From Minwuiaceae bacterium (GTDB lineage: Bacteria; Pseudomonadota; Alphaproteobacteria; Minwuiales; Minwuiaceae): a DNA stretch of 64,000 nucleotides. Shown here in pieces: positions 1-64,000 of this stretch; position 1 is the stretch's first letter, and each line of letters begins with the position of its first letter. Both the position numbers and the translations under genes were made by a program. The notes under the pieces were generated by a model. It was not told the DNA's origin. It made no database searches and was given only the letters and a program-made list of their open reading frames with translations. Location: the NCBI GenBank assembly GCA_028278525.1, contig JANQEE010000029.1:1-64000 (forward strand). Direction: 5' to 3'.

Positions 1-25
1 CCACTCGCGCGAGCCCGGAGACTCT

Positions 26-66
26 GTGTCTTTCCAAAAATGCGTCTCGGGACGCATTTTCGAGAG
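26..66. repeat. Small stem-loop repeat, copy 1
   Basis: A perfect 10-bp stem lies at 37-46 and 51-60 (AAAATGCGTC / GACGCATTTT) around a TCGG loop. The stem and its flanks (GTGTCT upstream, GAG downstream) recur with a few changes at 528-567, so this is a repeat family rather than a unique terminator. Only four T residues follow the stem, so termination would be weak. Confidence 0.75.
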
Positions 67-154
67 CCTAGCCGGCCCGCTCCCCCGTCCCAACCACCCA
101 CACCAGGGTACCCTATGGGTGGTTGGGACGGGGGAGCGGACCGGCTAGGCTCTC
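62..154. repeat. Large palindromic element, copy 1
   Basis: Two arms of about 39 bp (62-100 and 116-154) are inverted repeats with one mismatch (C76 against A140). The 15-nt centre contains the palindrome AGGGTACCCT. A second copy in opposite orientation is at 59773-59855. The inner core (from CCGG to ACCCA) is shared, but the outermost bases differ between copies (GAGAGCCTAG here, CCATG there) while staying palindromic in each. No T-run follows and no protein is encoded. It could be a mobile hairpin, a REP-type element, or an RNA or protein binding structure. Confidence 0.85.
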
Positions 155-233
155 TTGAACAGACTCTTAGACCGGGCCGCCGCCGGCGCCTATGATGCCG
201 GTCGATCAGCCATGTCCGAGGGAGGGAGCGACC

Positions 234-527
234 ATGGCCGCCTACGTCATCGCGCACGCGACCATCAAGGACCCGGAGAAACTGAAGGAATACGGCGCCG
301 TCGCCGGCCCGTCGATCAAGGCGGCCGGCGGCGAGCTGATCTCGGCGGCCCATGTCAGCGACGTACTGGCCGGCAGTCACGACCACCAGCGCGCCGTCAT
401 CATCCGCTTCGCCGACGCCCAGGCGGCGCGCGACTGGTATGCGTCCGATACCTACCAGTCGGCGATTCCGACCCGCGAGCAGGCGATGGACGCGGTGTTC
501 ATCCTCGCCGAGGACCCGCCACAGTAA
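234..527 (+). CDS. DUF1330 family protein
   Basis: This 97-residue protein begins MAAYVIAHATIKDPEKLKEY and has the alternating strand/helix pattern of DUF1330, a small dimeric ferredoxin-like (ABM-type) fold. The family has no established reaction. I chose the ATG at 234 because GAGGGAG lies a few bases upstream and the domain starts there; an in-frame ATG at 192 would add 14 residues unlike the family. The gene is flanked by two copies of a small stem-loop repeat, and the large palindrome sits just upstream. The family assignment is firm; the function is unknown. Confidence 0.85.
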   Translation: MAAYVIAHATIKDPEKLKEYGAVAGPSIKAAGGELISAAHVSDVLAGSHDHQRAVIIRFADAQAARDWYASDTYQSAIPTREQAMDAVFILAEDPPQ

Positions 528-567
528 GTGTCTGTCCCAAAATGCGTCCCGGGATGCATCTTTTGAG
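528..567. repeat. Small stem-loop repeat, copy 2
   Basis: This copy starts directly after the DUF1330 stop codon. An imperfect stem at about 539-564 (AAAATGCGTCCC / GGGATGCATCTTTT, with a G-T pair) matches copy 1 at 26-66, including the upstream GTGTCT and the downstream GAG. It could act as a terminator for the upstream gene, but its presence as a related copy points to a dispersed repeat. Confidence 0.7.
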
Positions 568-645
568 CACCATACGGCTTGAGGAACAACGTACGGTGGC
601 ATACGGTGCGGCGGCAGTGTGCTTTCTTTGGGGGACCGGAAGGCC

Positions 646-2283
646 ATGGCGACGCCGACACACGATGCCGGGGCAACGCTCAACCGGCAAATGGGTCCGG
701 TCGCGATGCTGTTCACGGGCCTCAGCATCATCGGCTCGGGCTGGCTGTTCGCGGCGCTCTATACCGCGCAGTTGGCAGGGCCGGCAGGCGTCATTTCCTG
801 GCTGATCGGCGGCGCGGTCACGATTGCGATCGCGCTGGTCTATGCGGAGCTGTCGGGCATGCTGCCCGTCGCCGGCGCGCTGGCGCGCATACCGTATCTG
901 TCGTTCGGACCCGTCGGCGGCTTCATGGCCGGCTGGCTGTGCTGGATCGCCTTCGTCGCCACCGCGCCGCTCGAGGCGATCGCCGTCCTGGACTACGCGT
1001 CGAACTATCTGCCCTGGCTGACGATCAACGAACACGGCGAGCGCATCCTCACGCCGCCGGGCGTCGCGGCGGCGATCGTCATGCTGGCGGTATTCACCGG
1101 GATCAACCTGCTCGGGGTGAAGTACTTCGCCCGCGCGAACACCACGATCACGTTCTGGAAACTGACGATACCGCTCGCCGCGGCGGTACTTCTGATCGTG
1201 TTCGGGTTCCGCTGGGAAAACGTCTACGAGCATGGCGGGTTCGCGCCCTATGGGATTACCGGGATCTTCAGCGCGGTCTCGAGCGGCGGCATCATGTTCG
1301 CCTATTACGGATTCCGAAGCGTCGTCGACATGGCGGGCGAGGCCAAGAATCCCCAGCGCGACGTGCCGATGGCGATCATCGGCACCGTCGTGTTCTGCAT
1401 CGTGCTCTACGTCCTGCTGCAGATCGCGTTTATCGGCGCCATTCCGCCCTCGCACCTGGAAAAGGGGTGGGCCGCAATCACGGAAACCGCCCCCGGCGGC
1501 CCGTTCGCGGCATTCGCTGCGATCCTCGGCCTGCAATGGCTGGCGATCCTGCTCTACGCGGACGCGATCGTATCGCCCGGCGGGACCGGCTTCTCCTTCG
1601 TCGCTTCGACCGCCCGGCTTAACTATGCGATGGCGAAAGCGGGCCAGGTCCCGTCGGTCTTCGCGCGACTCAATCGTTTCCAGGTGCCCGCGTGGAGCCT
1701 GGTCTTTAACTTCCTCGTCGGCATCGTCGTCGTACTGCCGCTGCCGGGGTGGAACCAACTGGTCGAATTCATCAGCACGGCGGCGGTCTTGTCTTTCGCC
1801 TTCGGGCCGATCGCACTGCTCGTCATGCGCTTACAACAGCCTGACCGGCCGCGGCCTTTTCGCGTTCCGGCCGCGACGGCGTTTTCCGCGACGGCCTTCG
1901 TGCTCGCCGGATTTATCGTCTACTGGACCGGCTGGGAAACCAACTGGAAGATCCTGCTTATCGCCCTCGCCGGCCTGGGCGTCATGACGGTGTTGCGCTT
2001 CACGGATCATGGCCATGGCGCGCCGCTGCAACTGAAGGCGACGGCATGGCTGTGGCCCTATTATGCGGGTCTGGCGCTGATGTCTTATCTCGGGAACTAC
2101 GACGGCGGGCTCGGCGTGGTGCCGGACGGGCTGGACATGGCGATCCTGACCGTCTTTTCCCTGGCCATCTTCTGGCTGGCCGTGCGCCTGCGGCTCTCGC
2201 CAGACATCATCGGCGACATGATTGCGGCCGAGCGGGACGAAATCGAGCCGACCGGCTCAGCTCGGCCCGATGACGCCACATAA
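646..2283 (+). CDS. APC-family amino acid permease
   Basis: A 545-residue integral membrane protein with about 12 hydrophobic segments. The N-terminal stretch GLSIIGSGWLFAALYTAQLAG is the conserved first helix (G-S-GWLF/Y) of amino acid-polyamine-organocation permeases, and YAELSGMLPVAGALARIPY is the helix-2/3 signature. The likely role is import of an amino acid or amine across the inner membrane, coupled to protons or by exchange. The substrate cannot be read from the sequence. I preferred the ATG at 646 over a GTG at 619 because the family homology starts at MATPTHDAG and a G-rich ribosome-binding stretch lies before it. The gene is monocistronic. Confidence 0.88.
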   Translation: MATPTHDAGATLNRQMGPVAMLFTGLSIIGSGWLFAALYTAQLAGPAGVISWLIGGAVTIAIALVYAELSGMLPVAGALARIPYLSFGPVGGFMAGWLCWIAFVATAPLEAIAVLDYASNYLPWLTINEHGERILTPPGVAAAIVMLAVFTGINLLGVKYFARANTTITFWKLTIPLAAAVLLIVFGFRWENVYEHGGFAPYGITGIFSAVSSGGIMFAYYGFRSVVDMAGEAKNPQRDVPMAIIGTVVFCIVLYVLLQIAFIGAIPPSHLEKGWAAITETAPGGPFAAFAAILGLQWLAILLYADAIVSPGGTGFSFVASTARLNYAMAKAGQVPSVFARLNRFQVPAWSLVFNFLVGIVVVLPLPGWNQLVEFISTAAVLSFAFGPIALLVMRLQQPDRPRPFRVPAATAFSATAFVLAGFIVYWTGWETNWKILLIALAGLGVMTVLRFTDHGHGAPLQLKATAWLWPYYAGLALMSYLGNYDGGLGVVPDGLDMAILTVFSLAIFWLAVRLRLSPDIIGDMIAAERDEIEPTGSARPDDAT

Positions 2284-2307
2284 GTTCGGCATGTCCGCTC
2301 CGGGCGT

Positions 2308-2778
2308 TTACACGTGGTGGCTGAACCGGCCGCGTCGGGCGTCCTTCATCATGGTTTCAAAGGCGTCGCCGCTGGCGTGGATCAGCGTCTTGTGGTCGCC
2401 GCCCTCAAAATAGACTTCAGGCAGGTCGGCCAGGCTTTCCTCCAGCATCACGTCGACACCGTACGCCTCGCCGACCGGCGGCACGGCGCCCAGGTCGCAG
2501 TCGGTGAAGATCTCGCCGATCTCGGCTTCCGCGGCCAGGCCCAGGCGTTTGCCCGCCAAGGCCTGCAATGTGCCGAGGTCAATCCGGTGCGTGCTGGGAA
2601 CGACCGCCAGGAAGTATCCCAGCTCATGATGGATGACGACGGATTTCACCACGCATTCCCCGGATACGTGCGCCGCCTGCGCCGATTCCGTAGTGGTCAT
2701 CGTGCGCGGGTGCGACACGACATCGTAAGCAATGCCGGCGTCCTTCAGATACGTCTTCAGTTGTGGTGCGATTGCCAT
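2308..2778 (-). CDS. YbaK/EbsC-type aminoacyl-tRNA deacylase
   Basis: A 156-residue cytosolic protein of the YbaK/ProX family, which hydrolyses mischarged aminoacyl-tRNAs in trans. The recognisable elements are the N-terminal YLKDAGIAYDVVSHP, the lysine-containing segment ECVVKSVVIHH (the conserved catalytic-region lysine), and the G-A-V-P-P loop near residue 100. The start at 2778 is preceded by GGGAG on the coding strand; an upstream in-frame ATG adds six residues without a better ribosome site. It converges on the APC permease gene. The tRNA it edits cannot be determined from the sequence. Confidence 0.85.
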   Translation of the reverse strand: MAIAPQLKTYLKDAGIAYDVVSHPRTMTTTESAQAAHVSGECVVKSVVIHHELGYFLAVVPSTHRIDLGTLQALAGKRLGLAAEAEIGEIFTDCDLGAVPPVGEAYGVDVMLEESLADLPEVYFEGGDHKTLIHASGDAFETMMKDARRGRFSHHV

Positions 2779-2981
2779 TGTCGGCTCCCGTATCAATTCG
2801 GCCCCGAACTAGGCTACGACACGATCTTCCGGCACCACGGGAGCGACGTCAAGCAAACCCGGACTTGCGATCGTCGCTGCCCGGGACCTCACGACTGCCG
2901 GAGTGACCAATGCCACAAACGGCAACGGCTTTGCCGACCAGACTAGTTACATCGTTAAGCCGCAATGCAGGAGGTGCCGCC

Positions 2982-3389
2982 ATGGTCTCTATGTCCGTCG
3001 AACTGCACAATATCGAAGGCACACAGGCAGCCATGGGCTGGGCCGGCGGCCACACGATTGTCGTCGACCGGCCGGAGGGCAAAGCGGGCGGCATGGGGCT
3101 CGGCTTCAACGGTGCGCAACTGCTGGCGCTTGCGATTGGCGGATGCTTTTGCAACGACCTGCGCTACGTCGCCCACGAGATGGGCGTCGGGCTCGGCAAA
3201 ATCGCCGTTGCCGTGACCGTCGACCTCGATGGCAATCCGCTTATCGCCACGTCGGCGACGATGGCAGTGACGTGCGAGACAACCGACGGCGCCGACGCCG
3301 AAGCCGTGATCGACCGCGCCAAGGCAAGCTGCATGGTCAGCAACTCGCTCAAACAGGGCGTTCCCGTGACAATCCGGGCCGAGCGTTAG
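2982..3389 (+). CDS. OsmC family protein
   Basis: A 135-residue OsmC/Ohr-like protein. The central GFNGAQLLALAIGGCFCNDL contains the conserved reactive cysteine in a helix (GGCFCND), and a second cysteine near the C-terminus (AKASCMVSNSL) occupies the resolving position. These proteins reduce organic hydroperoxides with a cysteine pair, although many OsmC paralogues have untested roles. The start was set at 2982 because AGGAGG lies eight bases upstream; an earlier in-frame ATG at 2910 would add 24 residues with no domain match. No operon partner is evident. Confidence 0.85.
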   Translation: MVSMSVELHNIEGTQAAMGWAGGHTIVVDRPEGKAGGMGLGFNGAQLLALAIGGCFCNDLRYVAHEMGVGLGKIAVAVTVDLDGNPLIATSATMAVTCETTDGADAEAVIDRAKASCMVSNSLKQGVPVTIRAER

Positions 3390-3461
3390 GCAGCAAAAGC
3401 CTTCCATACTTTTCGATACGGTCTATCTTTCCGGGCTCCTTGGTAGCCGGAAAGAGGGTTG

Positions 3462-4253
3462 ATGCCGGAAGGCCATACCATTCATCGCGCGGCGCGCGAC
3501 CATCGCCGGGTGCTGGCGGGCGAGGTGCTGAGCGTATCCTCGCCGCAGGGGCGTTTCGCGGCGGGCGCGGCTCGGCTGGACGGCCGCCGCTGTCTGGACG
3601 TCGAAGCCTACGGCAAGCACCTGCTGTACCGGTTCGACGGCGGCGACGCGTTGCATATCCATCTCGGCCTGTTCGGCCGGATCAACAAGCACAAACTGCC
3701 ACTTGCCGAACCGCGCGGCGCGGTGCGGGTGCGTCTGGTCGGCCCATCGCATGTCGTCGACATCAACGGGCCGACCATCTGCCGGGTGCTGGACGACCCA
3801 GAGTTCCTGGCGCTGGTCGGGCGGATCGGGCCGGACGTGCTGCGCGCCGATGCGGAACCGGAACGCGCCTACAAGAAAATCGCGAAAAGCCGGGCCGGGA
3901 TCGGTCGCCTGATCATGGACCAGTCGGTCATGGCGGGTCTCGGCAACATCTACCGGACGGAAATCCTGTGGCGCCAGGGCGTTCATCCGGAGACCCCGGG
4001 CCGCTTGATCGACCGCACGACCTTCGACCGCATCTGGGAGGACGCCAAGGCATTGCTTGCCATCGGCGTGCGGCGCAACGCGATCATCACCGTCGACGGC
4101 GCGGCGCCGTCGAAAAGCCGCTACCGCGAACGGGTGAACATCTTCGCCAAGGATCGGTGCCCGGCCTGCAACGGAGCGATCCGGCGCTTCGAGATCGACG
4201 GACGCCGCGCCTTCGTCTGCGAGACCTGTCAGCCGCCGGTCGTTGCCGGTTGA
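3462..4253 (+). CDS. Fpg/Nei-family DNA glycosylase/AP lyase
   Basis: A 263-residue base-excision repair enzyme. Mature Fpg/Nei proteins use the N-terminal proline as nucleophile followed by Glu; here the protein begins M-PEGHTIHRAARDH, which fits the Nei subgroup (PEGHTIHR). The central helix-two-turn-helix segment (MDQSVMAGLGNIYRTEILW) and the C-terminal zinc finger (CPACNG...CETCQ) are present, with four cysteines. It probably removes oxidised pyrimidines and cleaves the AP site. The ATG at 3462 gives the required proline at position 2. The assignment to Nei rather than Fpg comes from the N-terminal motif. Confidence 0.92.
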   Translation: MPEGHTIHRAARDHRRVLAGEVLSVSSPQGRFAAGAARLDGRRCLDVEAYGKHLLYRFDGGDALHIHLGLFGRINKHKLPLAEPRGAVRVRLVGPSHVVDINGPTICRVLDDPEFLALVGRIGPDVLRADAEPERAYKKIAKSRAGIGRLIMDQSVMAGLGNIYRTEILWRQGVHPETPGRLIDRTTFDRIWEDAKALLAIGVRRNAIITVDGAAPSKSRYRERVNIFAKDRCPACNGAIRRFEIDGRRAFVCETCQPPVVAG

Positions 4254-4315
4254 CGGCCGATTGCATTCCGCGCCGCTCTTCCTATGTGACTTATTGACCA
4301 TTCGAGAGGTAGAGC

Positions 4316-5059
4316 ATGAATCCCCAAAGTCTTCTGGATCAGTTTCTCGGCCCGGGCGCGGGCCAAAGCGTCGGCGGCGCGGTGCAGGGCGCCAAGGGCA
4401 AGTTGGCCAACAGCGGATTGGGCGGCGTTGCCGGCGGCCTCGCGGCCGGCGGATTGCTCGGAGTTCTCCTCGGCAATAAGAAAGCGCGCAAGACAGCCGG
4501 TAAGGTCGCCGGCAATGTCGCGGTATACGGCGGCGCGGCGGCGCTGGGCGCGCTGGCTTTCCGCGCTTATCAGAATTGGCAGTCCGGGCAGCAGGCGTCT
4601 CCTCAGTCCGCCCCCCAATCCGCCCCTGCGGCGACGGAGCAAGCGGCGCTGCCGCCGCCGGATTCGAAATTCATGCCCGGCGCCGCGCCGGCCGCCAACG
4701 GCAAGCCGTTCGAGCTGGCGCTGGTCATGGCGATGATCGCGGCGGCCAACGCCGACGGCCATGTCGACGCGGACGAACAGAAGGCGATCTTCGACAAGGT
4801 CGGGGAACTGCCGCTGGAGGCCGAGGACAAGGCGTTCGTGTTCGACGCGCTCGGCAACCCGCCGAGCCTGCAGGACATCGCCGACCTGGCCAATGGGCCG
4901 GAACAGGCGACGGAACTCTATCTCGCCTCCCGCCTCGCCATCGACCCGGACCATCCGATGGAACAGGCCTATCTGGAAGGACTGGCGAGCCGCCTATCCC
5001 TGCCTGCCGAGTTGGTCGGTCACCTGGAGAGCGAAATCACCGCGGCCGCGACGGCGTGA
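4316..5059 (+). CDS. DUF533 / TerB-like membrane-associated protein
   Basis: A 247-residue protein with the YebE-like arrangement. It has an N-terminal MNPQSLLDQFLG, a glycine/alanine-rich hydrophobic stretch (about residues 35-60 and 70-85) that likely associates with membrane, a proline/glutamine-rich linker, and a C-terminal TerB-like helical domain containing the acidic motif AANADGHVDADEQKAI. DUF533 members are widespread and of unknown function. The 3' end overlaps the convergent methyltransferase gene by 23 bases. Family assignment is confident; function is not. Confidence 0.85.
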   Translation: MNPQSLLDQFLGPGAGQSVGGAVQGAKGKLANSGLGGVAGGLAAGGLLGVLLGNKKARKTAGKVAGNVAVYGGAAALGALAFRAYQNWQSGQQASPQSAPQSAPAATEQAALPPPDSKFMPGAAPAANGKPFELALVMAMIAAANADGHVDADEQKAIFDKVGELPLEAEDKAFVFDALGNPPSLQDIADLANGPEQATELYLASRLAIDPDHPMEQAYLEGLASRLSLPAELVGHLESEITAAATA

Positions 5060-5636
5060 CTGCCGGCGCATCGGCGGCGCGGACCGCCGGCCGGTAACAG
5101 TAGACGCCGTTTCGCTTGTGCAGGTAGTCGAACCATCCGGAGCGGCGGATCGACCCCGGCACCCAGCCGGCGACCGGAAACATCCATACGGCCATGACGC
5201 CATCCGGCTTCAGGACGCGGTGCATTTCCGGCAGCAGCCGGTTCAAGGGTAGCGACAGGTAGGGCAACACGCCGAACAGCAGCGCCCTGTCCATGGTGGC
5301 AGTGTCCAGCCCGGTCCTTAACGCATCGCGCTGTACGACCTCGACGTTCCGCAACCCCGCCGCTGCGGCCTTTTCTGTCAGGCGGTCCACATAGGTCGCC
5401 AGCAACTCCATCGCAATCAGGCGGCCCTGCGCGCCGATCATCCGCGCGGCCGGCACCGTGAAAAACCCGGTGCCGGCGCCGACCTCCAGAACGGTCTGCC
5501 CGGGCCGGAGGTCGGCGCCCTGGAGGGTTTTGACCGGATCCGAGAGACGGTGGCGAAGCCGGCTCTCCATGACCCTGCCCGCCGGTTTGAAGAGCCAGTT
5601 GAGCAGCTTCGAGTTGCCCAGGTCTTCCATGTTCAT
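5037..5636 (-). CDS. Class I SAM-dependent methyltransferase
   Basis: A 199-residue methyltransferase. The SAM-binding motif I is clear at about residues 48-58 (VLEVGAGTGFFT), followed by an acidic loop at the second strand (AMELLATY) and the motif IV/VI region (LLFGVLPYL, MHRVLKPDG). The N-terminus (LFKPAGRVMESRLRH) resembles small-molecule methyltransferases of the UbiE-like group. The substrate is unknown. The start is preceded by GAGGGTGAG on the coding strand. It overlaps the DUF533 gene tail to tail. Confidence 0.82.
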   Translation of the reverse strand: MNMEDLGNSKLLNWLFKPAGRVMESRLRHRLSDPVKTLQGADLRPGQTVLEVGAGTGFFTVPAARMIGAQGRLIAMELLATYVDRLTEKAAAAGLRNVEVVQRDALRTGLDTATMDRALLFGVLPYLSLPLNRLLPEMHRVLKPDGVMAVWMFPVAGWVPGSIRRSGWFDYLHKRNGVYCYRPAVRAADAPAVTPSRPR

Positions 5637-5809
5637 CGCTCACCCTCTTTCGTCAACCTATGGCGGCTCTCACGCTGGCGATCGGTTGCGCTAGTATTCC
5701 CCGGGTCTGGGGCCGATTTGCGCCCCCGATCCGGATATTCAGTCCGGGCCGGACACCGCACAATGGTAGCAATGTCGTATCAGCCGGTTGAGTATAGGGA
5801 TCTCCCGCA

Positions 5810-6241
5810 ATGAAAGAACTTGGATTGATCTACCCGATGGTCGCGATGGTCTTGCTGACCTTCGTCGTTCTGATCGCATTGTTTCGGACCCGGACGCGGG
5901 CGGTTAGCGCCGGGGAGATCAGCGTGACCTGTTTCCGCACCTACCAGGGCGCGGTGGAACCGGAATCCTCGGTCAAGCTGTCGCGGCATTTCGCCAACAT
6001 CTTCGAAGCGCCGACCCTGTTCTATATCGCCTGCCTGGCGGCCATGGTGGCCGGCCAGGCGACGGCGGCATTCCAGGCGCTGGCCTGGCTCTACGTCGGC
6101 CTTCGCGCGGTCCATGCGTTCGTGCATACCGGCGGCAATCGGCTGAAGAAACGGATCGCGGTCTATTTCGCAAGCTGGCTGGTGTTGATGGCCATGTGGC
6201 TCTATCTGGCGGTCGGCGTCTCGCTGAGCGGATCGGGATGA
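5810..6241 (+). CDS. MAPEG family membrane protein
   Basis: A 143-residue protein with four predicted membrane helices in the MAPEG arrangement. The motif region after helix 1 (FRTYQGAVEPESSVKLSRHFANIFEAPTLFY) carries the E-x-P helix-2 signature, and ALAWLYVGLRAVHAFVHTGGN matches the R-x-x-H family signature in helix 3. MAPEG proteins are trimeric membrane enzymes that often use glutathione. A bacterial member this short may be a glutathione transferase or may have lost activity. The stop lies one base from the end of the convergent VOC gene. Confidence 0.85.
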   Translation: MKELGLIYPMVAMVLLTFVVLIALFRTRTRAVSAGEISVTCFRTYQGAVEPESSVKLSRHFANIFEAPTLFYIACLAAMVAGQATAAFQALAWLYVGLRAVHAFVHTGGNRLKKRIAVYFASWLVLMAMWLYLAVGVSLSGSG

Positions 6242-6242
6242 T

Positions 6243-6638
6243 CTATCGCGGCCGGCCGAAGAACAGGACGTAGCCGTCGGGGTCCGCAACCTCGAATCCG
6301 CGCAATCCATCTTCCGTATCGCCGAGCGGCCGGGTAAAAGCGACGCTCCGCCCTTCGAACTCGGACGCAAGCGAATCGGGATCCGCGACGTGAACGAATG
6401 CGTCCCACGGCGCCCAAGGGTGGCGCGCACGATTAGGCAGCGGGCCGACATCCTGGGCGACGACCTTCAACATGAGCTGCGTGGCGTCGCGGCCGACCAT
6501 CGCGAAAAACGGCTCTTCCTGCGGCGCCTGGAACCGGGCCTCGAAACCCAGGTGGCGCGTATAAAAAGCGAGGGAATCCGCAAGATCGGAGATGATAAAG
6601 AACGGCGTAGCCGGCCCTAGCTGCGTGAATTCGGACAT
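6243..6638 (-). CDS. VOC-superfamily (glyoxalase/bleomycin-resistance-like) protein
   Basis: A 131-residue protein with two beta-alpha-beta-beta-beta modules typical of the vicinal oxygen chelate fold. The N-terminal module starts TPFFIISDLADSLAFYTRHLGFE and the C-terminal module ends GFEVADPDGYVLFFGRPR, with the conserved D-P-D-G-Y and terminal F. Members include glyoxalases, dioxygenases and drug-binding proteins; nothing here fixes the substrate. GAGGAA precedes the start on the coding strand. It stands alone and converges on the MAPEG gene. Confidence 0.8.
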   Translation of the reverse strand: MSEFTQLGPATPFFIISDLADSLAFYTRHLGFEARFQAPQEEPFFAMVGRDATQLMLKVVAQDVGPLPNRARHPWAPWDAFVHVADPDSLASEFEGRSVAFTRPLGDTEDGLRGFEVADPDGYVLFFGRPR

Positions 6639-6791
6639 GGTTCCTCGCTGACGGGAGATGCATGGGACCTAGCGACACCGCCACTGCCTTGTCAATCGTC
6701 CGGCCAAATTTGTGACGAATGTCATAGAGACCGGCACTGATGTTTTGGTTATCTTCCGACCGGGCGTCAAGCGGATCAAAGGGGATTTAAT

Positions 6792-7808
6792 ATGATCGAA
6801 CCGCTTTCTGACGTACGACAGATTTCCAAACTTGCCTACGGCTTCATGGCGTCAAAGGCGCTGTTCGCCGCGCTGAACGTCGAACTGTTCGGGCATGTGT
6901 CCCGCGGCGCGCGGGACATCGAAACACTATCCAACTTGACCGGCATTCCCGACCATCGCCTGCAGACGCTGATCGCCTCGCTGGTGAGCACGGGCGTGCT
7001 GGTGCGCCAGGGCGGCGGCCTGGCCAACGCGCCGGCAACCGAGACCTACCTGGTGCCGGGGGCGCCCGCTTATTTCGGCGACTATTACCGGTTTCAGATC
7101 GGCGGGCAGATGTACGGCATCATGGATCATCTGGACGCCGGTCTGATAGGCGACGAGGCGGGCCTGGCGCACAACAGGATGAGCGGCTGGCTGTCCGACC
7201 CGAAGCGGGCGGACGATTTCTCCCGCGCGCAACATGCGGGATCGTTGGGGCCCGCGATCATGCTGTCGAAACGGCTCGACCTGAATGGCGCGACGAAACT
7301 GTTGGACGTCGCCGGCGGCACCGGCGCCTATTCGATCGTGTTCTGCCAGCGCAATCCGGGCCTGAACGCGACGATCCTGGATTTCCCGACGGTGATCGAC
7401 GTCGCCCGGCGCTATATCGACGAGGCCGGCATGGCCGACCGCATCGCGCTGAAAAGCGGCGACGCGCGCGAGGCGGCGTGGCCCGACAGCCAGGACGTGG
7501 TGCTGATGTCCTACCTGTTGAGCGCGGTCGACGGCACGGATATACCGGACCTGCTGGCGCGGGCGTTCGCGGCGCTCAAGCCCGGCGGGCGGCTGATCCT
7601 GCATGACTTCATGCTGGACGAGAACCGCTCCGGGCCGAGTTCGGCCGCGTTGTTCTTCCTCTCCTACATCGCGCACCAGCCGGATGCGACATCGTTCACG
7701 GCAGGAGAACTCACCCCAGCCATCGTTGCAGCCGGTTTCGATCAGATTCAGGACGAAACCATGATTCCCGAAATCACCTCGATGATCGTCGCCCGCAAAC
7801 CCGGATAA
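6792..7808 (+). CDS. O-methyltransferase-like SAM-dependent methyltransferase
   Basis: A 338-residue protein with the two-part plan of plant and polyketide-type O-methyltransferases. It has an N-terminal winged-helix dimerisation domain (about 1-100, with GIPDHRLQTLIASLVSTGVL) and a C-terminal Rossmann SAM domain (LLDVAGGTGAYSIVF near 175, LDFPTVIDVARRYI, then GGRLILHDFMLDEN). The substrate is unknown. GGGGA precedes the start. The TauE/SafE exporter follows after 14 bases, so the two are probably co-transcribed. Confidence 0.85.
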   Translation: MIEPLSDVRQISKLAYGFMASKALFAALNVELFGHVSRGARDIETLSNLTGIPDHRLQTLIASLVSTGVLVRQGGGLANAPATETYLVPGAPAYFGDYYRFQIGGQMYGIMDHLDAGLIGDEAGLAHNRMSGWLSDPKRADDFSRAQHAGSLGPAIMLSKRLDLNGATKLLDVAGGTGAYSIVFCQRNPGLNATILDFPTVIDVARRYIDEAGMADRIALKSGDAREAAWPDSQDVVLMSYLLSAVDGTDIPDLLARAFAALKPGGRLILHDFMLDENRSGPSSAALFFLSYIAHQPDATSFTAGELTPAIVAAGFDQIQDETMIPEITSMIVARKPG

Positions 7809-7822
7809 AGCCGGGAGGCGCC

Positions 7823-8557
7823 ATGGCTTTTCCCGAACTCGACATCGCCATGGCAGCAGCCGCCGCGGTTGCCTGTGCCGCAGGGTTGATGCGGGGCTTT
7901 GCCGGGGTCGGGTCCGGCATGCTGATGGCGCCGATCTTCGTACTGCTGTTCGGGCCGGTCGAAACGGTGGCGACGATCATCGTCATGGAGATCGTCGTCA
8001 CCGCGCAGCTTATGCCGGGGGTCCGCCGCGACATCGACTGGCGAACGATCGCGCCGATGGGCACGGTCGCGGCGCTGTTCATGCCGGCGGGCAGTTGGTT
8101 GCTTGTCTCTCTGGACGCAGACGCGATCGGGCGCGGGATGGCGCTGATCGTGCTGGGGTTTTCCGCCGTGCTGTTGACCGGATGGCGATACGAAGGCGCC
8201 AAGCCGCTGCCGGCATCGTTGGGCGTCGGTGCCGTCTCCGGCGTGCTGATGGCCTCGACCAGCCTGGGCAATCCGCCGGTCATGCTGTACCTGCTGTCGA
8301 GCCGCGACAGCTCTGTGCGCAACCGGGCGAACTTCACCGGCTACTTTGCAATCACCCTGCTCGCGCTCATCGCCTGGATGACGGCGACCGGCCTGATCGG
8401 TTGGCCGGCGGTGTTGCGCGCCCTGCTGCTGCTGCCGGTATTCATGGCGGCCGCGTGGCTGGGCGGCCGACTGTTCCGGAAATCCAGCGAACAACTCTAC
8501 CGCCGTGTCGCACTGGGCCTGTTGATCTGTGTCGGGCTCTACGGGCTGCTGCGGTAG
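7823..8557 (+). CDS. TauE/SafE-family (DUF81) exporter
   Basis: A 244-residue integral membrane protein with about eight hydrophobic segments in the duplicated DUF81 layout. Glycine-rich re-entrant-like motifs appear in both halves: GLMRGFAGVGSGMLMAPIFV and ASLGVGAVSGVLMASTSLG. The family exports small anions such as sulfite, sulfoacetate or other organic acids. It follows the O-methyltransferase by 14 bases with a GGGAGG ribosome site. A second TauE/SafE gene is at 55859-56602. The transported compound is unknown. Confidence 0.85.
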   Translation: MAFPELDIAMAAAAAVACAAGLMRGFAGVGSGMLMAPIFVLLFGPVETVATIIVMEIVVTAQLMPGVRRDIDWRTIAPMGTVAALFMPAGSWLLVSLDADAIGRGMALIVLGFSAVLLTGWRYEGAKPLPASLGVGAVSGVLMASTSLGNPPVMLYLLSSRDSSVRNRANFTGYFAITLLALIAWMTATGLIGWPAVLRALLLLPVFMAAAWLGGRLFRKSSEQLYRRVALGLLICVGLYGLLR

Positions 8558-8822
8558 ATCACGCCTTTTGACCGGCGCCGGAAAAGCAACTAATGAGTGA
8601 TTTTCAGGCGCCGAGAATGACACCGCAGGGCTACGCGAATACTCGGCACTTCCCGATTATGGTGGCGAAACATTCCAAATTTGCGAGAAATGTTCAGTTC
8701 GAATTTACTGTTTTTCAAAAATCTGTGATGTTTTTTAGAATCAATATAATTCAAATAGACACTACCGGAGATAGCGAATACCGTCGGCGGCCCCCACAAC
8801 CTCAACAGGAACGGATGAGCCG

Positions 8823-10349
8823 ATGTTCGTCAGACAAATTTCCAGATTGTTTGTGGCAGGCACGCTGATTTCGCTATCAGGTCAGGTGGTTGCCGACACC
8901 CCGCCCACCCTGACGCAAGACAGCGGCGCGCCGGTCGGCGACAATCAGAACTCCAAGACCGCGGGCCCGTTCGGCGGTGTGCTGCTGGAAGACTTTCACC
9001 TGATCGAAAAGCTCGCGCGCTTCGACCGGGAGCGAATTCCTGAGCGTGTCGTGCATGCACGCGGGACCGGGGCGCACGGTGAGTTCGTGGCCAGCCGCGA
9101 CTTCTCCGAATTCACCAAGGCGTCGCTGTTCAAGCAAGGCAAGGCGACGCCGGTGTTCGTACGCTTCTCCACCGTCATCCATCCCAAGGGATCGCCGGAA
9201 GGATTGCGGGATCCGCGCGGCTTCGCCACCAAGTTCTACACGGACGAAGGCAACTGGGACCTGGTCGGCAACAACCTGCCGGTCTTCTTCATCCGCGACG
9301 CGATCAAGTTTCCGGACATGGTTCGGTCCCTGAAACCCTCCCCCGTCACCAACGTGCAGGACCCCAACCGCTTCTTCGACTTCTTTTCGCACATCCCGGA
9401 ATCGACGCACATGCTGACCCTGGTCTATTCGGACCTGGGCACGCCCGCTTCGCTGCGCGAGATGGACGGCCATGGCGTGCACGCCCTGAAACTGGTGGAC
9501 GCGGACGGCAATGTCGTGTTCGCCAAATTCAGGTGGAAAAGCCATCAGGGCGTCAGGACCCTGACGGCAGCCGAAGCGGCGGTGGCGGACTTCAACTACG
9601 CCACAAAGGATCTCTACCAGAACATCGCGGCCGGAAACTTTCCCAAATGGGATCTCCATGTCCAGATCCTCAGGCCCGAAGATATCGAGAGGCTGGACTA
9701 CAATCCGTTCGACGCGACCAAGGTCTGGCCGGGTGTCGAGGAGATCAAGCTCGGCACCATGACGCTGAACCGGGTGCCGGACAACTTCTTCCAGGCGACC
9801 GAACTATCGGCGTTCTCGCCGGGCGTGATGGTGCCGGGGGTCGAGGCGTCGCCGGACCGCCTGCTCCAGGGCCGGCTGTTTTCCTACGCCGATACGCAGC
9901 GCTACAGAATCGGCGCGAACTACCAGTCGCTGCCGATCAACGTGCCGAAAGTGTCGGTCAACAACAATAACCGCGACGGCACGCTGAGCTTCGTCGCGCA
10001 AACCGGCGAGGTGAACTACCAGCCGTCGCGCAAGACGAACGACAATGTCTTCGCCGACGACAATAGCAGGCGGCAAAGCCGCTACGCGCTGGAAGGCCTG
10101 ACCCAGCAATTGGCGATCAAGAAATCCCAGCCCTTCAAACAGGCTGGCGATGCCTACCGCGCCTTCACGCCGGAACAGCGGACCAACCTGATCGCGAATC
10201 TGGCCGGCGACCTGGGCCAGGTACGGGACCAGAAGACCAAGGAAATCATGGTCAGCCACTTCTACGCCGCGGACAAGGAGTTCGGCGAACGCCTTGCCGA
10301 GGCCGTGGATGTGAGTGTCGAGCGGATCAGGCAGGCGAGCCTGCAATAG
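8823..10349 (+). CDS. katB: Exported heme catalase (KatB-like)
   Basis: A 508-residue monofunctional heme catalase that dismutates hydrogen peroxide. The distal histidine is H78 (RVVHARGTGAHGEF), with the conserved distal asparagine in VGNNLPVFFIRDA. The proximal heme ligand is Y355 in RLFSYADTQRYR. Unlike cytosolic catalases it begins with a hydrophobic leader (VAGTLISLSGQVVA, cleavage near residue 24), which predicts a periplasmic enzyme. An exported ankyrin protein gene follows after 86 bases, the same arrangement as Pseudomonas katB-ankB. The upstream 265 bases (8558-8822) are notably AT-rich and presumably hold the promoter; I did not find a convincing OxyR site. Confidence 0.93.
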   Translation: MFVRQISRLFVAGTLISLSGQVVADTPPTLTQDSGAPVGDNQNSKTAGPFGGVLLEDFHLIEKLARFDRERIPERVVHARGTGAHGEFVASRDFSEFTKASLFKQGKATPVFVRFSTVIHPKGSPEGLRDPRGFATKFYTDEGNWDLVGNNLPVFFIRDAIKFPDMVRSLKPSPVTNVQDPNRFFDFFSHIPESTHMLTLVYSDLGTPASLREMDGHGVHALKLVDADGNVVFAKFRWKSHQGVRTLTAAEAAVADFNYATKDLYQNIAAGNFPKWDLHVQILRPEDIERLDYNPFDATKVWPGVEEIKLGTMTLNRVPDNFFQATELSAFSPGVMVPGVEASPDRLLQGRLFSYADTQRYRIGANYQSLPINVPKVSVNNNNRDGTLSFVAQTGEVNYQPSRKTNDNVFADDNSRRQSRYALEGLTQQLAIKKSQPFKQAGDAYRAFTPEQRTNLIANLAGDLGQVRDQKTKEIMVSHFYAADKEFGERLAEAVDVSVERIRQASLQ

Positions 10350-10364
10350 GAAGCCGCCGATTAG

Positions 10365-10401
10365 CCGGGTCCGGGGCCAAACGCTTCGGACCCGGTTTCT
10401 T
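10365..10401 (+). terminator. Terminator-like hairpin between katB and the ankyrin gene
   Basis: A perfect 9-bp stem (CCGGGTCCG at 10365-10373, CGGACCCGG at 10387-10395) with a 13-nt loop is followed by TTTCTT. It lies in the 86-base gap between catalase and ankyrin genes. Because the ankyrin gene has no other obvious promoter, it may act as a partial terminator that lowers ankyrin expression relative to catalase. Confidence 0.65.
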
Positions 10402-10435
10402 CCGGCAACACCTACTCCCGAAAGGCAGCGACACC

Positions 10436-11008
10436 ATGAACGTTCGTCAGGTCATGTTTTCCGCATTGTGCGCATTGGCAATCACAGCGCCCCTCCCCGC
10501 CGGCGCGGAGAACCAACTGCTCTCGCCGGCGCAGATCTCGGCGATCTACTTCGATGCGGCCCGCAGCGGCCGGTCAGACATCCTCGACGATCTTCTCAAG
10601 GCCGGCGCGGATATCGAGGTCCGCAACGAGGCCGGCTTCACGGCCTTTGTCCTGGCCGCCTACAACGGACGGATGCGGACGGTCGAGTTTCTGCTGCAAA
10701 AGGGCGCCGACCCCTGCGCCGCCGACAATCGGGGCAATACGGCCCAGATGGGCGTAGCCTTCAAGGGCGACGACCGTATGGCCGAGCGCCTGCTGCAGAT
10801 GGCGTGCGACGTGAACGCGACGAACGCCGCCGGTCAAACCGCTCTGATGATGGCGGCGTTGTTCGGCCGCGATAAGCAGGTTGACATGCTGCTGGCGAAG
10901 GGCGCCGACCGCTCGATCCGCGACGCGTCCGGGAATACCGCTCTCAGCCTGGCGCAGCAGCAGGGCAATGCGCAGATGGCCGCCCTGCTGCAGGCAACGT
11001 TCGACTAA
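10436..11008 (+). CDS. Periplasmic ankyrin-repeat protein (AnkB-like)
   Basis: A 190-residue protein with a signal peptide (hydrophobic core VMFSALCALAITAPL, cleavage after AGA near residue 23) followed by four to five ankyrin repeats. The repeats are visible as periodic A-x-L-L-x-x-GAD segments: LKAGADIEVRNEAG, LQKGADPCAADNRG, CDVNATNAAGQTALMMA, LAKGADRSIRDASGNTAL. In Pseudomonas aeruginosa the periplasmic AnkB supports full activity of the neighbouring KatB catalase. The location directly downstream of an exported catalase suggests the same role, perhaps protection or assembly of the enzyme. That function is inferred from synteny. Confidence 0.88.
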   Translation: MNVRQVMFSALCALAITAPLPAGAENQLLSPAQISAIYFDAARSGRSDILDDLLKAGADIEVRNEAGFTAFVLAAYNGRMRTVEFLLQKGADPCAADNRGNTAQMGVAFKGDDRMAERLLQMACDVNATNAAGQTALMMAALFGRDKQVDMLLAKGADRSIRDASGNTALSLAQQQGNAQMAALLQATFD

Positions 11009-11025
11009 CCTGCAGGCAGCCAGCC

Positions 11026-11658
11026 TCAACCGACCGCCGCCCGGAGGCGCGTGACTAGTTGGTCGGCGGTGACGACGCCGGAGGGCGATATGTTCACTCC
11101 TGCCGCGCGCAGCATGCGGGCGGTCCAGGTATTGCAAGTGTTGAACAGATGAAACGTGCCCCGCGCATGGTAGAAGTTGCTGTTCGGATAAAGGCCTCGC
11201 GAAACCGGCGTGGCGCGTCCGCCTTCCGGACGCTGAAAGTCGCCTGCGATGGCGGCAGTGAGGCGGCGGAACCCAGTTGCCGTGAGCGCGACAGACACTA
11301 CCTCGCGGTCCGCGCCCGCCGGCTGCGGCGCGTGGTCGAGCCCTGCCGCGTGCATCACTGCGGGCGTCGCGGTGAGAGCCGCGCCGAGTGTCATGCCGAC
11401 GGTCTTGTCCTCCGCGGGATAGTAGGTGCGGTCGCCCCAGCCGAATTCGAGAAACGCCGCATCCGGGAAGTCATCGGCTTCCGGCAGTAAGCCGGTGTCG
11501 GCAAGCGCCGCGCGTGGCATGACGACCGCTGTGTGCCAGCCGTTGCTGACGACATAGACGATGTGAGCGGGCGGGCCGCCGGTGTCCGGCGGCAACGGCG
11601 GCGTATCGGCACATGCGACAACGACCAGCAACGCCACAAAAGCGAACAACCGTCTCAT
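11026..11658 (-). CDS. DUF2459 (TIGR02117 family) lipoprotein
   Basis: A 210-residue exported protein. The leader MRRLFAFVALLVVVACADT ends in a lipobox-like VVAC, so it is probably a lipoprotein. The body has the DUF2459 hallmarks: IVYVVSNGWHTAVVMP near the start, FLEFGWGDRTYY, and the C-terminal FHLFNTCNTWTARMLRAAG with conserved N-T-C-N-x-W. The conserved His, Asp and Cys suggest a cysteine-peptidase-like (NlpC/P60-related) fold, but no activity is established. I used the ATG at 11658 because the open frame further upstream lacks homology and crosses a divergent gene. Confidence 0.82.
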   Translation of the reverse strand: MRRLFAFVALLVVVACADTPPLPPDTGGPPAHIVYVVSNGWHTAVVMPRAALADTGLLPEADDFPDAAFLEFGWGDRTYYPAEDKTVGMTLGAALTATPAVMHAAGLDHAPQPAGADREVVSVALTATGFRRLTAAIAGDFQRPEGGRATPVSRGLYPNSNFYHARGTFHLFNTCNTWTARMLRAAGVNISPSGVVTADQLVTRLRAAVG

Positions 11659-11775
11659 GGCGGCAATGTAGGGCTTCCACCGCCGGAAGCGAACCGCTTC
11701 GCGCTTGATTGACACGCGCAGCTTTCGTAAGACCACCGGTATCGCTCGGAACCGGGGCCGAGGGGGAGCAGTAGC

Positions 11776-12324
11776 GTGAAAGCGTCCGTCTATATCGCGA
11801 CCAGCCTTGACGGCTTTATCGCGCGCGAAAACGGCGCGCTCGACTGGCTGCCCGGCGCGGATGGCGGCGGCGGGAACGGTCCAGCAGAGAGCGAAGATTA
11901 CGGATACAGCGCCTTTATGGCGGCGGTCGACGCGATCGTCATGGGTCGGCATACGTACGAGGCTGTGTTGGGCTTTGGCGACTGGCCGTACGAGAAGCCG
12001 GTGGTGGTGCTGAGTTCGCGGCAAATGGACCTGCCCGCAATTCTGACGCAATCCGTCGAAGCGATGGCCGGCTCGCCGCAGGATGTGTTCGACCGTTTGG
12101 CGGAACGGGGGTTCGAGCACCTCTACATCGACGGCGGCGCGACGATACAGCGGTTTCTGCGCGCCAGACTGATCCGGCGCCTGATCGTCACCCGGGTGCC
12201 GGTCCTGCTCGGCAGCGGCATCCCGCTGTTCGGGCCACTGGATGGCGACATCCAACTCCGGCACGTCGAAACGAAGAGCTTTGCCAGCGGGATGGTGCAA
12301 AGCGTGTACGACGTTCCCGCATGA
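11776..12324 (+). CDS. RibD C-terminal/dihydrofolate reductase-like protein
   Basis: A 182-residue protein of the RibD_C family, whose fold is shared with dihydrofolate reductase. It begins KASVYIATSLDGFIAREN (typical S-x-D-G-x-I-A), has VMGRHTYEAVLGF in the middle and YIDGGATIQRFLRARLIRRL toward the end, the nucleotide-binding G-G region. It probably reduces a small molecule with NADPH; most stand-alone members are uncharacterised. Its stop overlaps the start of the flavin monooxygenase gene (ATGA), so the two are translationally coupled and may act in one pathway. Confidence 0.85.
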   Translation: MKASVYIATSLDGFIARENGALDWLPGADGGGGNGPAESEDYGYSAFMAAVDAIVMGRHTYEAVLGFGDWPYEKPVVVLSSRQMDLPAILTQSVEAMAGSPQDVFDRLAERGFEHLYIDGGATIQRFLRARLIRRLIVTRVPVLLGSGIPLFGPLDGDIQLRHVETKSFASGMVQSVYDVPA

Positions 12325-13439
12325 CAAGCGTCATCGTGGTCGGGGCCGGCGCGACCGGTCTGGCGACGGCGCAAACCCTGGAAACCACGGGCCTGCAAGT
12401 GCAGGTGCTGGAAAAGGAACCGCGCGTGGCCGAGGCCTGGCGCGGCCGTCATCCCCAGCTCCGCCTGAATACCCATCGCCGACTGTCGGGCCTGCCGGGC
12501 ATGAAGATGCCCCAAGCGTTCGGCGCCTTTCCGGCGCGGGACGACATGGTTCGCTATCTGGAAGATTATGCGGCGACGACCCCGCGAATTTCCTTCGACG
12601 CGCCAGTATCGCGAATCGACAAGGCGGAGACCGGATGGCGGGTCGAAACGCCTGGCGACGCGCTGCACGCCGACAACGTGGTGATCGCGACCGGGGCGGA
12701 CAGAGTTCCATACATGCCGGCCTGGCCCGGGATGGACGGATTCAGCGGCGAGGTTTTACACGCGGCCGACTTCGGCGATGCGGCGCGCTATCGCGGCCGG
12801 CGGGTTCTGATCGTCGGCGCCGGCAATTCAGGAACCGACCTGTTGAACCATCTGGCAACCGTCGATACGGGCGAGATCTGGGTTTCCGTCCGGCACGGAC
12901 CGGCGATGGCGCCGACACGGTTCCTCGGCTTTCCGACGCAACTGATATCGCCCTTTCTGGATGCGCTACCGCTAGCGGCGGCGGACCGGGTGCTGGACCT
13001 GACCGAATGGCTGGCGTTCGGCAATTTGCGAAAACACGGCCTACCGCGACATTGGCAAGGCGGCGCGACACGGCTGGCCGAAACCGGCACGGCGCCGGCT
13101 ATCGACAAAGGTTTCGTCGCCGCGCTGAAGGCCGGCAAGGTTACGGTGGTGCCGGAGATCGAGCAATTCGAGCCGACGGCGGTCCGACTGACCGACGGTC
13201 AACGCCTGGAACCGGATATCGTGGTGGCCGCGACGGGCTACCGGACCGGCCTTGCGCCGATGCTCGGCCATCTCGGCGTTTTGGACGAGCGCGAGGCGCC
13301 GGTTGTCCACGGCGACCAGCAGGATCCGCGCTGGCCCGGGCTCTGGTTCAACGGCATGCGCCCGCCGCTCAGCGGCACGCTCGGCGCGGTCGGAAAGACG
13401 GCAAAGCGGATCGCCGCAGCGATCATCGCGTCGACGTGA
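12321..13439 (+). CDS. Flavin-dependent monooxygenase (FMO/YUCCA-like NAD(P)-FAD oxidoreductase)
   Basis: A 372-residue two-dinucleotide-fold flavoprotein. The FAD-binding GxGxxG is at residues 8-13 (VVGAGATGLA) and the NADPH-binding GxGxSG is near 170 (VLIVGAGNSGTDL). The segment VVAATGYRTGLAPML is the C-terminal ATG motif seen in FMOs. The distribution of motifs fits FMO or Trk-like group B flavin monooxygenases that oxygenate nitrogen, sulfur or carbon centres. The start overlaps the RibD-like gene by four bases, so they are coupled. The substrate is unknown. Confidence 0.85.
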   Translation: MTSVIVVGAGATGLATAQTLETTGLQVQVLEKEPRVAEAWRGRHPQLRLNTHRRLSGLPGMKMPQAFGAFPARDDMVRYLEDYAATTPRISFDAPVSRIDKAETGWRVETPGDALHADNVVIATGADRVPYMPAWPGMDGFSGEVLHAADFGDAARYRGRRVLIVGAGNSGTDLLNHLATVDTGEIWVSVRHGPAMAPTRFLGFPTQLISPFLDALPLAAADRVLDLTEWLAFGNLRKHGLPRHWQGGATRLAETGTAPAIDKGFVAALKAGKVTVVPEIEQFEPTAVRLTDGQRLEPDIVVAATGYRTGLAPMLGHLGVLDEREAPVVHGDQQDPRWPGLWFNGMRPPLSGTLGAVGKTAKRIAAAIIAST

Positions 13440-13481
13440 CGGACGGGGGTTGGGCGCGCCGCCGCTCCCAACCCCATGACG

Positions 13482-14570
13482 TCACGCGGCGACCGCCGAC
13501 TGGTCCACGGCATCGAACGAGAGCTCCACATCGCAGACCGTCGCGATCAGCGATGCGGCGACCGCATAAGGATCGGCGTTGGCGCCGGGCCGACGATCCT
13601 CCAGGTAGCCGTAGCCGCGCTGGGCGACGGGATGCGGAATGCGGATCGACGCGCCGCGGTGGGCGACGCCCCACTTGAAAGTGTCGATGTCGCAGGTCTC
13701 GTGCAGGCCAGTCAGCCGCTCGTCCAGCTTATCGCCGTAGTTGCGGATGTGATCGCCGTGGCGTTTTTCCAGCCGTTCGATGGCCGACTGGATCGACGTC
13801 TGTCCCCGAACCGGATCGCGGGTCGCGGCGGTCGAAAAGTTGGTATGCATGCCGGCGCCGTTCCAGTCGCCCTTGACCGGTTTGTTATCGAAGGAGACCT
13901 CCACGCCGTGCCGCTCGCCCATGCGATGCAGCAGCCAGCGCGCGATCCAGATATGATCGCTGACCATAAGCGGGTCGCCGATCTCGCCGTCGATGCCGCG
14001 ATAACCGATCTGGAACTCCCACTGGCCCGGCATCACCTCCGCATTCAGGCCGTAGATCTGCAGGCCGGCGTCCAGGCAGGCGCGGGCATGCGCCTCGACG
14101 ATATCGCGGCCGAAGGCGCGGTCCGCGCCGGCGCCGCAATAATACGGCCCCTGCGGCCCGGGAAAGCCGTTCGACGGGAAGCCGAGTGGGCGGCCATCGC
14201 GATAGAGCGTGTATTCCTGCTCAAACCCGACCCACGGGTCCGTTTCGGCCTCGACCTCGCCCAGCACTGCGCGCAGGCCGGCGCGCCGGTTGGTCGCGTG
14301 CGGCGTGCCGTCGGCATTCTGCACCTCGCAAAGCACCAGATGGTTGCCCCAGCCACGCAACGGGTCCGGCGCCACGCAGACTGGCTCCAGCAGGCAGTCG
14401 GAATTGTCGCCGCTGGCCTGTTCGGTCGAGGAGCCGTCGAAACTCCAGGCCGGGAAGTCGCGCGGGCCGGGCGCCTCCGGGACCTGGACGACGCGCATCT
14501 TCGAACGCACACCCTGGACCGGCCGGCTGCCGTCCAGCCAGATATACTCAGCAAAACTAAGCTTACGCAT
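13482..14570 (-). CDS. glnII: Glutamine synthetase, eukaryotic type (GSII)
   Basis: A 362-residue glutamine synthetase that condenses ammonia and glutamate with ATP. Its length and motifs are those of GSII rather than the 470-residue GSI. The N-terminal region is AEYIWLDG, with WSFDGSSTEQASGDNSDCLL close to the start; FEQEYTL carries the catalytic acids; MPGQWEFQIG and FDNKPVKGDWNGAGMHTNFS are the ATP and glutamate sites; ASIRIPHPVA carries the conserved arginine. GGAGGAGAG precedes the ATG at 14570. GSII in alphaproteobacteria usually accompanies GSI and is nitrogen-regulated. The gene is alone here; no NtrC site was identified. Confidence 0.93.
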   Translation of the reverse strand: MRKLSFAEYIWLDGSRPVQGVRSKMRVVQVPEAPGPRDFPAWSFDGSSTEQASGDNSDCLLEPVCVAPDPLRGWGNHLVLCEVQNADGTPHATNRRAGLRAVLGEVEAETDPWVGFEQEYTLYRDGRPLGFPSNGFPGPQGPYYCGAGADRAFGRDIVEAHARACLDAGLQIYGLNAEVMPGQWEFQIGYRGIDGEIGDPLMVSDHIWIARWLLHRMGERHGVEVSFDNKPVKGDWNGAGMHTNFSTAATRDPVRGQTSIQSAIERLEKRHGDHIRNYGDKLDERLTGLHETCDIDTFKWGVAHRGASIRIPHPVAQRGYGYLEDRRPGANADPYAVAASLIATVCDVELSFDAVDQSAVAA

Positions 14571-14796
14571 TGGATCTCTCCTCCAATTTCGATCGGCAGC
14601 CACGGCGTCGCGTGGACCGTGCCGGAAACGGTTTGCGGAAAACCGCGCGCCGGAACCGCCCGACGCTTGGTCGACAACCTGGAAATGCGATGTTTCCGGT
14701 GAATGTCTCGGCGGCAGGAATTGTGTTTCAGTTGTTTGCGGTGAATTCGGCGTTAGGATCCGCCGGACGCACGGTACGGTTTACGGAGCAGCAGCC

Positions 14797-15105
14797 ATGC
14801 TGGTACGGATTTGGCGGACGTCGTTCGACGTCAACGGTAAAGACAGGCTGGTCGAGTATGCGAACCAGGCGTCCCTACCCGTCCTATTGTCGCGGCCGGG
14901 CAATCGGGGCGTAATCTTCTATTCGGACGGCGACCGGTGGACAACGCTGACGATCTGGGAAAGCCGGCAAGCCATCGACCGGCTGGATGACGATCCGGAG
15001 TACGCCCGGATCGTCGACGGGATCCTGGCGCTCGGCGTGCTCGGCGACGACCAGGAGACGACGGTATTCGCCTACGAGGGCGGCGCGATCGGGCCGAACG
15101 GCTGA
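14797..15105 (+). CDS. Small ABM-like hypothetical protein
   Basis: A 102-residue protein (MLVRIWRTSFDVNGKDRLVEY...) with a beta-alpha-beta-beta-alpha-beta pattern like dimeric alpha/beta-barrel antibiotic-biosynthesis monooxygenases. The segments FYSDGDRWTTLTIWESRQAIDRL and GDDQETTVFAYE fit the strand and helix positions. The open frame extends upstream, but only this part looks protein-like because the earlier part lies antisense within the GSII gene. The ATG at 14797 has a GGAGCAG stretch upstream. I cannot assign a reaction. It sits between GSII and alcohol dehydrogenase genes, both on the opposite strand. Confidence 0.7.
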   Translation: MLVRIWRTSFDVNGKDRLVEYANQASLPVLLSRPGNRGVIFYSDGDRWTTLTIWESRQAIDRLDDDPEYARIVDGILALGVLGDDQETTVFAYEGGAIGPNG

Positions 15106-15139
15106 TTTCGGTCGGGTTCGGCCCTGTCACGGTGGTGCG

Positions 15140-16216
15140 TTACGGCGTGATTGCCACCTTCAGCACACCGTCGCGCTGGTTCGCGAACAGGTCGTAGGCA
15201 TCCAGGATGTCGTCCAGCTTGTAGCGGTGACTGACCAGCGGGTTCAAGTCGACCCGACCGGAGGCGACCACGTTCATCAACCGTCGCATCCGCTCCTTAC
15301 CGCCGGGGCAGAGCGAGGTGACGATCCGGTTGTCGCCGAGGCCCGCGTTGAAGGCGTCGAGCGGAATGCTGAGATCGCCGGAATAGACGCCGAGGCTGGA
15401 GAGCGTTCCGCCGGGCTTGAGCACCCGCAGGCAGCTTTCGAAGGTCGCCTGGGTGCCAAGCGCCTCGATCGCGGCATCGACGCCGCGGCCATCGGTCAGA
15501 CGCATGATCTCGTCGACCGGGTCGGTCTTGCTGAAATCCACCAACGCATCGGCACCCATGCGGCTCGCCATTTCCATACGCTCGGGCACCGACTCGACGG
15601 CAATGATCGTCGTGGCGCCCTTCAATTTGGCACCCGCCGTGGCGCAGAGACCGATCGGGCCCTGCGCGAACACAGCCACGGTATCGCCGATCTTGATGTT
15701 AGCCGATTCCGCCCCGGCAAAGCCGGTCGACATGATGTCGGGGCACATCAGCACCTGCTCGTCGGTCAGGCCGTCCGGCACCGGCGCCAGATTGGCCATC
15801 GCGTCCGGCACCAGGACGTATTCCGCCTGGGTTCCGTCGATGGTATTGCCGAAGCGCCAACCGCCCATCGGCTTCAGGCCATGGCCGCAGCTCTGGCCGT
15901 CCTGGGCGTACAGGCCGTCCAGGCAGGCGTTCGAATAGCCGCTCGGGCAGATCGCGCCGGCGATTACCCGCTGGCCTTCGCTGTAGCCGTGCACGTTGGC
16001 GCCGAGCTTCTCGATCACGCCGACCGGTTCATGGCCGACGGTGAGCCCCTTCTCCACCGGGTATTCGCCTTTGAGGATATGGACATCGGTGCCGCAGATC
16101 GTCGTCGTGGTGATCCGCATCAGGGCGTCGTTGGGGCCGACGTCGGGTACCGGCTTGTCATCCAGGACGATCCGGCCCGGCTCGACAAACACCGCCGCTT
16201 TCATCATTTCGGGCAT
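15140..16216 (-). CDS. Zinc-dependent alcohol dehydrogenase
   Basis: A 358-residue medium-chain dehydrogenase. The catalytic-zinc set is visible as C in TTTTICGTDVH, H-E in VGHEPVGVIEKLG, and a third ligand region later (MCPDIMSTGFAG). The NAD(P) fold is at AVFAQGPIGLCATAGAKLKG. It lacks a complete four-cysteine structural-zinc loop: the corresponding region reads ICPSGYSNACLDGLYAQDGQ. This resembles the bacterial secondary-alcohol dehydrogenase group. The start at 16216 is favoured by GGAGGCGAGA upstream and by the N-terminal MPEMMKAAVF. It stands alone on the minus strand. Confidence 0.88.
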   Translation of the reverse strand: MPEMMKAAVFVEPGRIVLDDKPVPDVGPNDALMRITTTTICGTDVHILKGEYPVEKGLTVGHEPVGVIEKLGANVHGYSEGQRVIAGAICPSGYSNACLDGLYAQDGQSCGHGLKPMGGWRFGNTIDGTQAEYVLVPDAMANLAPVPDGLTDEQVLMCPDIMSTGFAGAESANIKIGDTVAVFAQGPIGLCATAGAKLKGATTIIAVESVPERMEMASRMGADALVDFSKTDPVDEIMRLTDGRGVDAAIEALGTQATFESCLRVLKPGGTLSSLGVYSGDLSIPLDAFNAGLGDNRIVTSLCPGGKERMRRLMNVVASGRVDLNPLVSHRYKLDDILDAYDLFANQRDGVLKVAITP

Positions 16217-16690
16217 GGTCTGGCTCTCGCCTCCTTCATGACACATGTCGCTCAATCGTTGACGCCATATGCCTACGGACACGCCGGAGTCACATTGACC
16301 TCGCTCAACGCGGCGAGTGAATGTCAGGCAGCATTTGCCGACGCCCGCAGCAAGGCTGTATAAAGGGTCGCCGCCGCAACCGGGCGGTAAACAGCGTTTG
16401 GGACATCGTCAGGTCATGGGCCAGGCACTCAAAGCACTCATATCGCCGTCTTCCCCACCTCCCCCGCGCGCGATCTAAGGCGCTTCGGGCGGACGGAACA
16501 GGTTCGCCGACGGGAGCAGCCAGTCGCGGGGAAGCGCCAGGGTTTCGCTTGAGACACATGTCGCGTCGTTCGATCGACGTCGGCGACTAATGTCGCGCGC
16601 AATTTCCTAACGCCCCCTCTCCATTCGATTTGCAACAGCGCCCGCGCCGTCTCGGCGGCGGGCCTGCTGCCGCCGTTCGGGGGACACCCT
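16217..16690. other. Intergenic region without a recognisable gene
   Basis: About 470 bases separate the divergent alcohol dehydrogenase and MFS genes. Short open frames here have no family resemblance and overlap one another. A CG-rich dyad (GTCGATCGACG-like, around 16570-16590) and an AT-poor stretch are the only patterns. Promoters for both flanking genes are expected here but I could not place them. Confidence 0.6.
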
Positions 16691-17851
16691 ATGTCCGGAC
16701 TAAGAACTCTTATTGTCGTCAGCGTCGCCGCGTCTTTAGCAATGACCGGCGTCGGCATGATCGTTGCGCTGCTGCCGCAGCGCGTTCTGCACCTATCGGG
16801 CTCGCTGCAAAGCGTCGGCTATCTGGCATCCGTCTTCGCTCTGTCCTATCTGGCTGTCCAACTGCCAATCGGCAGGATCGCGGATCGGTTTGGCGTCAAA
16901 CCGCTGTTAATCCTCGGCTATGCGTTGTGCTGTCTGTCGGGATTGGCCTTCTTTGCCGCCGGGTCGCCGGAAGCGATCTTTCTCGGCCGCTTCATCCAGG
17001 GCGCGGGCGAGGCCCCGATATGGGCGTTGGGCCCGGCCCTCCTGTCGCTCGCCTATCCACAGGCCAAGGGCAAGGCGATCGGAATCTACAACGCGTCGAT
17101 CCATATCGGGCTAACCGTGGGCCCGCTGCTCGGCATTATGCTGTTCGCCGACGGCGGAGGCGGCACGCCGTTCCTGGTTTTCGCCGCGCTTTGTTTCGTC
17201 GGCGTTACCGTCATGCTGTTCCTCCCCAACATGCCGGCCGTGAGACGGTCCAGCGGCGCAGCGCCGACGTTGCGGGACGTCGCAAAACGGCTCACAGGCA
17301 GCGCGCCCCTGCTCACGCTCTGCGGCGCGGTACTATACGGGGCAGGATACGGCATCTTCATTACCGTGCTTCCCGCCTCGCTCGTCCTTTCGAAGGGGTT
17401 CGACGCCCGATCCATCGGCGTGCTCTTTGCGCTGTTCTATGTCGCGATCAGTGTATCGCAACTCGTTGTCGGACCGCTCTCCGACCGGCACGGGCGGCCC
17501 GCGTTCATGATCGCGGGCCTCGCCATGGCGGCGACGGGCTTCGCCGCGTTCGCGCCGTTTCCGTTCCCCTGGACCTATCTGCCGCTGACCTTGGCGAGCT
17601 TCGGGCTCGGCGTGTTTTGCGTATCGTCGATGGCATATCTGAACGAATGCGTTCCGGATTCGTCGAGGGGCGCCGTCTCGGGCAGCTATTACTTCGCCTG
17701 GGGACTCGGGTACTTCGCCGGGCCGCTCGCCATCGCCCACCTGGGTGAGATTGCCAATCCGCAGGTCGGCTACCACGGCCTCGCCATGTTGCAAGCCACG
17801 CTGGCTGGTGCGCTATGGCTGTGCCACGGTACGGTGCTACGACGATCATAG
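16691..17851 (+). CDS. MFS transporter
   Basis: A 386-residue major facilitator protein with about 12 membrane helices. The MFS signature between helices 2 and 3 is GRIADRFGVKPLLILGY, and its repeat in the second half is GPLSDRHGRPAFMIAG. The first helix (LRTLIVVSVAASLAMTGVGM) and the arginine in helix 4 (GRFIQGAGEAPIWALGPALL) fit drug/sugar efflux-type MFS proteins. GGGGGGA precedes the ATG. A decayed fragment of a second MFS gene follows 16 bases downstream. Confidence 0.88.
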   Translation: MSGLRTLIVVSVAASLAMTGVGMIVALLPQRVLHLSGSLQSVGYLASVFALSYLAVQLPIGRIADRFGVKPLLILGYALCCLSGLAFFAAGSPEAIFLGRFIQGAGEAPIWALGPALLSLAYPQAKGKAIGIYNASIHIGLTVGPLLGIMLFADGGGGTPFLVFAALCFVGVTVMLFLPNMPAVRRSSGAAPTLRDVAKRLTGSAPLLTLCGAVLYGAGYGIFITVLPASLVLSKGFDARSIGVLFALFYVAISVSQLVVGPLSDRHGRPAFMIAGLAMAATGFAAFAPFPFPWTYLPLTLASFGLGVFCVSSMAYLNECVPDSSRGAVSGSYYFAWGLGYFAGPLAIAHLGEIANPQVGYHGLAMLQATLAGALWLCHGTVLRRS

Positions 17852-17867
17852 ATGGAAGGCGAACCGC

Positions 17868-18123
17868 GTGCAGTCGAACATCGGTCCGGTGGATACGGAA
17901 GCGCCGCAGGCGCCGGACAGGTTCATGCCGAACTGGGCGGCGATTACGGCCGTGATTCTCGGCATTACTGCGTTCGCGGTGGCGCAAGGACTGACCTATC
18001 CACTGATCTCGCTGATGCTCGAACGGCGCGGCTTGTCGGAAAGCGTGATCGGGCTGAACGCAGTCTCTGGTCGGGCTGGTGCTGTTGGCGCTCACCGCGC
18101 TTCTCGCCCTTGGCCGGCGATAG
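17868..18123 (+). pseudogene. Internally deleted MFS transporter remnant
   Basis: From a GTG at 17868 about 65 codons read like an MFS N-terminus: VQSNIGPVDTEAPQ, then the first helix ITAVILGITAFAVAQGLTYPLISLMLERRGLSESVIGLNA. Immediately after, in another frame, 18064-18123 reads SLVGLVLLALTALLALGRR and a stop, which resembles a last MFS helix. The ~300 codons between are missing and the frame is shifted. It lies directly behind an intact MFS gene but its N-terminus is not similar to that one, so it seems to be the relic of a separate transporter. Confidence 0.75.
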
Positions 18124-18139
18124 GACGGCAAGACACCCG

Positions 18140-19075
18140 TTAGCCGGACTGGCCCAATGTTCCGTGCGCGCGGCGCAGGCAGTCGAGGAATTCCTGGACC
18201 AATCTCGACGGCTTCGGCGAGCGGCGGACGATCACCGCGTGATCGCTTTGGTAGTGGAATACATCGGAACGCAGCCGGCGCATCGCGTCTCGTTCGACGA
18301 AGCTTTTCGCATAATGGTCAGGCAGGAAGCCGATATAGCGGCCGGACAGGATGAGGGCGGCCAGCGCCTCCTCGTCATAGGCGTCGGCGCTGCGTTTCAG
18401 CCTCAGTTTATGGCTGACCATCATATTCGGCGAATGGAAGCCAATGCCGGCATACTTGCATTGCCTGAGGTCACGGCGAGAGACCGCCTTCTCCGGCCGG
18501 TCGAACAGGGCGTGGCCGGCACCGCAATAGAGATACATCTGCTCCGCATACAGGGGGTAGTAGTCCAGGCTGTTGGACTGGCGGTGGCCCGGGATGATGG
18601 CCAGTTGAAAGCGGCCGTTCAGGACCCCACTTTCAATGGCGTTGACCGGCTCGACATGGACCTCGATCGTCACCTCGGGCGCGATCTCGTCGAACAGGGC
18701 GATGGTCTGCGGCAGCCGCGCCTCCGGGTTCGAGACGGTCTTGTCGAACAAGGCGATGGAGAGGTGACCGGTCAGCCTCTGGTGGACCTCGTCCACGTCC
18801 GACTGGAAGTTGTCGATCGCGGACAGCAGCCGGGACGACGCCTCGACCACGCGGGCGCCCTCGTCCGTAAGAGCGAATCCGGCCGGGCCGCGGTCGCATA
18901 GCTTGACGCCGAGGCGCAGCTCCAGGTCGGTCAAATGCCGGCTGATGGTGGAGCGGCCGACATTGAGCTCGAGCTCCGCGGCAGATACACCGCCGCAGGC
19001 GACGACCGTGCGGAATACGCGCAAGAGTCGGATATCGACGTCGCTAACGCGCCCAAGATGCGCTTTCCGAACCAT
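18140..19075 (-). CDS. LysR-family transcriptional regulator
   Basis: A 311-residue LysR protein: N-terminal winged helix-turn-helix (DIRLLRVFRTVVACGGVSAAELELNVGRSTISRHLTDLE) and a C-terminal periplasmic-binding-like effector domain (from about residue 100, LTGHLSIALFDKTVSNPEARL). It is transcribed away from the TRAP operon beginning at 19341, and dyad sequences lie in the shared intergenic region. By the usual LysR arrangement it probably controls the TRAP genes and itself in response to the transported substrate. It converges on the MFS remnant. Confidence 0.88.
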   Translation of the reverse strand: MVRKAHLGRVSDVDIRLLRVFRTVVACGGVSAAELELNVGRSTISRHLTDLELRLGVKLCDRGPAGFALTDEGARVVEASSRLLSAIDNFQSDVDEVHQRLTGHLSIALFDKTVSNPEARLPQTIALFDEIAPEVTIEVHVEPVNAIESGVLNGRFQLAIIPGHRQSNSLDYYPLYAEQMYLYCGAGHALFDRPEKAVSRRDLRQCKYAGIGFHSPNMMVSHKLRLKRSADAYDEEALAALILSGRYIGFLPDHYAKSFVERDAMRRLRSDVFHYQSDHAVIVRRSPKPSRLVQEFLDCLRRAHGTLGQSG

Positions 19076-19081
19076 CGTTAT

Positions 19082-19140
19082 GTTTCATCCTAATGAAACT
19101 TTCCTTCTAAACCCTACTCTATGTGAAACAAAAATCACAT
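19082..19140. promoter_or_regulatory. Candidate LysR operator region with two dyads
   Basis: Two perfect dyads lie just upstream of the LysR start: GTTTCAT-CCTA-ATGAAAC (19082-19099) and ATGTGA-N8-TCACAT (19121-19140). They sit between the LysR gene and the TRAP operon in an AT-rich stretch, where LysR activator and autoregulator sites are expected. The second dyad resembles CRP/FNR-type half sites but has an eight-base spacer instead of six. Confidence 0.5.
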
Positions 19141-19340
19141 GGTAGCGGTAAAGGCACGGTCCGATAAACCGATACGGCAACGCCGATAGTCGGCTGCCTG
19201 TCAAACAATTAACCGGATCGCTGGGAGAGGTGGTACAATTTCGAAATAGTTCTCTCGACCAGTGGACCGTTACGAACAGCGGGCTTGGCGGGGTTTGCAT
19301 GCCGTACCGGCCCGCGATGCGAACCAAGGAGGCTAGAATA

Positions 19341-20351
19341 ATGAAATTTGCAGGAAAATTGGCGGCCACCACCGGCCTTGCCGTAGCACTGATTTTCGGC
19401 GCTACCGCCGTATCCGCGAAAACCTTCAAGATGGCGCTCGGCGATGCGGCCGGCGGCACACAGGACGCAGCCGGCAAAAAATTCGCCGAGGTATTCGAGG
19501 CAAAGACCGGCGGCAAGCATAAGATAAAGATGTTCCACAACGGTCAGTTGGGCAGCGAGCAGGACACGGTCAACGACGCCGCGATCGGGACGCTGGACTT
19601 CTCCGTTCTGGCGATCAACAACATCACGCCATTCTCCCCGACGGTCGGCATCTTCACCCTGCCCTACATGATCCTCAGCCTCGAAGAGGCGGTGAAACTG
19701 ACCCAGGGCGAGATCGGCAAAGAACTGGTCGAGAACACCAAGCGGGACGCCGGTGTCCGTATCATCGCCTGGTCCTATGCGGGCTTCCGGGTGCTCTCCA
19801 ACTCCAAGCAGCCAATCAAGACCCTGGACGACCTGAAAGGCATCGTGGTTCGCGTTCCGAAGAACGAAATCATGATCGACACCTACAACTCCTGGGGCAA
19901 CAACCCGACCCCGATGGCCTGGTCGGAGACCTTTACCGCCTTGCAGCAGGGCGTGGTCGACGGACAGGACACCCCGTACATCACCATTCACGCGATGAAG
20001 TTCTACGAGGTACAGAAGTACATCACCAACCTGCGTTACCTGTTCCTGCTGGAGCCGATCATCGTTAGCGAGTCGGTGTTCCAGGACCAGTCCGAAGAGG
20101 TGCAGAAGGCGATTTTGGAAGCCGGCGCCGAAGCGACGGCGTTCAGCGCTCAGTATCTGGCCGACACCGAAGCCAAGCTTAAGGCAGACCTGATCGCCAA
20201 AGGCATGCAGATCGACGATCCGGCCAACGACGAAAAAGAATGGATCGCGGCCGCGACCAGCCAAGTGTGGCCGAAGTTCTACAAGAGCATCGGCGGGGTG
20301 GAGAAAGTCAACGCCGCCCTGAAGTCCGTCGGACGGCCGCCGGTCAACTGA
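19341..20351 (+). CDS. dctP: TRAP transporter substrate-binding protein (DctP family)
   Basis: A 336-residue periplasmic binding protein. The signal peptide is MKFAGKLAATTGLAVALIFG with cleavage after VSA near residue 29. The mature protein starts KTFKMALGDAAGG, and it carries the DctP landmarks: KIKMFHNGQLGSEQDTVN, RVLSNSKQPIKTLDDLKGIVVRVP (the conserved arginine that usually binds a carboxylate ligand), and FTALQQGVVDGQDTPY. AGGAGG lies before the ATG at 19341. It opens a dctPQM-uspA cluster likely controlled by the divergent LysR protein. The conserved arginine suggests an organic acid or zwitterion such as a compatible solute or taurine; this is not proven. Confidence 0.92.
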   Translation: MKFAGKLAATTGLAVALIFGATAVSAKTFKMALGDAAGGTQDAAGKKFAEVFEAKTGGKHKIKMFHNGQLGSEQDTVNDAAIGTLDFSVLAINNITPFSPTVGIFTLPYMILSLEEAVKLTQGEIGKELVENTKRDAGVRIIAWSYAGFRVLSNSKQPIKTLDDLKGIVVRVPKNEIMIDTYNSWGNNPTPMAWSETFTALQQGVVDGQDTPYITIHAMKFYEVQKYITNLRYLFLLEPIIVSESVFQDQSEEVQKAILEAGAEATAFSAQYLADTEAKLKADLIAKGMQIDDPANDEKEWIAAATSQVWPKFYKSIGGVEKVNAALKSVGRPPVN

Positions 20352-20377
20352 CGCCCGTCCGAAGCGGGAGGGAAGTA

Positions 20378-20459
20378 CCGGCTTAACGGAAGTGCGCTTG
20401 GGCGGACGCCGCGGTTCGGCGGCTTACCCCTCCCACCTGCCCGAGCGCACTTTAACCGG
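20378..20459 (+). terminator. Intercistronic stem-loop between dctP and dctQ
   Basis: A strong stem (AAGTGCGCTTGGGC at 20390-20403 with GCCCGAGCGCACTT at 20439-20452, one G-T pair, extended by CCGG-TTAA pairing outside) has a 35-nt loop. It occupies the gap between the binding-protein gene and the permease genes. No T-run follows. Such hairpins usually stabilise the upstream message or partly stop transcription, so that binding protein exceeds permease. Confidence 0.6.
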
Positions 20460-20482
20460 GGGATCGGGGGAGGAAATACGTC

Positions 20483-21016
20483 ATGGGCCTGACGATCTAT
20501 CGGATCCTCGACAACATCGAGAGTTACATCTGCCGGACGCTGCTGGCGCTTTTCGTCGTCCTGCTGTTCGCGCAGATCCTGTCGCGTGAACTTTTCGGCT
20601 ACTCGTTTTCCTGGAGCGAGGAACTGGCGACCTACATGTTCGTGTGGTTCGTGTTCTTCGGCGCCAGCTATGCGGCGAAGCTGTACGCCCACAACCGCGT
20701 CACCTTTCAGTTCAACATGCTGCCGAAGCGGGTGGCGCACCTAATCGAGGGCTTCGCCGATCTGTTCTGGATCGCCTTCAACGTCTACTTCGTCTACCTC
20801 AGCTTCAATTTCGTCTTCTTCAAGATGAACCTGTTCTGGAAGTCCCAGACGCTCGGCATACCGATGAAGTACATCTACCTGATCCTGCCGATCGCCTTCA
20901 CCCTGATGACCATCCGGATCATCCAGGCCAACTACCTGAAGCTGGTCAAAGGCATCGACGTGCGCGATCCGGAAAAAGCCGAAGTCGAAAAAATGATCCG
21001 CGAAGGCGCGGAATAA
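20483..21016 (+). CDS. dctQ: TRAP transporter small permease (DctQ family)
   Basis: A 177-residue membrane protein with four hydrophobic segments. The DctQ signature region (FSWSEELATYMFVWFVFFGASYAAKLYAHNRVTFQ) is present, including the conserved S-x-E-E and the H-x-R-V after helix 2. DctQ forms a complex with DctM and DctP in the inner membrane and is needed for sodium-coupled uptake. GGGAGGA precedes the ATG. It is preceded by the stem-loop behind dctP and followed by dctM after 96 bases. Confidence 0.9.
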   Translation: MGLTIYRILDNIESYICRTLLALFVVLLFAQILSRELFGYSFSWSEELATYMFVWFVFFGASYAAKLYAHNRVTFQFNMLPKRVAHLIEGFADLFWIAFNVYFVYLSFNFVFFKMNLFWKSQTLGIPMKYIYLILPIAFTLMTIRIIQANYLKLVKGIDVRDPEKAEVEKMIREGAE

Positions 21017-21112
21017 CCCCGTTACCGGCACCTAAAAACAACAGCCGGACGACATTGGGAGGACGCGGCCAACACCAAGCAGCTTGGGCCGCGATTTTGG
21101 GGGAGCAGTTTT

Positions 21113-22453
21113 ATGGAAACGACCATCGTCCTCGTACTGTTCGGGTCATTCCTGGCCCTGTTGTTAATCGGGGCGCCGATCACCGTGGCGCTGGGCGTCT
21201 CCGCCATGATCTCGTTCCTGTACCTGGACGAAAACCCGATCAAGTTCGTTCAGATCGCCTTCACCTCCGTCGGCTCCTTCCCCCTGATGGCCCTGCCCGC
21301 CTTCATCCTGGCCGGCGCATTGATGGAGGCGGCCGGCATATCCCGGCGGCTGGTCAACGTCGCGGAAAGTTTCGCCGGGCCGTTCACCGGCGGTATATCC
21401 GCGGCGACCGTATTCGCCTGCCTGTTCTTCGGTGCGATCTCCGGCTCCGGCCCGGCCACCACGGCGGCGGTCGGGATGCTGATGATCCCGGCGATGATCG
21501 ACCGCGGTTACGACAAGGGCGTCGCCTCCGCCATAACCGCCTCCTCCGGCAGCTTAGGGATCATCATTCCTCCGTCGATCCCGATGGTGATTTTCGGCAT
21601 CGCCGCGCTCGGCATGCAGCCGCCGCCGGAAGCGGTGGAGAAGTTCGGCGTGTTCCAATCGGTCTCCATCCCGAAACTGTTCATCGCCGGCGTGCTGCCC
21701 GGCCTGGTCATCTCCGGCAGCCTGCTGGTTATGAACTACATCACCTGCAAGCAGCGGGGCTACAAAGGCTCGGCCGAGGGCTTCTCCGCCCGCAACATTC
21801 TCTGCGCGCTCTATAAGGGCTTCTGGGCGATCATGGCGCCGGTGGTAATTTTAGGCGGAATCTATTCGGGCTTTTTCACCCCGACGGAAGCGGCCATCGT
21901 CGCCATCTTCTATACGCTGGCCATCGGCTTCTTCGTTTACCGCGAACTGGACTTAAAGGCGCTGGGGCGGGCGCTGGAAACCACCACCTGGCTGACCGGC
22001 CGGGTGCTGCTGATCCTGTTTACGGCGACCGTGTTCGGCCGGCTGCTGGTGGAAAACCAGATCCCGGCGATCGTCGCCGAAGCGATGCTGAGCGCGACCG
22101 AGAACATCTACATCATCTGGACCATGCTGATCCTGTTCCTGCTGTTCGTCGGCATGTTCATGGAGACGCTGGCGACGATCCTGATCCTGACGCCGGTGCT
22201 GCTGCCGATCGCCTATAGCCTGGGCATCGATCCGGTGCATTTCGGCGTGGTGATGGTCTGCGCCCTGGGTATCGGGTTCCAGACCCCGCCGCTCGGCGAG
22301 AACCTGTTCATCGCCTCCGGCATCTCCAACACGTCGATCGAGGAAATCTCGATCAAGGCCCTGCCGTTCGCGACCGTCAACGCGATCGCCGTGTTCATCA
22401 TCGCCTTCTTCCCGGCAATCGTGCTCTGGCTGCCGCGGGTATTCGGATACTGA
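21113..22453 (+). CDS. dctM: TRAP transporter large permease (DctM family)
   Basis: A 446-residue integral membrane protein with about 12 helices. The family segments are seen as FPLMALPAFILAGALMEAAGISRRLVN, GAISGSGPATTAAVGMLMIPAM and SSGSLGIIIPPSIPMVIFG. The GSGPAT and IIPPS motifs are hallmark loops of the ion-transporter superfamily in DctM. It is the transport subunit of the sodium-driven uptake system with dctP and dctQ. A GGGGGAG ribosome site lies before the ATG. A UspA gene follows after 30 bases in the same operon. Confidence 0.92.
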   Translation: METTIVLVLFGSFLALLLIGAPITVALGVSAMISFLYLDENPIKFVQIAFTSVGSFPLMALPAFILAGALMEAAGISRRLVNVAESFAGPFTGGISAATVFACLFFGAISGSGPATTAAVGMLMIPAMIDRGYDKGVASAITASSGSLGIIIPPSIPMVIFGIAALGMQPPPEAVEKFGVFQSVSIPKLFIAGVLPGLVISGSLLVMNYITCKQRGYKGSAEGFSARNILCALYKGFWAIMAPVVILGGIYSGFFTPTEAAIVAIFYTLAIGFFVYRELDLKALGRALETTTWLTGRVLLILFTATVFGRLLVENQIPAIVAEAMLSATENIYIIWTMLILFLLFVGMFMETLATILILTPVLLPIAYSLGIDPVHFGVVMVCALGIGFQTPPLGENLFIASGISNTSIEEISIKALPFATVNAIAVFIIAFFPAIVLWLPRVFGY

Positions 22454-22483
22454 CCGGCTGAAACGCGACAAGGAACCAAACAG

Positions 22484-22978
22484 ATGCAACACGACATCAA
22501 GAACCTGCTGTACAGCACCGACCTGTCGCAGAACACGCTCATCGCCTTCGGCTATGCCGCCTATCTGGCCAAGCTGACCGGCGCCAACATCCATCTGCTG
22601 CATGTGCTGGAGAAGCTCTCTGACGACGCGATGTTCGCGCTTCAGGCCTATCTGCTGGACGATAAGAAACGCCACGAGATCATCGAACAGCGGGTCGACA
22701 AGGCGCGCGCCCGGCTGGATGAGCGCCAGGAGACTTTCTGGTCGGCGCAGAGCGAGGAAGACCGGAAGGTGCGCAAGCAGATCAAGTCCGTCACGGTCTG
22801 CGAATCCTATCCGGCCGAGGAAATCCTGAAGGCTGCGAAGACTCACAACTGCGACCTGATCGTCATCGGCTCGCACGAGCGGGGCATGAGCCACACCTTC
22901 CTCGGTTCGGTCGCCAAGAGCGTGCTACGCCGGTCGCATGTGCCGACGCTGATCGTTCCCCTGGTCGACACCGACTAG
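22484..22978 (+). CDS. Universal stress protein, TRAP-associated
   Basis: A 164-residue UspA-family protein (about 145 residues is usual). The ATP-binding loop is near the C-terminus: VIGSHERGMSHTFLGSVAKSV, the G-x2-G-x9-G-S/T pattern. The central segment ALQAYLLDDKKRHEI is a family-specific insertion. UspA genes at the end of TRAP operons are known, for instance TeaD in the Halomonas ectoine transporter, where the protein binds ATP and modulates uptake. The position 30 bases behind dctM suggests the same regulatory role here. Confidence 0.88.
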   Translation: MQHDIKNLLYSTDLSQNTLIAFGYAAYLAKLTGANIHLLHVLEKLSDDAMFALQAYLLDDKKRHEIIEQRVDKARARLDERQETFWSAQSEEDRKVRKQIKSVTVCESYPAEEILKAAKTHNCDLIVIGSHERGMSHTFLGSVAKSVLRRSHVPTLIVPLVDTD

Positions 22979-23022
22979 CGGCAACAGCCGCCGGAGCGGA
23001 CCGAACCACTGGAGGCAGAGAG

Positions 23023-24015
23023 ATGAAAAGACTTTTCACGCCGGTTCTGGTGGTAGCGTCGATCATGGGTGCGGCGGCCGGTCCGTCGGCCGCGGCTGAC
23101 CCGGAAAAGATCACGGTCGCCTATTTCCGCGAATGGCCGACGGCCAATCAGGTGGCGCAGGCCGAGAAATGGTACGACAAGGAAATGGGCGTGAACCTGG
23201 AATGGCGCGCCTACGACACCGGGGTCGAAATGGCCGAGGCCATGGTCGCCGGCGAGGTGCAGATCTCGTTTTCCATGGGCGTGGTGCCGTTCGCGCTGGC
23301 GGTGACGGCCGGCGCGCCGATCAAGGTGGTCGGCGTCGCTGTCGATACCGGCGGCGCCGACAATTGCGTGATCTATAAGAAAGAGGCGATCGACCGGGCC
23401 AACGCCCACGAGTTGGAGGGGCGCAAGGTCGCGGTGCCGCTGAACACCGTAACGCACTACAAAATGTTGCGCTCCCTGGTTTTTCTGGGCGTGGATGTCG
23501 GCAAGGTCGACGTAGTCGACATGTCGCCGCACGACATCGACGACGTGTTCATGCGGGGCGAACTTGCCATGGGCTGCTCCTGGGGCGGACCATTGCGCCG
23601 GATGAAGGGCCATGGCTGGGAACTGCTGTCCGCCAACGAACAGGACCGGCTGGGCATTCGCGCCTTCGACGTGATCGCCGTGACCGACGATTTCGCCGAA
23701 CAGCACCCGGAACTGGTCGTCAAATTCCTCAGCGTGACCGACCGCGCCATCGAATATCTGGACGACACGCCTGACAAAGCTAAGCCGGTGATCGCCGATG
23801 CCGCGGGCATGAGCCTGAAGGAGTCGGACATCGTGCTGTCGCTATTCGACTTCTATACCCGCGACGAGCAACTAACCGACCGCTGGCTGGGCGGCGGGGT
23901 TCAGACCTTCCTGAAGGAAGTCGCCGACTTCTTTCAACAGCAAGGCGAGATCGCCAGCGCCCTGACGGATTACAGCGCGGCCGTAGATCCGAGCTTTTAC
24001 CGAAGAGCGGAGTAA
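23023..24015 (+). CDS. TauA/NMT1-like substrate-binding protein (orphan)
   Basis: A 330-residue periplasmic protein with a signal peptide (FTPVLVVASIMGAAAGPSAA, cleavage near residue 25). The mature part begins KITVAYFREWPTANQVAQAEKWYDKEMG and contains MAEAMVAGEVQISFSMGVVPFALAV, the pattern of ABC taurine/nitrate/sulfonate binding proteins. The C-terminus carries an alpha-helical ligand-lid region (DEQLTDRWLGGGVQTFLKEVADFF). No ABC permease or ATPase gene lies nearby; it follows the TRAP-UspA genes. Together with the LysR/TRAP context this suggests taurine- or sulfonate-related sensing, but that is inference. Confidence 0.85.
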   Translation: MKRLFTPVLVVASIMGAAAGPSAAADPEKITVAYFREWPTANQVAQAEKWYDKEMGVNLEWRAYDTGVEMAEAMVAGEVQISFSMGVVPFALAVTAGAPIKVVGVAVDTGGADNCVIYKKEAIDRANAHELEGRKVAVPLNTVTHYKMLRSLVFLGVDVGKVDVVDMSPHDIDDVFMRGELAMGCSWGGPLRRMKGHGWELLSANEQDRLGIRAFDVIAVTDDFAEQHPELVVKFLSVTDRAIEYLDDTPDKAKPVIADAAGMSLKESDIVLSLFDFYTRDEQLTDRWLGGGVQTFLKEVADFFQQQGEIASALTDYSAAVDPSFYRRAE

Positions 24016-24275
24016 AGCTGAGCCCAGTCGCGGGATCAGCGCCGACAAGGCCGACCGCCAATATGACGGCCTGAAGACCGTCAGGTGGACCGAACAGCCG
24101 ACGCGTATCGTGCGGACGGCCCGAAGATACGGACGTCCGCCGGGGCCTTTGGGGACGGTACGCCGGCCAAATTCGATGTCTTTGCCTCGACCAACAAGCT
24201 CGCTACGATAGTAGCAGCCTCTCAATATTATCGGTTTCGGAACCGGGCGGCGTTGGATTGGGGGATGTCTCGCAC

Positions 24276-27200
24276 ATGGACATGACCTCGTGGCTTGAAG
24301 ACATCGGTCTCCGGCAGTACGCGGACCAGTTTGCGGAAAACGCGATCGGGCCGGACGTGCTCGCAAGCCTCACGGACGCCGATTTGCGAGAACTCAGAAT
24401 TCCTCTCGGGCACCGCAAACGCCTTCTCAGGGCCATCGCCGATCTGGGACGCCATGCCGAAGGTCCGATCCGGCGGTCGGCGGCACCGTTACATACGCAG
24501 GAAGCCGAACGACGCCAGGTAACCGTTGTGTTTTGCGATCTGGTGGGGTCCACGGCTATGTCCGGCCGCCTGGACCCCGAAGACCTGAACCGGGTCATGC
24601 AACGCTATCAACGGACCACCTGCGACGTGGTGCATCGCTTCGGCGGCCATGTCGCCAGATTCCTGGGCGACGGCATCCTGATCTACTTCGGCTGGCCGAA
24701 TGCGCACGAAGATGATGCAGAACGGTCAGTGCGCGCCGGGCTGGAGATCTTGGGTTCGCTGTCTACCCTCGATCCCGGTTATGGCGAACATCTGGAAGCC
24801 CGAATTGGCATCGCCACCGGATTGGTGGTCGTCGGCGACACAACCGGCCCGGGAGGCGGTCTGGAGGGCGGAATCGTGGGAGAAACGCCGAACCTGGCGG
24901 CACGGCTGCAAGCCTTGGCAAACCCCGGCGAAGTCGTGATCGGCGCGGTGACGCGCAAACTGGTCGGCGAGACGTTTCGGTTGGAGAACCTTGGAACACA
25001 TCGCCTCAAAGGAATCGTGGAACCCTCACCGACATGGCGTGTCATCGGCGAACGGGTGGTGCAGAGCAGGTTCGAGGCGCGCGGCCCCGCGCTGACGGCG
25101 TTCGTCAACCGCGAGCGAGAACTGGCGGTGTTGAAAGAAAGATGGCGGATAGCGGCGGCCGGTAACGGCCAAGTAGTGGTGCTGTCCGGCGAAGCGGGCG
25201 TGGGCAAGTCGCGTATCGTGCAGAAGCTGCGCGAACAGATCGGCCAGGAACAGCATTCAGTGCTGCACTACCAGTGCTCGCCTCACCATACGAACAGTGC
25301 TTTCTACCCGGTCATCCGAAACCTTGAGCATGTAACGCAAACGACAGCAGACGACCCGCCGGAAACGCGGCTGGATAAACTGGAAGCTGCTCTAGGGACG
25401 ACCAACCAGCGCAGAAAGCAAACGGCCGCTCTGTTCGGCGCCCTGCTTCTGCTGCCCATCGAGAAACGCTACCCGCCTCTGAACATGAGTCCCAAGCGAC
25501 AGTTGCAGGAAACGATGTCGGCGGTCACATCGCAGGTATTGGTGGTCGCGAAGCGGCAGCCGGTGATGATGATTTTCGAGGACGCGCACTGGGTCGACCC
25601 GACGTCGCTGGAAATGCTGAGTCAGATGATCGAGGTGGTGCGGAAACACCCCGTGCTGCTTGTCGTGACCTGCCGTCGTGAATTCGCACCTCCCTGGTTA
25701 CCTTGCGACCACGTGACCTTTTTGCGGTTGAATCGCCTAAGCAAATTTCACGGAGCGCAACTCGTCACCGAAATCGCCGGCAACACCGAGCTGTCGGGCA
25801 GGGTTTTGCATGAGATTCTAGCGAAAACGGACGGGATACCGCTTTTCGTGGAGGAACTGACCAAAACCGTGCTCGAGTCCGATGGCTTGAAAGCACGGTC
25901 GACAGGCCGAGATCTCACTGGGACTGCCCCTCCCCTCGCCATTCCGAGTACTTTGCAAGACTCGCTGATGGCGCGCCTCGATCAACTCGCGTCGGCCAAG
26001 GACATCGCCCAGCTTGGCGCCACGATCGGCAGGGAGTTCTCGTACCGACTGATCAGCAAGGTCGCCAGTCTGTCCGAAGCCGAGCTCGCGAATGCCCTCC
26101 GGCGTCTGGTCCGGTCTCGGATCGTCTCGCAACGCGGCATCGTGCCGGAGGCAACCTATGTATTCAGACATGCGTTGATCCAGGACTCGGCCTATCAATC
26201 GCTGCTACGGACGACGCGACAGCAATATCATCAGCGCATCGCGATGGCGCTGGAACGACATGTCCCGGAGACCGCGGAAACCAATCCCGAGTTGCTGGCC
26301 CATCATTTCTCCGAAGCGCTAATTGCCGATGAAGCGGCTCGGTATTGGCATCGTGCGGCGGAACAGGCGATCAGGCGGTCGGCTCACGTCGAAGCGATCA
26401 ATCATGTGACAAGGGGCGTCAGACTGGCTCAAAGCCTGCCGGATACCGCGACACGCCGACAGCTTGAACTTGATTTGCAGATGACCCGCGGCGGCGCCCT
26501 GCGCGCCACGCGGGGCTACGCAGCGCCCGAGGTCGTCGACGCCTACACGAAAGCGCGGTCATTGTGTCGCGGACTGCCGGAAACGCCCCAGCTCTTTCCC
26601 GTACTCTGGAGCCTGACACTATCGCATTTCGTGCGCGCGGACGTGGAAACGGCCCATCATCTTGCACGACAGCTTTTCGATCTCGGTTCGAACATGCAGG
26701 ATTCGGACATGATCCTGGAAGCGCGCATCGCCCTTGGGATGACGTCGTTTCACCTGGGCGACCTGCAGACCGCCCGGACACACCTGGAAGACGGAATCGC
26801 GATCTACGACCCGCGCAAACACCAATCCCATGCCCTCCAGTATGGACAGGATCCTGGAGCGTTCTGCCTTTCTTACGCCGCCTGGGCGCTATGGTTCCTG
26901 GGTTATCCGGACCAGGCCCTGCAACGGATCGACGAAGCTCTTGCCATCGCCCGGCGGATTGCTCATCCCTACAGCCGCGTGTTCGTCCTGATGTTCGCCA
27001 CCCGGATACACCAGTGTCGCCGCGACCACGTCACACTGGAAAAAGTATCCCGTGAAATGATCACCGTCGCCAAGGAACAGGGATTTGCGTACTACGTGGC
27101 GCAAGGCGCAATCCAACGGGGCTGCGCACTGACCCAACTGGGCAATGTCGGCGAGGGCATCGCCCTGTTGCACGAAGGGCTTTCGGCGCTGCGATCCACG

Positions 27201-27620
27201 GGCACCGAACTGGGCCGTCCGGGATCGCTGCTAAGGCTGTCCGAGGGATATGCAAACGCGGGGCTCACGGAAGAGGCCCAGTCCGTTTTGTCGGAAGCGA
27301 TGGAACTGGTCCAACAAAAAGGGGCGCGTATCTGGGACGCCGAGATGCAGCGATTGAAAGGCGTCTATCTTCTGGCCGTCTCGGAAAGCAATCAGGCCGA
27401 GGCGGAGCAATGCATGATGCACGCCCTGGAAATCGCTCGCAGGCAACAAGCAAAATCGTTGGAGCTGCGCGCGGCCATGAGCATCAGCCGGTTGCGGATA
27501 AGCGAAGGCAGGGAAGCGGATGCCAGGAAGCTGTTGTCCGACGTTTACGCCTGGTTCGAGGAAGGGCACAACACGCCCGACTTGGAGGAGGCGAAGGCCA
27601 TTCTCGACGATTGTCCGTGA
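24276..27620 (+). CDS. SAM-adenylate/guanylate cyclase-ATPase-TPR protein
   Basis: A 1114-residue multidomain protein. An N-terminal SAM domain (residues ~1-60, SWLEDIGLRQYADQFAENAI) precedes a class III nucleotide cyclase domain. The metal-binding aspartates are in VFCDLVGST (about residue 88) and FLGDGILIYFG. A signalling NTPase module follows (Walker A GEAGVGKS near 303-310, Walker B MMIFEDAHWVD near 432), then a TPR-like helical region to the end. The start was moved to the ATG at 24276 because GGGGGAT lies upstream. The family is widespread in alphaproteobacteria but its ligands are unknown. It likely makes cAMP or cGMP in response to a signal sensed by the TPR region. It is monocistronic. 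Confidence 0.88.
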   Translation: MDMTSWLEDIGLRQYADQFAENAIGPDVLASLTDADLRELRIPLGHRKRLLRAIADLGRHAEGPIRRSAAPLHTQEAERRQVTVVFCDLVGSTAMSGRLDPEDLNRVMQRYQRTTCDVVHRFGGHVARFLGDGILIYFGWPNAHEDDAERSVRAGLEILGSLSTLDPGYGEHLEARIGIATGLVVVGDTTGPGGGLEGGIVGETPNLAARLQALANPGEVVIGAVTRKLVGETFRLENLGTHRLKGIVEPSPTWRVIGERVVQSRFEARGPALTAFVNRERELAVLKERWRIAAAGNGQVVVLSGEAGVGKSRIVQKLREQIGQEQHSVLHYQCSPHHTNSAFYPVIRNLEHVTQTTADDPPETRLDKLEAALGTTNQRRKQTAALFGALLLLPIEKRYPPLNMSPKRQLQETMSAVTSQVLVVAKRQPVMMIFEDAHWVDPTSLEMLSQMIEVVRKHPVLLVVTCRREFAPPWLPCDHVTFLRLNRLSKFHGAQLVTEIAGNTELSGRVLHEILAKTDGIPLFVEELTKTVLESDGLKARSTGRDLTGTAPPLAIPSTLQDSLMARLDQLASAKDIAQLGATIGREFSYRLISKVASLSEAELANALRRLVRSRIVSQRGIVPEATYVFRHALIQDSAYQSLLRTTRQQYHQRIAMALERHVPETAETNPELLAHHFSEALIADEAARYWHRAAEQAIRRSAHVEAINHVTRGVRLAQSLPDTATRRQLELDLQMTRGGALRATRGYAAPEVVDAYTKARSLCRGLPETPQLFPVLWSLTLSHFVRADVETAHHLARQLFDLGSNMQDSDMILEARIALGMTSFHLGDLQTARTHLEDGIAIYDPRKHQSHALQYGQDPGAFCLSYAAWALWFLGYPDQALQRIDEALAIARRIAHPYSRVFVLMFATRIHQCRRDHVTLEKVSREMITVAKEQGFAYYVAQGAIQRGCALTQLGNVGEGIALLHEGLSALRSTGTELGRPGSLLRLSEGYANAGLTEEAQSVLSEAMELVQQKGARIWDAEMQRLKGVYLLAVSESNQAEAEQCMMHALEIARRQQAKSLELRAAMSISRLRISEGREADARKLLSDVYAWFEEGHNTPDLEEAKAILDDCP

Positions 27621-27927
27621 CCGGATCGCATCGTCGGAGCACTGTCATCGTACGTACGGCGCGAGCAAATCCCTGTCGTTACGTATCAACGACGATATCA
27701 AATGCAACGTTGTCGCTTGCATCTCAGCGGAAAGCAGAGCCGCAAATCATTCCAGCCATCGAATACCGTATTCGCTGCACATAGTCGCAAAATCGCGTGA
27801 GCGAGTTGGCAATATGGCACCGTCGATGATACAATTTTCAGTTGAAGTCAACTGACTCATAACACTGGACAGGTATGTAGCGGAGAATCAATTCAGCCGA
27901 CAAACAAAATTTGAAAGGGGTGGCATT
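27621..27927. other. Intergenic AT-richer region, no gene seen
   Basis: About 307 bases lie between the cyclase gene and a small hypothetical gene. The stretch is less GC-rich than its neighbours. Short frames here lack codon structure or family resemblance. The end (GAAAGGGGTGGC) is the ribosome site of the following gene. Confidence 0.6.
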
Positions 27928-28557
27928 ATGGGAGGATTCGCGCCGGGCCCGCATATTTCGAAAGGGCCGCTCTGTTACTGTCTCGACAAGGTTTCCAGGA
28001 GGTCCGACGCTGTCAAGCGTCTGGGCAAACTACGCAAAGACCTGCAAGGCCTAAAAAATGCGGGTTACCAAGGCAGTGCCGAGGTTTTCCGCAAACATTT
28101 GTTTGACGTGTGCAAAATCGGCGATACGAACAGCGTCGTCAAATATCTGAAGATGTACTGGTTCAATGAATACGGCGGATGGTGGCCGCATCTCCAACCC
28201 ATCGAACCGGCGTTTTGCATCGGCATTATCAAAACCTTGAAGGTCGCAATCGATAAAAAGCTACCGATCGAGAGCTATTGGTTGATCGTCAAGGCCGGAT
28301 TCGAGATGACGATCGCTCAAAGCCCTCACCAGGTCACCTTGCTAATCATGACGCCGGAGCCGGCAGACCCCAGGGCGTCCGGTGTCTGGACACCGAAACA
28401 GGCGAATATCTGGCTGGTCAAGGACTGCCTGCTCGGCGGCGAGCGTGTCGGAGACGACGAATGGGAACGTAAAGCGCCCAAGAAGGGGAAGAAAAAGACC
28501 TCGGCCAAGGGACGCGTCGTGTCGATACACCTAAAACGCGCTGAGGGTAAATATTGA
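27928..28557 (+). CDS. Hypothetical protein, basic C-terminal tail
   Basis: A 209-residue protein of no family I recognise. It starts MGGFAPGPHISKGPLCYCLD and has a helical central part (KRLGKLRKDLQGLKNAGY, YLKMYWFNEYGGWWPHLQP), then a mixed segment (FEMTIAQSPHQVTLLIMTPEPADPR) and a lysine-rich tail (KKGKKKTSAKGRVV). No signal peptide or membrane helix is seen, so it is probably cytosolic. GAAAGGGGTGG precedes the ATG. Base composition is somewhat lower in GC than the surroundings, which may point to horizontal origin. It stands alone between the cyclase gene and a convergent cupin gene. Confidence 0.72.
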   Translation: MGGFAPGPHISKGPLCYCLDKVSRRSDAVKRLGKLRKDLQGLKNAGYQGSAEVFRKHLFDVCKIGDTNSVVKYLKMYWFNEYGGWWPHLQPIEPAFCIGIIKTLKVAIDKKLPIESYWLIVKAGFEMTIAQSPHQVTLLIMTPEPADPRASGVWTPKQANIWLVKDCLLGGERVGDDEWERKAPKKGKKKTSAKGRVVSIHLKRAEGKY

Positions 28558-28759
28558 ACCCAGCTTGCATCTAACTGCAAGTTCCGGCCCCTCGTGGAGA
28601 TGCAGCGGGAGTTTCGCCTGCGGGGCGGCGCGAACGCGTTGCGTGGACAGACCGGCCGTTCGCGATGCCCAGGTCCATGCCGTCGGCCCCGTCGGCGGAG
28701 GCCAACGTGCGCCAGGGAACGGTCTCTGCGTCGGCAAGCAAGTATCCAGTATGCTTCGC

Positions 28760-29092
28760 TCACCCACCGACCGGCATGAAGTCGTAGGTCCCGACGCCTT
28801 GAACGATCATGAACTTGCAGGGCCCGCCATTCTGCCCCTGTACGAAGTGGGCAGTTTTCGGGCCGACGGCGCAGCGCTCGCCGGGCGCCAGCAGATGGGT
28901 GGCGCGGGGTGCGCGCGTCTCGACGACCATCGGCCCTTCCAGGCAGACGAAGCTGTCGGTGATCTCCGTGTGGTAATGCCAGGGCACCGACTGTCCGGCG
29001 GCCAGGGTTAGCACCTGGACACGCAGGTCGGCACCTTCCGCGACCATCTCCCGGTTTTCGATCTCGTAGGCGGCGCTTGTTCTGACTTCCAT
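28760..29092 (-). CDS. Cupin-domain protein
   Basis: A 110-residue single-domain cupin. Motif 1 is visible as VPWHYHTEITDSFVCLEGPMVV (H-x-H ... E ... G) and motif 2 as LAPGERCAVGPKTAHFV (the P...H pattern), giving a likely metal site from two histidines, a glutamate and a third histidine. Small cupins include dioxygenases, isomerases and ligand-binding proteins. The context gives no substrate. It diverges from the GFA-family gene starting at 29169. Confidence 0.82.
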   Translation of the reverse strand: MEVRTSAAYEIENREMVAEGADLRVQVLTLAAGQSVPWHYHTEITDSFVCLEGPMVVETRAPRATHLLAPGERCAVGPKTAHFVQGQNGGPCKFMIVQGVGTYDFMPVGG

Positions 29093-29168
29093 TGCGGTCT
29101 TCTCGGTTCGGTTTATGCAAACGACACAGTAGACTTGGTCCCTGCAGATTCTACATGGAGATGCTCAC

Positions 29169-29570
29169 ATGACCATCACCAGAGGGCGGTGTTTATGCGG
29201 CAGTGTCACATACGAGTATTCGGGGCCGGAGAACTGGCGCGGGCATTGCCATTGCGAGAGCTGCCGCCGCAACACGTCGTCGCCGTTTACCACGTTTTTC
29301 GGGGTGCCGAACGAGGCCTACCGGTTTACCGGGGAAAAGCCGAGCATCTACGAGTCCTCGCCGGGCGTCCGGCGGCTGTTCTGCGGCAAGTGCGGTACCC
29401 CGATGGCCTACGACAGCGACCGCTTCCCCGACGAGATACATTTTTACGCGGCAAGCCTGGAGGATTCGTCGGGTTTTAAGCCCGGCTTCCACGTTCACTG
29501 CGCCGAGCAGGTACCGTGGATCGAATTGGCGGACGACCTGCCGAAGTACGAGCGCAGCAGCACGGGTTAG
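29169..29570 (+). CDS. GFA-family (CENP-V/GFA-like) zinc protein
   Basis: A 133-residue protein of the GFA fold. The zinc-binding cysteines are present as CLCGSVTYEY near residue 8, HCHCESCRRNT near 30, and FCGKCGTPMAY near 80. The fold is named for a glutathione-dependent formaldehyde-activating enzyme, but most members lack a proven activity. It diverges from the cupin gene at 28760-29092 and overlaps the convergent TauD-like gene by four bases at the stop. Confidence 0.85.
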   Translation: MTITRGRCLCGSVTYEYSGPENWRGHCHCESCRRNTSSPFTTFFGVPNEAYRFTGEKPSIYESSPGVRRLFCGKCGTPMAYDSDRFPDEIHFYAASLEDSSGFKPGFHVHCAEQVPWIELADDLPKYERSSTG

Positions 29571-30586
29571 CCGGCGGCGGCTTCGGGGATCCAGCTTCGG
29601 CTTTCGCCGGTATAGGCGTCGCCGGGGTTGCCGCGGACGGTGGTGCGCCACATCACCCGGCCGTTCGCCTCTGCATCGAACCAGGTTGCCGCGTGGATCA
29701 GGGAACGGTTGTCGTAGATCACCAGGTCGCCTGCGGTCCATTCCTGCACGTGGACGAAGCGCGGCTGGGTGAAATGGCGCATCAGCTCGTATAGCAGCGC
29801 GGCGCCGTCGCCGTCAGGCCCCGGCTGCATGCCGACGAACGGGCCCTCGACCCAATCCATCTGCCCGGCCTCGCAGAGATAGAGGGCGCGCTTGTCCGTC
29901 ACCGGATGCACGCGGACGACGGGCTGGCGCTGCGGACGCTGATGCGGCAGCAGCGGCTCCGGCGTCTCGCCGGCGCGTACCGCCTGCTCCGACCGGCCCT
30001 TGCCGGGTAAAACGTGAATCCCTTCAAGCCTTTCCACCCGTTCTTTCATGGCCGGCGACAGCGCGTCGTAAGCGGCGATGCCGTCGGCATAGAGGGTCTG
30101 CCCCTGCCCTTTCGGTGTGGGAACCACCGCGTAAAACAGCGAGATGTCCGGCGGCGGGCGGCGAAAGCTCTGGTCGGTGTGCCAGCCGCGGCGATGGGGA
30201 AACTGTACAGGCAGGCTACCGTCTTCCGTGTAGGGCGGTTCGGGTCTTGCCGGCGGCGCGCGGTTGACCGGCGGCCGATTGGCGACGATGAAGATCTCCG
30301 AGACGGTGTCGTGCACCATCGTCCGCTCGGTCAGGGTCCGGCGGTAGTCCTCGACCTCCGGCCCGAACAGGCGGCTTAGGCGGACCAACAGGTCCGGCCG
30401 CCCGGTAATCGCGTGCATGTTCGGCAGGACCAGCAGGCCATCGCAATCATAGAACGCGCGAAGCAGCGGCTCCGGGTCGGCCTCCAGCGCCTCGACCGCC
30501 GCGTCGACGGCGCCGGAGACGCGCACCAGGCCGCCGAAAGTGGCGCCCGGCAGCGGTTGTAAGTCGAGACTATCGTTAATCTTCAC
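29567..30586 (-). CDS. TauD/TfdA-family Fe(II)/2-oxoglutarate dioxygenase
   Basis: A protein of about 339 residues. The metal-binding triad is visible as H and D in WHTDQSFRRPPPDISL, with the distal histidine in YDNRSLIHAATW. The 2-oxoglutarate-binding arginine follows in RVMWRTTVRGN. Substrates of this family include taurine, aryloxyacetates and carnitine precursors; none is fixed here. I chose the GTG at 30586 because GGAGG lies six bases before it, whereas the ATG at 30592 directly abuts the same ribosome site. The start overlaps the end of greB by 11 bases, which suggests co-transcription. Confidence 0.85.
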   Translation of the reverse strand: MKINDSLDLQPLPGATFGGLVRVSGAVDAAVEALEADPEPLLRAFYDCDGLLVLPNMHAITGRPDLLVRLSRLFGPEVEDYRRTLTERTMVHDTVSEIFIVANRPPVNRAPPARPEPPYTEDGSLPVQFPHRRGWHTDQSFRRPPPDISLFYAVVPTPKGQGQTLYADGIAAYDALSPAMKERVERLEGIHVLPGKGRSEQAVRAGETPEPLLPHQRPQRQPVVRVHPVTDKRALYLCEAGQMDWVEGPFVGMQPGPDGDGAALLYELMRHFTQPRFVHVQEWTAGDLVIYDNRSLIHAATWFDAEANGRVMWRTTVRGNPGDAYTGESRSWIPEAAAG

Positions 30587-31151
30587 CGTCATCCTCCGGT
30601 TCGCGGTAGGCGATCTCGATCACCTCGATCTCTTCGATGCCATTCGGCGTACGCAGTTTCACGACGTCGCCTTCCGCGGCCTTGTGCAGGGCGCGGGCGA
30701 TGGGCGAGATCCAACTCACCTCACCCTTCTCCTGGCGGGCCTCGTCGACACCGACGATCCGCACCGTGCGCTCGCGGTCGGCGGAATCCGCATAGGTGAC
30801 GGTGGCGCCGAAGAAGACCTGATCGCGGTTGGTCTGGCGGCTCTGGTCGACCACTTCGGCGATCTCCAGCCGTTTGATCAGGAAGCGCATGCGCCGGTCG
30901 ATCTCACGCAGCCGTTTCTTGCCGTAGATGTAGTCGCCGTTCTCCGACCGGTCGCCGTTGCCGGCGGCCCAGGAGACAACCTCGACGACCTTCGGCCGCT
31001 CCACGCTTTTTAGATGCTTGAGCTCGGCGACGAGCCGGCCGTGGCCCGCCGGCGTCATGTAGTTCTTCATGCCGCGCGGCAGGGATTCCGCTGGTTCGGG
31101 GAGATCCTCGTCCAGATCCGAGTCGGTTTCCTTGGTGAAAGCCTTGCTCAT
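30576..31151 (-). CDS. greB: Transcription elongation factor GreA/GreB family (GreB-like)
   Basis: A 191-residue factor that reactivates backtracked RNA polymerase by stimulating transcript cleavage. It has an N-terminal coiled-coil (about residues 30-110; the tip region has acidic residues ENGDY/YGKKR after NGDRSE) and a C-terminal FKBP-like domain beginning around 115 (VFFGATVTYADSAD...). NGDYIYGKKRLREIDRRMRFL is the GreB-type coil signature. An unusual acidic N-terminal extension (DSDLDEDLPEPAESL) precedes the core. The start at 31151 matches MSKAFTKE. Confidence 0.88.
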   Translation of the reverse strand: MSKAFTKETDSDLDEDLPEPAESLPRGMKNYMTPAGHGRLVAELKHLKSVERPKVVEVVSWAAGNGDRSENGDYIYGKKRLREIDRRMRFLIKRLEIAEVVDQSRQTNRDQVFFGATVTYADSADRERTVRIVGVDEARQEKGEVSWISPIARALHKAAEGDVVKLRTPNGIEEIEVIEIAYREPEDDGED

Positions 31152-31256
31152 GACGCCCAAGAATAGCGTCATTCCGCAGCGCGGTCAGCGGCTTTACCCC
31201 GTGTGCCCACCGGTGGCATGCTGCGGCCAAGAGCGGAATGAGGAAGGATCGCAAAG

Positions 31257-32033
31257 ATGAACGTACAGGCACTTCGCGCGAAGGAAGCCGACAGCGCCGC
31301 CTGGCAGGCGCGGGTCGACCTGGCGGCGGCACACCGACTGGCCGTGATGCACGGCTTCAACGAGGGCATCTTCAACCACCTTACCCTGACAGTGCCGGGC
31401 ACGGACGACCGCTACCTGCAGATCCCGTTCGGCCTGCACTGGTCGGAAATCACCGCCAGTTCCTTCATGGAAGTGGGCTTCGACGGCAGCCTCTTAAGCG
31501 GCGAAGGCGAGATCGAGCGGTCCTGCTATTGCATTCACGAGCCGATCCACCGGCTGGTGCCGGAGGCCGCCTGCGTCATGCACACGCATATGCCCTACGC
31601 CAGCGCCCTGGCGCGGCTGGAAGACCCGCGCATCCTGCCGATCGGGCAGACCGAGATCGCCATGATGATGCAGACCGCCTACGACGACCTCTATACTGGC
31701 CCCGCCCTGGACCATCCGGCCGAGGGCGAACGGCTGGTCGAGGCGCTGGGCGACAAGAAAATCATGATCATGGCCAACCACGGCGCGCTCACGATCGGCA
31801 AGACGGTCGCCGAAGCCTACGATCGGCTGTATTACCTGGAGCGGGTGGCGCAGGTGCAGCTCTACGCCATGTGGACCGGTAAGCCGCTGCATTTGTTGCC
31901 CGACGAAACCGTCCAACATTCGATTGCTGAGTTCAAGAAGGCGCCGAAGTACGGCGGGAAACCGAACGCGCATCACCATTTCGAGGCGTTGAAACGGCTG
32001 CTCGACAAGCCGGCGGACGACTATCGGGACTGA
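31257..32033 (+). CDS. Class II aldolase/adducin-family protein
   Basis: A 258-residue class II aldolase fold protein. The metal-binding histidines are seen as H-T-H in CVMHTHMPYASAL (about residues 104-106) and H in MANHGALTIGKTV near 176. Residues such as G in FNEGIFNHLTL fit the N-terminal signature. Members split sugar-phosphate or related hydroxy-ketone aldol bonds, or act as decarboxylase-like enzymes. The substrate here is unknown. AGGA lies before the ATG. The Lin0512 pair follows 30 bases downstream, so the three may form an operon. Confidence 0.85.
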   Translation: MNVQALRAKEADSAAWQARVDLAAAHRLAVMHGFNEGIFNHLTLTVPGTDDRYLQIPFGLHWSEITASSFMEVGFDGSLLSGEGEIERSCYCIHEPIHRLVPEAACVMHTHMPYASALARLEDPRILPIGQTEIAMMMQTAYDDLYTGPALDHPAEGERLVEALGDKKIMIMANHGALTIGKTVAEAYDRLYYLERVAQVQLYAMWTGKPLHLLPDETVQHSIAEFKKAPKYGGKPNAHHHFEALKRLLDKPADDYRD

Positions 32034-32063
32034 CACCGTAGACCGCCATCAGGGATTGCAGCC

Positions 32064-32405
32064 ATGGCCATGAAGCGTATGGTGCTGGAAATCGGCATGG
32101 GCACCGACATACGCGGGACGGATAGCACCAAGGCCGCGGTGCGGGCGCTGCGCGATGCGCTGTGGCACAACTCGGTAACCGTGACCAAGGCGCTCGGCCT
32201 GCCGACGGATTCGATGCAGGTCGCAGTGACGGTTGGCGTGCCGCGGCCGGAAACAGTCGACAAGGAACAAGTGCTCGCGGTGCTGCCGCACGGCAGCGGC
32301 ACCGTGGAGGTGGTCGACGGCGGGCTGGAGATCGCGAACGAGGCCGGCGACGACGGAACGCTGATCGCCCACGCAGCCGCCGTCGTTTATCTGGATCTGC
32401 CATGA
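32064..32405 (+). CDS. Lin0512-family protein, paralogue 1
   Basis: A 113-residue protein of the Lin0512 (TIGR02058) family. It begins KRMVLEIGMGTDIRGTDSTKAAVRALRDALWHNS and carries the family motif D-x-T-K-A-A near residue 20. The second half contains VAVTVGVPRPETVDKEQVLAVLPHG. The family is of unknown function; members often come as adjacent paralogues and may form a mixed ring. It ends in ATGA shared with the second copy. Confidence 0.82.
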   Translation: MAMKRMVLEIGMGTDIRGTDSTKAAVRALRDALWHNSVTVTKALGLPTDSMQVAVTVGVPRPETVDKEQVLAVLPHGSGTVEVVDGGLEIANEAGDDGTLIAHAAAVVYLDLP

Positions 32406-32743
32406 CGGCGAGACGCGTTATCCTGGAACTGGGCGCCGGAAACGACCTGCACGGCGGCGACTATACCAAGGCGGCGATCCGCGCCGTGCAGGACGCGATC
32501 CACCATAGTTCCCTGACCATGATCCGCACCCTGGACGTCAAACCGGGCGGCATGCTGGTCGACGTCACCATCGGCGTGCAGCAGCCGGACAAAGTCGACC
32601 GGGAAGCGGTCGCCGCCACCCTGCCCCACGGCACGGTGACGGTGGATGTGGTCAAGGGCGGCCTGGACGTGCCTGACGAGGCCCTGGGCGACGTCGCCGT
32701 CATCGCCAGCGCCGCCATCGCCGTGCGGTTGGAGTTGGACTAG
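32402..32743 (+). CDS. Lin0512-family protein, paralogue 2
   Basis: A 113-residue paralogue of the preceding protein (MTARRVILELGAGNDLHGGDYTKAAIRAVQDAIHHSSL). D-Y-T-K-A-A and VDVTIGVQQPDKVDREAVAATLPHG align along the whole length with paralogue 1, at roughly 40-50 percent by eye. The start overlaps the previous stop (ATGA). Because two coupled copies are kept side by side, a hetero-oligomer is likely, each with a different surface. Function unknown. Confidence 0.82.
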   Translation: MTARRVILELGAGNDLHGGDYTKAAIRAVQDAIHHSSLTMIRTLDVKPGGMLVDVTIGVQQPDKVDREAVAATLPHGTVTVDVVKGGLDVPDEALGDVAVIASAAIAVRLELD

Positions 32744-32749
32744 GCTGGC

Positions 32750-33418
32750 TCAGCCTTTCGTAAATGGCTGGCCGTCGAAGCTTTCGCGAAAGGCGATCTC
32801 CTCGACCGCGTTGCGCCGGAGCTTGGTCAGCTGCTTGACCGGCTTGCCGAGCGGCACGACGGCGGAGACCGCGTGATCGGCAGGGATGCCGAGCAAGGCC
32901 TGGACCTTCGGCTCCTCCGCCACCGCCAATGTGGTGATGGTCCCGCCGAAACCGGCCTGGCGCGCGGCCAGCAGCACGTTCCAGACGAACGGGTAGATCG
33001 ACGCGCCGCTGATCACGCCGATGCGGTCGAGGTTCTGGTCCATCGAGGCCACCACCTTGAGGTCGACGACGAAGACCAGCACCACAGAGGCGTTGCGGTG
33101 GGTTTCGGTCAAGGCGGCCGGCGCAGGCGTCGCGGCGATCTGATCGTCCGTCACCTTGGTCGGCGTGACCGCGTTCCACGGGCTCTCGCCGGCCTGGATC
33201 TGGGCCGCATAGCGCTTGGCCGCCGGCTCACAGAGGTCGGCGAGCTTGTCGCGGGTCGCCTGGTCGCGGACCACGATAACGCGGTTGCCCTGACGGTTGC
33301 CGCCGCTGGGTGCGAAACGGGCAACCTCTAGGATCTCGTACAGCACGTCGTCGGGCAGCGGATCGCCGGTATAGTCTCGGGCCGCGAAAGTGGTGCGCAT
33401 CACGTCGTTGAGTTCCAT
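32750..33418 (-). CDS. Nitroreductase-family flavoprotein
   Basis: A 222-residue FMN-dependent nitroreductase. The N-terminus (ELNDVMRTTFAARDYTGDPLPDDVLYEILEVARFAPSGGNRQ) is the R-x-x-R/T-F and APSGGN FMN-binding signature, and GGTITTLAVAEEPKVQALLGIPADH is the C-terminal signature with the G-I-P turn. The start at 33418 was chosen because MELND is the usual N-terminus. Substrates in this family are nitroaromatics, quinones, enones or flavins; none is indicated here. It converges on the Lin0512 gene (6 bases). Confidence 0.87.
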   Translation of the reverse strand: MELNDVMRTTFAARDYTGDPLPDDVLYEILEVARFAPSGGNRQGNRVIVVRDQATRDKLADLCEPAAKRYAAQIQAGESPWNAVTPTKVTDDQIAATPAPAALTETHRNASVVLVFVVDLKVVASMDQNLDRIGVISGASIYPFVWNVLLAARQAGFGGTITTLAVAEEPKVQALLGIPADHAVSAVVPLGKPVKQLTKLRRNAVEEIAFRESFDGQPFTKG

Positions 33419-33601
33419 CGGTCCGCTCCTCCCATCGTTTCGTTGGACCAAAGCTTGCTGTGCCGGCCGGGCCGACGTCAAGCCGCCGATTTTTCTTCGC
33501 TGCCCCTCTTATTTCCGACGGGCCGACTCCGGTACAATCACAAAACGCAATGCCCGGGCAGCGTGTGAAAACGGCGTCGGCAGGCTTCGAGGGAGGGAGA
33601 G

Positions 33602-34831
33602 ATGACGGCAGGCAACGGCGGCCAGGGCGCCCTGGCCGGAGTGCGGGTACTGGATTTGACCCAGTTCGAGGCAGGGCCGTCCTGCACCGAAGCGCTGGCC
33701 TGGATGGGCGCCGAAGTGGTCAAGCTGGAGAACCCGAACGGCGGCGACCAGGGGCGCTACGCCTCGGCCGACAACCGGGATATCGACTCCTGGTACTTCC
33801 TGCTGTTCAACGCCAACAAGAAAAGCGTGACCTGCAATCTGAAGACCGAGGGCGGGGTCAGGCTGGTGAAAGACCTGGCCAAGAAGGCCGACATCTTCAT
33901 GGAGAACTTCTCGCCCGGTACGATCGACCGGCTCGGCCTCGGCTACGACGCGATCCGCGCCGAGAACGAACGCATCATCTACGCCCAGGTCAAAGGCTTC
34001 GCAGAAGGCAGCCCGTACGAGAAATTCCTCAGTTTCGACATGATCGGCCAGTCGGTCGGCGGCGTGTTGAGCATTACCGGCGAGCCGGACGGCCCGCCGC
34101 TGAAGCCCGGACCGACCATCGGCGACACCGGAACCGGCATGCTGCTGGGGATGAGCGTTCTAAGCGCGCTGTATCAGCGCGAGCGGACAGGCGTCGGCCA
34201 GCGCATCCAGATCGCGATGCAGGACGCGATGTTGCAGTACAGCCGTATCGCCTATGCCGTGCAGGCACGGACCGGGCAGGCCGCGAGGCGCGCCGGCGCC
34301 AAGGTGCTGACCGGCGGCAACGCGCCAAGCGGCACTTATCCCTGCAAGCCGGGCGGGCCGAACGATTACGTCTACGTCTATACCTCGCGCGCCAACGCCC
34401 AGCATTGGGAGCGGCTGTTGAAGACGATCGGCCGCGAGGACCTGATCGGCGACGCGCGCTACGACTCTCCGAACAAGCGGCTGGAACGCGAAGCGGAAGT
34501 CGACGCGTTACTGACCGAATGGACCATGCAGCACGACAAGCGGACGGCGATGGAACTGCTGGGTGCCGCCGGCGTGCCGGCGGGCGCGACCTTTGACACT
34601 TTGGAATTGCAGAACGACCCCGACCTGGAAGCGCGCGGCATGTTCCAGACCATGCACCATCCGGAGCGCGGCGATTTCAAGATGCCCGCGTGGCCGGTGA
34701 AGATGTCGGAGTCGGACGTGCCGGTGGCCCCCGCCCCGCTGCTTGGCGAGCATACCGAAGACGTGCTCGGCGATTGGCTCGGGCTTAGCGCCGACGACGT
34801 GGCCGGATTGAAATCGGACGGCACGATTTAA
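33602..34831 (+). CDS. Class III CoA-transferase (CaiB/BaiF family)
   Basis: A 409-residue family III CoA-transferase. The first helix-strand reads LAGVRVLDLTQFEAGPSCTEALAWMGAEVVKLENPNGGDQGR, the family entry with the conserved G-A-D/E-V-V-K-x-E. The catalytic aspartate is expected about residue 175 in the region IGDTGTGMLLGMSVL. Formyl-CoA, carnitine-CoA and succinyl-CoA transferases are related. The adjacent gene encodes a thiamine-diphosphate lyase (34866), the order seen for oxalate (frc-oxc) and 2-hydroxyacid pathways, so it may make the CoA thioester that the lyase cleaves. GAGGGAGGGAGAG lies before the ATG. Confidence 0.88.
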   Translation: MTAGNGGQGALAGVRVLDLTQFEAGPSCTEALAWMGAEVVKLENPNGGDQGRYASADNRDIDSWYFLLFNANKKSVTCNLKTEGGVRLVKDLAKKADIFMENFSPGTIDRLGLGYDAIRAENERIIYAQVKGFAEGSPYEKFLSFDMIGQSVGGVLSITGEPDGPPLKPGPTIGDTGTGMLLGMSVLSALYQRERTGVGQRIQIAMQDAMLQYSRIAYAVQARTGQAARRAGAKVLTGGNAPSGTYPCKPGGPNDYVYVYTSRANAQHWERLLKTIGREDLIGDARYDSPNKRLEREAEVDALLTEWTMQHDKRTAMELLGAAGVPAGATFDTLELQNDPDLEARGMFQTMHHPERGDFKMPAWPVKMSESDVPVAPAPLLGEHTEDVLGDWLGLSADDVAGLKSDGTI

Positions 34832-34865
34832 CGGATCGGCCGCAACAAACACGAGGGAGAAAACC

Positions 34866-36518
34866 ATGGCGGAACTGACGGGCTCCGAAATCCTGGCGAA
34901 GGCGCTGAGACGGGAGAGCGTCGATACGCTGTTCTTCCTGATGGGCGGACCGATGCTGCTGGCCGAGAAGTCGTGCATCGAGGAAGGCATCCGGCCGATC
35001 GACGTGCGCCACGAACAGGCGGCGGTTTTCATGGGCCAGGCCTACAGCCGTCTATTGAACAAACCGAGCGTCTGCATGGCGGCGAGCGGACCCGGCGTCA
35101 CCAACCTGGTCACCGGCGTCGCCAACGCGCTGGTGGATTGCGTGCCGGTCGTGGCGATCGGCGGATCCAGTCCGTACAACCAATATGGCCGCCAGGTATT
35201 TCAGGAGATCGACCAGGTCGCGTTCATGCGGCCCTGCGTGAAGTGGGCGGAACGCGTCTACAACCCGCGGCGGATCCCCGAGATGGTCAATGTCGCCTTT
35301 CAGAAGGCGATGGCGGGCAAACCGGGGCCGGTCTACCTGGACCTGCCGGGCGACGTCCTCTACGAGAAAGTCGACGAGTCGGAGGTCGATTGGACGATCT
35401 CCGGCCGGGCGCTGCCTCGGGCGCGGCCGCACGGCGACCCGGCCAAGATCGACGAGGTGATCGCGGCGCTGCAGAAGGCAGAGCGGCCGGTGATCGTGAC
35501 CGGCGGCGGCATCCTGTGGTCGGAAGCGTCGGAGGAACTGCACGCGTTCGTCGACGCGGCGGGCATCCCCTTCTACACCACGCCGCAGGGCCGCGGCGTC
35601 ATCCCGGAAGACCATCCCTACTGCTATCTGACGGTACGCTCCGCGGCGTTTCGCGAGGCCGACCTGATCATGGTGATCGGCACGCGGATGAATTACATCA
35701 TCCAGCATGCCGCGCCGCCGCGCTTCAACGCCGATGCGACGATCGTGCGGATCGACATCGACGAGGACGAGGTTTCGACCAGCCCGCGGCCGGTGGATAT
35801 CGGCATCGTCGGCGACGCCAAGGCGGTGCTGGGCCAGATCAACGCCGCGCTGGACGGCCAGGTGACACCGGAACGCTACCGGGGTTGGCGGCAACGGCTG
35901 GCGGACGACGAGGCGGAGAAGCGGGCCCGGCCCGGCGGCAACAGCCTGTCGGACGAGGAGCCGATCCATCCGCTCCGGCTTTGCGAGGAGGTCAAGAACT
36001 TCATGCAGCGCGACGCCGTGCTGGTGGTCGACGGCCAGGAAATCCTGAACTTCGGCCGCCAGTCGATGCCGACCTTCGCGCCCGGACATCGGCTGAACTC
36101 CGGCCCGTTCGGCACTATGGGCGTCGGCCTGCCGTTCGGCCTCGGCGCCAAGGTCGCCAAACCGGACAGCCAAGTGATCGTGGTGCATGGCGACGGCTCG
36201 TTCGGGCTGAACGCCATGGAACTGGACACCGCCGTCCGGCACAACATCCCGGTGCTGGTGGTGATCAGCCTGAACGGCGGCTGGACCGCCGATGCCGACG
36301 GCTCCAAACCGGGCCGCGAGCTGGGCTACACACGCTACGACAAGATGGCGGAGTCGCTCGGCTGCTACGGCGAATATGTGGAGGCGCCGGGCGAGATCCG
36401 CGCCGCGTTGGAACGAGCCCAGGCAAAGGTGGACGAAGGCATGGTCGCGGTGGTGAACATCAAGACCGACCACCGCGCCCGCGCCGGGACACAGGCTTTC
36501 GCGCAGTATTCAACATAG
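34866..36518 (+). CDS. Thiamine-diphosphate-dependent lyase/decarboxylase (oxalyl-CoA decarboxylase / 2-hydroxyacyl-CoA lyase / acetolactate synthase-like)
   Basis: A 550-residue ThDP enzyme. The catalytic glutamate is E50 in DVRHEQAAVFMGQAY. The diphosphate-binding motif starts at GDGSFGLNAMELD near residue 442 and ends N-G-G-W. Middle-domain features include VIVTGGGILWS. The region after the first domain (GGSSPYNQYGRQVFQEIDQVAFMRP) fits the 2-hydroxyacyl-CoA lyase/oxalyl-CoA decarboxylase branch at least as well as acetolactate synthase. The neighbouring CoA-transferase supports a CoA-thioester substrate. Position and sequence cannot decide among oxalate, 2-hydroxyacids or another acyl-CoA. 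Confidence 0.85.
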   Translation: MAELTGSEILAKALRRESVDTLFFLMGGPMLLAEKSCIEEGIRPIDVRHEQAAVFMGQAYSRLLNKPSVCMAASGPGVTNLVTGVANALVDCVPVVAIGGSSPYNQYGRQVFQEIDQVAFMRPCVKWAERVYNPRRIPEMVNVAFQKAMAGKPGPVYLDLPGDVLYEKVDESEVDWTISGRALPRARPHGDPAKIDEVIAALQKAERPVIVTGGGILWSEASEELHAFVDAAGIPFYTTPQGRGVIPEDHPYCYLTVRSAAFREADLIMVIGTRMNYIIQHAAPPRFNADATIVRIDIDEDEVSTSPRPVDIGIVGDAKAVLGQINAALDGQVTPERYRGWRQRLADDEAEKRARPGGNSLSDEEPIHPLRLCEEVKNFMQRDAVLVVDGQEILNFGRQSMPTFAPGHRLNSGPFGTMGVGLPFGLGAKVAKPDSQVIVVHGDGSFGLNAMELDTAVRHNIPVLVVISLNGGWTADADGSKPGRELGYTRYDKMAESLGCYGEYVEAPGEIRAALERAQAKVDEGMVAVVNIKTDHRARAGTQAFAQYST

Positions 36519-36576
36519 GCGGTTGGCGGCGAGGCGATCAAAGGCTCCTGGCGGATAACTCCCAAAGCGCCAATCT

Positions 36577-36645
36577 CGTCATTCCGGCGAAGGCCGGAAT
36601 CCATACTACGGTTCGGTCTGGACCCCGGCCTCCGCCGGGGTGACG
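36577..36645. repeat. Dispersed intergenic hairpin repeat (CATTCCGGCGAAGGCCGGAA type)
   Basis: The sequence has two hairpins, CATTCCGGCGAAGGCCGGAA and CCCCGGCCTCCGCCGGGGTG, flanked by CGTCA and TGACG as mutual inverted ends. This is the layout of a dispersed intergenic element common in alphaproteobacterial genomes. It lies between two convergent genes (TPP enzyme and peroxidase-like cytochrome). Confidence 0.75.
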
Positions 36646-36706
36646 AAATCGGGTCGACGGAAGGCGAACGTAGCCCGGACTTTGTCCGTCCCGCCGAAAA
36701 AATTAA

Positions 36707-37858
36707 TCACCACTGGTTACCCATGGGGAACTTCAGCAGGCCGTAGGGCGGGGATTTCGCTCGCTCGACGATCAGTTCCTCGCCACTGAAGCTCTCCAGG
36801 AAGGCGACCAGGTCGGCTTTTTCGTCGTCGGTCAGGCCGAGCGGTTTCATCTTGTCGGTCTTGGTGCCGAACGGGTCTTCGCCGCCGCCTTCATCGTAGA
36901 AGTCGACCACCTCCTCAAGGGTGAAAAAGACGCCGTTGTGCATATAGGGCGCCGAGTAGAGCGTGTAGCGGAGCGGCGGCGTGCGGAACTTGCCGATGTC
37001 CGCCTTGTCCTTGGTGGCGCGGTACCGGCCGGGATCGCGGTCGAGGTGGATGTAGTCCTGTTCCTCGAAGCCCTTTGAGCGCATCCGCTCGCGCATGGCG
37101 ATCTGGCGCTGCGGGTCTTCCTCGAACGCCGGGTTGGTTGGAACGCCGAGATTGTAATGCTCCTGGTCGGTGGCTAGCGCCCCGTTGTGGCAGACGATGC
37201 AGTTGGCCTTGCCTTCGAACAGCGCCTTGCCACGCAACTGGGCGTCATTCAGCGCCGACTTGTCACCACGCATGTATTTGTCGAACGGCGCGTCGTCGGC
37301 GACGATCGTGCGCTCGTAGGCGGCAATGGCCGACAGCGCCCGGTCGTAGCTTGGGGCTTCGCCGTACACGCGGCGGAACAGATCCACGTAGACAGGCACC
37401 TGCTTCAGGCGCTCTTCCGCCAGGACCGGTTTCAGGTTACCGGCGAGCGCCCCGGTAATGGCTGAATGAGCCTGCTTTTCCAGCGTCGCGGCGGAGGACG
37501 TCCAGAACCAGGCATCGAGATAGGCCGAATTCACTATCGTCTGCGAATTGCGCCAATGGACCGTGCCGGGATAGCCGCGCGACAGGTCGCCGCCGTCGCC
37601 CCAGCCCTTCTTCGGGTCGTGGCAGTCGGCGCAGGAGATCGACGCATCGCCGGACAGGCGTGAATCGAAGAACAGCAGCCTGCCGAGTTCCACGCGATCT
37701 TCCGTCAGCGGCTGGTCGGCCGGCACCGGGACTGGAGGCAACGCCGCAAGCGGCGGCGGCGCATCGTCGGATGCGGCCTCACCTTTGTCGATCATCAACG
37801 AAAGCGCCAGAGACAGGACGGCAACGGAACAGGCTGCGAGCAGGGTCGATTTGCGCAT
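36707..37858 (-). CDS. Diheme cytochrome c peroxidase/MauG-like protein
   Basis: A 383-residue exported protein (leader MRKSTLLAACSVAVLSLALSL, cleavage near 29). It contains two heme c motifs: CADCH at residues 76-80 and CIVCH at 220-224, the spacing of bacterial di-heme cytochrome c peroxidases and MauG-type enzymes. Other family residues are FDSRLSGDASISC and the C-terminal SAPYMHNGVFFTLEEVVDFYD with distal methionine/histidine candidates. An AGGAGAT ribosome site precedes the start at 37858. It is the last gene of the minus-strand redox operon. In iodate-reductase clusters the diheme peroxidases are proposed to remove hydrogen peroxide; the same role here is only an analogy. Confidence 0.87.
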   Translation of the reverse strand: MRKSTLLAACSVAVLSLALSLMIDKGEAASDDAPPPLAALPPVPVPADQPLTEDRVELGRLLFFDSRLSGDASISCADCHDPKKGWGDGGDLSRGYPGTVHWRNSQTIVNSAYLDAWFWTSSAATLEKQAHSAITGALAGNLKPVLAEERLKQVPVYVDLFRRVYGEAPSYDRALSAIAAYERTIVADDAPFDKYMRGDKSALNDAQLRGKALFEGKANCIVCHNGALATDQEHYNLGVPTNPAFEEDPQRQIAMRERMRSKGFEEQDYIHLDRDPGRYRATKDKADIGKFRTPPLRYTLYSAPYMHNGVFFTLEEVVDFYDEGGGEDPFGTKTDKMKPLGLTDDEKADLVAFLESFSGEELIVERAKSPPYGLLKFPMGNQW

Positions 37859-37878
37859 TGCACGGATCTCCTTGCGCG

Positions 37879-38643
37879 TCAGACTTTGAATTGAACGGAA
37901 AATTCGCTGGTCTCGCCGGCCTTGACGGCGACGTCGCCGGCAGTTTCGCCGAACACCGGGTGCCAGGCCGTCAGTTCGTAACTGCCGGGCGGAATTCGAT
38001 CGATCGAAACCTCGCCCTTCGAATCCGCAACGCCGACATAAGGATGATCGGCGGTGTAGATCCAGGCGGACATCCAATTGTGGGCGTCGCAGTCGATCTC
38101 GATGACGTCGCCGCGCCGCATTTTGAGGACGTGTTTGTCGACCTGGCCGGCCTGCGGCTGGGCGATGTTGAACATCGTACGCCGCGCACGGCCGATCAGT
38201 TCGTAGGCGTGGATGTTATGCAGCAGCGGGTCTTCGTTAAGGATCGTCAATTCGGCGCCTTTACGGGCAACCTGAACGTAAGGCTCGAATTTACACCGGG
38301 CCTGGACGATCTTCGGCACGGTCCCTGGATCGGACCACGGCTTGCCTTGCGAGATATCCTTAAGCGCAACGACCGCGTCCGCGAGATAGCCGTCCGCCGT
38401 GACCCGAACCGGATCGGGCACGATAGCCCCCTCCCCGCAATGGCCGTGGTCCTTGCTGATCAGGATCTCTTCGGGCTTTGGCGGCGCACCGGAAAGCATG
38501 ACTTTGCCTTTCAACACGCCGCCGGCAATGTCCGGCTGTTCCGTATAGTCAGCGACCGCGAGGCGCGGCAGGGCGGCGACCCCTAACGCCGCCGCGCCGG
38601 TCGACAGCATGGTGCGGCGGGACAAATAGCGATTGATCGTCAT
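37879..38643 (-). CDS. Tat-exported cupredoxin-like protein
   Basis: A 254-residue periplasmic protein. The N-terminus (SRRTMLSTGAAALGVAALP) is a Tat-type signal. The C-terminal half has a plastocyanin-like type I copper set: HNIHAY (H142/H145), then C185, H188 and M191 in the region IEIDCDAHNWMSAW. The last ~60 residues form a small beta-rich domain (DRIPPGSYELTAWHPVFG) as in carboxypeptidase-regulatory-like domains. It would carry an electron or bind copper next to the cytochromes. It overlaps the cytochrome gene upstream by one base, so it is in the same operon. Confidence 0.8.
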   Translation of the reverse strand: MTINRYLSRRTMLSTGAAALGVAALPRLAVADYTEQPDIAGGVLKGKVMLSGAPPKPEEILISKDHGHCGEGAIVPDPVRVTADGYLADAVVALKDISQGKPWSDPGTVPKIVQARCKFEPYVQVARKGAELTILNEDPLLHNIHAYELIGRARRTMFNIAQPQAGQVDKHVLKMRRGDVIEIDCDAHNWMSAWIYTADHPYVGVADSKGEVSIDRIPPGSYELTAWHPVFGETAGDVAVKAGETSEFSVQFKV

Positions 38644-39410
38644 TACTCGGTATCTCCCGAAATCTTGTCGGTTGAGGTAGCGCCGAACGACAGCACGTAT
38701 TCGGTCAGCGCCCAGAGTTCGTCTGGGGTCGCCTTGGAGCCGTAGGCCGGCATCGGCGACCCATCGAGGCCGGTGAAGATGCGGGTGTACACTTCGTCCG
38801 GCGCGGCGCCGCCCTTGTAGCGGCCATCGGTGAAGTCGGTCGCCCAGATGCGCCGCTTCTGATCGTCCTTGAGGGTAAGCGAAGACGGGCCGTCGCCCAT
38901 ACCGTCCGCCCCATGACAGGAAGCGCATTGCAGTCGGTCGTAGACTTGCGCACCCAACGCCAGATCGGCGTGCGCGGGACGGGGCGGCACGGAAATGGGC
39001 TTGCCCGGATCCTCGATGAACGCGAAGTCCTTGACCACGGCAACCAGGGCCCAGCGGTCCCGCTCCGGCAACGAGGCGAAGCTCGGCATCATGGCACCCG
39101 CCGCCCCTTCGACCCCGCGGGTGATCGCCTCGAACAGATCCTGGTCGGTCGGATTCTCGCCGCTTGGCGTCGAGCGTAGTTTGAATACGCCGAGTTGAAG
39201 GTTGCGGGGACGCTGGCTCAGGATGTAGGCGCCGGGCCCGGCGCCGTCACCTTCGACGCCGTGGCAGGCGACACATTCGCGCCGGTAAATCTCCTTGCCG
39301 TGCTCCAGCAATGCGGGATCGGCACCCGGCTGCTGCGCATTTGCGCCGTCTACCGCCGACACGGTGGCCAGCCCGGCCGCGACGGCGAACAAGGCCTCGA
39401 TTTTTCTCAT
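38643..39410 (-). CDS. Periplasmic two-heme cytochrome c
   Basis: A 255-residue exported cytochrome. Signal peptide MRKIEALFAVAAGLATVSAV with cleavage near residue 25. Heme motifs: CVACH at 46-50 and CASCH at 162-166, each with a likely distal methionine downstream (GAMMPSF; GSPMPAYG). The layout is two class-I-type cytochrome domains in tandem. It lies directly behind the molybdoprotein gene, the position of cytochrome acceptors in several aio operons, so it probably takes electrons from the Rieske/molybdoprotein complex. Confidence 0.88.
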   Translation of the reverse strand: MRKIEALFAVAAGLATVSAVDGANAQQPGADPALLEHGKEIYRRECVACHGVEGDGAGPGAYILSQRPRNLQLGVFKLRSTPSGENPTDQDLFEAITRGVEGAAGAMMPSFASLPERDRWALVAVVKDFAFIEDPGKPISVPPRPAHADLALGAQVYDRLQCASCHGADGMGDGPSSLTLKDDQKRRIWATDFTDGRYKGGAAPDEVYTRIFTGLDGSPMPAYGSKATPDELWALTEYVLSFGATSTDKISGDTE

Positions 39411-39420
39411 CGCCGCCTCC

Positions 39421-42027
39421 TCAGCCGATCGTGCGCGGCACGAAGGACATAGCGCCGGTGACTTTCTTGAGCGGCGTTTCGCCGACCCGTGTCACCCGTC
39501 CCTTGCCGATCTTGTAGTTGTAGACACCGGTCACCGGGTCGGTGACGGCGGGCACAACCGTGTTCGAGTTCTGCCCCGGATAAAACGCGTAGGTGTAGCT
39601 GACCCCCGGCGCGACTTCGTCGGTGACGTAGGCGACGAGCGCCAGAACGCCGGTGGTCTTTTCGCCGAGCTGGTTGACCACGTCGTCGTTCTGCACATGC
39701 ACCAGGTCGCCGCTCTCGATGCCGCGCGGGCCGGCGTCGGCCGGATTGATGAACAGGAAGTTCGACGGATAGCGCTGCCGCACATAGGGCTTGCGCAGGT
39801 CGTCATACATCGTCTGCCAGATGTGGTTGATGCGGCCATTCAGCACCCAAAGCTCGTCCTGCTTCGGGTGGAAGCGGCTATAGATCTTGTCGACGAAGCG
39901 CCAGTCGCCGCGCATGAAGATCGCCTTGCCGCTGGCCGTCTTGAACTGTTTGACGATCTTGTTGTGCTCTTCGTCCGCCGGCACGGTTTCGTCATGCAGA
40001 CGGACGGTGCCGATCAGTTTTCCGTCCGCCAGCCGGGCGGGCAGCTGGATACCGGTGGTGGAGAGCGAGCGCAGGAGATCGTGCGCGCGCATACCCTTGG
40101 CCTCGGCCAGCTCGACCAGTTTCGAGTAGTCGTACTGGCCGCCCTTGGATCGGGCCGACGCCTCTTCGAAGATGTCGTTGCCGTCGTTCCAGTCGAAACC
40201 GTCGAAGCCCATCTTCCGGGCGATCTGGGCGACGATCCACCAGTCCGGCTTTGCCTCCCCCGGCGGATCGTAGAATTTCGAGTAGATGCGCAGACGCCGC
40301 TCGCCCTGGGCGCGGGTGAAGTCGACCTCGCCCCAGGTCGCCGCGGGTAGAATCAGGTCGACATATTCGGTCAGGTCGTTCTGGTACGTCTCCTGCTGGA
40401 TCAGCACCATGCCGCCCTGGTCCATGCGCCGCTTCAGTTCTGCGACGATGCTGTCGCGGCCGAAGCCGGTGACCTGGACCGGGTGGCCGCGGGTCAGCTT
40501 CTCAATCTTGTCGCGAAGCGACTGGCCGGCCGACATCGCGGTCACCCAACTGTGGCCGACGACGTAGGCGAGGCGAAGATTGCCTTCCATCGCCCACTTG
40601 TCGAAATTAAGCGGGATCTTCGCGCCGCCCGGATCGTCCGGCCTGGCGTCGTGGTAGGCGACCGGCGATTTCGACAGCGGGTAGCCCTTCGCTTTCATCA
40701 TCCCGCGCTGATGGCCGCCGGCGCGGCTGATCACGCGGCCCGGCCGGCCGCCGGCGCCGCAGGTAAGGCCGAGCGCGGACAACGACGCACTGTTGGGGAA
40801 ATTGAACGACCAGTAGTTGCCCTTCTCCAGCATGAACGAGGCCTTGGGCCGGAGCGAGCCGCGCGGCTTGGCCAGCATCTCGGCGGCGCGCACGATCTTG
40901 TTCGCCGGAACGCGCGTGGTCGCCGCGGCTTTCTCGATCGTGTAAGCGTCGTCCGCCAGCAGGAACGCCTTGTACTCGTCGAAGGTCATGCCGAAGCGGT
41001 GGCGGCGCCAGCTCTTCGCCTCCTTCGCGATGTCGTCGCGGGTCGCCGTCCGGCGTTCGATAAAGTCAGTGTCTTCCCAACCCCGTTCGACGATGTAGCG
41101 GGCGATGGCGTTGTTCAGGACGGAGTCGGTGCCGGGCCAGACCTGGAGGTGCAGGCCGCCCGTCCGTTCGGCATAGGCCGCCGTCGGGCTCTTGCGCGGA
41201 TTGACGAAGACGATCTTAGCGCCGCCCGGCGCCATCCACTCGGTGAACAAAATGGTCTGGTTTTCGTATGGATCGACGCCGGAGATGTAGACCACGTCGG
41301 CGTCCCGCCAATCCGTGTACGCGGCGGAGAAGCCGTCGACCCCGGCATCGTCGACACCGGTCGCGTCGTTGGACGCCGTCGGCTTGTCGTGCTCCGCGCC
41401 GGCCGGCGTGCCGATGGCGCCGTAGGCCAGCTTGGTGACGGCGTAGGTGTTCTCCCAGAACTGGTAGGAGTAGTACTTGCAGCCCCAGGCGGCCTCGCCC
41501 CACTTGTCGATTGCGTATGTCGACAGTTCGGCGGCGATGGCGGTGGCGTCGTCCCAGGAGATCGGATGCAGCATGTTGCGGATGCGGACCAGCGGCGTCT
41601 GCAGCCGCTCCGCCGTCGGGCGGCGCGGGTTGTACGGCTTCAGGCCCAACGTACCGCCGCGGACGCTGTGGTTGCCCTTGCGGTTCACCGCCGTCTCGCC
41701 GTCCGGCACGATCACCACATGATGCAGCTCGCCGTTGTGGCGCACCACGTTGTGCATGTTGGGGCTGACCCACTTGCCGCTGGCGGCGGAGACCGGAAAG
41801 TCGGCGTGGAAAGCGTTCGCGTCGGCCTTTGAGCCACCTTTGCGGTGATACGGCCAGCGATAGACCTTGTAGCCGCAGCCGACGATGCAGTACTCGCATG
41901 CGGTCGGCAGGACCTCCGCATCGGCGGGCGGGATCGGTACTTCGTCCACCGGCAAATCGTAGGTGCCGAGGTCGACGGACGGCGTGCGCGCGGCGAGAAA
42001 CGCGCGGCGATCGATTTCGTTGCTCAT
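39421..42027 (-). CDS. Arsenite oxidase/iodate reductase-family molybdopterin subunit (AioA/IdrA-like)
   Basis: An 868-residue DMSO-reductase-superfamily protein. The N-terminal cluster motif CEYCIVGC (C44, C47, C51) is followed about 70 residues later by Ser121 in GNHSVRGG, the serine-for-fourth-cysteine pattern of the AioA [3Fe-4S] site. The pocket residues known in Alcaligenes AioA (H195, E203, R419, H423) align by eye with H213, D221, R435 and H439 (SRAGGHQRG); the Glu-to-Asp change is notable. The N-terminus has no obvious Tat signal, so export probably depends on the Rieske partner. A ribosome site AGGGAG precedes the ATG at 42027. The order Rieske-then-large-subunit matches aioBA. The substrate could be arsenite or another oxyanion; iodate is suggested by the neighbours. 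Confidence 0.88.
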   Translation of the reverse strand: MSNEIDRRAFLAARTPSVDLGTYDLPVDEVPIPPADAEVLPTACEYCIVGCGYKVYRWPYHRKGGSKADANAFHADFPVSAASGKWVSPNMHNVVRHNGELHHVVIVPDGETAVNRKGNHSVRGGTLGLKPYNPRRPTAERLQTPLVRIRNMLHPISWDDATAIAAELSTYAIDKWGEAAWGCKYYSYQFWENTYAVTKLAYGAIGTPAGAEHDKPTASNDATGVDDAGVDGFSAAYTDWRDADVVYISGVDPYENQTILFTEWMAPGGAKIVFVNPRKSPTAAYAERTGGLHLQVWPGTDSVLNNAIARYIVERGWEDTDFIERRTATRDDIAKEAKSWRRHRFGMTFDEYKAFLLADDAYTIEKAAATTRVPANKIVRAAEMLAKPRGSLRPKASFMLEKGNYWSFNFPNSASLSALGLTCGAGGRPGRVISRAGGHQRGMMKAKGYPLSKSPVAYHDARPDDPGGAKIPLNFDKWAMEGNLRLAYVVGHSWVTAMSAGQSLRDKIEKLTRGHPVQVTGFGRDSIVAELKRRMDQGGMVLIQQETYQNDLTEYVDLILPAATWGEVDFTRAQGERRLRIYSKFYDPPGEAKPDWWIVAQIARKMGFDGFDWNDGNDIFEEASARSKGGQYDYSKLVELAEAKGMRAHDLLRSLSTTGIQLPARLADGKLIGTVRLHDETVPADEEHNKIVKQFKTASGKAIFMRGDWRFVDKIYSRFHPKQDELWVLNGRINHIWQTMYDDLRKPYVRQRYPSNFLFINPADAGPRGIESGDLVHVQNDDVVNQLGEKTTGVLALVAYVTDEVAPGVSYTYAFYPGQNSNTVVPAVTDPVTGVYNYKIGKGRVTRVGETPLKKVTGAMSFVPRTIG

Positions 42028-42047
42028 CGGTTTACTCCCTGATGCGG

Positions 42048-42644
42048 TCAGCCGCGCATGATGACCGGGCCGCCCGGCCGGCCCGGGGTAGCGCCGTCGG
42101 CGATGTCGCCATCGGCCAGATTGCTGCGATAGCCGTAGATCAGGCCGATCACGCCCACCGCGACGATGTCGTCGCCGTCCACGCGCAAGACGACTTGCGG
42201 CAGGTTCTGGGTGGCGCTGGCATGGACCGGGATGCCGCCCTTGCGGAGATCGAAGGTCGAGAAGTGAAACGGGCACGGGCCGACGGCTTTGACGTCGTGG
42301 CGATAGCGGCCGCGCAGGCTGCCGCCCATATGGGTGCAGAGTGCGCTGAAGGCGACGATATCGCCGTCGGGCCCGACGCCGCGCAAGGCTTCCGCCCCCA
42401 GCCTGACGAGGAAGTTCGGTTGCTGCTTCAGCGGGTAGGCGAAGGCCAACGGCTCGCCAACCTCGATCCGGCTGAGCGTGCCGATCTTCAGTTCGGGATA
42501 GACGCCGTCTTCGAGCCTCGCTTCGCCTTCCGCAGCCTCGACCACATCGCCCGGTGCGAACGATGCCGCCATAACGCCGCCGGACATGACGGTAATCGCC
42601 GAGCGACGATTCATACAGAAAGGTCTGTCCTTATCTTGATCCAT
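42048..42644 (-). CDS. Rieske subunit of the Aio/Idr-like enzyme
   Basis: A 198-residue exported Rieske protein. A twin-arginine leader (NRRSAITVMSGGVMAASFA) precedes the domain. The [2Fe-2S] ligands are C103-H105 (CTHMGG) and C124-H127 (CPFHFSTFD). The two cysteines that form a disulfide in Alcaligenes AioB are replaced by Gly and Phe, a variation reported for Rhizobium NT-26 arsenite oxidase. GLIYGYRSN near the end is the AioB C-terminal signature. The ATG at 42644 has GGGGAGG before it; the ATG at 42614 lacks a site. The protein should carry the large subunit through the Tat pathway and pass electrons to the cytochrome. Confidence 0.87.
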   Translation of the reverse strand: MDQDKDRPFCMNRRSAITVMSGGVMAASFAPGDVVEAAEGEARLEDGVYPELKIGTLSRIEVGEPLAFAYPLKQQPNFLVRLGAEALRGVGPDGDIVAFSALCTHMGGSLRGRYRHDVKAVGPCPFHFSTFDLRKGGIPVHASATQNLPQVVLRVDGDDIVAVGVIGLIYGYRSNLADGDIADGATPGRPGGPVIMRG

Positions 42645-42714
42645 GCCATGCCTCCCCAAAACTGTCTTCAGTCGTTTCGATTGAGCCAACCCGCAGGCCG
42701 GCGCCGTAGTCTCG

Positions 42715-43503
42715 TCAGCCCATGCTGTTGAGCAGAATTTGGGCGACCTGCTCGACGCGCCCGGATGGGCCGTCCCCGACCAGCCCAATGGCAAGGTCGC
42801 CCTGTCGCCAAACCACATTGGTGAAGCGGCCCTTGCGGTGGACGGAGACGTCGAGCCCCGCCTGATTCTCCGGCAGCGCGAGACCGTCGGCGGACATCAC
42901 GTACAGGGCCAGCGCGCCGTCCGTACCCTCGAAGCTCAGCGACGCGAGCCGGCGGCCGAACAACCAGCAAAGCCGGCCGCCGATCAACCGGTTGCCGCCG
43001 GGTTCGACCGGGAAGGCCGGCAATTGGAAATCCAGCTTGGAGCCGTACCAATCGACGGCGCCGGCGACTTCGCTTGCGGTGAAGTCGAGTACCCGTTCCG
43101 CAAATAGAAACGTTTCAAAGTCGCTAATCAGGGTCGAGACGATCTGATGCCGGCTCTCACGCCACGCCAAAAGCCTCGGCCCGACCGTGAAGACAACCGC
43201 ACTGGCGGCCAGTGCGCCGAACGCGGCGAAAGCGAAACCGCGGCGGCCAACGGAGAGCGGCGCGCGACTGGGCGGTGCCAGGCAGTTTTCCACCTGCGCC
43301 AGAACGCGTTGCCGCAAGTCTCTCGGCGCCACCTCCGCCGTCATCGTCTCGCGCAGCAGGCGGTCGAGCGTCTCCAGTTCGTCGACCGAAGCCGAGCACA
43401 CAGCGCACTCGGCAAGATGCCGGCGGATGCCGGCCGCGTCCTCCGCCGTGCATTCGCCGTCGACGAAGCTTTCCAAATCAAAACCGCTACACGTTTCGAC
43501 CAT
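42715..43503 (-). CDS. ZAS-type transmembrane anti-sigma factor
   Basis: A 262-residue protein with three parts. The N-terminal cytoplasmic domain (1-80) carries the zinc-binding H-x3-C-x2-C motif in RRHLAECAVCSAS (about residues 28-37), the anti-sigma (ZAS) signature. A single membrane helix lies at FAFAAFGALAASAVVFTVG (about 88-107). A ~150-residue periplasmic domain follows with no family I recognise. It is encoded nine bases behind the ECF sigma gene, so it most likely holds that sigma at the membrane until the periplasmic domain senses a signal. Confidence 0.85.
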   Translation of the reverse strand: MVETCSGFDLESFVDGECTAEDAAGIRRHLAECAVCSASVDELETLDRLLRETMTAEVAPRDLRQRVLAQVENCLAPPSRAPLSVGRRGFAFAAFGALAASAVVFTVGPRLLAWRESRHQIVSTLISDFETFLFAERVLDFTASEVAGAVDWYGSKLDFQLPAFPVEPGGNRLIGGRLCWLFGRRLASLSFEGTDGALALYVMSADGLALPENQAGLDVSVHRKGRFTNVVWRQGDLAIGLVGDGPSGRVEQVAQILLNSMG

Positions 43504-43512
43504 GACAGATGC

Positions 43513-44094
43513 TCATCCAAGCAGGCGCGAAAGCCGGGGTGTGCCTGCGCGCTCAACCGCCTTATCGCGGGATGAAATGACTTGGCGGAGATGCGCCCTG
43601 GCCCGGCTCAATCGTGACCGGACCGTGCCTACCGGCACCTGCAGGGCCTCCGCCGCTTCGGCATACGTGAAGCCTTCGACCAATACGAAAATCACCACCG
43701 CGCGTTGTTCGAACGGCAAACCGCGCATGCCCTCGTCGACCAATCGGCCGAGTGCCGCGCCGATGCAGAGCTGTTCCGGCGTGTTCACCGCGCGACAATC
43801 GTCCGGCCCGGCGGCGAAATCGGCTTCGTCGGTAGAGACGAGCCGAACCCGGGACTGCCAGCGCAGCCGGTCGATACAGACGTTCCTGAGAATACGGAAC
43901 AACCACGGTTTGATTGCGTCATCGGATTTCAGCTTTCGTAGGCCGTTACAGGCACGGGCGCAGCACTCCTGAACCGCATCTTCGGCATCCGACGCATTGC
44001 CCAGCAGCCGCAACGCCGCCCGATAAAGACCATCGAGTTGCTCGGCTACGACACGTTCGAATTCCCGGCCCCGTTCGTCATTGAAATCGTTCAT
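43513..44094 (-). CDS. ECF sigma factor heading the redox operon
   Basis: A 193-residue sigma-70 family ECF protein. Region 2 is visible as LYRAALRLLGNASDAEDAVQECCARA with the helix KPWLFRILRNVCIDRLRW, and region 4 as LPFEQRAVVIFVLVEGFTYAEAAEALQVPVGTVRSRLSRARAHL. It is followed by its anti-sigma gene and the Aio/Idr-like operon, all on the same strand, so it probably directs transcription of this cluster, including itself. The 281-base intergenic region upstream (44095-44375) should contain the promoter; I did not find a convincing ECF -35/-10 pair. Confidence 0.88.
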   Translation of the reverse strand: MNDFNDERGREFERVVAEQLDGLYRAALRLLGNASDAEDAVQECCARACNGLRKLKSDDAIKPWLFRILRNVCIDRLRWQSRVRLVSTDEADFAAGPDDCRAVNTPEQLCIGAALGRLVDEGMRGLPFEQRAVVIFVLVEGFTYAEAAEALQVPVGTVRSRLSRARAHLRQVISSRDKAVERAGTPRLSRLLG

Positions 44095-44375
44095 GCCAAC
44101 AGAACTTCAGTTCCGATTCTGCGCCGCGGATCCCGCTGGTGAATGGGAAGCCATCGCCCAAAAGCGCCGCATTCGCCTGCCCTTACCCAAACAAGACGAT
44201 GAGGGCGCGGGATCGTTCCAGAAAATCACGATTATTTGAGTGCGGCCGGTAACCCGTAATCAATTTTTACGGGTGAAGCATGCGGGAAGCACGCGCTCGA
44301 CACCCGAGCATTGCTGCCGTAGCGTGACTTAGTCGGGTCCGGGGGAATTGATTCACCATCCGCAAGACATAAGAG

Positions 44376-44828
44376 ATGCCGCACAACCCTACGTTCCAGA
44401 TTGCCGAAACCAAGCTCAAGAAACTCTACGCGTACTGGCAGAGCAAGTGCGGCGGTCGGTCTATGCCGCGGCGCCAAGATATCGACCCGCTGGATATCCC
44501 CGGCCTGTTGCCCAACCTGCTGCTGATGGACACGGCCGAAGAGCTGGGCAAGTTCAAGTTCCGGCTGTTCGGCACCGAACTCTGCAAACAATTCGGCGAG
44601 GACCGCACCGGGTTTACGGTCGAAGATTTCAGCGCACGCATCGACAACCGGGAACAGGTTTTTGCCGGCTATTGGACGGTCTATACGGAATGCAGGCCGG
44701 ACTACTTCCCGAACCGGACGATTTCAGTGGAGAAGGATTTCATCCGCTATTCCCGGCTCCTATTGCCGCTCTCGCCGGATGGCGCGACCGTCAACATGAT
44801 CCTCGGCGGCGTCGAATATCACCGCTGA
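44376..44828 (+). CDS. PAS_5-family domain protein
   Basis: A 150-residue protein of the PAS_5 (PF07310-type) family, common in Rhodospirillales. The pattern LLPNLLLMDTAEELGKFKFRLFGTELCKQFGEDRTGFTVEDF matches the conserved core with F-R-x-x-G-x-x. The protein probably binds a small ligand; no output domain is present. It overlaps the convergent LysR gene by ten bases at its 3' end. Confidence 0.82.
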   Translation: MPHNPTFQIAETKLKKLYAYWQSKCGGRSMPRRQDIDPLDIPGLLPNLLLMDTAEELGKFKFRLFGTELCKQFGEDRTGFTVEDFSARIDNREQVFAGYWTVYTECRPDYFPNRTISVEKDFIRYSRLLLPLSPDGATVNMILGGVEYHR

Positions 44829-45787
44829 CGGCTATCCGAGACACCGCCGTCTTCCGGCTGCAGCAATCCCGCCATCCGTTTGCGCGAACGGGCAAGCTCG
44901 CGGACGATCCAGGCTCTGAACCGCTCCACCTTCGGCCATGCCGCCCGGTCCGGCAGCGTGACGAGGAAGTACCCGGCACTCGCCGGCACGGCCGGCCCGA
45001 CGGGCACCAGCAAAGGCGCCGTAAGCATGTCTTCTTCCAGCAACATGGCGCGGCCGAGGGCAATGCCCTGGCCGCCCACCGCGGCCTGTATCATCAGGTC
45101 GGCCCGGTTGAACGACATCCGGTCGGCGAACCGCGTACCGTCCAGGCCCAACGCGCCGCACCAGGCGTTCCACGAAAAGTCGGTGCCGTCGGCCTCGCCG
45201 ATCGAGTCGGCAAGCAAAGGAAATTCGGTAAGCTGCAACGGAGTGCCGGGCGGCCGCCGGCCGCGGAACAAACTCGGGCTCGCGACCGGGACCAGCCAGT
45301 CGCCGCCGAGGCGGGTTGCGTGCAAGCCCGGGGCCGGCCGCCTGGTGTAGCGGACGGCGGCATCGACACGCCCGTTTCGCAAGTCCGAAAGATCGTCCTG
45401 CGCAAGCACCGACACGCGCAGGTCCGGATGCTCGGCGTGGAAGTCGCCGAGATGCGGCACCAACCACTTCACGGCCAGCGACGATAGAACCGAAATCGAC
45501 AGGTCGCCCTCGGCATGGGATCGGCGAAAGTCTTCGAGCACGCCGGCGATATCGCGCAAAGCGCCCCTGGCGACGCGGGCCAGCCGATCACCCTCCGGGG
45601 TCGGCTCAAGATGCCGGGTAGTCCGCCGAAACAGCGGTAAACCCAGATCGGTCTCGAGTTGCTTGATGCGATGACTGACCGCGCTCTGGGTCACACCGAG
45701 CGCCTCGGCGGCGGCGCTGAAACTGCCCAGCCGGGCGACCGCATCGAGCATCGGCAGGGCGGAAAGCATGGAGGACGACGGATTCAT
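44819..45787 (-). CDS. LysR-family regulator (GcvA-like group)
   Basis: A 322-residue LysR protein. The N-terminal HTH reads PMLDAVARLGSFSAAAEALGVTQSAVSHRIKQLETDLGLPLFRR, the GcvA-group pattern, and the C-terminal effector domain begins around residue 90 (EGDLSISVLSSLAVKWLVPHL). It is divergent from the PhzF gene at 45909, so it likely regulates that gene in response to a metabolite. The 3' end overlaps the PAS_5 gene tail to tail. Confidence 0.88.
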   Translation of the reverse strand: MNPSSSMLSALPMLDAVARLGSFSAAAEALGVTQSAVSHRIKQLETDLGLPLFRRTTRHLEPTPEGDRLARVARGALRDIAGVLEDFRRSHAEGDLSISVLSSLAVKWLVPHLGDFHAEHPDLRVSVLAQDDLSDLRNGRVDAAVRYTRRPAPGLHATRLGGDWLVPVASPSLFRGRRPPGTPLQLTEFPLLADSIGEADGTDFSWNAWCGALGLDGTRFADRMSFNRADLMIQAAVGGQGIALGRAMLLEEDMLTAPLLVPVGPAVPASAGYFLVTLPDRAAWPKVERFRAWIVRELARSRKRMAGLLQPEDGGVSDSRQR

Positions 45788-45908
45788 AGCCTATCTATAT
45801 ATGATTTTAACTCATGTATATATGCCATGATCTCGTTTGCCCACAACACAGAAGGCCCGATATATGGACTAGCGTACGATAAAACGACGGGACACGGGAG
45901 AGAGTCAC

Positions 45909-46835
45909 ATGACCAATCCTTTTGAAACCGAGCAACGGCAAATGGCCGGCACAGGGATCGCGATCGAAATCATCAACGCGTTCGTCGACGCCGGATCGGG
46001 CGGTAACCCGGCTGGGGTGGTCTTCGACGCCGACGATCTCGGCGACGCCGACATGCAACGGATCGCCGCCTCCGTCGGACTATCCGAAACCGCCTTCGTT
46101 TCGCGTTCCGAGATCGCCGACTTCAAGCTCGACTTCTTTACGCCGACGCGCCGCATCGCGCATTGCGGCCATGCGACCATCGCCACCTTCTCGCACTTGG
46201 CGCAGACCGGCCGGGTCGGCCAGGGCGAAACCTCGAAGGAGACCGTGGACGGGCCGCGTAAGATCATCATCGAAGGCGACTCAGCGTTCATGGAACAGAC
46301 CGCGCCGGCCTATACCGAGGAAGCCGATTGGCCTCAGGGAATCCGGATTGCCGACGTCCTCGACTCGCTCAATCTGGCACCGGGCGACCTGTTGCCGGGA
46401 ATGCAGCCCGTCATCGTCAATACCGGCAACAGTTTCATGATCGTGCCGCTTCGAAGCCGCGATACGCTGGCGACGCTGCAGCCCGACCGGGACGCCGTCG
46501 CACGGATCAGCGAGGCTTTCGACCTGGTCGGTTACTACCCGTTCTCGACCGAGGCCGGGAACCGGGAGCGGCATGCGACGGCGCGTATGTTCGCACCCGC
46601 CTACGGCATCCCCGAGGAGGCGGCGACCGGCATGGCCGCCGGGCCCCTCGCTTGTTTCCTGCACGATCGGCTGGGGATCGGTGGCGACACCGTCCTGATC
46701 GAACAGGGCCATTTCATGAGCGATCCCTCGCCCAGCCTGCTGACGGCACGGCTCGACATCGGCGATGACGGGCGGATCGGCGGCCTGATGGTCGGCGGCC
46801 GGGCGCATGTCGCGGGACGCAAACAGGTCAGCTAG
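45909..46835 (+). CDS. PhzF-family isomerase
   Basis: A 308-residue protein with the PhzF N- and C-terminal domains. The early segment INAFVDAGSGGNPAGVVFDADDL carries the G-N-P-A-x-V signature, SVGLSETAFV the catalytic-region glutamate, and RRIAHCGHATIATFSHL the C-G-H-A-T motif; the later EEAATGMAAGPLACFL repeats the G-pattern. Phenazine-pathway isomerases shift double bonds; most members act in unrelated small-molecule isomerisation. The divergent LysR gene probably controls it. GGGAGAGAG precedes the ATG. Confidence 0.88.
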   Translation: MTNPFETEQRQMAGTGIAIEIINAFVDAGSGGNPAGVVFDADDLGDADMQRIAASVGLSETAFVSRSEIADFKLDFFTPTRRIAHCGHATIATFSHLAQTGRVGQGETSKETVDGPRKIIIEGDSAFMEQTAPAYTEEADWPQGIRIADVLDSLNLAPGDLLPGMQPVIVNTGNSFMIVPLRSRDTLATLQPDRDAVARISEAFDLVGYYPFSTEAGNRERHATARMFAPAYGIPEEAATGMAAGPLACFLHDRLGIGGDTVLIEQGHFMSDPSPSLLTARLDIGDDGRIGGLMVGGRAHVAGRKQVS

Positions 46836-46930
46836 CGCCGCCGGGCGCGGTTGAACGCATCCAGACACCGAGCAAGATAATCGACGAACACCAGGACCTT
46901 CGACGCGCCCCACCGATTGACCGGATAGAC
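46832..46930 (-). pseudogene. C-terminal remnant of a LysR regulator
   Basis: On the minus strand 46832-46930 reads VYPVNRWGASKVLVFVDYLA, then RCLDAFNRARRR and a stop. This matches the usual end of LysR proteins (N-R-x-x-S-x-K-x-R/L-x-F-V-D-x-L). There is no matching upstream part: the reading frame is cut off where the GntR gene ends. The stop codon overlaps the end of the PhzF gene. It is the relic of a LysR gene largely replaced or deleted. Confidence 0.5.
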
Positions 46931-46932
46931 GC

Positions 46933-47628
46933 CTACACCTGGTGCGCCAGCAGCCGCTCGCCGTCCGATAAATCGGCCTCGATCGCCCTGCGAACCGCAT
47001 CGGGATCGCCGTCTCTGAGGCCCTCAAGCGCCTCGGCGTGGTGGGCTACGCCGCGCCGGTTCCGACCGAACTCGGGATATAGAAGGTTGAGGTAGGGGCC
47101 GATGCGGAGCCAAAGCGTCTCGATGATCTGGAGCCCGAGCGGCAGCTCAGCCGCGGCGTAGAGCCCGAAATGAAACGCCTGGTTCTTGAGTAGGACCTGC
47201 CCATAGTCCTTACGGTCCATGGCGGCGACCAGCTCGACTTGCGTTTGTTCCAACATTGCCAGCCCGGCCGAACCGAGCTTAGGCACCGCCTCCTGCGCCG
47301 CAAAGCCCTCCAGCATGCGGCGGAGCTGATAGATCTCGGCCAGTTCCTGCCGTGTCAGGCTTGGCACGAAGACCGACTTGTTCGGCGTAGACACGAGCAC
47401 CCGCTCGGCGACCAGCCGACCGAGAGCCTCTCGAGCCGGCGTCAGGCTCACGCCCAGTGCGTCGGCGACGTCGCGTATCGGCATGCGCTGTCCGGGAACG
47501 AAGGCACCTGAGAGTAGAGCGCCCCGGATGCTGGCGTAGACACGGTCCGTAAGGGTCTTGTGCATCTCCAACGGCACCAGACCGGCTGAAAGCGCCTCAT
47601 AGGTGCGTTGATCCGACGAGTCGAGCAT
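46933..47628 (-). CDS. GntR-family (FadR-type) regulator
   Basis: A 231-residue GntR protein. The N-terminal winged HTH (RVYASIRGALLSGAFVPGQRMPIRDVADALGVSLTPAREALGRLVAERVL) is followed by an FCD-type all-helical effector domain (from about residue 95, LAEIYQLRRMLEGFAAQEA). It diverges from the peptide-binding protein gene at 47913, and an AT-rich palindrome (47845-47858) lies between them, so it probably controls that gene and the M81 peptidase behind it. Confidence 0.88.
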   Translation of the reverse strand: MLDSSDQRTYEALSAGLVPLEMHKTLTDRVYASIRGALLSGAFVPGQRMPIRDVADALGVSLTPAREALGRLVAERVLVSTPNKSVFVPSLTRQELAEIYQLRRMLEGFAAQEAVPKLGSAGLAMLEQTQVELVAAMDRKDYGQVLLKNQAFHFGLYAAAELPLGLQIIETLWLRIGPYLNLLYPEFGRNRRGVAHHAEALEGLRDGDPDAVRRAIEADLSDGERLLAHQV

Positions 47629-47844
47629 CTGGCCTCACGTTGGCGTCTGCCGGCGCGACGTTTCGCGGCGGCTTCACCTGATTTTATATTTCATAATCTA
47701 CAAAAGAAAGATGGCGGCTTTCCACGGCGCCGATTCAGCCGGCGATACGACGGGCTTAACCGCCTAATTCTCTGAGGACTCTGAATATCGAAATGCGGGC
47801 GGCGTTGACGCTCGGCCAAGGCTTCGGTACGCTCATTTGTGATA

Positions 47845-47858
47845 TAAAATATATTTTA
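47845..47858. promoter_or_regulatory. Candidate GntR operator palindrome
   Basis: TAAAATATATTTTA is a perfect 14-bp palindrome located 55 bases upstream of the peptide-binding protein start. A related AT-rich stretch (TTTTATATTTCATAAT at about 47683-47698) lies near the GntR start. AT-rich dyads fit FadR-type GntR operators, and the location between the divergent genes supports it. Confidence 0.5.
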
Positions 47859-47912
47859 CGCAGCTTACAAAAAATGGGCGCTATCCCACAACCGGGATAT
47901 GGGAGGCAAAAA

Positions 47913-49508
47913 ATGACAAGATTCTTGATAACGCGACGTGCCGGACGCGCGGTTGCGGCGCTGTTGGCGGCGGCGTTTATCGGCGGATCTCCGGTTGCGG
48001 CCGAGACGGTCCTACGCGTGGTCCCGATCGCCGACCTGAAAAACACCGATCCGCACTGGACCACTGCCGGCATCACCCAGAACCACGGCTACATGGTCTA
48101 CGACACGCCGTTCGCGACGGACACGAACCTTGAGCCCCAACCGCAGATGGTGGACTCTCACACAGTCTCGAACGACGGCATGACCTATCGTTTCTCGCTC
48201 CGGCCGGGGATGGTGTTCCATGACGGTTCGCCGGTCGAGGCGCGCGACGTCGTCGCCTCGATCAAACGCTGGGCCGCCCGCAATGCCGGCGGCAAGGCGC
48301 TCATGGAACGGGTCGCCCGGTTCGAGGCCACGGAGGATCTGACCTTCGAACTACATCTGGCGCGCAAGTTCGGACAGGTGATACGAGTGCTCGCCAATCC
48401 AACACTGCCGCCTTTCGTGATGCGCGAGGAAGAGGCCGCGACCGATCCCTTCACCCAGGTCACCGACGTGATCGGCTCCGGCCCATTCGTATTCGACAAG
48501 GACGCCTGGCGGCCAGGCGACAAGGTGGTATACCGCAAGTTTGCGGCATACAAGCCCCGCCCGGAGGCTGCGGACGGCTTCGCCGGCGGCAAGGTCGTCA
48601 ACGTCGACGTGGTCGAATGGATCTACATCGCCGATCTGAATACCGCCGCACAGGCACTGATCGCCGGCGAGGTCGACATCCTGGCGGCACCGTCCTACGA
48701 CATCCTGCCATTGCTGGAGCGCGACCCGAACGTCGGGGTGGACGTGCTGGACCGTATCGGCTGGATGGGACATCTGCGGCCGAACCATCTGTTCCCGCCA
48801 TTCGACAATCCGAAAGCGCGACAGGCCCTGCAACTTCTGATCGACCAGAACCAGTATCTCGCCGCCATGGTCGGGAACCCGGATTTCCAGCGGGAGTGCC
48901 ATTCGATCTACATGTGCGGCACGCTGCTGGAGACCGACGCCCATGCCGAGCCTTGGCGCCGACCCGACATCGAGAAGGCAAAGCAGCTTTTCGCGGAAGC
49001 CGGGTACTCGGGGGAGGAGGTCGTGATCATGCAGCCGACCGACTTTCCCGTCAGCAGCGCCATCGCGCTATTGACGGCGCAGGCGCTTCGCGATGTCGGT
49101 GTCAAGGTTCGGATCGACGCGATGGACTGGTCGACACTGACGTCGCGCCGCACCAGCAAAGAGCCGCCGGGACGAGGGTCGCCGGGCTGGAACCTTTTCG
49201 GCACCGCCTGGACCCACGTTCAATTCGGATCGCCGCTAACCAACATCCCCCTGGTTTCCACCTGTGACCGGAAGAACTGGTTCGGATGGCCGTGCGACGA
49301 AAAGACGGAAGCCCTACGCACCCGGTTCATCGAGGCGCTGGCGCCCGACGAGCAGCAACGGCTGGCGCAGCAGATACAAGAGCGCTATTTCGAGACCTTC
49401 CCCTATTACAATACCGGCCAGTATCTGCAGCCGATCGCTTGGCGGACAAACATCATGAACGTGCCGCGGGCGCTGACCCTCCAAGTCTGGGGTTTGGAGA
49501 AGCGATAG
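47913..49508 (+). CDS. ABC peptide/nickel-type substrate-binding protein (SBP_5)
   Basis: A 531-residue periplasmic protein. The signal peptide is MTRFLITRRAGRAVAALLAA with cleavage near residue 30 (AAA). The mature protein has the family-5 hallmarks: RVVPIADLKNTDPHWTTAGITQNHG, RFSLRPGMVFHDGSPVEARDVVASI, and IGSGPFVFDKDAWRPGD. It likely binds oligopeptides or similar compounds. No permease or ATPase genes are adjacent. An M81-family peptidase gene follows after 40 bases, which points to uptake and breakdown of a peptide-like compound. GGGAGG precedes the ATG at 47913; upstream in-frame codons lack homology. Confidence 0.88.
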   Translation: MTRFLITRRAGRAVAALLAAAFIGGSPVAAETVLRVVPIADLKNTDPHWTTAGITQNHGYMVYDTPFATDTNLEPQPQMVDSHTVSNDGMTYRFSLRPGMVFHDGSPVEARDVVASIKRWAARNAGGKALMERVARFEATEDLTFELHLARKFGQVIRVLANPTLPPFVMREEEAATDPFTQVTDVIGSGPFVFDKDAWRPGDKVVYRKFAAYKPRPEAADGFAGGKVVNVDVVEWIYIADLNTAAQALIAGEVDILAAPSYDILPLLERDPNVGVDVLDRIGWMGHLRPNHLFPPFDNPKARQALQLLIDQNQYLAAMVGNPDFQRECHSIYMCGTLLETDAHAEPWRRPDIEKAKQLFAEAGYSGEEVVIMQPTDFPVSSAIALLTAQALRDVGVKVRIDAMDWSTLTSRRTSKEPPGRGSPGWNLFGTAWTHVQFGSPLTNIPLVSTCDRKNWFGWPCDEKTEALRTRFIEALAPDEQQRLAQQIQERYFETFPYYNTGQYLQPIAWRTNIMNVPRALTLQVWGLEKR

Positions 49509-49548
49509 GCCGCGGCGTCGGGACGGAACGAGGCACGAGGTTACGCCG

Positions 49549-51045
49549 ATGCTCAAGGCGCTTGCGGCGCAGCTATTCCATGAAGGCAACAGCTTCAATC
49601 GGATCGAGACCGTCCTTGAGGATTTCGACGTGGTCGAGGGAGCCGACGTCGTCTCCGCCTGTTCGGGAACCGGTTCGGTTCTCGGCGGTGCGCTCGACGA
49701 ACTGGCGCGGCTGAACGTGACGGTGGTGCCGGCAGTCGCGGCGACCGCGCGGCCCGGCGGGCCAGTGGCTCAGGCCGTGTTCGAGCGCTTCGCCGCCAGA
49801 ATCGTCGAGCAAGCCGCATCCGTCCAACCCGACCTGGTGGTGATGGACCTGCACGGCGCCATGACCACGACGGACATGGACGATCCCGAAGGCGAACTGC
49901 TGGAACGGCTGCGACGGGCGGTCGGCGAGGATACCGTGATCGGGATCGGGCTCGACCTGCATGCGCACGTGACCGACAGGATGCTCGTCAATGCCGACAT
50001 CGTCACCGCCTGCAAACACAACCCGCATTCGGACTATGCCGAGGCCGGGGCCACGGCGGCGCGGCTCGCAGTCGGCAAGGCGACCGGCACGATCCGGCCA
50101 GTCACCGCGGTCACGCGGGTGCCGATGCTGACGGCCGGGAACAACGAGACGACCGACGGGCCGCTGAAGGACATGCACGCCATGGCGAAAGCATGGATGC
50201 GCGCGCATCCCGCCGTCCTCGACATATCGATCTGCAACGTTATGCCGCTGATCGACGTGCCGGACATGGCACAGGTGGTGATTGCCATCGCGGACGCGGA
50301 CGATACGGCCGCGGCGCGGATCTGCGTTCAGCTTGCCGAGGAACTCTGGCGCCGACGCGGCGAGTTCAAGGACGAACTGCCGGATGCCGCCACGGCGATC
50401 GATCAGATCTTTGCTCGCGGCGCCGAACGGCCGTTCGTGATCGGCGATTACGGCGACCGGGTGCTGGCCGGCGCGCCCGGCGACGGCACGGACATTCTAG
50501 CGGCAGCGCTCGCGCGTGGGCCGGGCCTGAAGGCCGCCATACCGTTGACCGACCCAGCGGCGGTGGATGCCGCCAAGGCCGCGGGCGTCGGCCGGCGGGT
50601 TGACGTGAAGGTCGGCGGCGCCTTTTCCACGGGCGTGCCACAGATCGAGGTCAGCGGCACGGTGCTGCGGTTGAGCGACGGCGTCTACACAATGAAAGGA
50701 CCGCTGCTTGCCGGACAGGTGACATCGCTTGGCGAGACCGCAGTGGTTGACGTCGACGGCGTCAAGTTGATTCTCACCTCGCGCGCCGGGCTGAGCCAGG
50801 ATGTGAATTGCTTCGAGAGCCTCGGCATCCGGATCGCGAAGCAGGACTTCGTGGTCGCCAAATCGGGCAACCATTTCCAGATGTCGTTCGAGGGCATTGC
50901 GACCCCAATCAAAGTCGCCACCCACGGTATCGGCACCTATCGCCCCGGACAGTTCGAGGTCCACCGTCGACCAGTCTATCCCGAGATCGACGCGGACATT
51001 GGCGAGATCACCGCCACGCTCGTACCTGGGCGTCCGGCACCATAA
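49549..51045 (+). CDS. M81-family metallopeptidase (MlrC-like)
   Basis: A 498-residue enzyme of family M81, named for microcystinase C (MlrC). The N-terminus reads LAAQLFHEGNSFNRIETVL with the family's H-E-x-N-S-F, then LVVMDLHGAMTTTDMDD, IGIGLDLHAHVTDRML and HNPHSDYAEAG: conserved histidines and aspartates fit a zinc site. Members are also found away from microcystin genes, so the natural substrate here is unknown. It sits 40 bases behind an ABC binding protein in a GntR-controlled group, which suggests processing of an imported peptide or amide. Confidence 0.88.
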   Translation: MLKALAAQLFHEGNSFNRIETVLEDFDVVEGADVVSACSGTGSVLGGALDELARLNVTVVPAVAATARPGGPVAQAVFERFAARIVEQAASVQPDLVVMDLHGAMTTTDMDDPEGELLERLRRAVGEDTVIGIGLDLHAHVTDRMLVNADIVTACKHNPHSDYAEAGATAARLAVGKATGTIRPVTAVTRVPMLTAGNNETTDGPLKDMHAMAKAWMRAHPAVLDISICNVMPLIDVPDMAQVVIAIADADDTAAARICVQLAEELWRRRGEFKDELPDAATAIDQIFARGAERPFVIGDYGDRVLAGAPGDGTDILAAALARGPGLKAAIPLTDPAAVDAAKAAGVGRRVDVKVGGAFSTGVPQIEVSGTVLRLSDGVYTMKGPLLAGQVTSLGETAVVDVDGVKLILTSRAGLSQDVNCFESLGIRIAKQDFVVAKSGNHFQMSFEGIATPIKVATHGIGTYRPGQFEVHRRPVYPEIDADIGEITATLVPGRPAP

Positions 51046-51053
51046 CGAGCGCC

Positions 51054-51644
51054 TTATTGACCGCTCAGCAGCTTTTTCGTCGCCCGGTACTCACGGCAGG
51101 TGGCGAGGCCCGGCTGCACGACGAGGGTAGCCTCGTCGCAGGGGACGAATGCATCACGCAACACGACACGCTCCGCATGCAGGCCGGGATAGGGGCCGTC
51201 GCCAAGGCGCAACAGGGCGTCGAGCGAGCCGTCGAGCAGCAGCGCAACATCGTCCTCCACGGACACCGTCACGAAGTCGTTGCGGCGCGCGCCGTCGGTC
51301 AGGCGCGCCATCGCCGCGGCGGGGTCCGCCGCGACCCGCGGCGATATGCCGAGGCGCAGACGGCGCCCCGTCAGGTTTTCGGCGACGGCTTCCGTCGCCT
51401 CGGAAATCCGCAGGAAAGCATCGGTGATCATCGGCAGATAGGCCTCGCCGGTCGGCGTGAGCACCAGCGAACGGTGCAGACGGCGGAACAGGGTCACGCC
51501 GATCGCGGCTTCCAGGGACTTGACCTGCTGGCTGACCGCGCCCGGCGTGACCGACAGTTCGTCGGCCGCCTTCTTGAAACTGAGATGGCGGGCGGCTGCC
51601 TCGAATGCCTTCAGACCGTTCAGGGGCGGCAGGCGGTAACTCAT
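51054..51644 (-). CDS. Short LysR-family protein with reduced effector domain
   Basis: A protein of about 196 residues against the usual 290-310. The HTH (LPPLNGLKAFEAAARHLSFKKAADELSVTPGAVSQQVKSLE) is intact and GcvA-like. Only half the effector domain remains (LGISPRVAADPAAAMARL to PYPGLHAERVVLRDAFVPC), and the final stretch (ATLVVQPGLATCREYRATKKLL) resembles a C-terminal end, so an internal segment of roughly 100 residues is missing. It could be an inactive relic or a constitutive regulator. It diverges from the RidA gene at 51792. Confidence 0.75.
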   Translation of the reverse strand: MSYRLPPLNGLKAFEAAARHLSFKKAADELSVTPGAVSQQVKSLEAAIGVTLFRRLHRSLVLTPTGEAYLPMITDAFLRISEATEAVAENLTGRRLRLGISPRVAADPAAAMARLTDGARRNDFVTVSVEDDVALLLDGSLDALLRLGDGPYPGLHAERVVLRDAFVPCDEATLVVQPGLATCREYRATKKLLSGQ

Positions 51645-51791
51645 CGGCAATGTCCAAACGGGGTAAATCGAGCGCCATCCTGCTGCAATAGATTTTCTAT
51701 TTCAACTGCGCAAAATCAATCGTTTGAGCAGAGGCGCGCGGCCCGCGTACAGTCCGCGTATCAACCCACATACCTGACATTGGAGTGTGCA

Positions 51792-52175
51792 ATGGAAATG
51801 CGCCGCATCAACGCGCCCGAGGCGCCGCAGCCGATCGGATGCTATTCGCAGGCCGCGGAAATCGTGGGCCACAAGCGCCTGCTGTTCGTCAGCGGCCAGA
51901 TCCCGGCGGAAGCGGACGGGACCGTGCCGGAAGGCTTCGAAGCGCAGCACAGCCTGATCTGGAAGAACATCGAAGCCCAGTTGAAGGCCGCCGACATGAC
52001 GCTGGATAACGTGCTGAAGGTAAATGCGTTCCTGAGCGACCGGAAGTTCGCGATGGAGTTCCGGAAGCTCCGACAGGCCGTGCTGGCCGGCCGGGAGCCG
52101 GCTCTGACCTGTTTCATCACCGGCATCTTCGACGCCACCTGGCTGCTGGAAATCGAGGTCATCGCCGCCGCGTGA
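51792..52175 (+). CDS. RidA/YjgF-family deaminase-like protein
   Basis: A 127-residue trimeric RidA-type protein. The family pattern is visible as IGCYSQAAEIVGHKRLLFVSGQIPAEADG, then QHSLIWKNIEAQLKAADMTLDNVLKVNAFL and the C-terminal LEIEVIAAA. RidA hydrolyses reactive enamines and imines; subfamily members may lack the arginine needed for this. The usual C-terminal R-x-x-V-E pattern is changed here (ATWLLEIEVIAA). GGAG precedes the ATG. A short LysR gene is divergent. Confidence 0.88.
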   Translation: MEMRRINAPEAPQPIGCYSQAAEIVGHKRLLFVSGQIPAEADGTVPEGFEAQHSLIWKNIEAQLKAADMTLDNVLKVNAFLSDRKFAMEFRKLRQAVLAGREPALTCFITGIFDATWLLEIEVIAAA

Positions 52176-52197
52176 CGACAATGCGAAGCGATCCGAC

Positions 52198-52296
52198 CAA
52201 GCTGTCATTGCGAGCGCAGGGAAGCGATCTCGGGGAGCCGAACCCAACGTTCGCGAGATCGCCGCGGCACTTCGTGCCTCGCGATGACAGCTTGGC
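52198..52296. repeat. Dispersed inverted repeat (TCATTGCGAGCG family)
   Basis: The outer arms CCAAGCTGTCATTGCGAG (52198-52215) and CTCGCGATGACAGCTTGG (52279-52296) are near-perfect inverted repeats, with further pairing inside (GAAGCGATCT / AGATCGC). This is the TCATTGCGAGCG-type dispersed element. A related, less symmetrical copy is at 56661-56748. It sits between convergent genes. Confidence 0.75.
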
Positions 52297-52310
52297 CTTC
52301 TCCACGTTCG

Positions 52311-52769
52311 TTACGCCATGATGGGCAGCCGATGGCCGCCGTGCGATGCGACCTGCAGCCTGTTCCAGACATTGATCATCGCGATCATGCTCGTCAGGGC
52401 GGCGATCTCCTTGTCGTCGAAATGACGCGTCAGATCGCCATGCAGCATTTCCAGCCCGCCCGGGTTGTGCAGGGCGGTCAACGCTTCCGTCCAGGCCAGC
52501 GCCGCCCGCTCCGCCTCAGTGAAGCAGTCGACGTCGCGCCAAACGACGACGGTCTCCAGACGTTCCTGCGTTTCGCCGTCCTCCCGCGCTTCGGCGTTAT
52601 GCATGCGAACGCAGAAGGCACAGCGGTTCATCTGCGACGCCCGAAGCTTGACCAGGTGGCGCAACTTGGCGTCCAGGCCGGAGTTCTCCAGCACTTCCTG
52701 GACGCCGGCGAAACCGGCCAGCGCGTCGGGGGCATGGCGTTGCAGGCGAATTCGGTCGGAATTGGTCAT
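52311..52769 (-). CDS. AhpD-like carboxymuconolactone-decarboxylase-family protein
   Basis: A 152-residue all-helical protein. The AhpD signature C-x2-C ... H is visible in ASQMNRCAFCVRMHNAEARE: a redox-active cysteine pair with a following histidine. Such proteins act as alkylhydroperoxidases or as thiol-disulfide partners. The start at 52769 has GGAGAGAG upstream, so I used it rather than longer frames. The repeated element at 52198 lies behind its 3' end. Confidence 0.85.
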   Translation of the reverse strand: MTNSDRIRLQRHAPDALAGFAGVQEVLENSGLDAKLRHLVKLRASQMNRCAFCVRMHNAEAREDGETQERLETVVVWRDVDCFTEAERAALAWTEALTALHNPGGLEMLHGDLTRHFDDKEIAALTSMIAMINVWNRLQVASHGGHRLPIMA

Positions 52770-52846
52770 TACTCTCTCCATCGAAATGGGTGCTTCCTGC
52801 ACACCATGACGACCGAGCGGGAGCATTTGTGACCGGATAAGCGTGG

Positions 52847-53383
52847 CTATTGCAGCGGGATCGCAGCGAGAATCGTTTCCGCCGCGTCGGTCTGTTCCCC
52901 GTTTTCGTCGACCAGCGGCAGCGCCGCGACATCGGGCACAGGCCCGTCCGCAACCGCCGGCCGACCCGCCTCCTCCCCGGCTATCTCGCGGAACGGCGAC
53001 GGCATCAGCAATCCGACGATGAATGCCAGCAGCAAGGCCGTGGCGAAAGCGGCCGGGCGCAAATCCGGCTCACCCCATATCCAACGCCAGAACGGCGCCG
53101 GCGGCGCACCGCTTTCGGCGGCGGGCACGACATCCATAAGCCGTTGCCGCAGCGCGCCGGAGGGCGCCGGCGGTTGCAGGTCGCCCAGGGCAATGTCGAG
53201 GTCCGCGGCTTCGTCCCGCAGGCGGCGCGCCTCTTCCGAGCCGGCGAGCAGCGCCAGCGCGGCTGCTTTCTCAGACTCCGGCCAACGGTCGGAATGGGCG
53301 CCATAGGCATCCAGGATCGTGGCCATACGGTCCAGCGACATCGCCGTACGACCGGATGCCAATTGTCGATTATCTTCAACCAT
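52847..53383 (-). CDS. Putative anti-sigma factor (membrane-bound)
   Basis: A 178-residue protein with an acidic, helical N-terminal cytoplasmic part (DRMATILDAYGAHSDRWPESEKAAALALLAGSEEARRLRDEAADLD), one membrane helix (FATALLLAFIVGLLMPSPF, about 110-130) and a short periplasmic tail. It lacks the H-x3-C-x2-C zinc motif. It directly follows the ECF sigma gene with a one-base overlap, the normal place for its anti-sigma factor. The assignment rests on position and topology, since the sequence matches no family I can name. Confidence 0.65.
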   Translation of the reverse strand: MVEDNRQLASGRTAMSLDRMATILDAYGAHSDRWPESEKAAALALLAGSEEARRLRDEAADLDIALGDLQPPAPSGALRQRLMDVVPAAESGAPPAPFWRWIWGEPDLRPAAFATALLLAFIVGLLMPSPFREIAGEEAGRPAVADGPVPDVAALPLVDENGEQTDAAETILAAIPLQ

Positions 53384-54120
53384 TACGGTTCTCCCAGCAG
53401 ATCCGAGGCCCGCGCTCCAAGCTGCTGCTTAAGGCTACGCCGCCCGCGGGCAAGCAATGACTCGACCGCTTCAACACTCGCCCCCAATAAAGCTGCCGCT
53501 TCGCCGTTGCTGAAGCCCTGGTAGTAAACCAGGACGACGGCGGCGCGCTGACGGTCCGGCAAGGCAACCAGGGCCGCATGAACCAAGCGCCGCCGGTCGA
53601 TGCGCGCATCGGACGACGGCGCGCCGCCGGCCATGTCGCCGACCTCGCCTAAGGTTTCGAGCGAGACTGCGCGCCGGGCGCGCCGCCTGTCGATACAGAG
53701 ATTGACGGCGACGCGATGCAGCCAGGTGCGCAAAGCGGCCTGGCCGGGTTGCCAGCCATCGGCCTTGGCCATCAGCCGCACGAAGGTCTCCTGCGCCACG
53801 TCCTCCGCCTCGGCCCGGTCGCCCAGCATGTACCAGGCAGTGCCGTGGACCGCCGCGAGGTGTCGCTCGACCAGAGAGGTCCAGGCACGCCTGTCGCCGC
53901 CGGCAACCTGCCGGACCAAATCGTCGTCGTCGGCAGCGTTCGGTGCAGGCGATGCCGGGCGCGCGGCCGGGGCCCGGCGCCGGCCAATATCGGCGCGTTC
54001 GACGACAGGCCGTGGAGCCGCCGGAGGCACGCGGCGCGCCGCCGGGTCAGCGGTGCTTGCCGCGCCAGCGGCGCATGGGGATTTCGTTCGTATCGAGTTG
54101 CCCATCGCTATTCGCATCAT
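53383..54120 (-). CDS. ECF sigma factor following an EF-hand gene
   Basis: A sigma-70 family ECF protein of up to 245 residues. Region 2 is visible in WTSLVERHLAAVHGTAWYMLGDRAEAEDVAQETFVRLM, and region 4 in LPDRQRAAVVLVYYQGFSNGEAAALLGASVEAVESLLARGRRSL. The open frame begins at 54120 with about 25 codons that overlap the upstream EF-hand gene and have no sigma homology. A GTG at 54030 would remove that overlap, but neither start has a clear ribosome site, so the start is uncertain. It is followed by a putative anti-sigma gene. Confidence 0.82.
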   Translation of the reverse strand: MMRIAMGNSIRTKSPCAAGAASTADPAARRVPPAAPRPVVERADIGRRRAPAARPASPAPNAADDDDLVRQVAGGDRRAWTSLVERHLAAVHGTAWYMLGDRAEAEDVAQETFVRLMAKADGWQPGQAALRTWLHRVAVNLCIDRRRARRAVSLETLGEVGDMAGGAPSSDARIDRRRLVHAALVALPDRQRAAVVLVYYQGFSNGEAAALLGASVEAVESLLARGRRSLKQQLGARASDLLGEP

Positions 54121-54496
54121 AACGCGAGAACCAGCGTTCCGACGGCTTGGCGATCTCCTCGGCCGATAGACTCCGGTCGCCGTCGGCGTCCATCAAATCG
54201 AACAGGGTGGTGGTGCCAAGCCTTTGGAACAGACCGCCGCGACGGCGGAACTCATCCGGCGACAGCGTGCCGTTGCCGTCCAGGTCGGACGCGCCGATCA
54301 GCCGCCCCTGCTCCGCCGCGATCTCGGCCAGACTGACCTTGCCGTCGCCGTCGGTATCCAACAGCCGGATCATGCGGCTTTCGCCCTTAGAGCCACGATC
54401 GGCCGGCGGGCCGCCTTGCGCCATGGCAGAGGACGGCACGGCAAAGGCAACCAAGGTGGCAGCGGCAACCAGTTTGGCAGGTCCGAGTAGAGGCAT
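54047..54496 (-). CDS. Exported four-EF-hand protein
   Basis: A 149-residue secreted protein. The signal peptide is LGPAKLVAAATLVAFAVPSSA, cleaved before QGG. Four EF-hand loops follow: DTDGDGKVSLAE, DLDGNGTLSPDE, DADGDRSLSAEE and DANSDGQLDTNE, each with the D-x-D/N-x-D/S-G-x pattern for calcium. AGGAG precedes the ATG at 54496. Its gene lies in front of the ECF sigma and putative anti-sigma genes on the same strand, so it may be the target or sensor arm of a calcium- or envelope-linked sigma circuit. That link is inferred from order only. Confidence 0.85.
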   Translation of the reverse strand: MPLLGPAKLVAAATLVAFAVPSSAMAQGGPPADRGSKGESRMIRLLDTDGDGKVSLAEIAAEQGRLIGASDLDGNGTLSPDEFRRRGGLFQRLGTTTLFDLMDADGDRSLSAEEIAKPSERWFSRYDANSDGQLDTNEIPMRRWRGKHR

Positions 54497-54759
54497 ATCG
54501 ATACTCCTTAAAGAAGGTTTTCGCGTCGAACGCGACGCCACTACCTCCTTACACGGAGAAGCCCGGCCGATTCCGTCGCCGGCGGCGAAAAAAAAGCCGG
54601 GCGAAAGGCATCACCATTGCAAGTTGAAAAATTATCTTTCCGTATGCCGTTAGGCTGAAAAATTTTAGAGAGCATTTACCTTATGGTTGTATGAAGCGGA
54701 CGATTATTCGAATGAAATGGGTGCCCCTGGCCCTATGAGAGCTTTGAAAGGGTTGATTC

Positions 54760-54876
54760 ATGAGGATCGTAATCCTTCTCGCCGTCTGCGCATTCCTTGG
54801 AATTGTGACGGCCGAACGCGCGGAAGCCTGCCCCAATGGGTATGCGAAATGCGGTAACTATTGCTGCCCGACATGA
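54760..54876 (+). CDS. Small secreted cysteine-rich peptide
   Basis: A 38-codon open frame not usually called because of its size. It starts with a hydrophobic leader (MRIVILLAVCAFLGIVTAER) with a likely cleavage after AEA, leaving CPNGYAKCGNYCCPT, a 15-residue peptide with four cysteines (positions 1, 8, 12, 13 of the mature form). AAAGGG lies seven bases before the ATG. The stop overlaps the start of the next gene (ATGA at 54873-54876), so translation is coupled. The cysteine spacing could bind a metal or form a disulfide knot. I know of no family for it. Confidence 0.65.
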   Translation: MRIVILLAVCAFLGIVTAERAEACPNGYAKCGNYCCPT

Positions 54877-55784
54877 GCCAGAGAGACGCGCCAATTGGCG
54901 AGCCCGAGCGCGCCGCGCCAAAAAAGCGTTGGGCCTGGTATCTGGGCCTCGGATGTCTGGCGAGCGTGTTGGCGGGAGCCGTGGCGGCGCCGCTTCTGCT
55001 CGGCCTCTACGGTTCGGATCCCGTTCAGAAAGCGGTTCGCGACTACAATTTTCAGCCCATGGATCCGCCCAGTACCGCCTATGGTCCGGGCTCGATCTAT
55101 CTGGTCGACATGTTCGGCAAAATAAAAGCTCAGGTTTGCAACGCCGATGGCGTCCAGACCAAGCCAAATCTGCACAAAGCGGAAGACGCGGTGATCAAGA
55201 GCCTGATAAAGGCGTCCGCTTCAACAGACGCGAGTCTCGCCGAGAAGCTTAAGGCGCAGGGAAAGGGTGAGAGCGTCTCCGAGGTACATCTGGTTCTCGA
55301 ACACGTGCAGATAGCGAACTTCGACCTTGCCACGGTCTCGAGAATCAACGCCGAATTGCAAAGCGACGAGCAGTGCAGTGAGCAAGTTGCCAAGCACATA
55401 TCTCAAGGTCGTTGCCTTGCTCAAAGCCACTCGGTTCTGGTCGCGTCAAGCGGATTTAAATACGCCAGCAAGACCAACTCGGCCGTGGCGGCGAAGGTCA
55501 AAGAAGAGGTAGAACAACTGGCGATTTCCACCGCCGCCGATCTGGGTTTAAGCGAAAGCATAATGCGGTTTGGCAAGGGCCTTTATTACGGCTTCCAGTT
55601 AGCGGACCGCTGCATGATGTTGCCAGACGCAAAGGCTGCGCGATACGTACCGAGCGAGGAATGGTGGTACGTTGCAGCCGTTCAAAATCTCTGGTCATGG
55701 GGTCTGGAAAGCACCCAGCTTGCTTGGCTTTCGATACAGCAAACCTATGCGCGGGTCATAGCCACAACGCACAGCACCGTTTAG
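54873..55784 (+). CDS. Membrane-anchored protein of unknown function
   Basis: A 303-residue protein with one membrane helix close to the N-terminus (WYLGLGCLASVLAGAVAAPLLLGLYG, about residues 22-47). The remainder is soluble. A conserved-looking beginning (RDYNFQPMDPPSTAYGPGSIYLVD) is followed by a helical, charged region with two cysteines in close context (DEQCSEQVAKHISQGRCLAQSHS). No enzyme motif is visible. Its start overlaps the small cysteine-rich peptide gene by ATGA, so the two were probably kept together. An alternative TTG start at 54861 would lengthen the overlap and is less likely. It converges on the TauE/SafE gene. Confidence 0.75.
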   Translation: MSQRDAPIGEPERAAPKKRWAWYLGLGCLASVLAGAVAAPLLLGLYGSDPVQKAVRDYNFQPMDPPSTAYGPGSIYLVDMFGKIKAQVCNADGVQTKPNLHKAEDAVIKSLIKASASTDASLAEKLKAQGKGESVSEVHLVLEHVQIANFDLATVSRINAELQSDEQCSEQVAKHISQGRCLAQSHSVLVASSGFKYASKTNSAVAAKVKEEVEQLAISTAADLGLSESIMRFGKGLYYGFQLADRCMMLPDAKAARYVPSEEWWYVAAVQNLWSWGLESTQLAWLSIQQTYARVIATTHSTV

Positions 55785-55858
55785 AAAACCTGACGGCAGA
55801 GGCGCCTACTCGGCAACGAGCGGTGACCATGGCGCCGGCCCGGTGGATGGGGTTCCTT

Positions 55859-56602
55859 CTACAGAAACGCGCGCGCCACGATATAGACGCCGAGCGCGAA
55901 TAGAGCGAAGAAGAAGACTTGGCGGAACCGCTCTTCGGGCAGACGGCGCCGGACCTTTTGGCCAAGCGCCATGCCAAGGAAGGACGGGACCAGCGCGGCG
56001 ACGGAGAGTGTACCGAGTTCCGCCGGCAGCAGATCGTTCCGGCCGAGCGAGACGGCAAGCGCGACTGAGGCGACCGTGAAGGTCATCCCCATGGCCTGGA
56101 TCAGCATGTCGCGCGGCATGCCGAGCGCCTGAAGATAAAGCGCGCCGGGCACCACGAACGAGCCGGTCAGGCCGGCGGAAAACCCGCTGACCAGGCCGAA
56201 GACGGGCGACAGCCACCGCTCCCGCGGTCCCGGCGCCGGGATCTGCGGCGCGGTCAGGCCGAACAGGCAATAGACGCAGAGCAGAATACCGAACAGCCCG
56301 GAGAGTAGAACCGCATCCGACCGCGCCAGCACGCCGACGGCGAACCAGATGCCGACGCAGGAGAGCGCCAGCATCGGGCCAAGCCGACGGACAACAGCGG
56401 CAGTGTCGCGGCCGGCCAGCGCCTGCCACAGGTTGGTTGCGAAAGCCGGCACCAGCATCAGCGCCATCGCCTCCTTCAACCCGAAGGTCGCGGTCAGCAG
56501 GGCTAGAGAAATGGTCGGGAGACCCAGCCCGACAAGCCCTTTGACCAGACCGGCGAGCAGGAACACGGCGCCGACAATGATGACGATTTCCGGAGTCCAC
56601 AT
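55859..56602 (-). CDS. TauE/SafE-family (DUF81) exporter, second copy
   Basis: A 247-residue integral membrane protein with about eight hydrophobic segments. The first loop motif is FLLAGLVKGLVGLGLPTISLALL and the second half contains GLVSGFSAGLTGSFVVPGALYL, the duplicated DUF81 pattern. The family exports small sulfur or organic anions. A separate member is at 7823-8557; the two are not close paralogues. No operon partner is evident. Confidence 0.83.
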   Translation of the reverse strand: MWTPEIVIIVGAVFLLAGLVKGLVGLGLPTISLALLTATFGLKEAMALMLVPAFATNLWQALAGRDTAAVVRRLGPMLALSCVGIWFAVGVLARSDAVLLSGLFGILLCVYCLFGLTAPQIPAPGPRERWLSPVFGLVSGFSAGLTGSFVVPGALYLQALGMPRDMLIQAMGMTFTVASVALAVSLGRNDLLPAELGTLSVAALVPSFLGMALGQKVRRRLPEERFRQVFFFALFALGVYIVARAFL

Positions 56603-56660
56603 GGGCGGTATCTAACGCATAGCGCCGGCGGCTTGTATAGATGGCCATCCGCCGAAACGG

Positions 56661-56748
56661 TCATTGCGAACGTAGTGAAGCAATCTGGAAAGGCCGCGCT
56701 CAGCGTTTTCCAGATGGCCGCAGCCCTGCGGGCTTCGCGATGGCGGCT
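56661..56748. repeat. Dispersed inverted repeat (TCATTGCGAACG family)
   Basis: The sequence TCATTGCGAACGTAGTGAAG at the left and GGGCTTCGCGATGG at the right form an imperfect inverted repeat with an inner hairpin (AATCTGGAAA / TTTTCCAGAT). It matches the element at 52198-52296. It lies between the TauE/SafE and SDR genes. Confidence 0.7.
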
Positions 56749-56781
56749 TGGGGGCGACGACGGTATAGGCGCTGTCGCGGC

Positions 56782-57564
56782 TTAAACAACCGGCGAACGG
56801 CCGCCGTCCACGTTAATCGCGGTTCCGGTGACATAGGACGCCGCGTCGGAGACCAGGAAGCAGGCCATATTGGCGAACTCCTCCGCCTCGCCGATGCGGC
56901 CCATGGGGATCGCCTTGCCCATTTCCGCCTTGAAGTCTTCGTAAGAGCGGTTGTCGCCCGCGGCGGCGTGCCGGCGAACCCACTGGTCGCTATCGATCAG
57001 GCCGACCAGCAGCGCGTTGACCAGCACGTTGTCCGGCGCCAGCTCCGCGGACATCGCCTTGGTCAGCGCCATGCCGGCGGCGCGCGTCACTACGGTCGGC
57101 GCGCCGCCGGCCGGCGGCGCCTTGGCGCCGGTGTTCAGCACGTTGACGATGCGACCCCAGCGGCGTTCGCGCATGCCCGGCACGACCAGGCGGGAAAAGC
57201 GCACGGCCGACATCAGCTTCAGATCGATGTCGTCCTGCCAGATCTCGTCTGTGATTTCCATGAACCTTCCGGTGCGGGAGGCGCCGACATTGTTGACCAG
57301 GATGTCGATGGGGCCGAGTTCGGCGACCGCGGCTTCATGCGTCGCGGCGATCTGCGCCGGGTCCATCACGTCGCAGACATAGGCGCCGACCTTGCCCGAC
57401 GCCACGGCGGCGATTTCCGCCCGCGTCTCCTCCAGCACGTCCGCGCGACGCGCCAGCAGGGCCACGTTGGCGCCCGCCGCCGCGAAGCGCGCGCCCATCG
57501 CCTTGCCCAGGCCCAGGCTGGACCCGGTTATCAACGCCGTCCGGCCATCCAATCGAATCTGCAT
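56782..57564 (-). CDS. SDR-family oxidoreductase lacking canonical S-Y-K
   Basis: A 260-residue short-chain dehydrogenase fold. The cofactor loop is TGSSLGLGKAMG (residues ~11-22) and NNVGAS is near 90. The expected catalytic Ser-Tyr-x3-Lys is not visible: the Tyr/Lys region reads GGAPTVVTRAAGMALTKAMS and the serine strand reads VNVLNTGAKA. A known branch of SDRs shares this change, so the fold may serve a different reaction or bind a ligand. GGAAGG precedes the ATG. It stands alone on the minus strand. Confidence 0.82.
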   Translation of the reverse strand: MQIRLDGRTALITGSSLGLGKAMGARFAAAGANVALLARRADVLEETRAEIAAVASGKVGAYVCDVMDPAQIAATHEAAVAELGPIDILVNNVGASRTGRFMEITDEIWQDDIDLKLMSAVRFSRLVVPGMRERRWGRIVNVLNTGAKAPPAGGAPTVVTRAAGMALTKAMSAELAPDNVLVNALLVGLIDSDQWVRRHAAAGDNRSYEDFKAEMGKAIPMGRIGEAEEFANMACFLVSDAASYVTGTAINVDGGRSPVV

Positions 57565-57714
57565 GCCCTACCTTCCCTTTGCAGCGCCACCGGTTTCTTC
57601 GCCGCGTACGCCCGACTCCCGTCGTCGAGCGCTCTGCTTCGCGCATTTCGCGCCAACCTATGCCGCTGCCGGTCGTCTTTCAACAGACCGGTCCGGTCGC
57701 GATTGCCGGAATCT

Positions 57715-59049
57715 TTACAATCTCGCCAGCAACACGCGGAAAAACGGACGCCAGTCGCTCAACCGATAGGTCGCCAGTTCCGAAAACCGCAATCCGCTGA
57801 CTTTCAGGAACGCATAGGAAGCCAGAATCAGCGCAAGGATGTAGCCCGTCGTAACCGCGATGGCCGCGCCGGCGGCGCCGTAGGGTGGGACCAGCAGCAG
57901 ATTGAGTACGACGCCGACCGTGGCCGCGACCATCGACATGGCCAGCACCCAGCCGGTATTGCCGGCGCCGATCAGGTATTGCGAGATAACGGCGATCAAC
58001 GCCAATCCGAGGATACCGGGTAGTAGCAGTCGGAACGGGCCGACTGAGTCCTCGAACCGTTCGCCGAATATCAACGGCAGCGCAAACGGCGCCAGAGCGG
58101 CGCCAAGCAGCACAGCAGCGCCGCCCACCGCCAAAACCAGGCGGATGCCGACCGCGACCTGATGGGCGAAATCCGGTTGGTCGGCGCTACGTGTGGTCCG
58201 GGCGGAAATCACGGTGGCGAGCGGTACGCCGAGCAACAGCAGCAGGTTGGCCACGCCGATAACGGCGGTATAGAGGCCGGTTTCGCGCAGGTCGGACAAG
58301 GCCGCCAGCATCAGGACGGTGACGTGAAGGTTCACTTGCGACAACAGGTTGCTGACGTAAAGCCAACCGGCGTAGGACGCCATCTTCCTGAGTTCCGACA
58401 GCGGCAGAACCGCGACGGCGACCGCCTCGGCCAGGGGTCGGCGGGCAATGACGAGAAACAGGACGGCTAAAAAAACGGCTTGGAGGCCAAGGCATAGGAC
58501 CGCCACGTCGACGGAGAGGCCGACGAAGCGCCAGGCGACCAGCATCGCGCCTAACTGCAACAGGGCGCCAATGGTCGTGCCCCAGGTCCGGTAGCCGTAA
58601 CGCTCGTGACCGATCAGGTATTCCGCCCAGAACCGAGACAGCGTCATCAGAAACAGGGAGACCGAAAAGGCCGCGATTGCCCAATCTCCAAGCCCCGACG
58701 GCAACGGCGAATTGGGCAGGCCAAGCCATACATAGCCGAGCATGAGGCCTGTCACGAGCGCCCCGAGCAAAACGCCGGCGATCGTCGCCGTCTTCAACAG
58801 CGAGCGGTCGTCGACTTGACCGCCCGCCGACCAGAAGCGGACCGAGTAATCCAATCCAACGGCCGCGACAATGGGCAGGATGGCTAGCGTGGCGACCACC
58901 GCGCCATAGGCTCCGCGCCCGTCCGGTCCGAGCGTACGGGCAATGACGACCGAGATGCAGAACGTCACCACGGGATGTATTACGGAATTGATGCCGACGA
59001 ATCGGACCAGGCGATGCAATTCCGGCGCGCGGCTTTTATTGTCGTTCAT
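57715..59049 (-). CDS. Polysaccharide/oligosaccharide flippase (MATE/Wzx-like)
   Basis: A 444-residue integral membrane protein with 12 or more helices. The start (RLVRFVGINSVIHPVVTFCISVVIARTLGPDGRGAYGAV) is the N-terminal signature of the polysaccharide-transport flippase family, with L-G-P/D-x-x-G-x-Y. It probably moves a lipid-linked sugar or polymer repeat across the inner membrane. No glycosyltransferase genes are next to it, so the sugar cannot be named. Confidence 0.85.
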   Translation of the reverse strand: MNDNKSRAPELHRLVRFVGINSVIHPVVTFCISVVIARTLGPDGRGAYGAVVATLAILPIVAAVGLDYSVRFWSAGGQVDDRSLLKTATIAGVLLGALVTGLMLGYVWLGLPNSPLPSGLGDWAIAAFSVSLFLMTLSRFWAEYLIGHERYGYRTWGTTIGALLQLGAMLVAWRFVGLSVDVAVLCLGLQAVFLAVLFLVIARRPLAEAVAVAVLPLSELRKMASYAGWLYVSNLLSQVNLHVTVLMLAALSDLRETGLYTAVIGVANLLLLLGVPLATVISARTTRSADQPDFAHQVAVGIRLVLAVGGAAVLLGAALAPFALPLIFGERFEDSVGPFRLLLPGILGLALIAVISQYLIGAGNTGWVLAMSMVAATVGVVLNLLLVPPYGAAGAAIAVTTGYILALILASYAFLKVSGLRFSELATYRLSDWRPFFRVLLARL

Positions 59050-59290
59050 ACGAGCAGTGCGTCGCTGGCGCCAGTCACCAAGGCGGGGGCGTTAATCGCC
59101 CACAGATACCATGGCGAAAGCGTGAACGAAAACTGATGTACGCGGTTTGCCTAAGCAATCCTTGCGGCGCGGAAAGACCCACCGGCGCTGCCCTATTCCG
59201 CCAGTCGCCGCGCTGATATACGACAGGCCATCTTGCACAAGCCGCGGACCGATCCGATTCGGCCGGCACTCGACCGAATAAGGAGCACCG

Positions 59291-59746
59291 ATGCCGCTGG
59301 AAACCCTATTTTTCATCTTTGTCGCCCTGATGGTCGGCGCGGGCTATCCGGTCCAGGCTGGGATCAATGCGACCATCGCGCAGTTTCACGGTCATCCGCT
59401 GCTGGCGGCCCTGACCAACACCACGGTGGCGAGCCTGATTCTGGTGGTAGCGATCGTCGTGCTGCGGGTGCCGATGCCGCAGGTCGCCTCGCTGGCCGCG
59501 GCGCCCTGGTGGGCCTGGACCGGCGGGCTGCTGGGCGCGTTCTTCGTGTTCAGTTCATTGGTGCTGGCGCCGAAACTGGGCGCCGCCGCCTTCGTTTCGA
59601 CGACGATTGTCGGTACCATGGCGGCATCGATGATCATCGATCACTTCGGGTTGCTGGCCTACCGCACGCAACCGATCACCCTGCAACGCCTGGTCGGCAG
59701 CGCGTTGGTCGTTACGGGCATGATGATGATCGTATTGAAGAAGTAG
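59291..59746 (+). CDS. YdcZ-type DMT-family transporter
   Basis: A 151-residue protein with five hydrophobic segments, the layout of the YdcZ (DUF606) branch of the drug/metabolite transporters. FVALMVGAGYPVQAGINATIAQFHGHPLLAALTNTTVASLILVV is the first half, and the ending LVGSALVVTGMMMIVLKK is typical. YdcZ proteins often pair or dimerise with a second unit, but there is no second gene here. Substrate unknown. AAGGAG precedes the ATG. The large palindrome copy 2 lies 26 bases behind its stop. Confidence 0.83.
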   Translation: MPLETLFFIFVALMVGAGYPVQAGINATIAQFHGHPLLAALTNTTVASLILVVAIVVLRVPMPQVASLAAAPWWAWTGGLLGAFFVFSSLVLAPKLGAAAFVSTTIVGTMAASMIIDHFGLLAYRTQPITLQRLVGSALVVTGMMMIVLKK

Positions 59747-59772
59747 TTGTTTGTCCGTCGACACGGACGCGG

Positions 59773-59855
59773 CCATGCCGGCCCGCTCCCCCGTCCCAAC
59801 CACCCATAGGGTACCCTCGTGTGGGTGGTGGGGACGGGGGAGGGGACCGGCATGG
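59773..59855. repeat. Large palindromic element, copy 2 (inverted)
   Basis: The left arm 59773-59806 and right arm 59822-59855 form an imperfect inverted repeat (three mismatches in 34). The core from CCGG to ACCCA and the central AGGGTACCCT match copy 1 at 62-154, but reversed. The outer bases (CCATG / CATGG) differ from copy 1 and still pair. The element lies between the YdcZ gene and the aminotransferase gene, about 20 bases before the aminotransferase start. Confidence 0.85.
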
Positions 59856-59874
59856 TCAAAAGGAGGAATCCAAC

Positions 59875-61077
59875 ATGTCGTTGATTGCCGCGCGGATGGG
59901 ACGGATCAAGCCGTCGCCGAGTTCCATGGCGAGCCGGCGGGCGCGCGAACTGAAAGCGGCGGGGCGCGACATCATCGCGCTGACCGCAGGCGAGCCGGAC
60001 TTCGAAACGCCGGACCATATCAAACAGGCGGTAGTGGAAGCGATGGCGCGGGGCGAGACGCGCTATACAGCCGTGGACGGCACGGCGGAGCTTAAGCAAG
60101 CCATCGCGGCCAAGTTCAAACGCGACAACGGGCTGGACTATGCGCCAGATCAGATCATCGCCGGGAACGGCGGAAAACAGATTATTTTCAACGCATTATT
60201 GGCGACGATTGATCCTGGAGACGAAGTAATTATCCCGGCGCCGTTCTGGGTGTCCTACCCCGACATGACGCTGCTTGCGGAGGGTGTGCCAGTGCTGCTG
60301 CCCTGCCCGGCCGACCAGGATTTCAAACTGACGCCGGCGCAGTTGGAAGCGGCGATCACCGAGCGCACCAAATGGCTGATCCTGAATTCGCCCTGCAACC
60401 CGAGCGGCGCGACCTACAGCGCGGCGGAGCTTAAAGACCTCTCCGACGTGCTGGAGCGCCATCCGCAAGTGCATGTGCTGACGGACGATATCTACGAACA
60501 CATTCTCTACGACGGCGCGACGTTCGCGACACCGGCGCAAGTGACGCCGTCGCTGTACGAGCGGACGCTGACCATGAACGGTGTCTCCAAGGCCTATGCG
60601 ATGACCGGCTGGCGGATCGGCTATGCCGGCGGGCCGACCGAGTTAATCAGGAACATGGCGACGTTACAGAGCCAGAGCACCTCCGGCCCATCGTCGATCA
60701 GCCAGGCGGCGGCAGTGGCGGCGCTGAACGGGCCGCAGGAAATCGTTGCCGAACGGACGGCGGCGTTCAAAGAACGACGAGACGTGGTGGCCGAGATGTT
60801 AAACGATGCGGCGGGGCTCACCAGCCACAAGCCCGAAGGCGCGTTTTACATGTATCCGGACTGCAGCGGACTGATCGGCCGGCGGACACCCAACGGCAAA
60901 GTGATCGAATCCGACCAGGATGTGGTGCTGTATCTGCTGGACTCGGTCGGCGTCGCGGCCGTTCAGGGCGAGGCTTACGGGCTATCGCCGTTTTTCCGGC
61001 TGTCGTTTGCCGCATCGATGGACGAGCTAACCGAGGCCTGCAAGCGAATTCAGAGCGCTACCCAAGCATTAGGATGA
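59875..61077 (+). CDS. Class I PLP-dependent aminotransferase (aspartate aminotransferase-like)
   Basis: A 400-residue fold-type I aminotransferase. The PLP-binding lysine is K239 in NGVSKAYAMTGWRIGYA. Other family residues are LTAGEPDFETPDHI at the N-terminus, NSPCNPSGATY with the N-P-x-G-A-x-Y motif, and FFRLSFAASMDELTEA with the C-terminal arginine. It likely transaminates aspartate or a related acidic amino acid with 2-oxoglutarate. AGGAGG lies six bases before the ATG. The palindrome copy 2 is just upstream, inside the leader. The 3' end overlaps the convergent TRAP gene by nine bases. Confidence 0.92.
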   Translation: MSLIAARMGRIKPSPSSMASRRARELKAAGRDIIALTAGEPDFETPDHIKQAVVEAMARGETRYTAVDGTAELKQAIAAKFKRDNGLDYAPDQIIAGNGGKQIIFNALLATIDPGDEVIIPAPFWVSYPDMTLLAEGVPVLLPCPADQDFKLTPAQLEAAITERTKWLILNSPCNPSGATYSAAELKDLSDVLERHPQVHVLTDDIYEHILYDGATFATPAQVTPSLYERTLTMNGVSKAYAMTGWRIGYAGGPTELIRNMATLQSQSTSGPSSISQAAAVAALNGPQEIVAERTAAFKERRDVVAEMLNDAAGLTSHKPEGAFYMYPDCSGLIGRRTPNGKVIESDQDVVLYLLDSVGVAAVQGEAYGLSPFFRLSFAASMDELTEACKRIQSATQALG

Positions 61078-63111
61078 TACGCCAGCGGCAGCAACCGCCG
61101 CCTTCTCCTTCCGCCTGGCCATGACTTGCAGCACCATGACGGGCGCAACCAGCACAAGCGCGATCATTGCCGACTTCAGCCCCGGCGCAACGAACAGGAT
61201 CGCGCCGAAGCGTAATAGCCAGCGTTGCATGACGGGCATCGGCGCCAGCAGGTAACCGGTCAGCGACGCGCCGAGCAGGACGACGCCGAGGGTGCAGCCG
61301 GTAAACGCAATGATGAATTCCGACCAACTGAACCCGTCGACCACCAGCAGCATCGACGGCGAGTAGACGAACACCATCGGCACCAGTGCCTTGGCATTGC
61401 CGAGGCGGAAGGCGGTAAGGCCGGTGCGGAACGGGTTGGCGCCGGCGATGCCGCCGGCCGCGTAGGCCGAGGTACAGACCGGCGGCGTGATGTCCGCCAG
61501 CACGCCGTAGAAGAGCACGAAGAAATGCGCGGCGATGGGCGGAATGCCGAACTGCACCAGAACCGGCGCGGCGATGGTGGCGACGATGATGTAGAGCGCG
61601 GTGGTCGGAATGCCGGCGCTCAGCGCAACGCAGCAGATGGCGATGAAGATCAGCGAGAAGAACAGCACAAGCTGATCGATGGTGAACAACGCGAGCGGCA
61701 TCAGCATGTCGACGAATTCCGCCGTCGTCACCGCGAACTGCGTGACGATGAAGGAAATGCGGAACGGCACGCCGGTGAGCGTCACCACGCCGACGATGAT
61801 ACCGACCGCGCCGGCGGCCGCGCCGACGGCGAGTGCGTATTTGGCGCCGAGTTGGAACGCCTCGAACAACGCGCCGATGGTGAGCCGGTTGCGCGGATTG
61901 AGGAAGCCGACCACGATGCAGGCGGTAATCCCCCAGAACGCCGCCATGAACGGCGTATGGCCACGGATGATGATGGTGACGAGGATGATCAGCGGGATCA
62001 GGTTGGGCCAGCCGGTCTTCAGCACATGCCAGAGGTTCGGCAGCATGTCCGGCGGCAGGCCCTTGAGGCCTAGCTTCCGCGCCTCCAGATGCACGTTGGT
62101 GAAGACGCCGATGTAGTGCATCAGCGCCGGCACCAGGGCCGCCAGGATGACGGTGGTGTAGCTGACCTCCAGAAACTCCATCATGACGAAGGCGGCGGCG
62201 CCCATGATCGGCGGCGTGATCTGGCCGCCGGTGCTGCTGGCCGCTTCGACCGCGCCGGCGAAATGCGGCCGGTAGCCGATCCGCTTCATGGCCGGAATGG
62301 TAAGCGCGCCGGTCGTCACGGTATTGGCGATGGACGAGCCGGAGATGGTGCCGAACATTGCCGAGGCCATCACGCTTACCTTGGCCGGCCCGCCGCTGTA
62401 GCGGCCGGCCACGCACTGGGCGATGTCGATGAAGAACTGACCCAGGCCCATGCGCGTGGCGATGGTGCCGAACAGCACGAAGTGGAAGACGAAGGTGGCG
62501 ACCACCTTGACCGGGATGCCGTAGATCCCCTCGGTCGTCATGTAGATGTGGCTGATGAAACCGTCCCAGTTGGTGCCGGGGTGTTTCAGGGCGCCGGGCG
62601 CCCACTGGCCGAACACCGCATAGAGAATGAACACGCCGACGATCAGCGGCAGCACCAGGCCCATCGCCCGGCGCGCCGCTTCCAGGATCAGCAGCACCAT
62701 CGTGGTGCCCACGACCATGTCGGTCAGGTTCGGGTTGCCGATACGGAAAGTGAGCGAGGTGAGCGTAACCGGCAGATAGAGCGAGCAGAACACCGCGGCG
62801 CCGGCCAGCAGCCAGTCGTAGAGCGGCACGTTGCCCGGCTTCCACCAGACCGACGCGGGGTCCGCGTCATTGATCCGTTTGGTGAGGCCGAAAACGATGA
62901 AGATCAGGCCGAGCACGAAGCCCAGATGAATGCCCTTATGCCAGTGCTCGGGCAGGATGCCGAAGCCGGCGGTGTAGTAGTGAAACGCCGAAAGACCGGC
63001 GAGCAACGCGCCGACCAGATAGGCGGCCGGCTTGAGCACCGACCGGAAATGCATTTCGGGGTCGTATTCGTGCTCGAGCGCGGCGGCGCGCTCAAGGTCG
63101 ATCTTGGCCAT
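61069..63111 (-). CDS. TAXI-type TRAP transporter fused permease (DctQM fusion)
   Basis: A 680-residue membrane protein with about 17 hydrophobic segments, the fused DctQ-DctM layout of TAXI TRAP systems. A four-helix small-subunit part (about 1-160) begins LKPAAYLVGALLAGLSAFHYY and is followed by the large-subunit core: SAMFGTISGSSIANTVTTGALTIPAM carries the GSSIANTVTTG loop and SSTGGQITPPIMGAAAF carries the ion-binding-region QITPP. It works with the TAXI receptor encoded directly upstream (63222). Uptake would be driven by an ion gradient. The start at 63111 matches MAKIDLERAAALEHEYDPEM. Confidence 0.92.
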   Translation of the reverse strand: MAKIDLERAAALEHEYDPEMHFRSVLKPAAYLVGALLAGLSAFHYYTAGFGILPEHWHKGIHLGFVLGLIFIVFGLTKRINDADPASVWWKPGNVPLYDWLLAGAAVFCSLYLPVTLTSLTFRIGNPNLTDMVVGTTMVLLILEAARRAMGLVLPLIVGVFILYAVFGQWAPGALKHPGTNWDGFISHIYMTTEGIYGIPVKVVATFVFHFVLFGTIATRMGLGQFFIDIAQCVAGRYSGGPAKVSVMASAMFGTISGSSIANTVTTGALTIPAMKRIGYRPHFAGAVEAASSTGGQITPPIMGAAAFVMMEFLEVSYTTVILAALVPALMHYIGVFTNVHLEARKLGLKGLPPDMLPNLWHVLKTGWPNLIPLIILVTIIIRGHTPFMAAFWGITACIVVGFLNPRNRLTIGALFEAFQLGAKYALAVGAAAGAVGIIVGVVTLTGVPFRISFIVTQFAVTTAEFVDMLMPLALFTIDQLVLFFSLIFIAICCVALSAGIPTTALYIIVATIAAPVLVQFGIPPIAAHFFVLFYGVLADITPPVCTSAYAAGGIAGANPFRTGLTAFRLGNAKALVPMVFVYSPSMLLVVDGFSWSEFIIAFTGCTLGVVLLGASLTGYLLAPMPVMQRWLLRFGAILFVAPGLKSAMIALVLVAPVMVLQVMARRKEKAAVAAAGVSS

Positions 63112-63166
63112 CTGGTCGACGCCTCTTGCGGTCCGTCGGCCGGACCTAAGCTACGGAGAAAGAAAG

Positions 63167-63205
63167 GGCCACGGCCGGGGATGGAACGGGTCCCCGGCCG
63201 TGGCC
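63167..63205 (-). terminator. Hairpin between TAXI receptor and permease genes
   Basis: A perfect 14-bp stem (GGCCACGGCCGGGG / CCCCGGCCGTGGCC) with an 11-nt loop lies in the 110-base gap. On the minus (coding) strand it is followed by CTTTCTTTCTCC, a pyrimidine tract. It resembles an intrinsic terminator or attenuator and could make the receptor more abundant than the permease. Confidence 0.65.
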
Positions 63206-63221
63206 GATACGGGTTAGCCGA

Positions 63222-64000
63222 TCAGTTGGCCGGCACTTTCATGCCGGCTTCCTTGTAGAACTTGGCCGCGCCCGGATGCATCGGAATACCGACCGCGTCC
63301 AGCGCTTTTTCCATCTGGATCGCCTTGCCCTTCGCGTGACCCTTGTCGAGCAGCTTGCGGGTGTTCTTGTTCCAGAGCGCCTTGGTGATGTCGTAGATCA
63401 ACTCATCGCTCGCATCCGCGCTGACCAGCCATTGGGCGCCGACCGCCAACGTCGCGGTGTCGGTATCGATGCCTTCGTAGACGCCCGCCGGCACCTTTTC
63501 GTCGTAGTAGAACGGTGCCTTCTCCTTGACGATTGCCGCTTCCTTGGCGCCGATCGGCAACAGGCGTCCACCGACGGTGGTGGCCAGTTCGGCAATAGCG
63601 GCCTGCGGATAGCCGGTCACGGTAATCATCGCTTCCAACTGGCCGTCGCGCATCCGCTCGATCGACTGGGTGCTGTTCAGGTATTCGGCCTGGTAGTCGA
63701 CATTCTCTTTCATGCCGTGCGCTTCCAGGATCAGCACCGCGCCGACCTTGGCGCCGGACGCCTGCAGGCCAATGCCGATGCGTTTGCCCTTCAGGTCGGT
63801 GACCTTCTTGAAGGGCGAGTCCTTACGTACCACGACATGGATATGCTCAGGATACAGGTTGGCCAGGACGCGAAGCTTCTTCAGCGGTTCCTTGCCGTCG
63901 AACACGCCGGAGCCGTTATAAGCCCAGTAGGTCACGTCGGATTGCGCGAAACCGGAATCGACCACGCCCGACTGGATCGAGTTCACGTTGGCGACCGAAC
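63222..64000 (-). CDS. TAXI-family TRAP solute receptor (partial)
   Basis: At least 259 residues of a TAXI receptor are present; the gene continues beyond base 64000, so the signal peptide is not seen. The readable N-terminal portion (SVANVNSIQSGVVDSGFAQSD) has the conserved S-x-x-N-x-x-x-I-x-x-G-x-x-D-x-G-x-x-Q-S-D. The C-terminus (PMHPGAAKFYKEAGM) shows the P-x-H-P-G-A-x-x-F-Y/W pattern. It should bind a substrate in the periplasm and hand it to the fused permease encoded behind it. TAXI ligands include glutamate-like and other organic acids; none can be read here. Confidence 0.9.
   Translation of the reverse strand, partial: SVANVNSIQSGVVDSGFAQSDVTYWAYNGSGVFDGKEPLKKLRVLANLYPEHIHVVVRKDSPFKKVTDLKGKRIGIGLQASGAKVGAVLILEAHGMKENVDYQAEYLNSTQSIERMRDGQLEAMITVTGYPQAAIAELATTVGGRLLPIGAKEAAIVKEKAPFYYDEKVPAGVYEGIDTDTATLAVGAQWLVSADASDELIYDITKALWNKNTRKLLDKGHAKGKAIQMEKALDAVGIPMHPGAAKFYKEAGMKVPAN

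Follow-up and report, generated by a model that had tools for sequence, protein, structure and literature searches.

A candidate Idr-like oxyanion reductase operon with its own ECF sigma/anti-sigma pair in alphaproteobacteria

Seven co-directional genes on the minus strand (36707-44094) of the window, that is, the whole 64,000-nucleotide stretch of Minwuiaceae DNA analysed, on balance probably encode an Idr-like periplasmic reductase for iodate or a related oxyanion, placed under its own ECF sigma/anti-sigma switch. Judged from its sequence, the molybdoprotein is closer kin to iodate reductase (Idr) than to arsenite oxidase (Aio), and arsenite now appears a less likely substrate than an Idr-type oxyanion. 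This kinship rests on the catalytic subunit being Idr-like at 17 of 25 Aio/Idr-discriminating columns (4 are Aio-like), on the IdrB-type spacing of the Rieske subunit, and on a peroxidase of the IdrP1 lineage. The operon does not stand midway between Aio and Idr, since its catalytic, Rieske and peroxidase subunits all fall on the Idr side.

The run of seven genes in one direction with short gaps, described in the earlier note, was borne out by the open reading frames and by profile searches with their products, which gave the following features:

44192..44219 (-), putative ECF-type promoter, GGAAC-N16-CGTC(TTG), 98-125 bp upstream of the sigma start
43513..44094 (-), ECF sigma factor, 193 aa; Pfam Sigma70_r2 6.7e-16 and Sigma70_r4_2 7.4e-16
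42715..43503 (-), membrane anti-sigma factor, 262 aa; zf-HC2 2.8e-6
42048..42644 (-), Rieske [2Fe-2S] subunit, 198 aa, best start ATG at 42644; TIGR02694 above cut-off
39421..42027 (-), AioA/IdrA-family molybdopterin catalytic subunit, 868 aa; Pfam Rieske_3, Molybdopterin and Molydop_binding
38643..39410 (-), predicted periplasmic diheme c-type cytochrome, 255 aa; two CXXCH, two domains (Pfam Cytochrome_CBB3/Cytochrom_C)
37879..38643 (-), cupredoxin with a C-terminal CarboxypepD_reg/fn3-like domain, 254 aa; type-1 Cu ligand set
36707..37858 (-), diheme MauG/CCP peroxidase of the IdrP1 lineage, 383 aa; CCP_MauG 3.3e-44, two CXXCH

From sigma through anti-sigma, Rieske, molybdoprotein, cytochrome and cupredoxin to peroxidase, the gaps are 9, 70, 20, 10, -1 and 20 bp. 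No arsenic gene was found among the scanned window genes (~28-59 kb and 61-63 kb); the claim of an absence of arsenic genes stands for these segments.

The window-type molybdoproteins formed their own clade in the trees (support 100/100). Nesting inside characterised AioA was rejected (AU p 9.8e-7 and 2.0e-7). The clade also lies outside the IdrA clade (support 99/100), and nesting with two IdrA subsets was likewise rejected (AU p 1e-5 and 2e-8). The IdrA clade was defined by idrP2P1BA synteny, which is reported to be characteristic (PMC10989891, PMC8692401), the tree being built without the IdrA proteins of Pseudomonas sp. SCT, Denitromonas IR-12 and Azoarcus DN11 themselves. The proposal of a third arrangement survives this analysis: both placements that would make it a known system, inside AioA with standard neighbours or inside IdrA, were tested, and the molybdoprotein was found in neither.

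AioA/IdrA-like pairs from Chloroflexota and Actinomycetota form the closest outgroup; the Dehalococcoidia outgroup homologue described by Reyes-Umana et al. (PMC8692401) is probably a relative of these. The molybdoproteins of the pairs share 53-54% identity with the window protein (two Chloroflexi measured) and also have Asp at position 203; like the window clade, they branch low on the Idr side. The Chloroflexota/Actinomycetota loci differ in consisting of the Rieske-molybdoprotein pair only: neither a peroxidase nor a cytochrome, cupredoxin or sigma pair was seen beside it (some contigs are short). The placement of the window clade relative to IdrA and to this peroxidase-less clade has support of 80/84, with AU p values of 0.49 and 0.31 for the alternatives; positions as sister to IdrA, as sister to the Chloroflexota/Actinomycetota group, or basal, are not separated by the tree. 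Because of this, IdrA-type function cannot be read from the tree.

The active-site loop of the window molybdoprotein, HDKPTASNDATGVDD, resembles HDKCSATNDATGLDD from an Azonexus idrP2P1BA operon, whose sigma-54/sensor-kinase setting matches that reported for the iodate-respiring Azoarcus DN11 (PMC10149662). Its 3Fe-4S motif, CX2CX3CX69S, is one residue shorter than that reported for IdrA, with CX70S. The AioA arsenite-site positions H195, E203, R419 and H423 are H, D, R and H in the window protein and so depart from the AioA set. In A. faecalis AioA numbering, residue 199 is Thr and residue 203 is Asp, against Ser in most proteobacterial IdrA, with Asp also occurring in deep IdrA branches.

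The Rieske subunit has the spacing CXHX18CX2H, as in IdrB of strain DN11 (PMC10149662), whereas AioB has X13-15 (CXHX15CX2H; X13 in Thermus); it is thus of the IdrB and not the AioB type. Its N-terminus carries a Tat-like RR motif, RRSAIT, judged by eye. In a tree with IdrP1 and IdrP2, the peroxidase grouped with the IdrP1s (SH-aLRT 100), and IdrP2 is absent from the window-type loci. The lack of IdrP2 and the residues at 199 and 203 speak against the Idr-like reading.

Set beside the Idr systems of strains SCT, IR-12 and DN11, the operon shares the molybdoprotein-Rieske pair with its IdrB-type spacing, the IdrP1-lineage diheme peroxidase, the HD...RXGGHQ active-site motif, and a cupredoxin and cytochrome with homologues in Idr islands. 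It differs in that the molybdoprotein is 46-51% identical to the IdrA-clade members measured and has the D203/T199 combination, and in the use of an ECF/anti-sigma pair where Idr has sigma-54 and a sensor kinase. The gene order differs as well, being B-A-cytochrome c-cupredoxin-P1 without P2 instead of P2-P1-B-A, so that counterparts of A, B and P1 are present in another arrangement.

A survey of other genomes found the seven-gene order again in three (loci L012/L137, L013/L138 and L167), and in a fourth, MAG.172, the five structural genes occur without a linked sigma/anti-sigma pair. The conserved order in the three complete loci indicates that the arrangement is not due to chance. The operon is rare, its carriers being mostly marine alphaproteobacteria, and we found no description of this gene order in the open-access papers searched. 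Canonical idrP2P1BA is present as well in three of the five genomes with a window-type operon, and G395, one of the three, has a separate Aio-type gene in addition, giving all three paralogues. A distinct substrate or condition for the window-type operon is therefore likely, and the redundancy of a second iodate reductase counts against the iodate reading. In the cultured carrier, Pelagibius sp. Alg239-R121, no second Aio/Idr copy was found. Chlorite dismutase, a component of one model of iodate respiration, was not found in the source genome searched. Since the clade lies near the Aio/Idr functional split, has P1 as its sole peroxidase, a simpler set, and shares a genome with idr (once also with aio), the origin of iodate reductase and the separate roles of IdrP1 and IdrP2 become directly testable in the Pelagibius strain.

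It is possible, if doubtful, that the operon represents a third functional Aio/Idr branch, induced by its ECF factor and acting on another (perhaps halogen or metalloid) oxyanion beside Idr, and even Aio, in one cell. We consider it unlikely that the enzyme, having diverged from common Aio/Idr stock, acts as a reductase or an oxidase on a substrate that is neither iodate nor arsenite. The distinctness of the clade would fit such a substrate, as would the twelve clade-invariant positions that differ from near-invariant IdrA residues, the change of regulator from the sigma-54/two-component type, and the retention of other paralogues, which argues for non-redundant roles; however, the peroxidase, Rieske subunit and active-site loop are all Idr-type, and ECF control could mean no more than that an unchanged activity is deployed in different conditions.

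It is improbable that the operon encodes an arsenite (or antimonite) oxidase, in which the molybdoprotein would oxidise As(III) and the Rieske subunit would relay the electrons to the cytochrome c and cupredoxin partners. Both subunits do exceed the cut-offs of the NCBIfam equivalog models (molybdoprotein, TIGR02693, 453.8 bits against 359; Rieske, TIGR02694, 123.7 against 95.65), but these models do not discriminate, as a protein encoded in a canonical idrP2P1BA operon bears the same NCBIfam-derived name. The arsenite-site positions keep a charge at 203, and a cytochrome and a cupredoxin, the classical Aio electron acceptors, are among the operon partners. The AioBA systems of NT-26, Sinorhizobium M14, Alcaligenes faecalis and Thermus HB8 also share with the operon the fold family, the 3Fe-4S and Rieske motifs, the B-A gene order and, in NT-26, a downstream cytochrome. 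Against this, identity is only ~32%, grouping within AioA is rejected (AU p ~1e-6), the AioA motif HNRPAYNSE is absent, the Rieske spacing is X18 and not X15, an IdrP1-type peroxidase is present, neither AioXSR nor ars genes were seen near the operon, and the Aio-type gene of G395 is a separate one. Environmental surveys use IdrA and AioA as markers, the one for iodate reduction and the other for arsenite oxidation; as the clade exceeds the cut-offs set for the NCBI 'arsenate reductase (azurin)' models although by phylogeny it is neither AioA nor IdrA, its members can wrongly be counted as arsenite oxidases.

The earlier note counted an extra copper protein among the features of the arrangement. 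This protein is present but not peculiar to the operon, as cupredoxin homologues adjoin idrA in many Idr islands. The diheme cytochrome matches the N-terminal region of larger proteins (520-780 aa) at ~40% identity, and several of these are encoded in Idr islands. Ligands H142, C185, H188 and M191 of the cupredoxin are invariant in an alignment of 35 sequences, profile searches matched it to amicyanin and pseudoazurin, and its AF2 model (pLDDT 89.9) gave Foldseek matches to blue-copper proteins; its complete ligand set and predicted fold make it a predicted type-1 blue-copper protein.

The peroxidase has a hydrophobic N-terminal signal. Its best NCBIfam match is an MbnH-type family, with a score (220.6) below the cut-off (362.85), and its PDB matches favour cytochrome c peroxidases (2.7e-42) over MauG (1.7e-18); MbnH/MbnP-type maturation was ranked low on these grounds. 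A stress or maturation system, with an oxidant-sensing ECF pair, a peroxidase and cupredoxin in the main role (MauG/MbnH-like modification or peroxide removal) and an auxiliary molybdoenzyme, would suit that family match, the adjacency of the cupredoxin and diheme enzyme genes and the frequent oxidant sensing by ZAS anti-sigma factors, but is very improbable given the PDB matches and the IdrP1 lineage of the peroxidase, a companion of IdrAB.

In the favoured, Idr-like reading, the Mo/3Fe-4S subunit and its Rieske partner would be exported together by Tat, and the former would act as the reductase, with iodate or another oxyanion of the halogen type as its most likely substrate. The diheme cytochrome c, the blue-copper protein or both would supply the molybdoenzyme with electrons, and the IdrP1-type peroxidase, drawing on the same donors, would remove peroxide or a similar oxidant produced in turnover.

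The adjacent ECF and anti-sigma genes form an ECF/ZAS pair. The anti-sigma factor has a ZAS-type zinc motif, HX3CX2C (H29-X3-C33-X2-C36 in the alignment), one hydrophobic segment (~89-108, hydropathy) and a C-terminal domain with an invariant C179; an AlphaFold model built from five sequences was of poor quality (pLDDT 52) and did not enter the interpretation. Oxidant sensing is common among ZAS anti-sigma factors. The sigma factor has positional homologues in L012, L013 and L167, and the suggestion of a dedicated sigma factor gains from this recurrence of the pair with the operon and from the ECF-like promoter upstream. All five window-type loci have the pattern GAAC-N16-CGT(C/T) upstream of the operon's first gene, where the chance of a match is 0.4-2% per upstream region; a pattern search of the whole source genome gave no excess of further copies over a reversed control. 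The conserved motif supports possible autoregulation, as put forward in the earlier note: in the proposed mechanism, an envelope signal, either the oxyanion or a reactive product, would inactivate the membrane anti-sigma factor, and the sigma factor thus freed would use the GGAAC-N16-CGTC promoter to transcribe the operon to which it belongs. The best MAG.172 homologue of the anti-sigma factor is encoded on a separate contig (locus L180), beside a cytochrome c gene and another gene, and a similar promoter-like motif is present there.

The operon comprises seven minus-strand genes running from 44094 to 36707, with gaps of 9, 70, 20, 10, −1 and 20 bp. The gene set described in the earlier note is real: six assignments are backed by Pfam and NCBIfam, and the cupredoxin by alignment, profile and model. 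The most plausible starts are ATG 42644 for the Rieske gene and 38643 for the cupredoxin gene, the latter overlapping the cytochrome stop. The anti-sigma factor carries a zinc motif, HX3CX2C, and a single hydrophobic segment. A second ECF sigma gene (53383-54120) lies within 52847-54541, where its neighbours encode an EF-hand protein and a small protein that is uncharacterised.

The operon is recurrent. A scan with one genome per species, combined with whole-genome searches, gave four further carriers, Pelagibius sp. Alg239-R121 (L012), its relative G395 (L167), MAG.172 (L011) and L013, with Mo-subunit identities of 73, 73, 74 and 67%, respectively. The complete seven-gene order, whose recurrence the earlier note proposed to survey, is retained in three of them (L012, L167 and L013); L013 has two sigma/anti-sigma pairs, and L011 has the five structural genes without a linked pair. 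Since L012 and L167 are near-identical, the carriers represent about four separate lineages. Among 385 sampled genomes of the window's class (by inference Alphaproteobacteria), only the window's own genome has this type, while Idr-type genes occur in 12, including the same genome, and Aio-type genes in about 9. No earlier description was found in the open literature searched. In L012 (6522-7142), L167 (5493-6098) and L013 (2158-2778, between its two sigma pairs), the sigma gene is directly preceded by a gene of the nitroreductase family (PF00881); none is directly beside the window operon, although the window has another member of the family at 32750-33481.

In the Mo-subunit tree, with AioA references from NT-26, Sinorhizobium M14, Nitrobacter and Thermus, the window protein and its counterparts form a clade (100/100) excluded from the IdrA clade (99/100), and AioA is remote. 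Placement inside characterised AioA with standard aio neighbours, or inside characterised IdrA, either of which the earlier note held would make this a known system, was not obtained: nesting in AioA was rejected (p 9.8e-7 and 2.0e-7), as was grouping with two IdrA subsets (p 1.0e-5 and 2.1e-8). The branching of the window clade, Chloroflexota/Actinomycetota pairs and IdrA has support of 80/84, and the alternatives are not rejected (AU p 0.49 and 0.31). The Rieske and peroxidase genes also form their own clades on the Idr side, the peroxidase grouping with IdrP1; no IdrP2 partner accompanies it. Linked diheme peroxidases are said to be diagnostic of Idr. IdrA-clade Rieske-Mo pairs lacking them were seen in L023, L036 and L044 (Thiomargarita, Sulfurimonas, Helicobacteraceae), some on short contigs. 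A third pair in MAG.172 (L135, G060:C141, 1917-4982) is AioA-like and deep-branching, falls on the AioA side in the tree and has 37% identity to the window protein; the genes next to it resemble, by eye, those for an aquaporin-type channel and a CobW-type GTPase.

At 25 columns separating AioA from IdrA, the window clade is Idr-like at 17, Aio-like at four and different at four. At the positions where A. faecalis AioA contacts arsenite (H195, E203, R419 and H423, numbered as in its structures), the clade has H, D, R and H; position 203 is S in most proteobacterial IdrA, but on the IdrA side Asp is found in representatives of Methylomirabilota, Nitrospinota and Azonexus. The Rieske ligands of the window clade are spaced by X18, against X17-21 in Idr and the relatives read and X13-15 in AioB, and X18 agrees with the CXHX18CX2H motif of DN11 IdrB (PMC10149662). 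Judged by sequence, the operon is a variant of the Aio/Idr type, closer to Idr and outside strict membership of both.

The cupredoxin has a confident model, blue-copper matches by both profile and fold, a ligand set (H142, C185, H188, M191) invariant across 35 aligned sequences, and a C-terminal CarboxypepD_reg-like domain. Many Idr islands carry a homologue of it ∼2.5 kb downstream of idrA. The cytochrome shares ∼40% identity with the diheme N-terminal portion of larger proteins; several of these, for example one in L172, are encoded in Idr islands and have an ethylbenzene-dehydrogenase-type domain at the C-terminal end. With these homologues, the operon has the appearance of a compact Idr island, not of an Aio operon to which genes were added. 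The alphaproteobacterial island L172:7291-16933 encodes a cytochrome/ethylbenzene-dehydrogenase-domain fusion and several cytochromes c, together with a membrane protein resembling cytochrome bd subunit I and a HEAT-repeat protein, which suggests a dedicated electron chain.

Three of the five carrier genomes (the window's own, MAG.172 and G395) additionally have an Idr-type gene, and where its surroundings were read the order is idrP2P1BA; an Aio-type gene is present in G395 as well. Such co-occurrence speaks against redundancy with arsenite or iodate enzymes and in favour of another substrate or another condition. What the sequences show is ancestry, make-up and conservation. The simplest reading of function, all of which we infer, would be an Idr-like oxyanion reductase protected by an IdrP1-type peroxidase, supplied with electrons by cytochrome c and cupredoxin, and under ECF control. 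The own genome's canonical idrP2-P1-B-A operon (L091, G000:C8:3000-22000, at 5516-13140) is followed by a HEAT-repeat protein gene, as in L172.

In the window, L012, L167 and L013, the sigma gene has the motif GAAC-N16-CGT(C/T) upstream, as does the Rieske gene of both L013 and L011; the probability of a chance match is 0.4–2% per region, a figure that is no formal test, the pattern having been refined after the loci were seen. It is absent from the idrP2 upstream regions of the own genome, G395 and L032, and matches in one Idr island, L172. One Azonexus idr locus adjoins genes for a sigma-54 activator and a sensor kinase, like that of DN11 (PMC10149662). The nearest homologue that MAG.172 has of the anti-sigma factor (L180, G060:C470) lies downstream of a similar GAAC-N16-CGTT motif, next to a different gene set that includes a cytochrome c; from this setting, this ECF type may also serve other periplasmic oxidoreductases.
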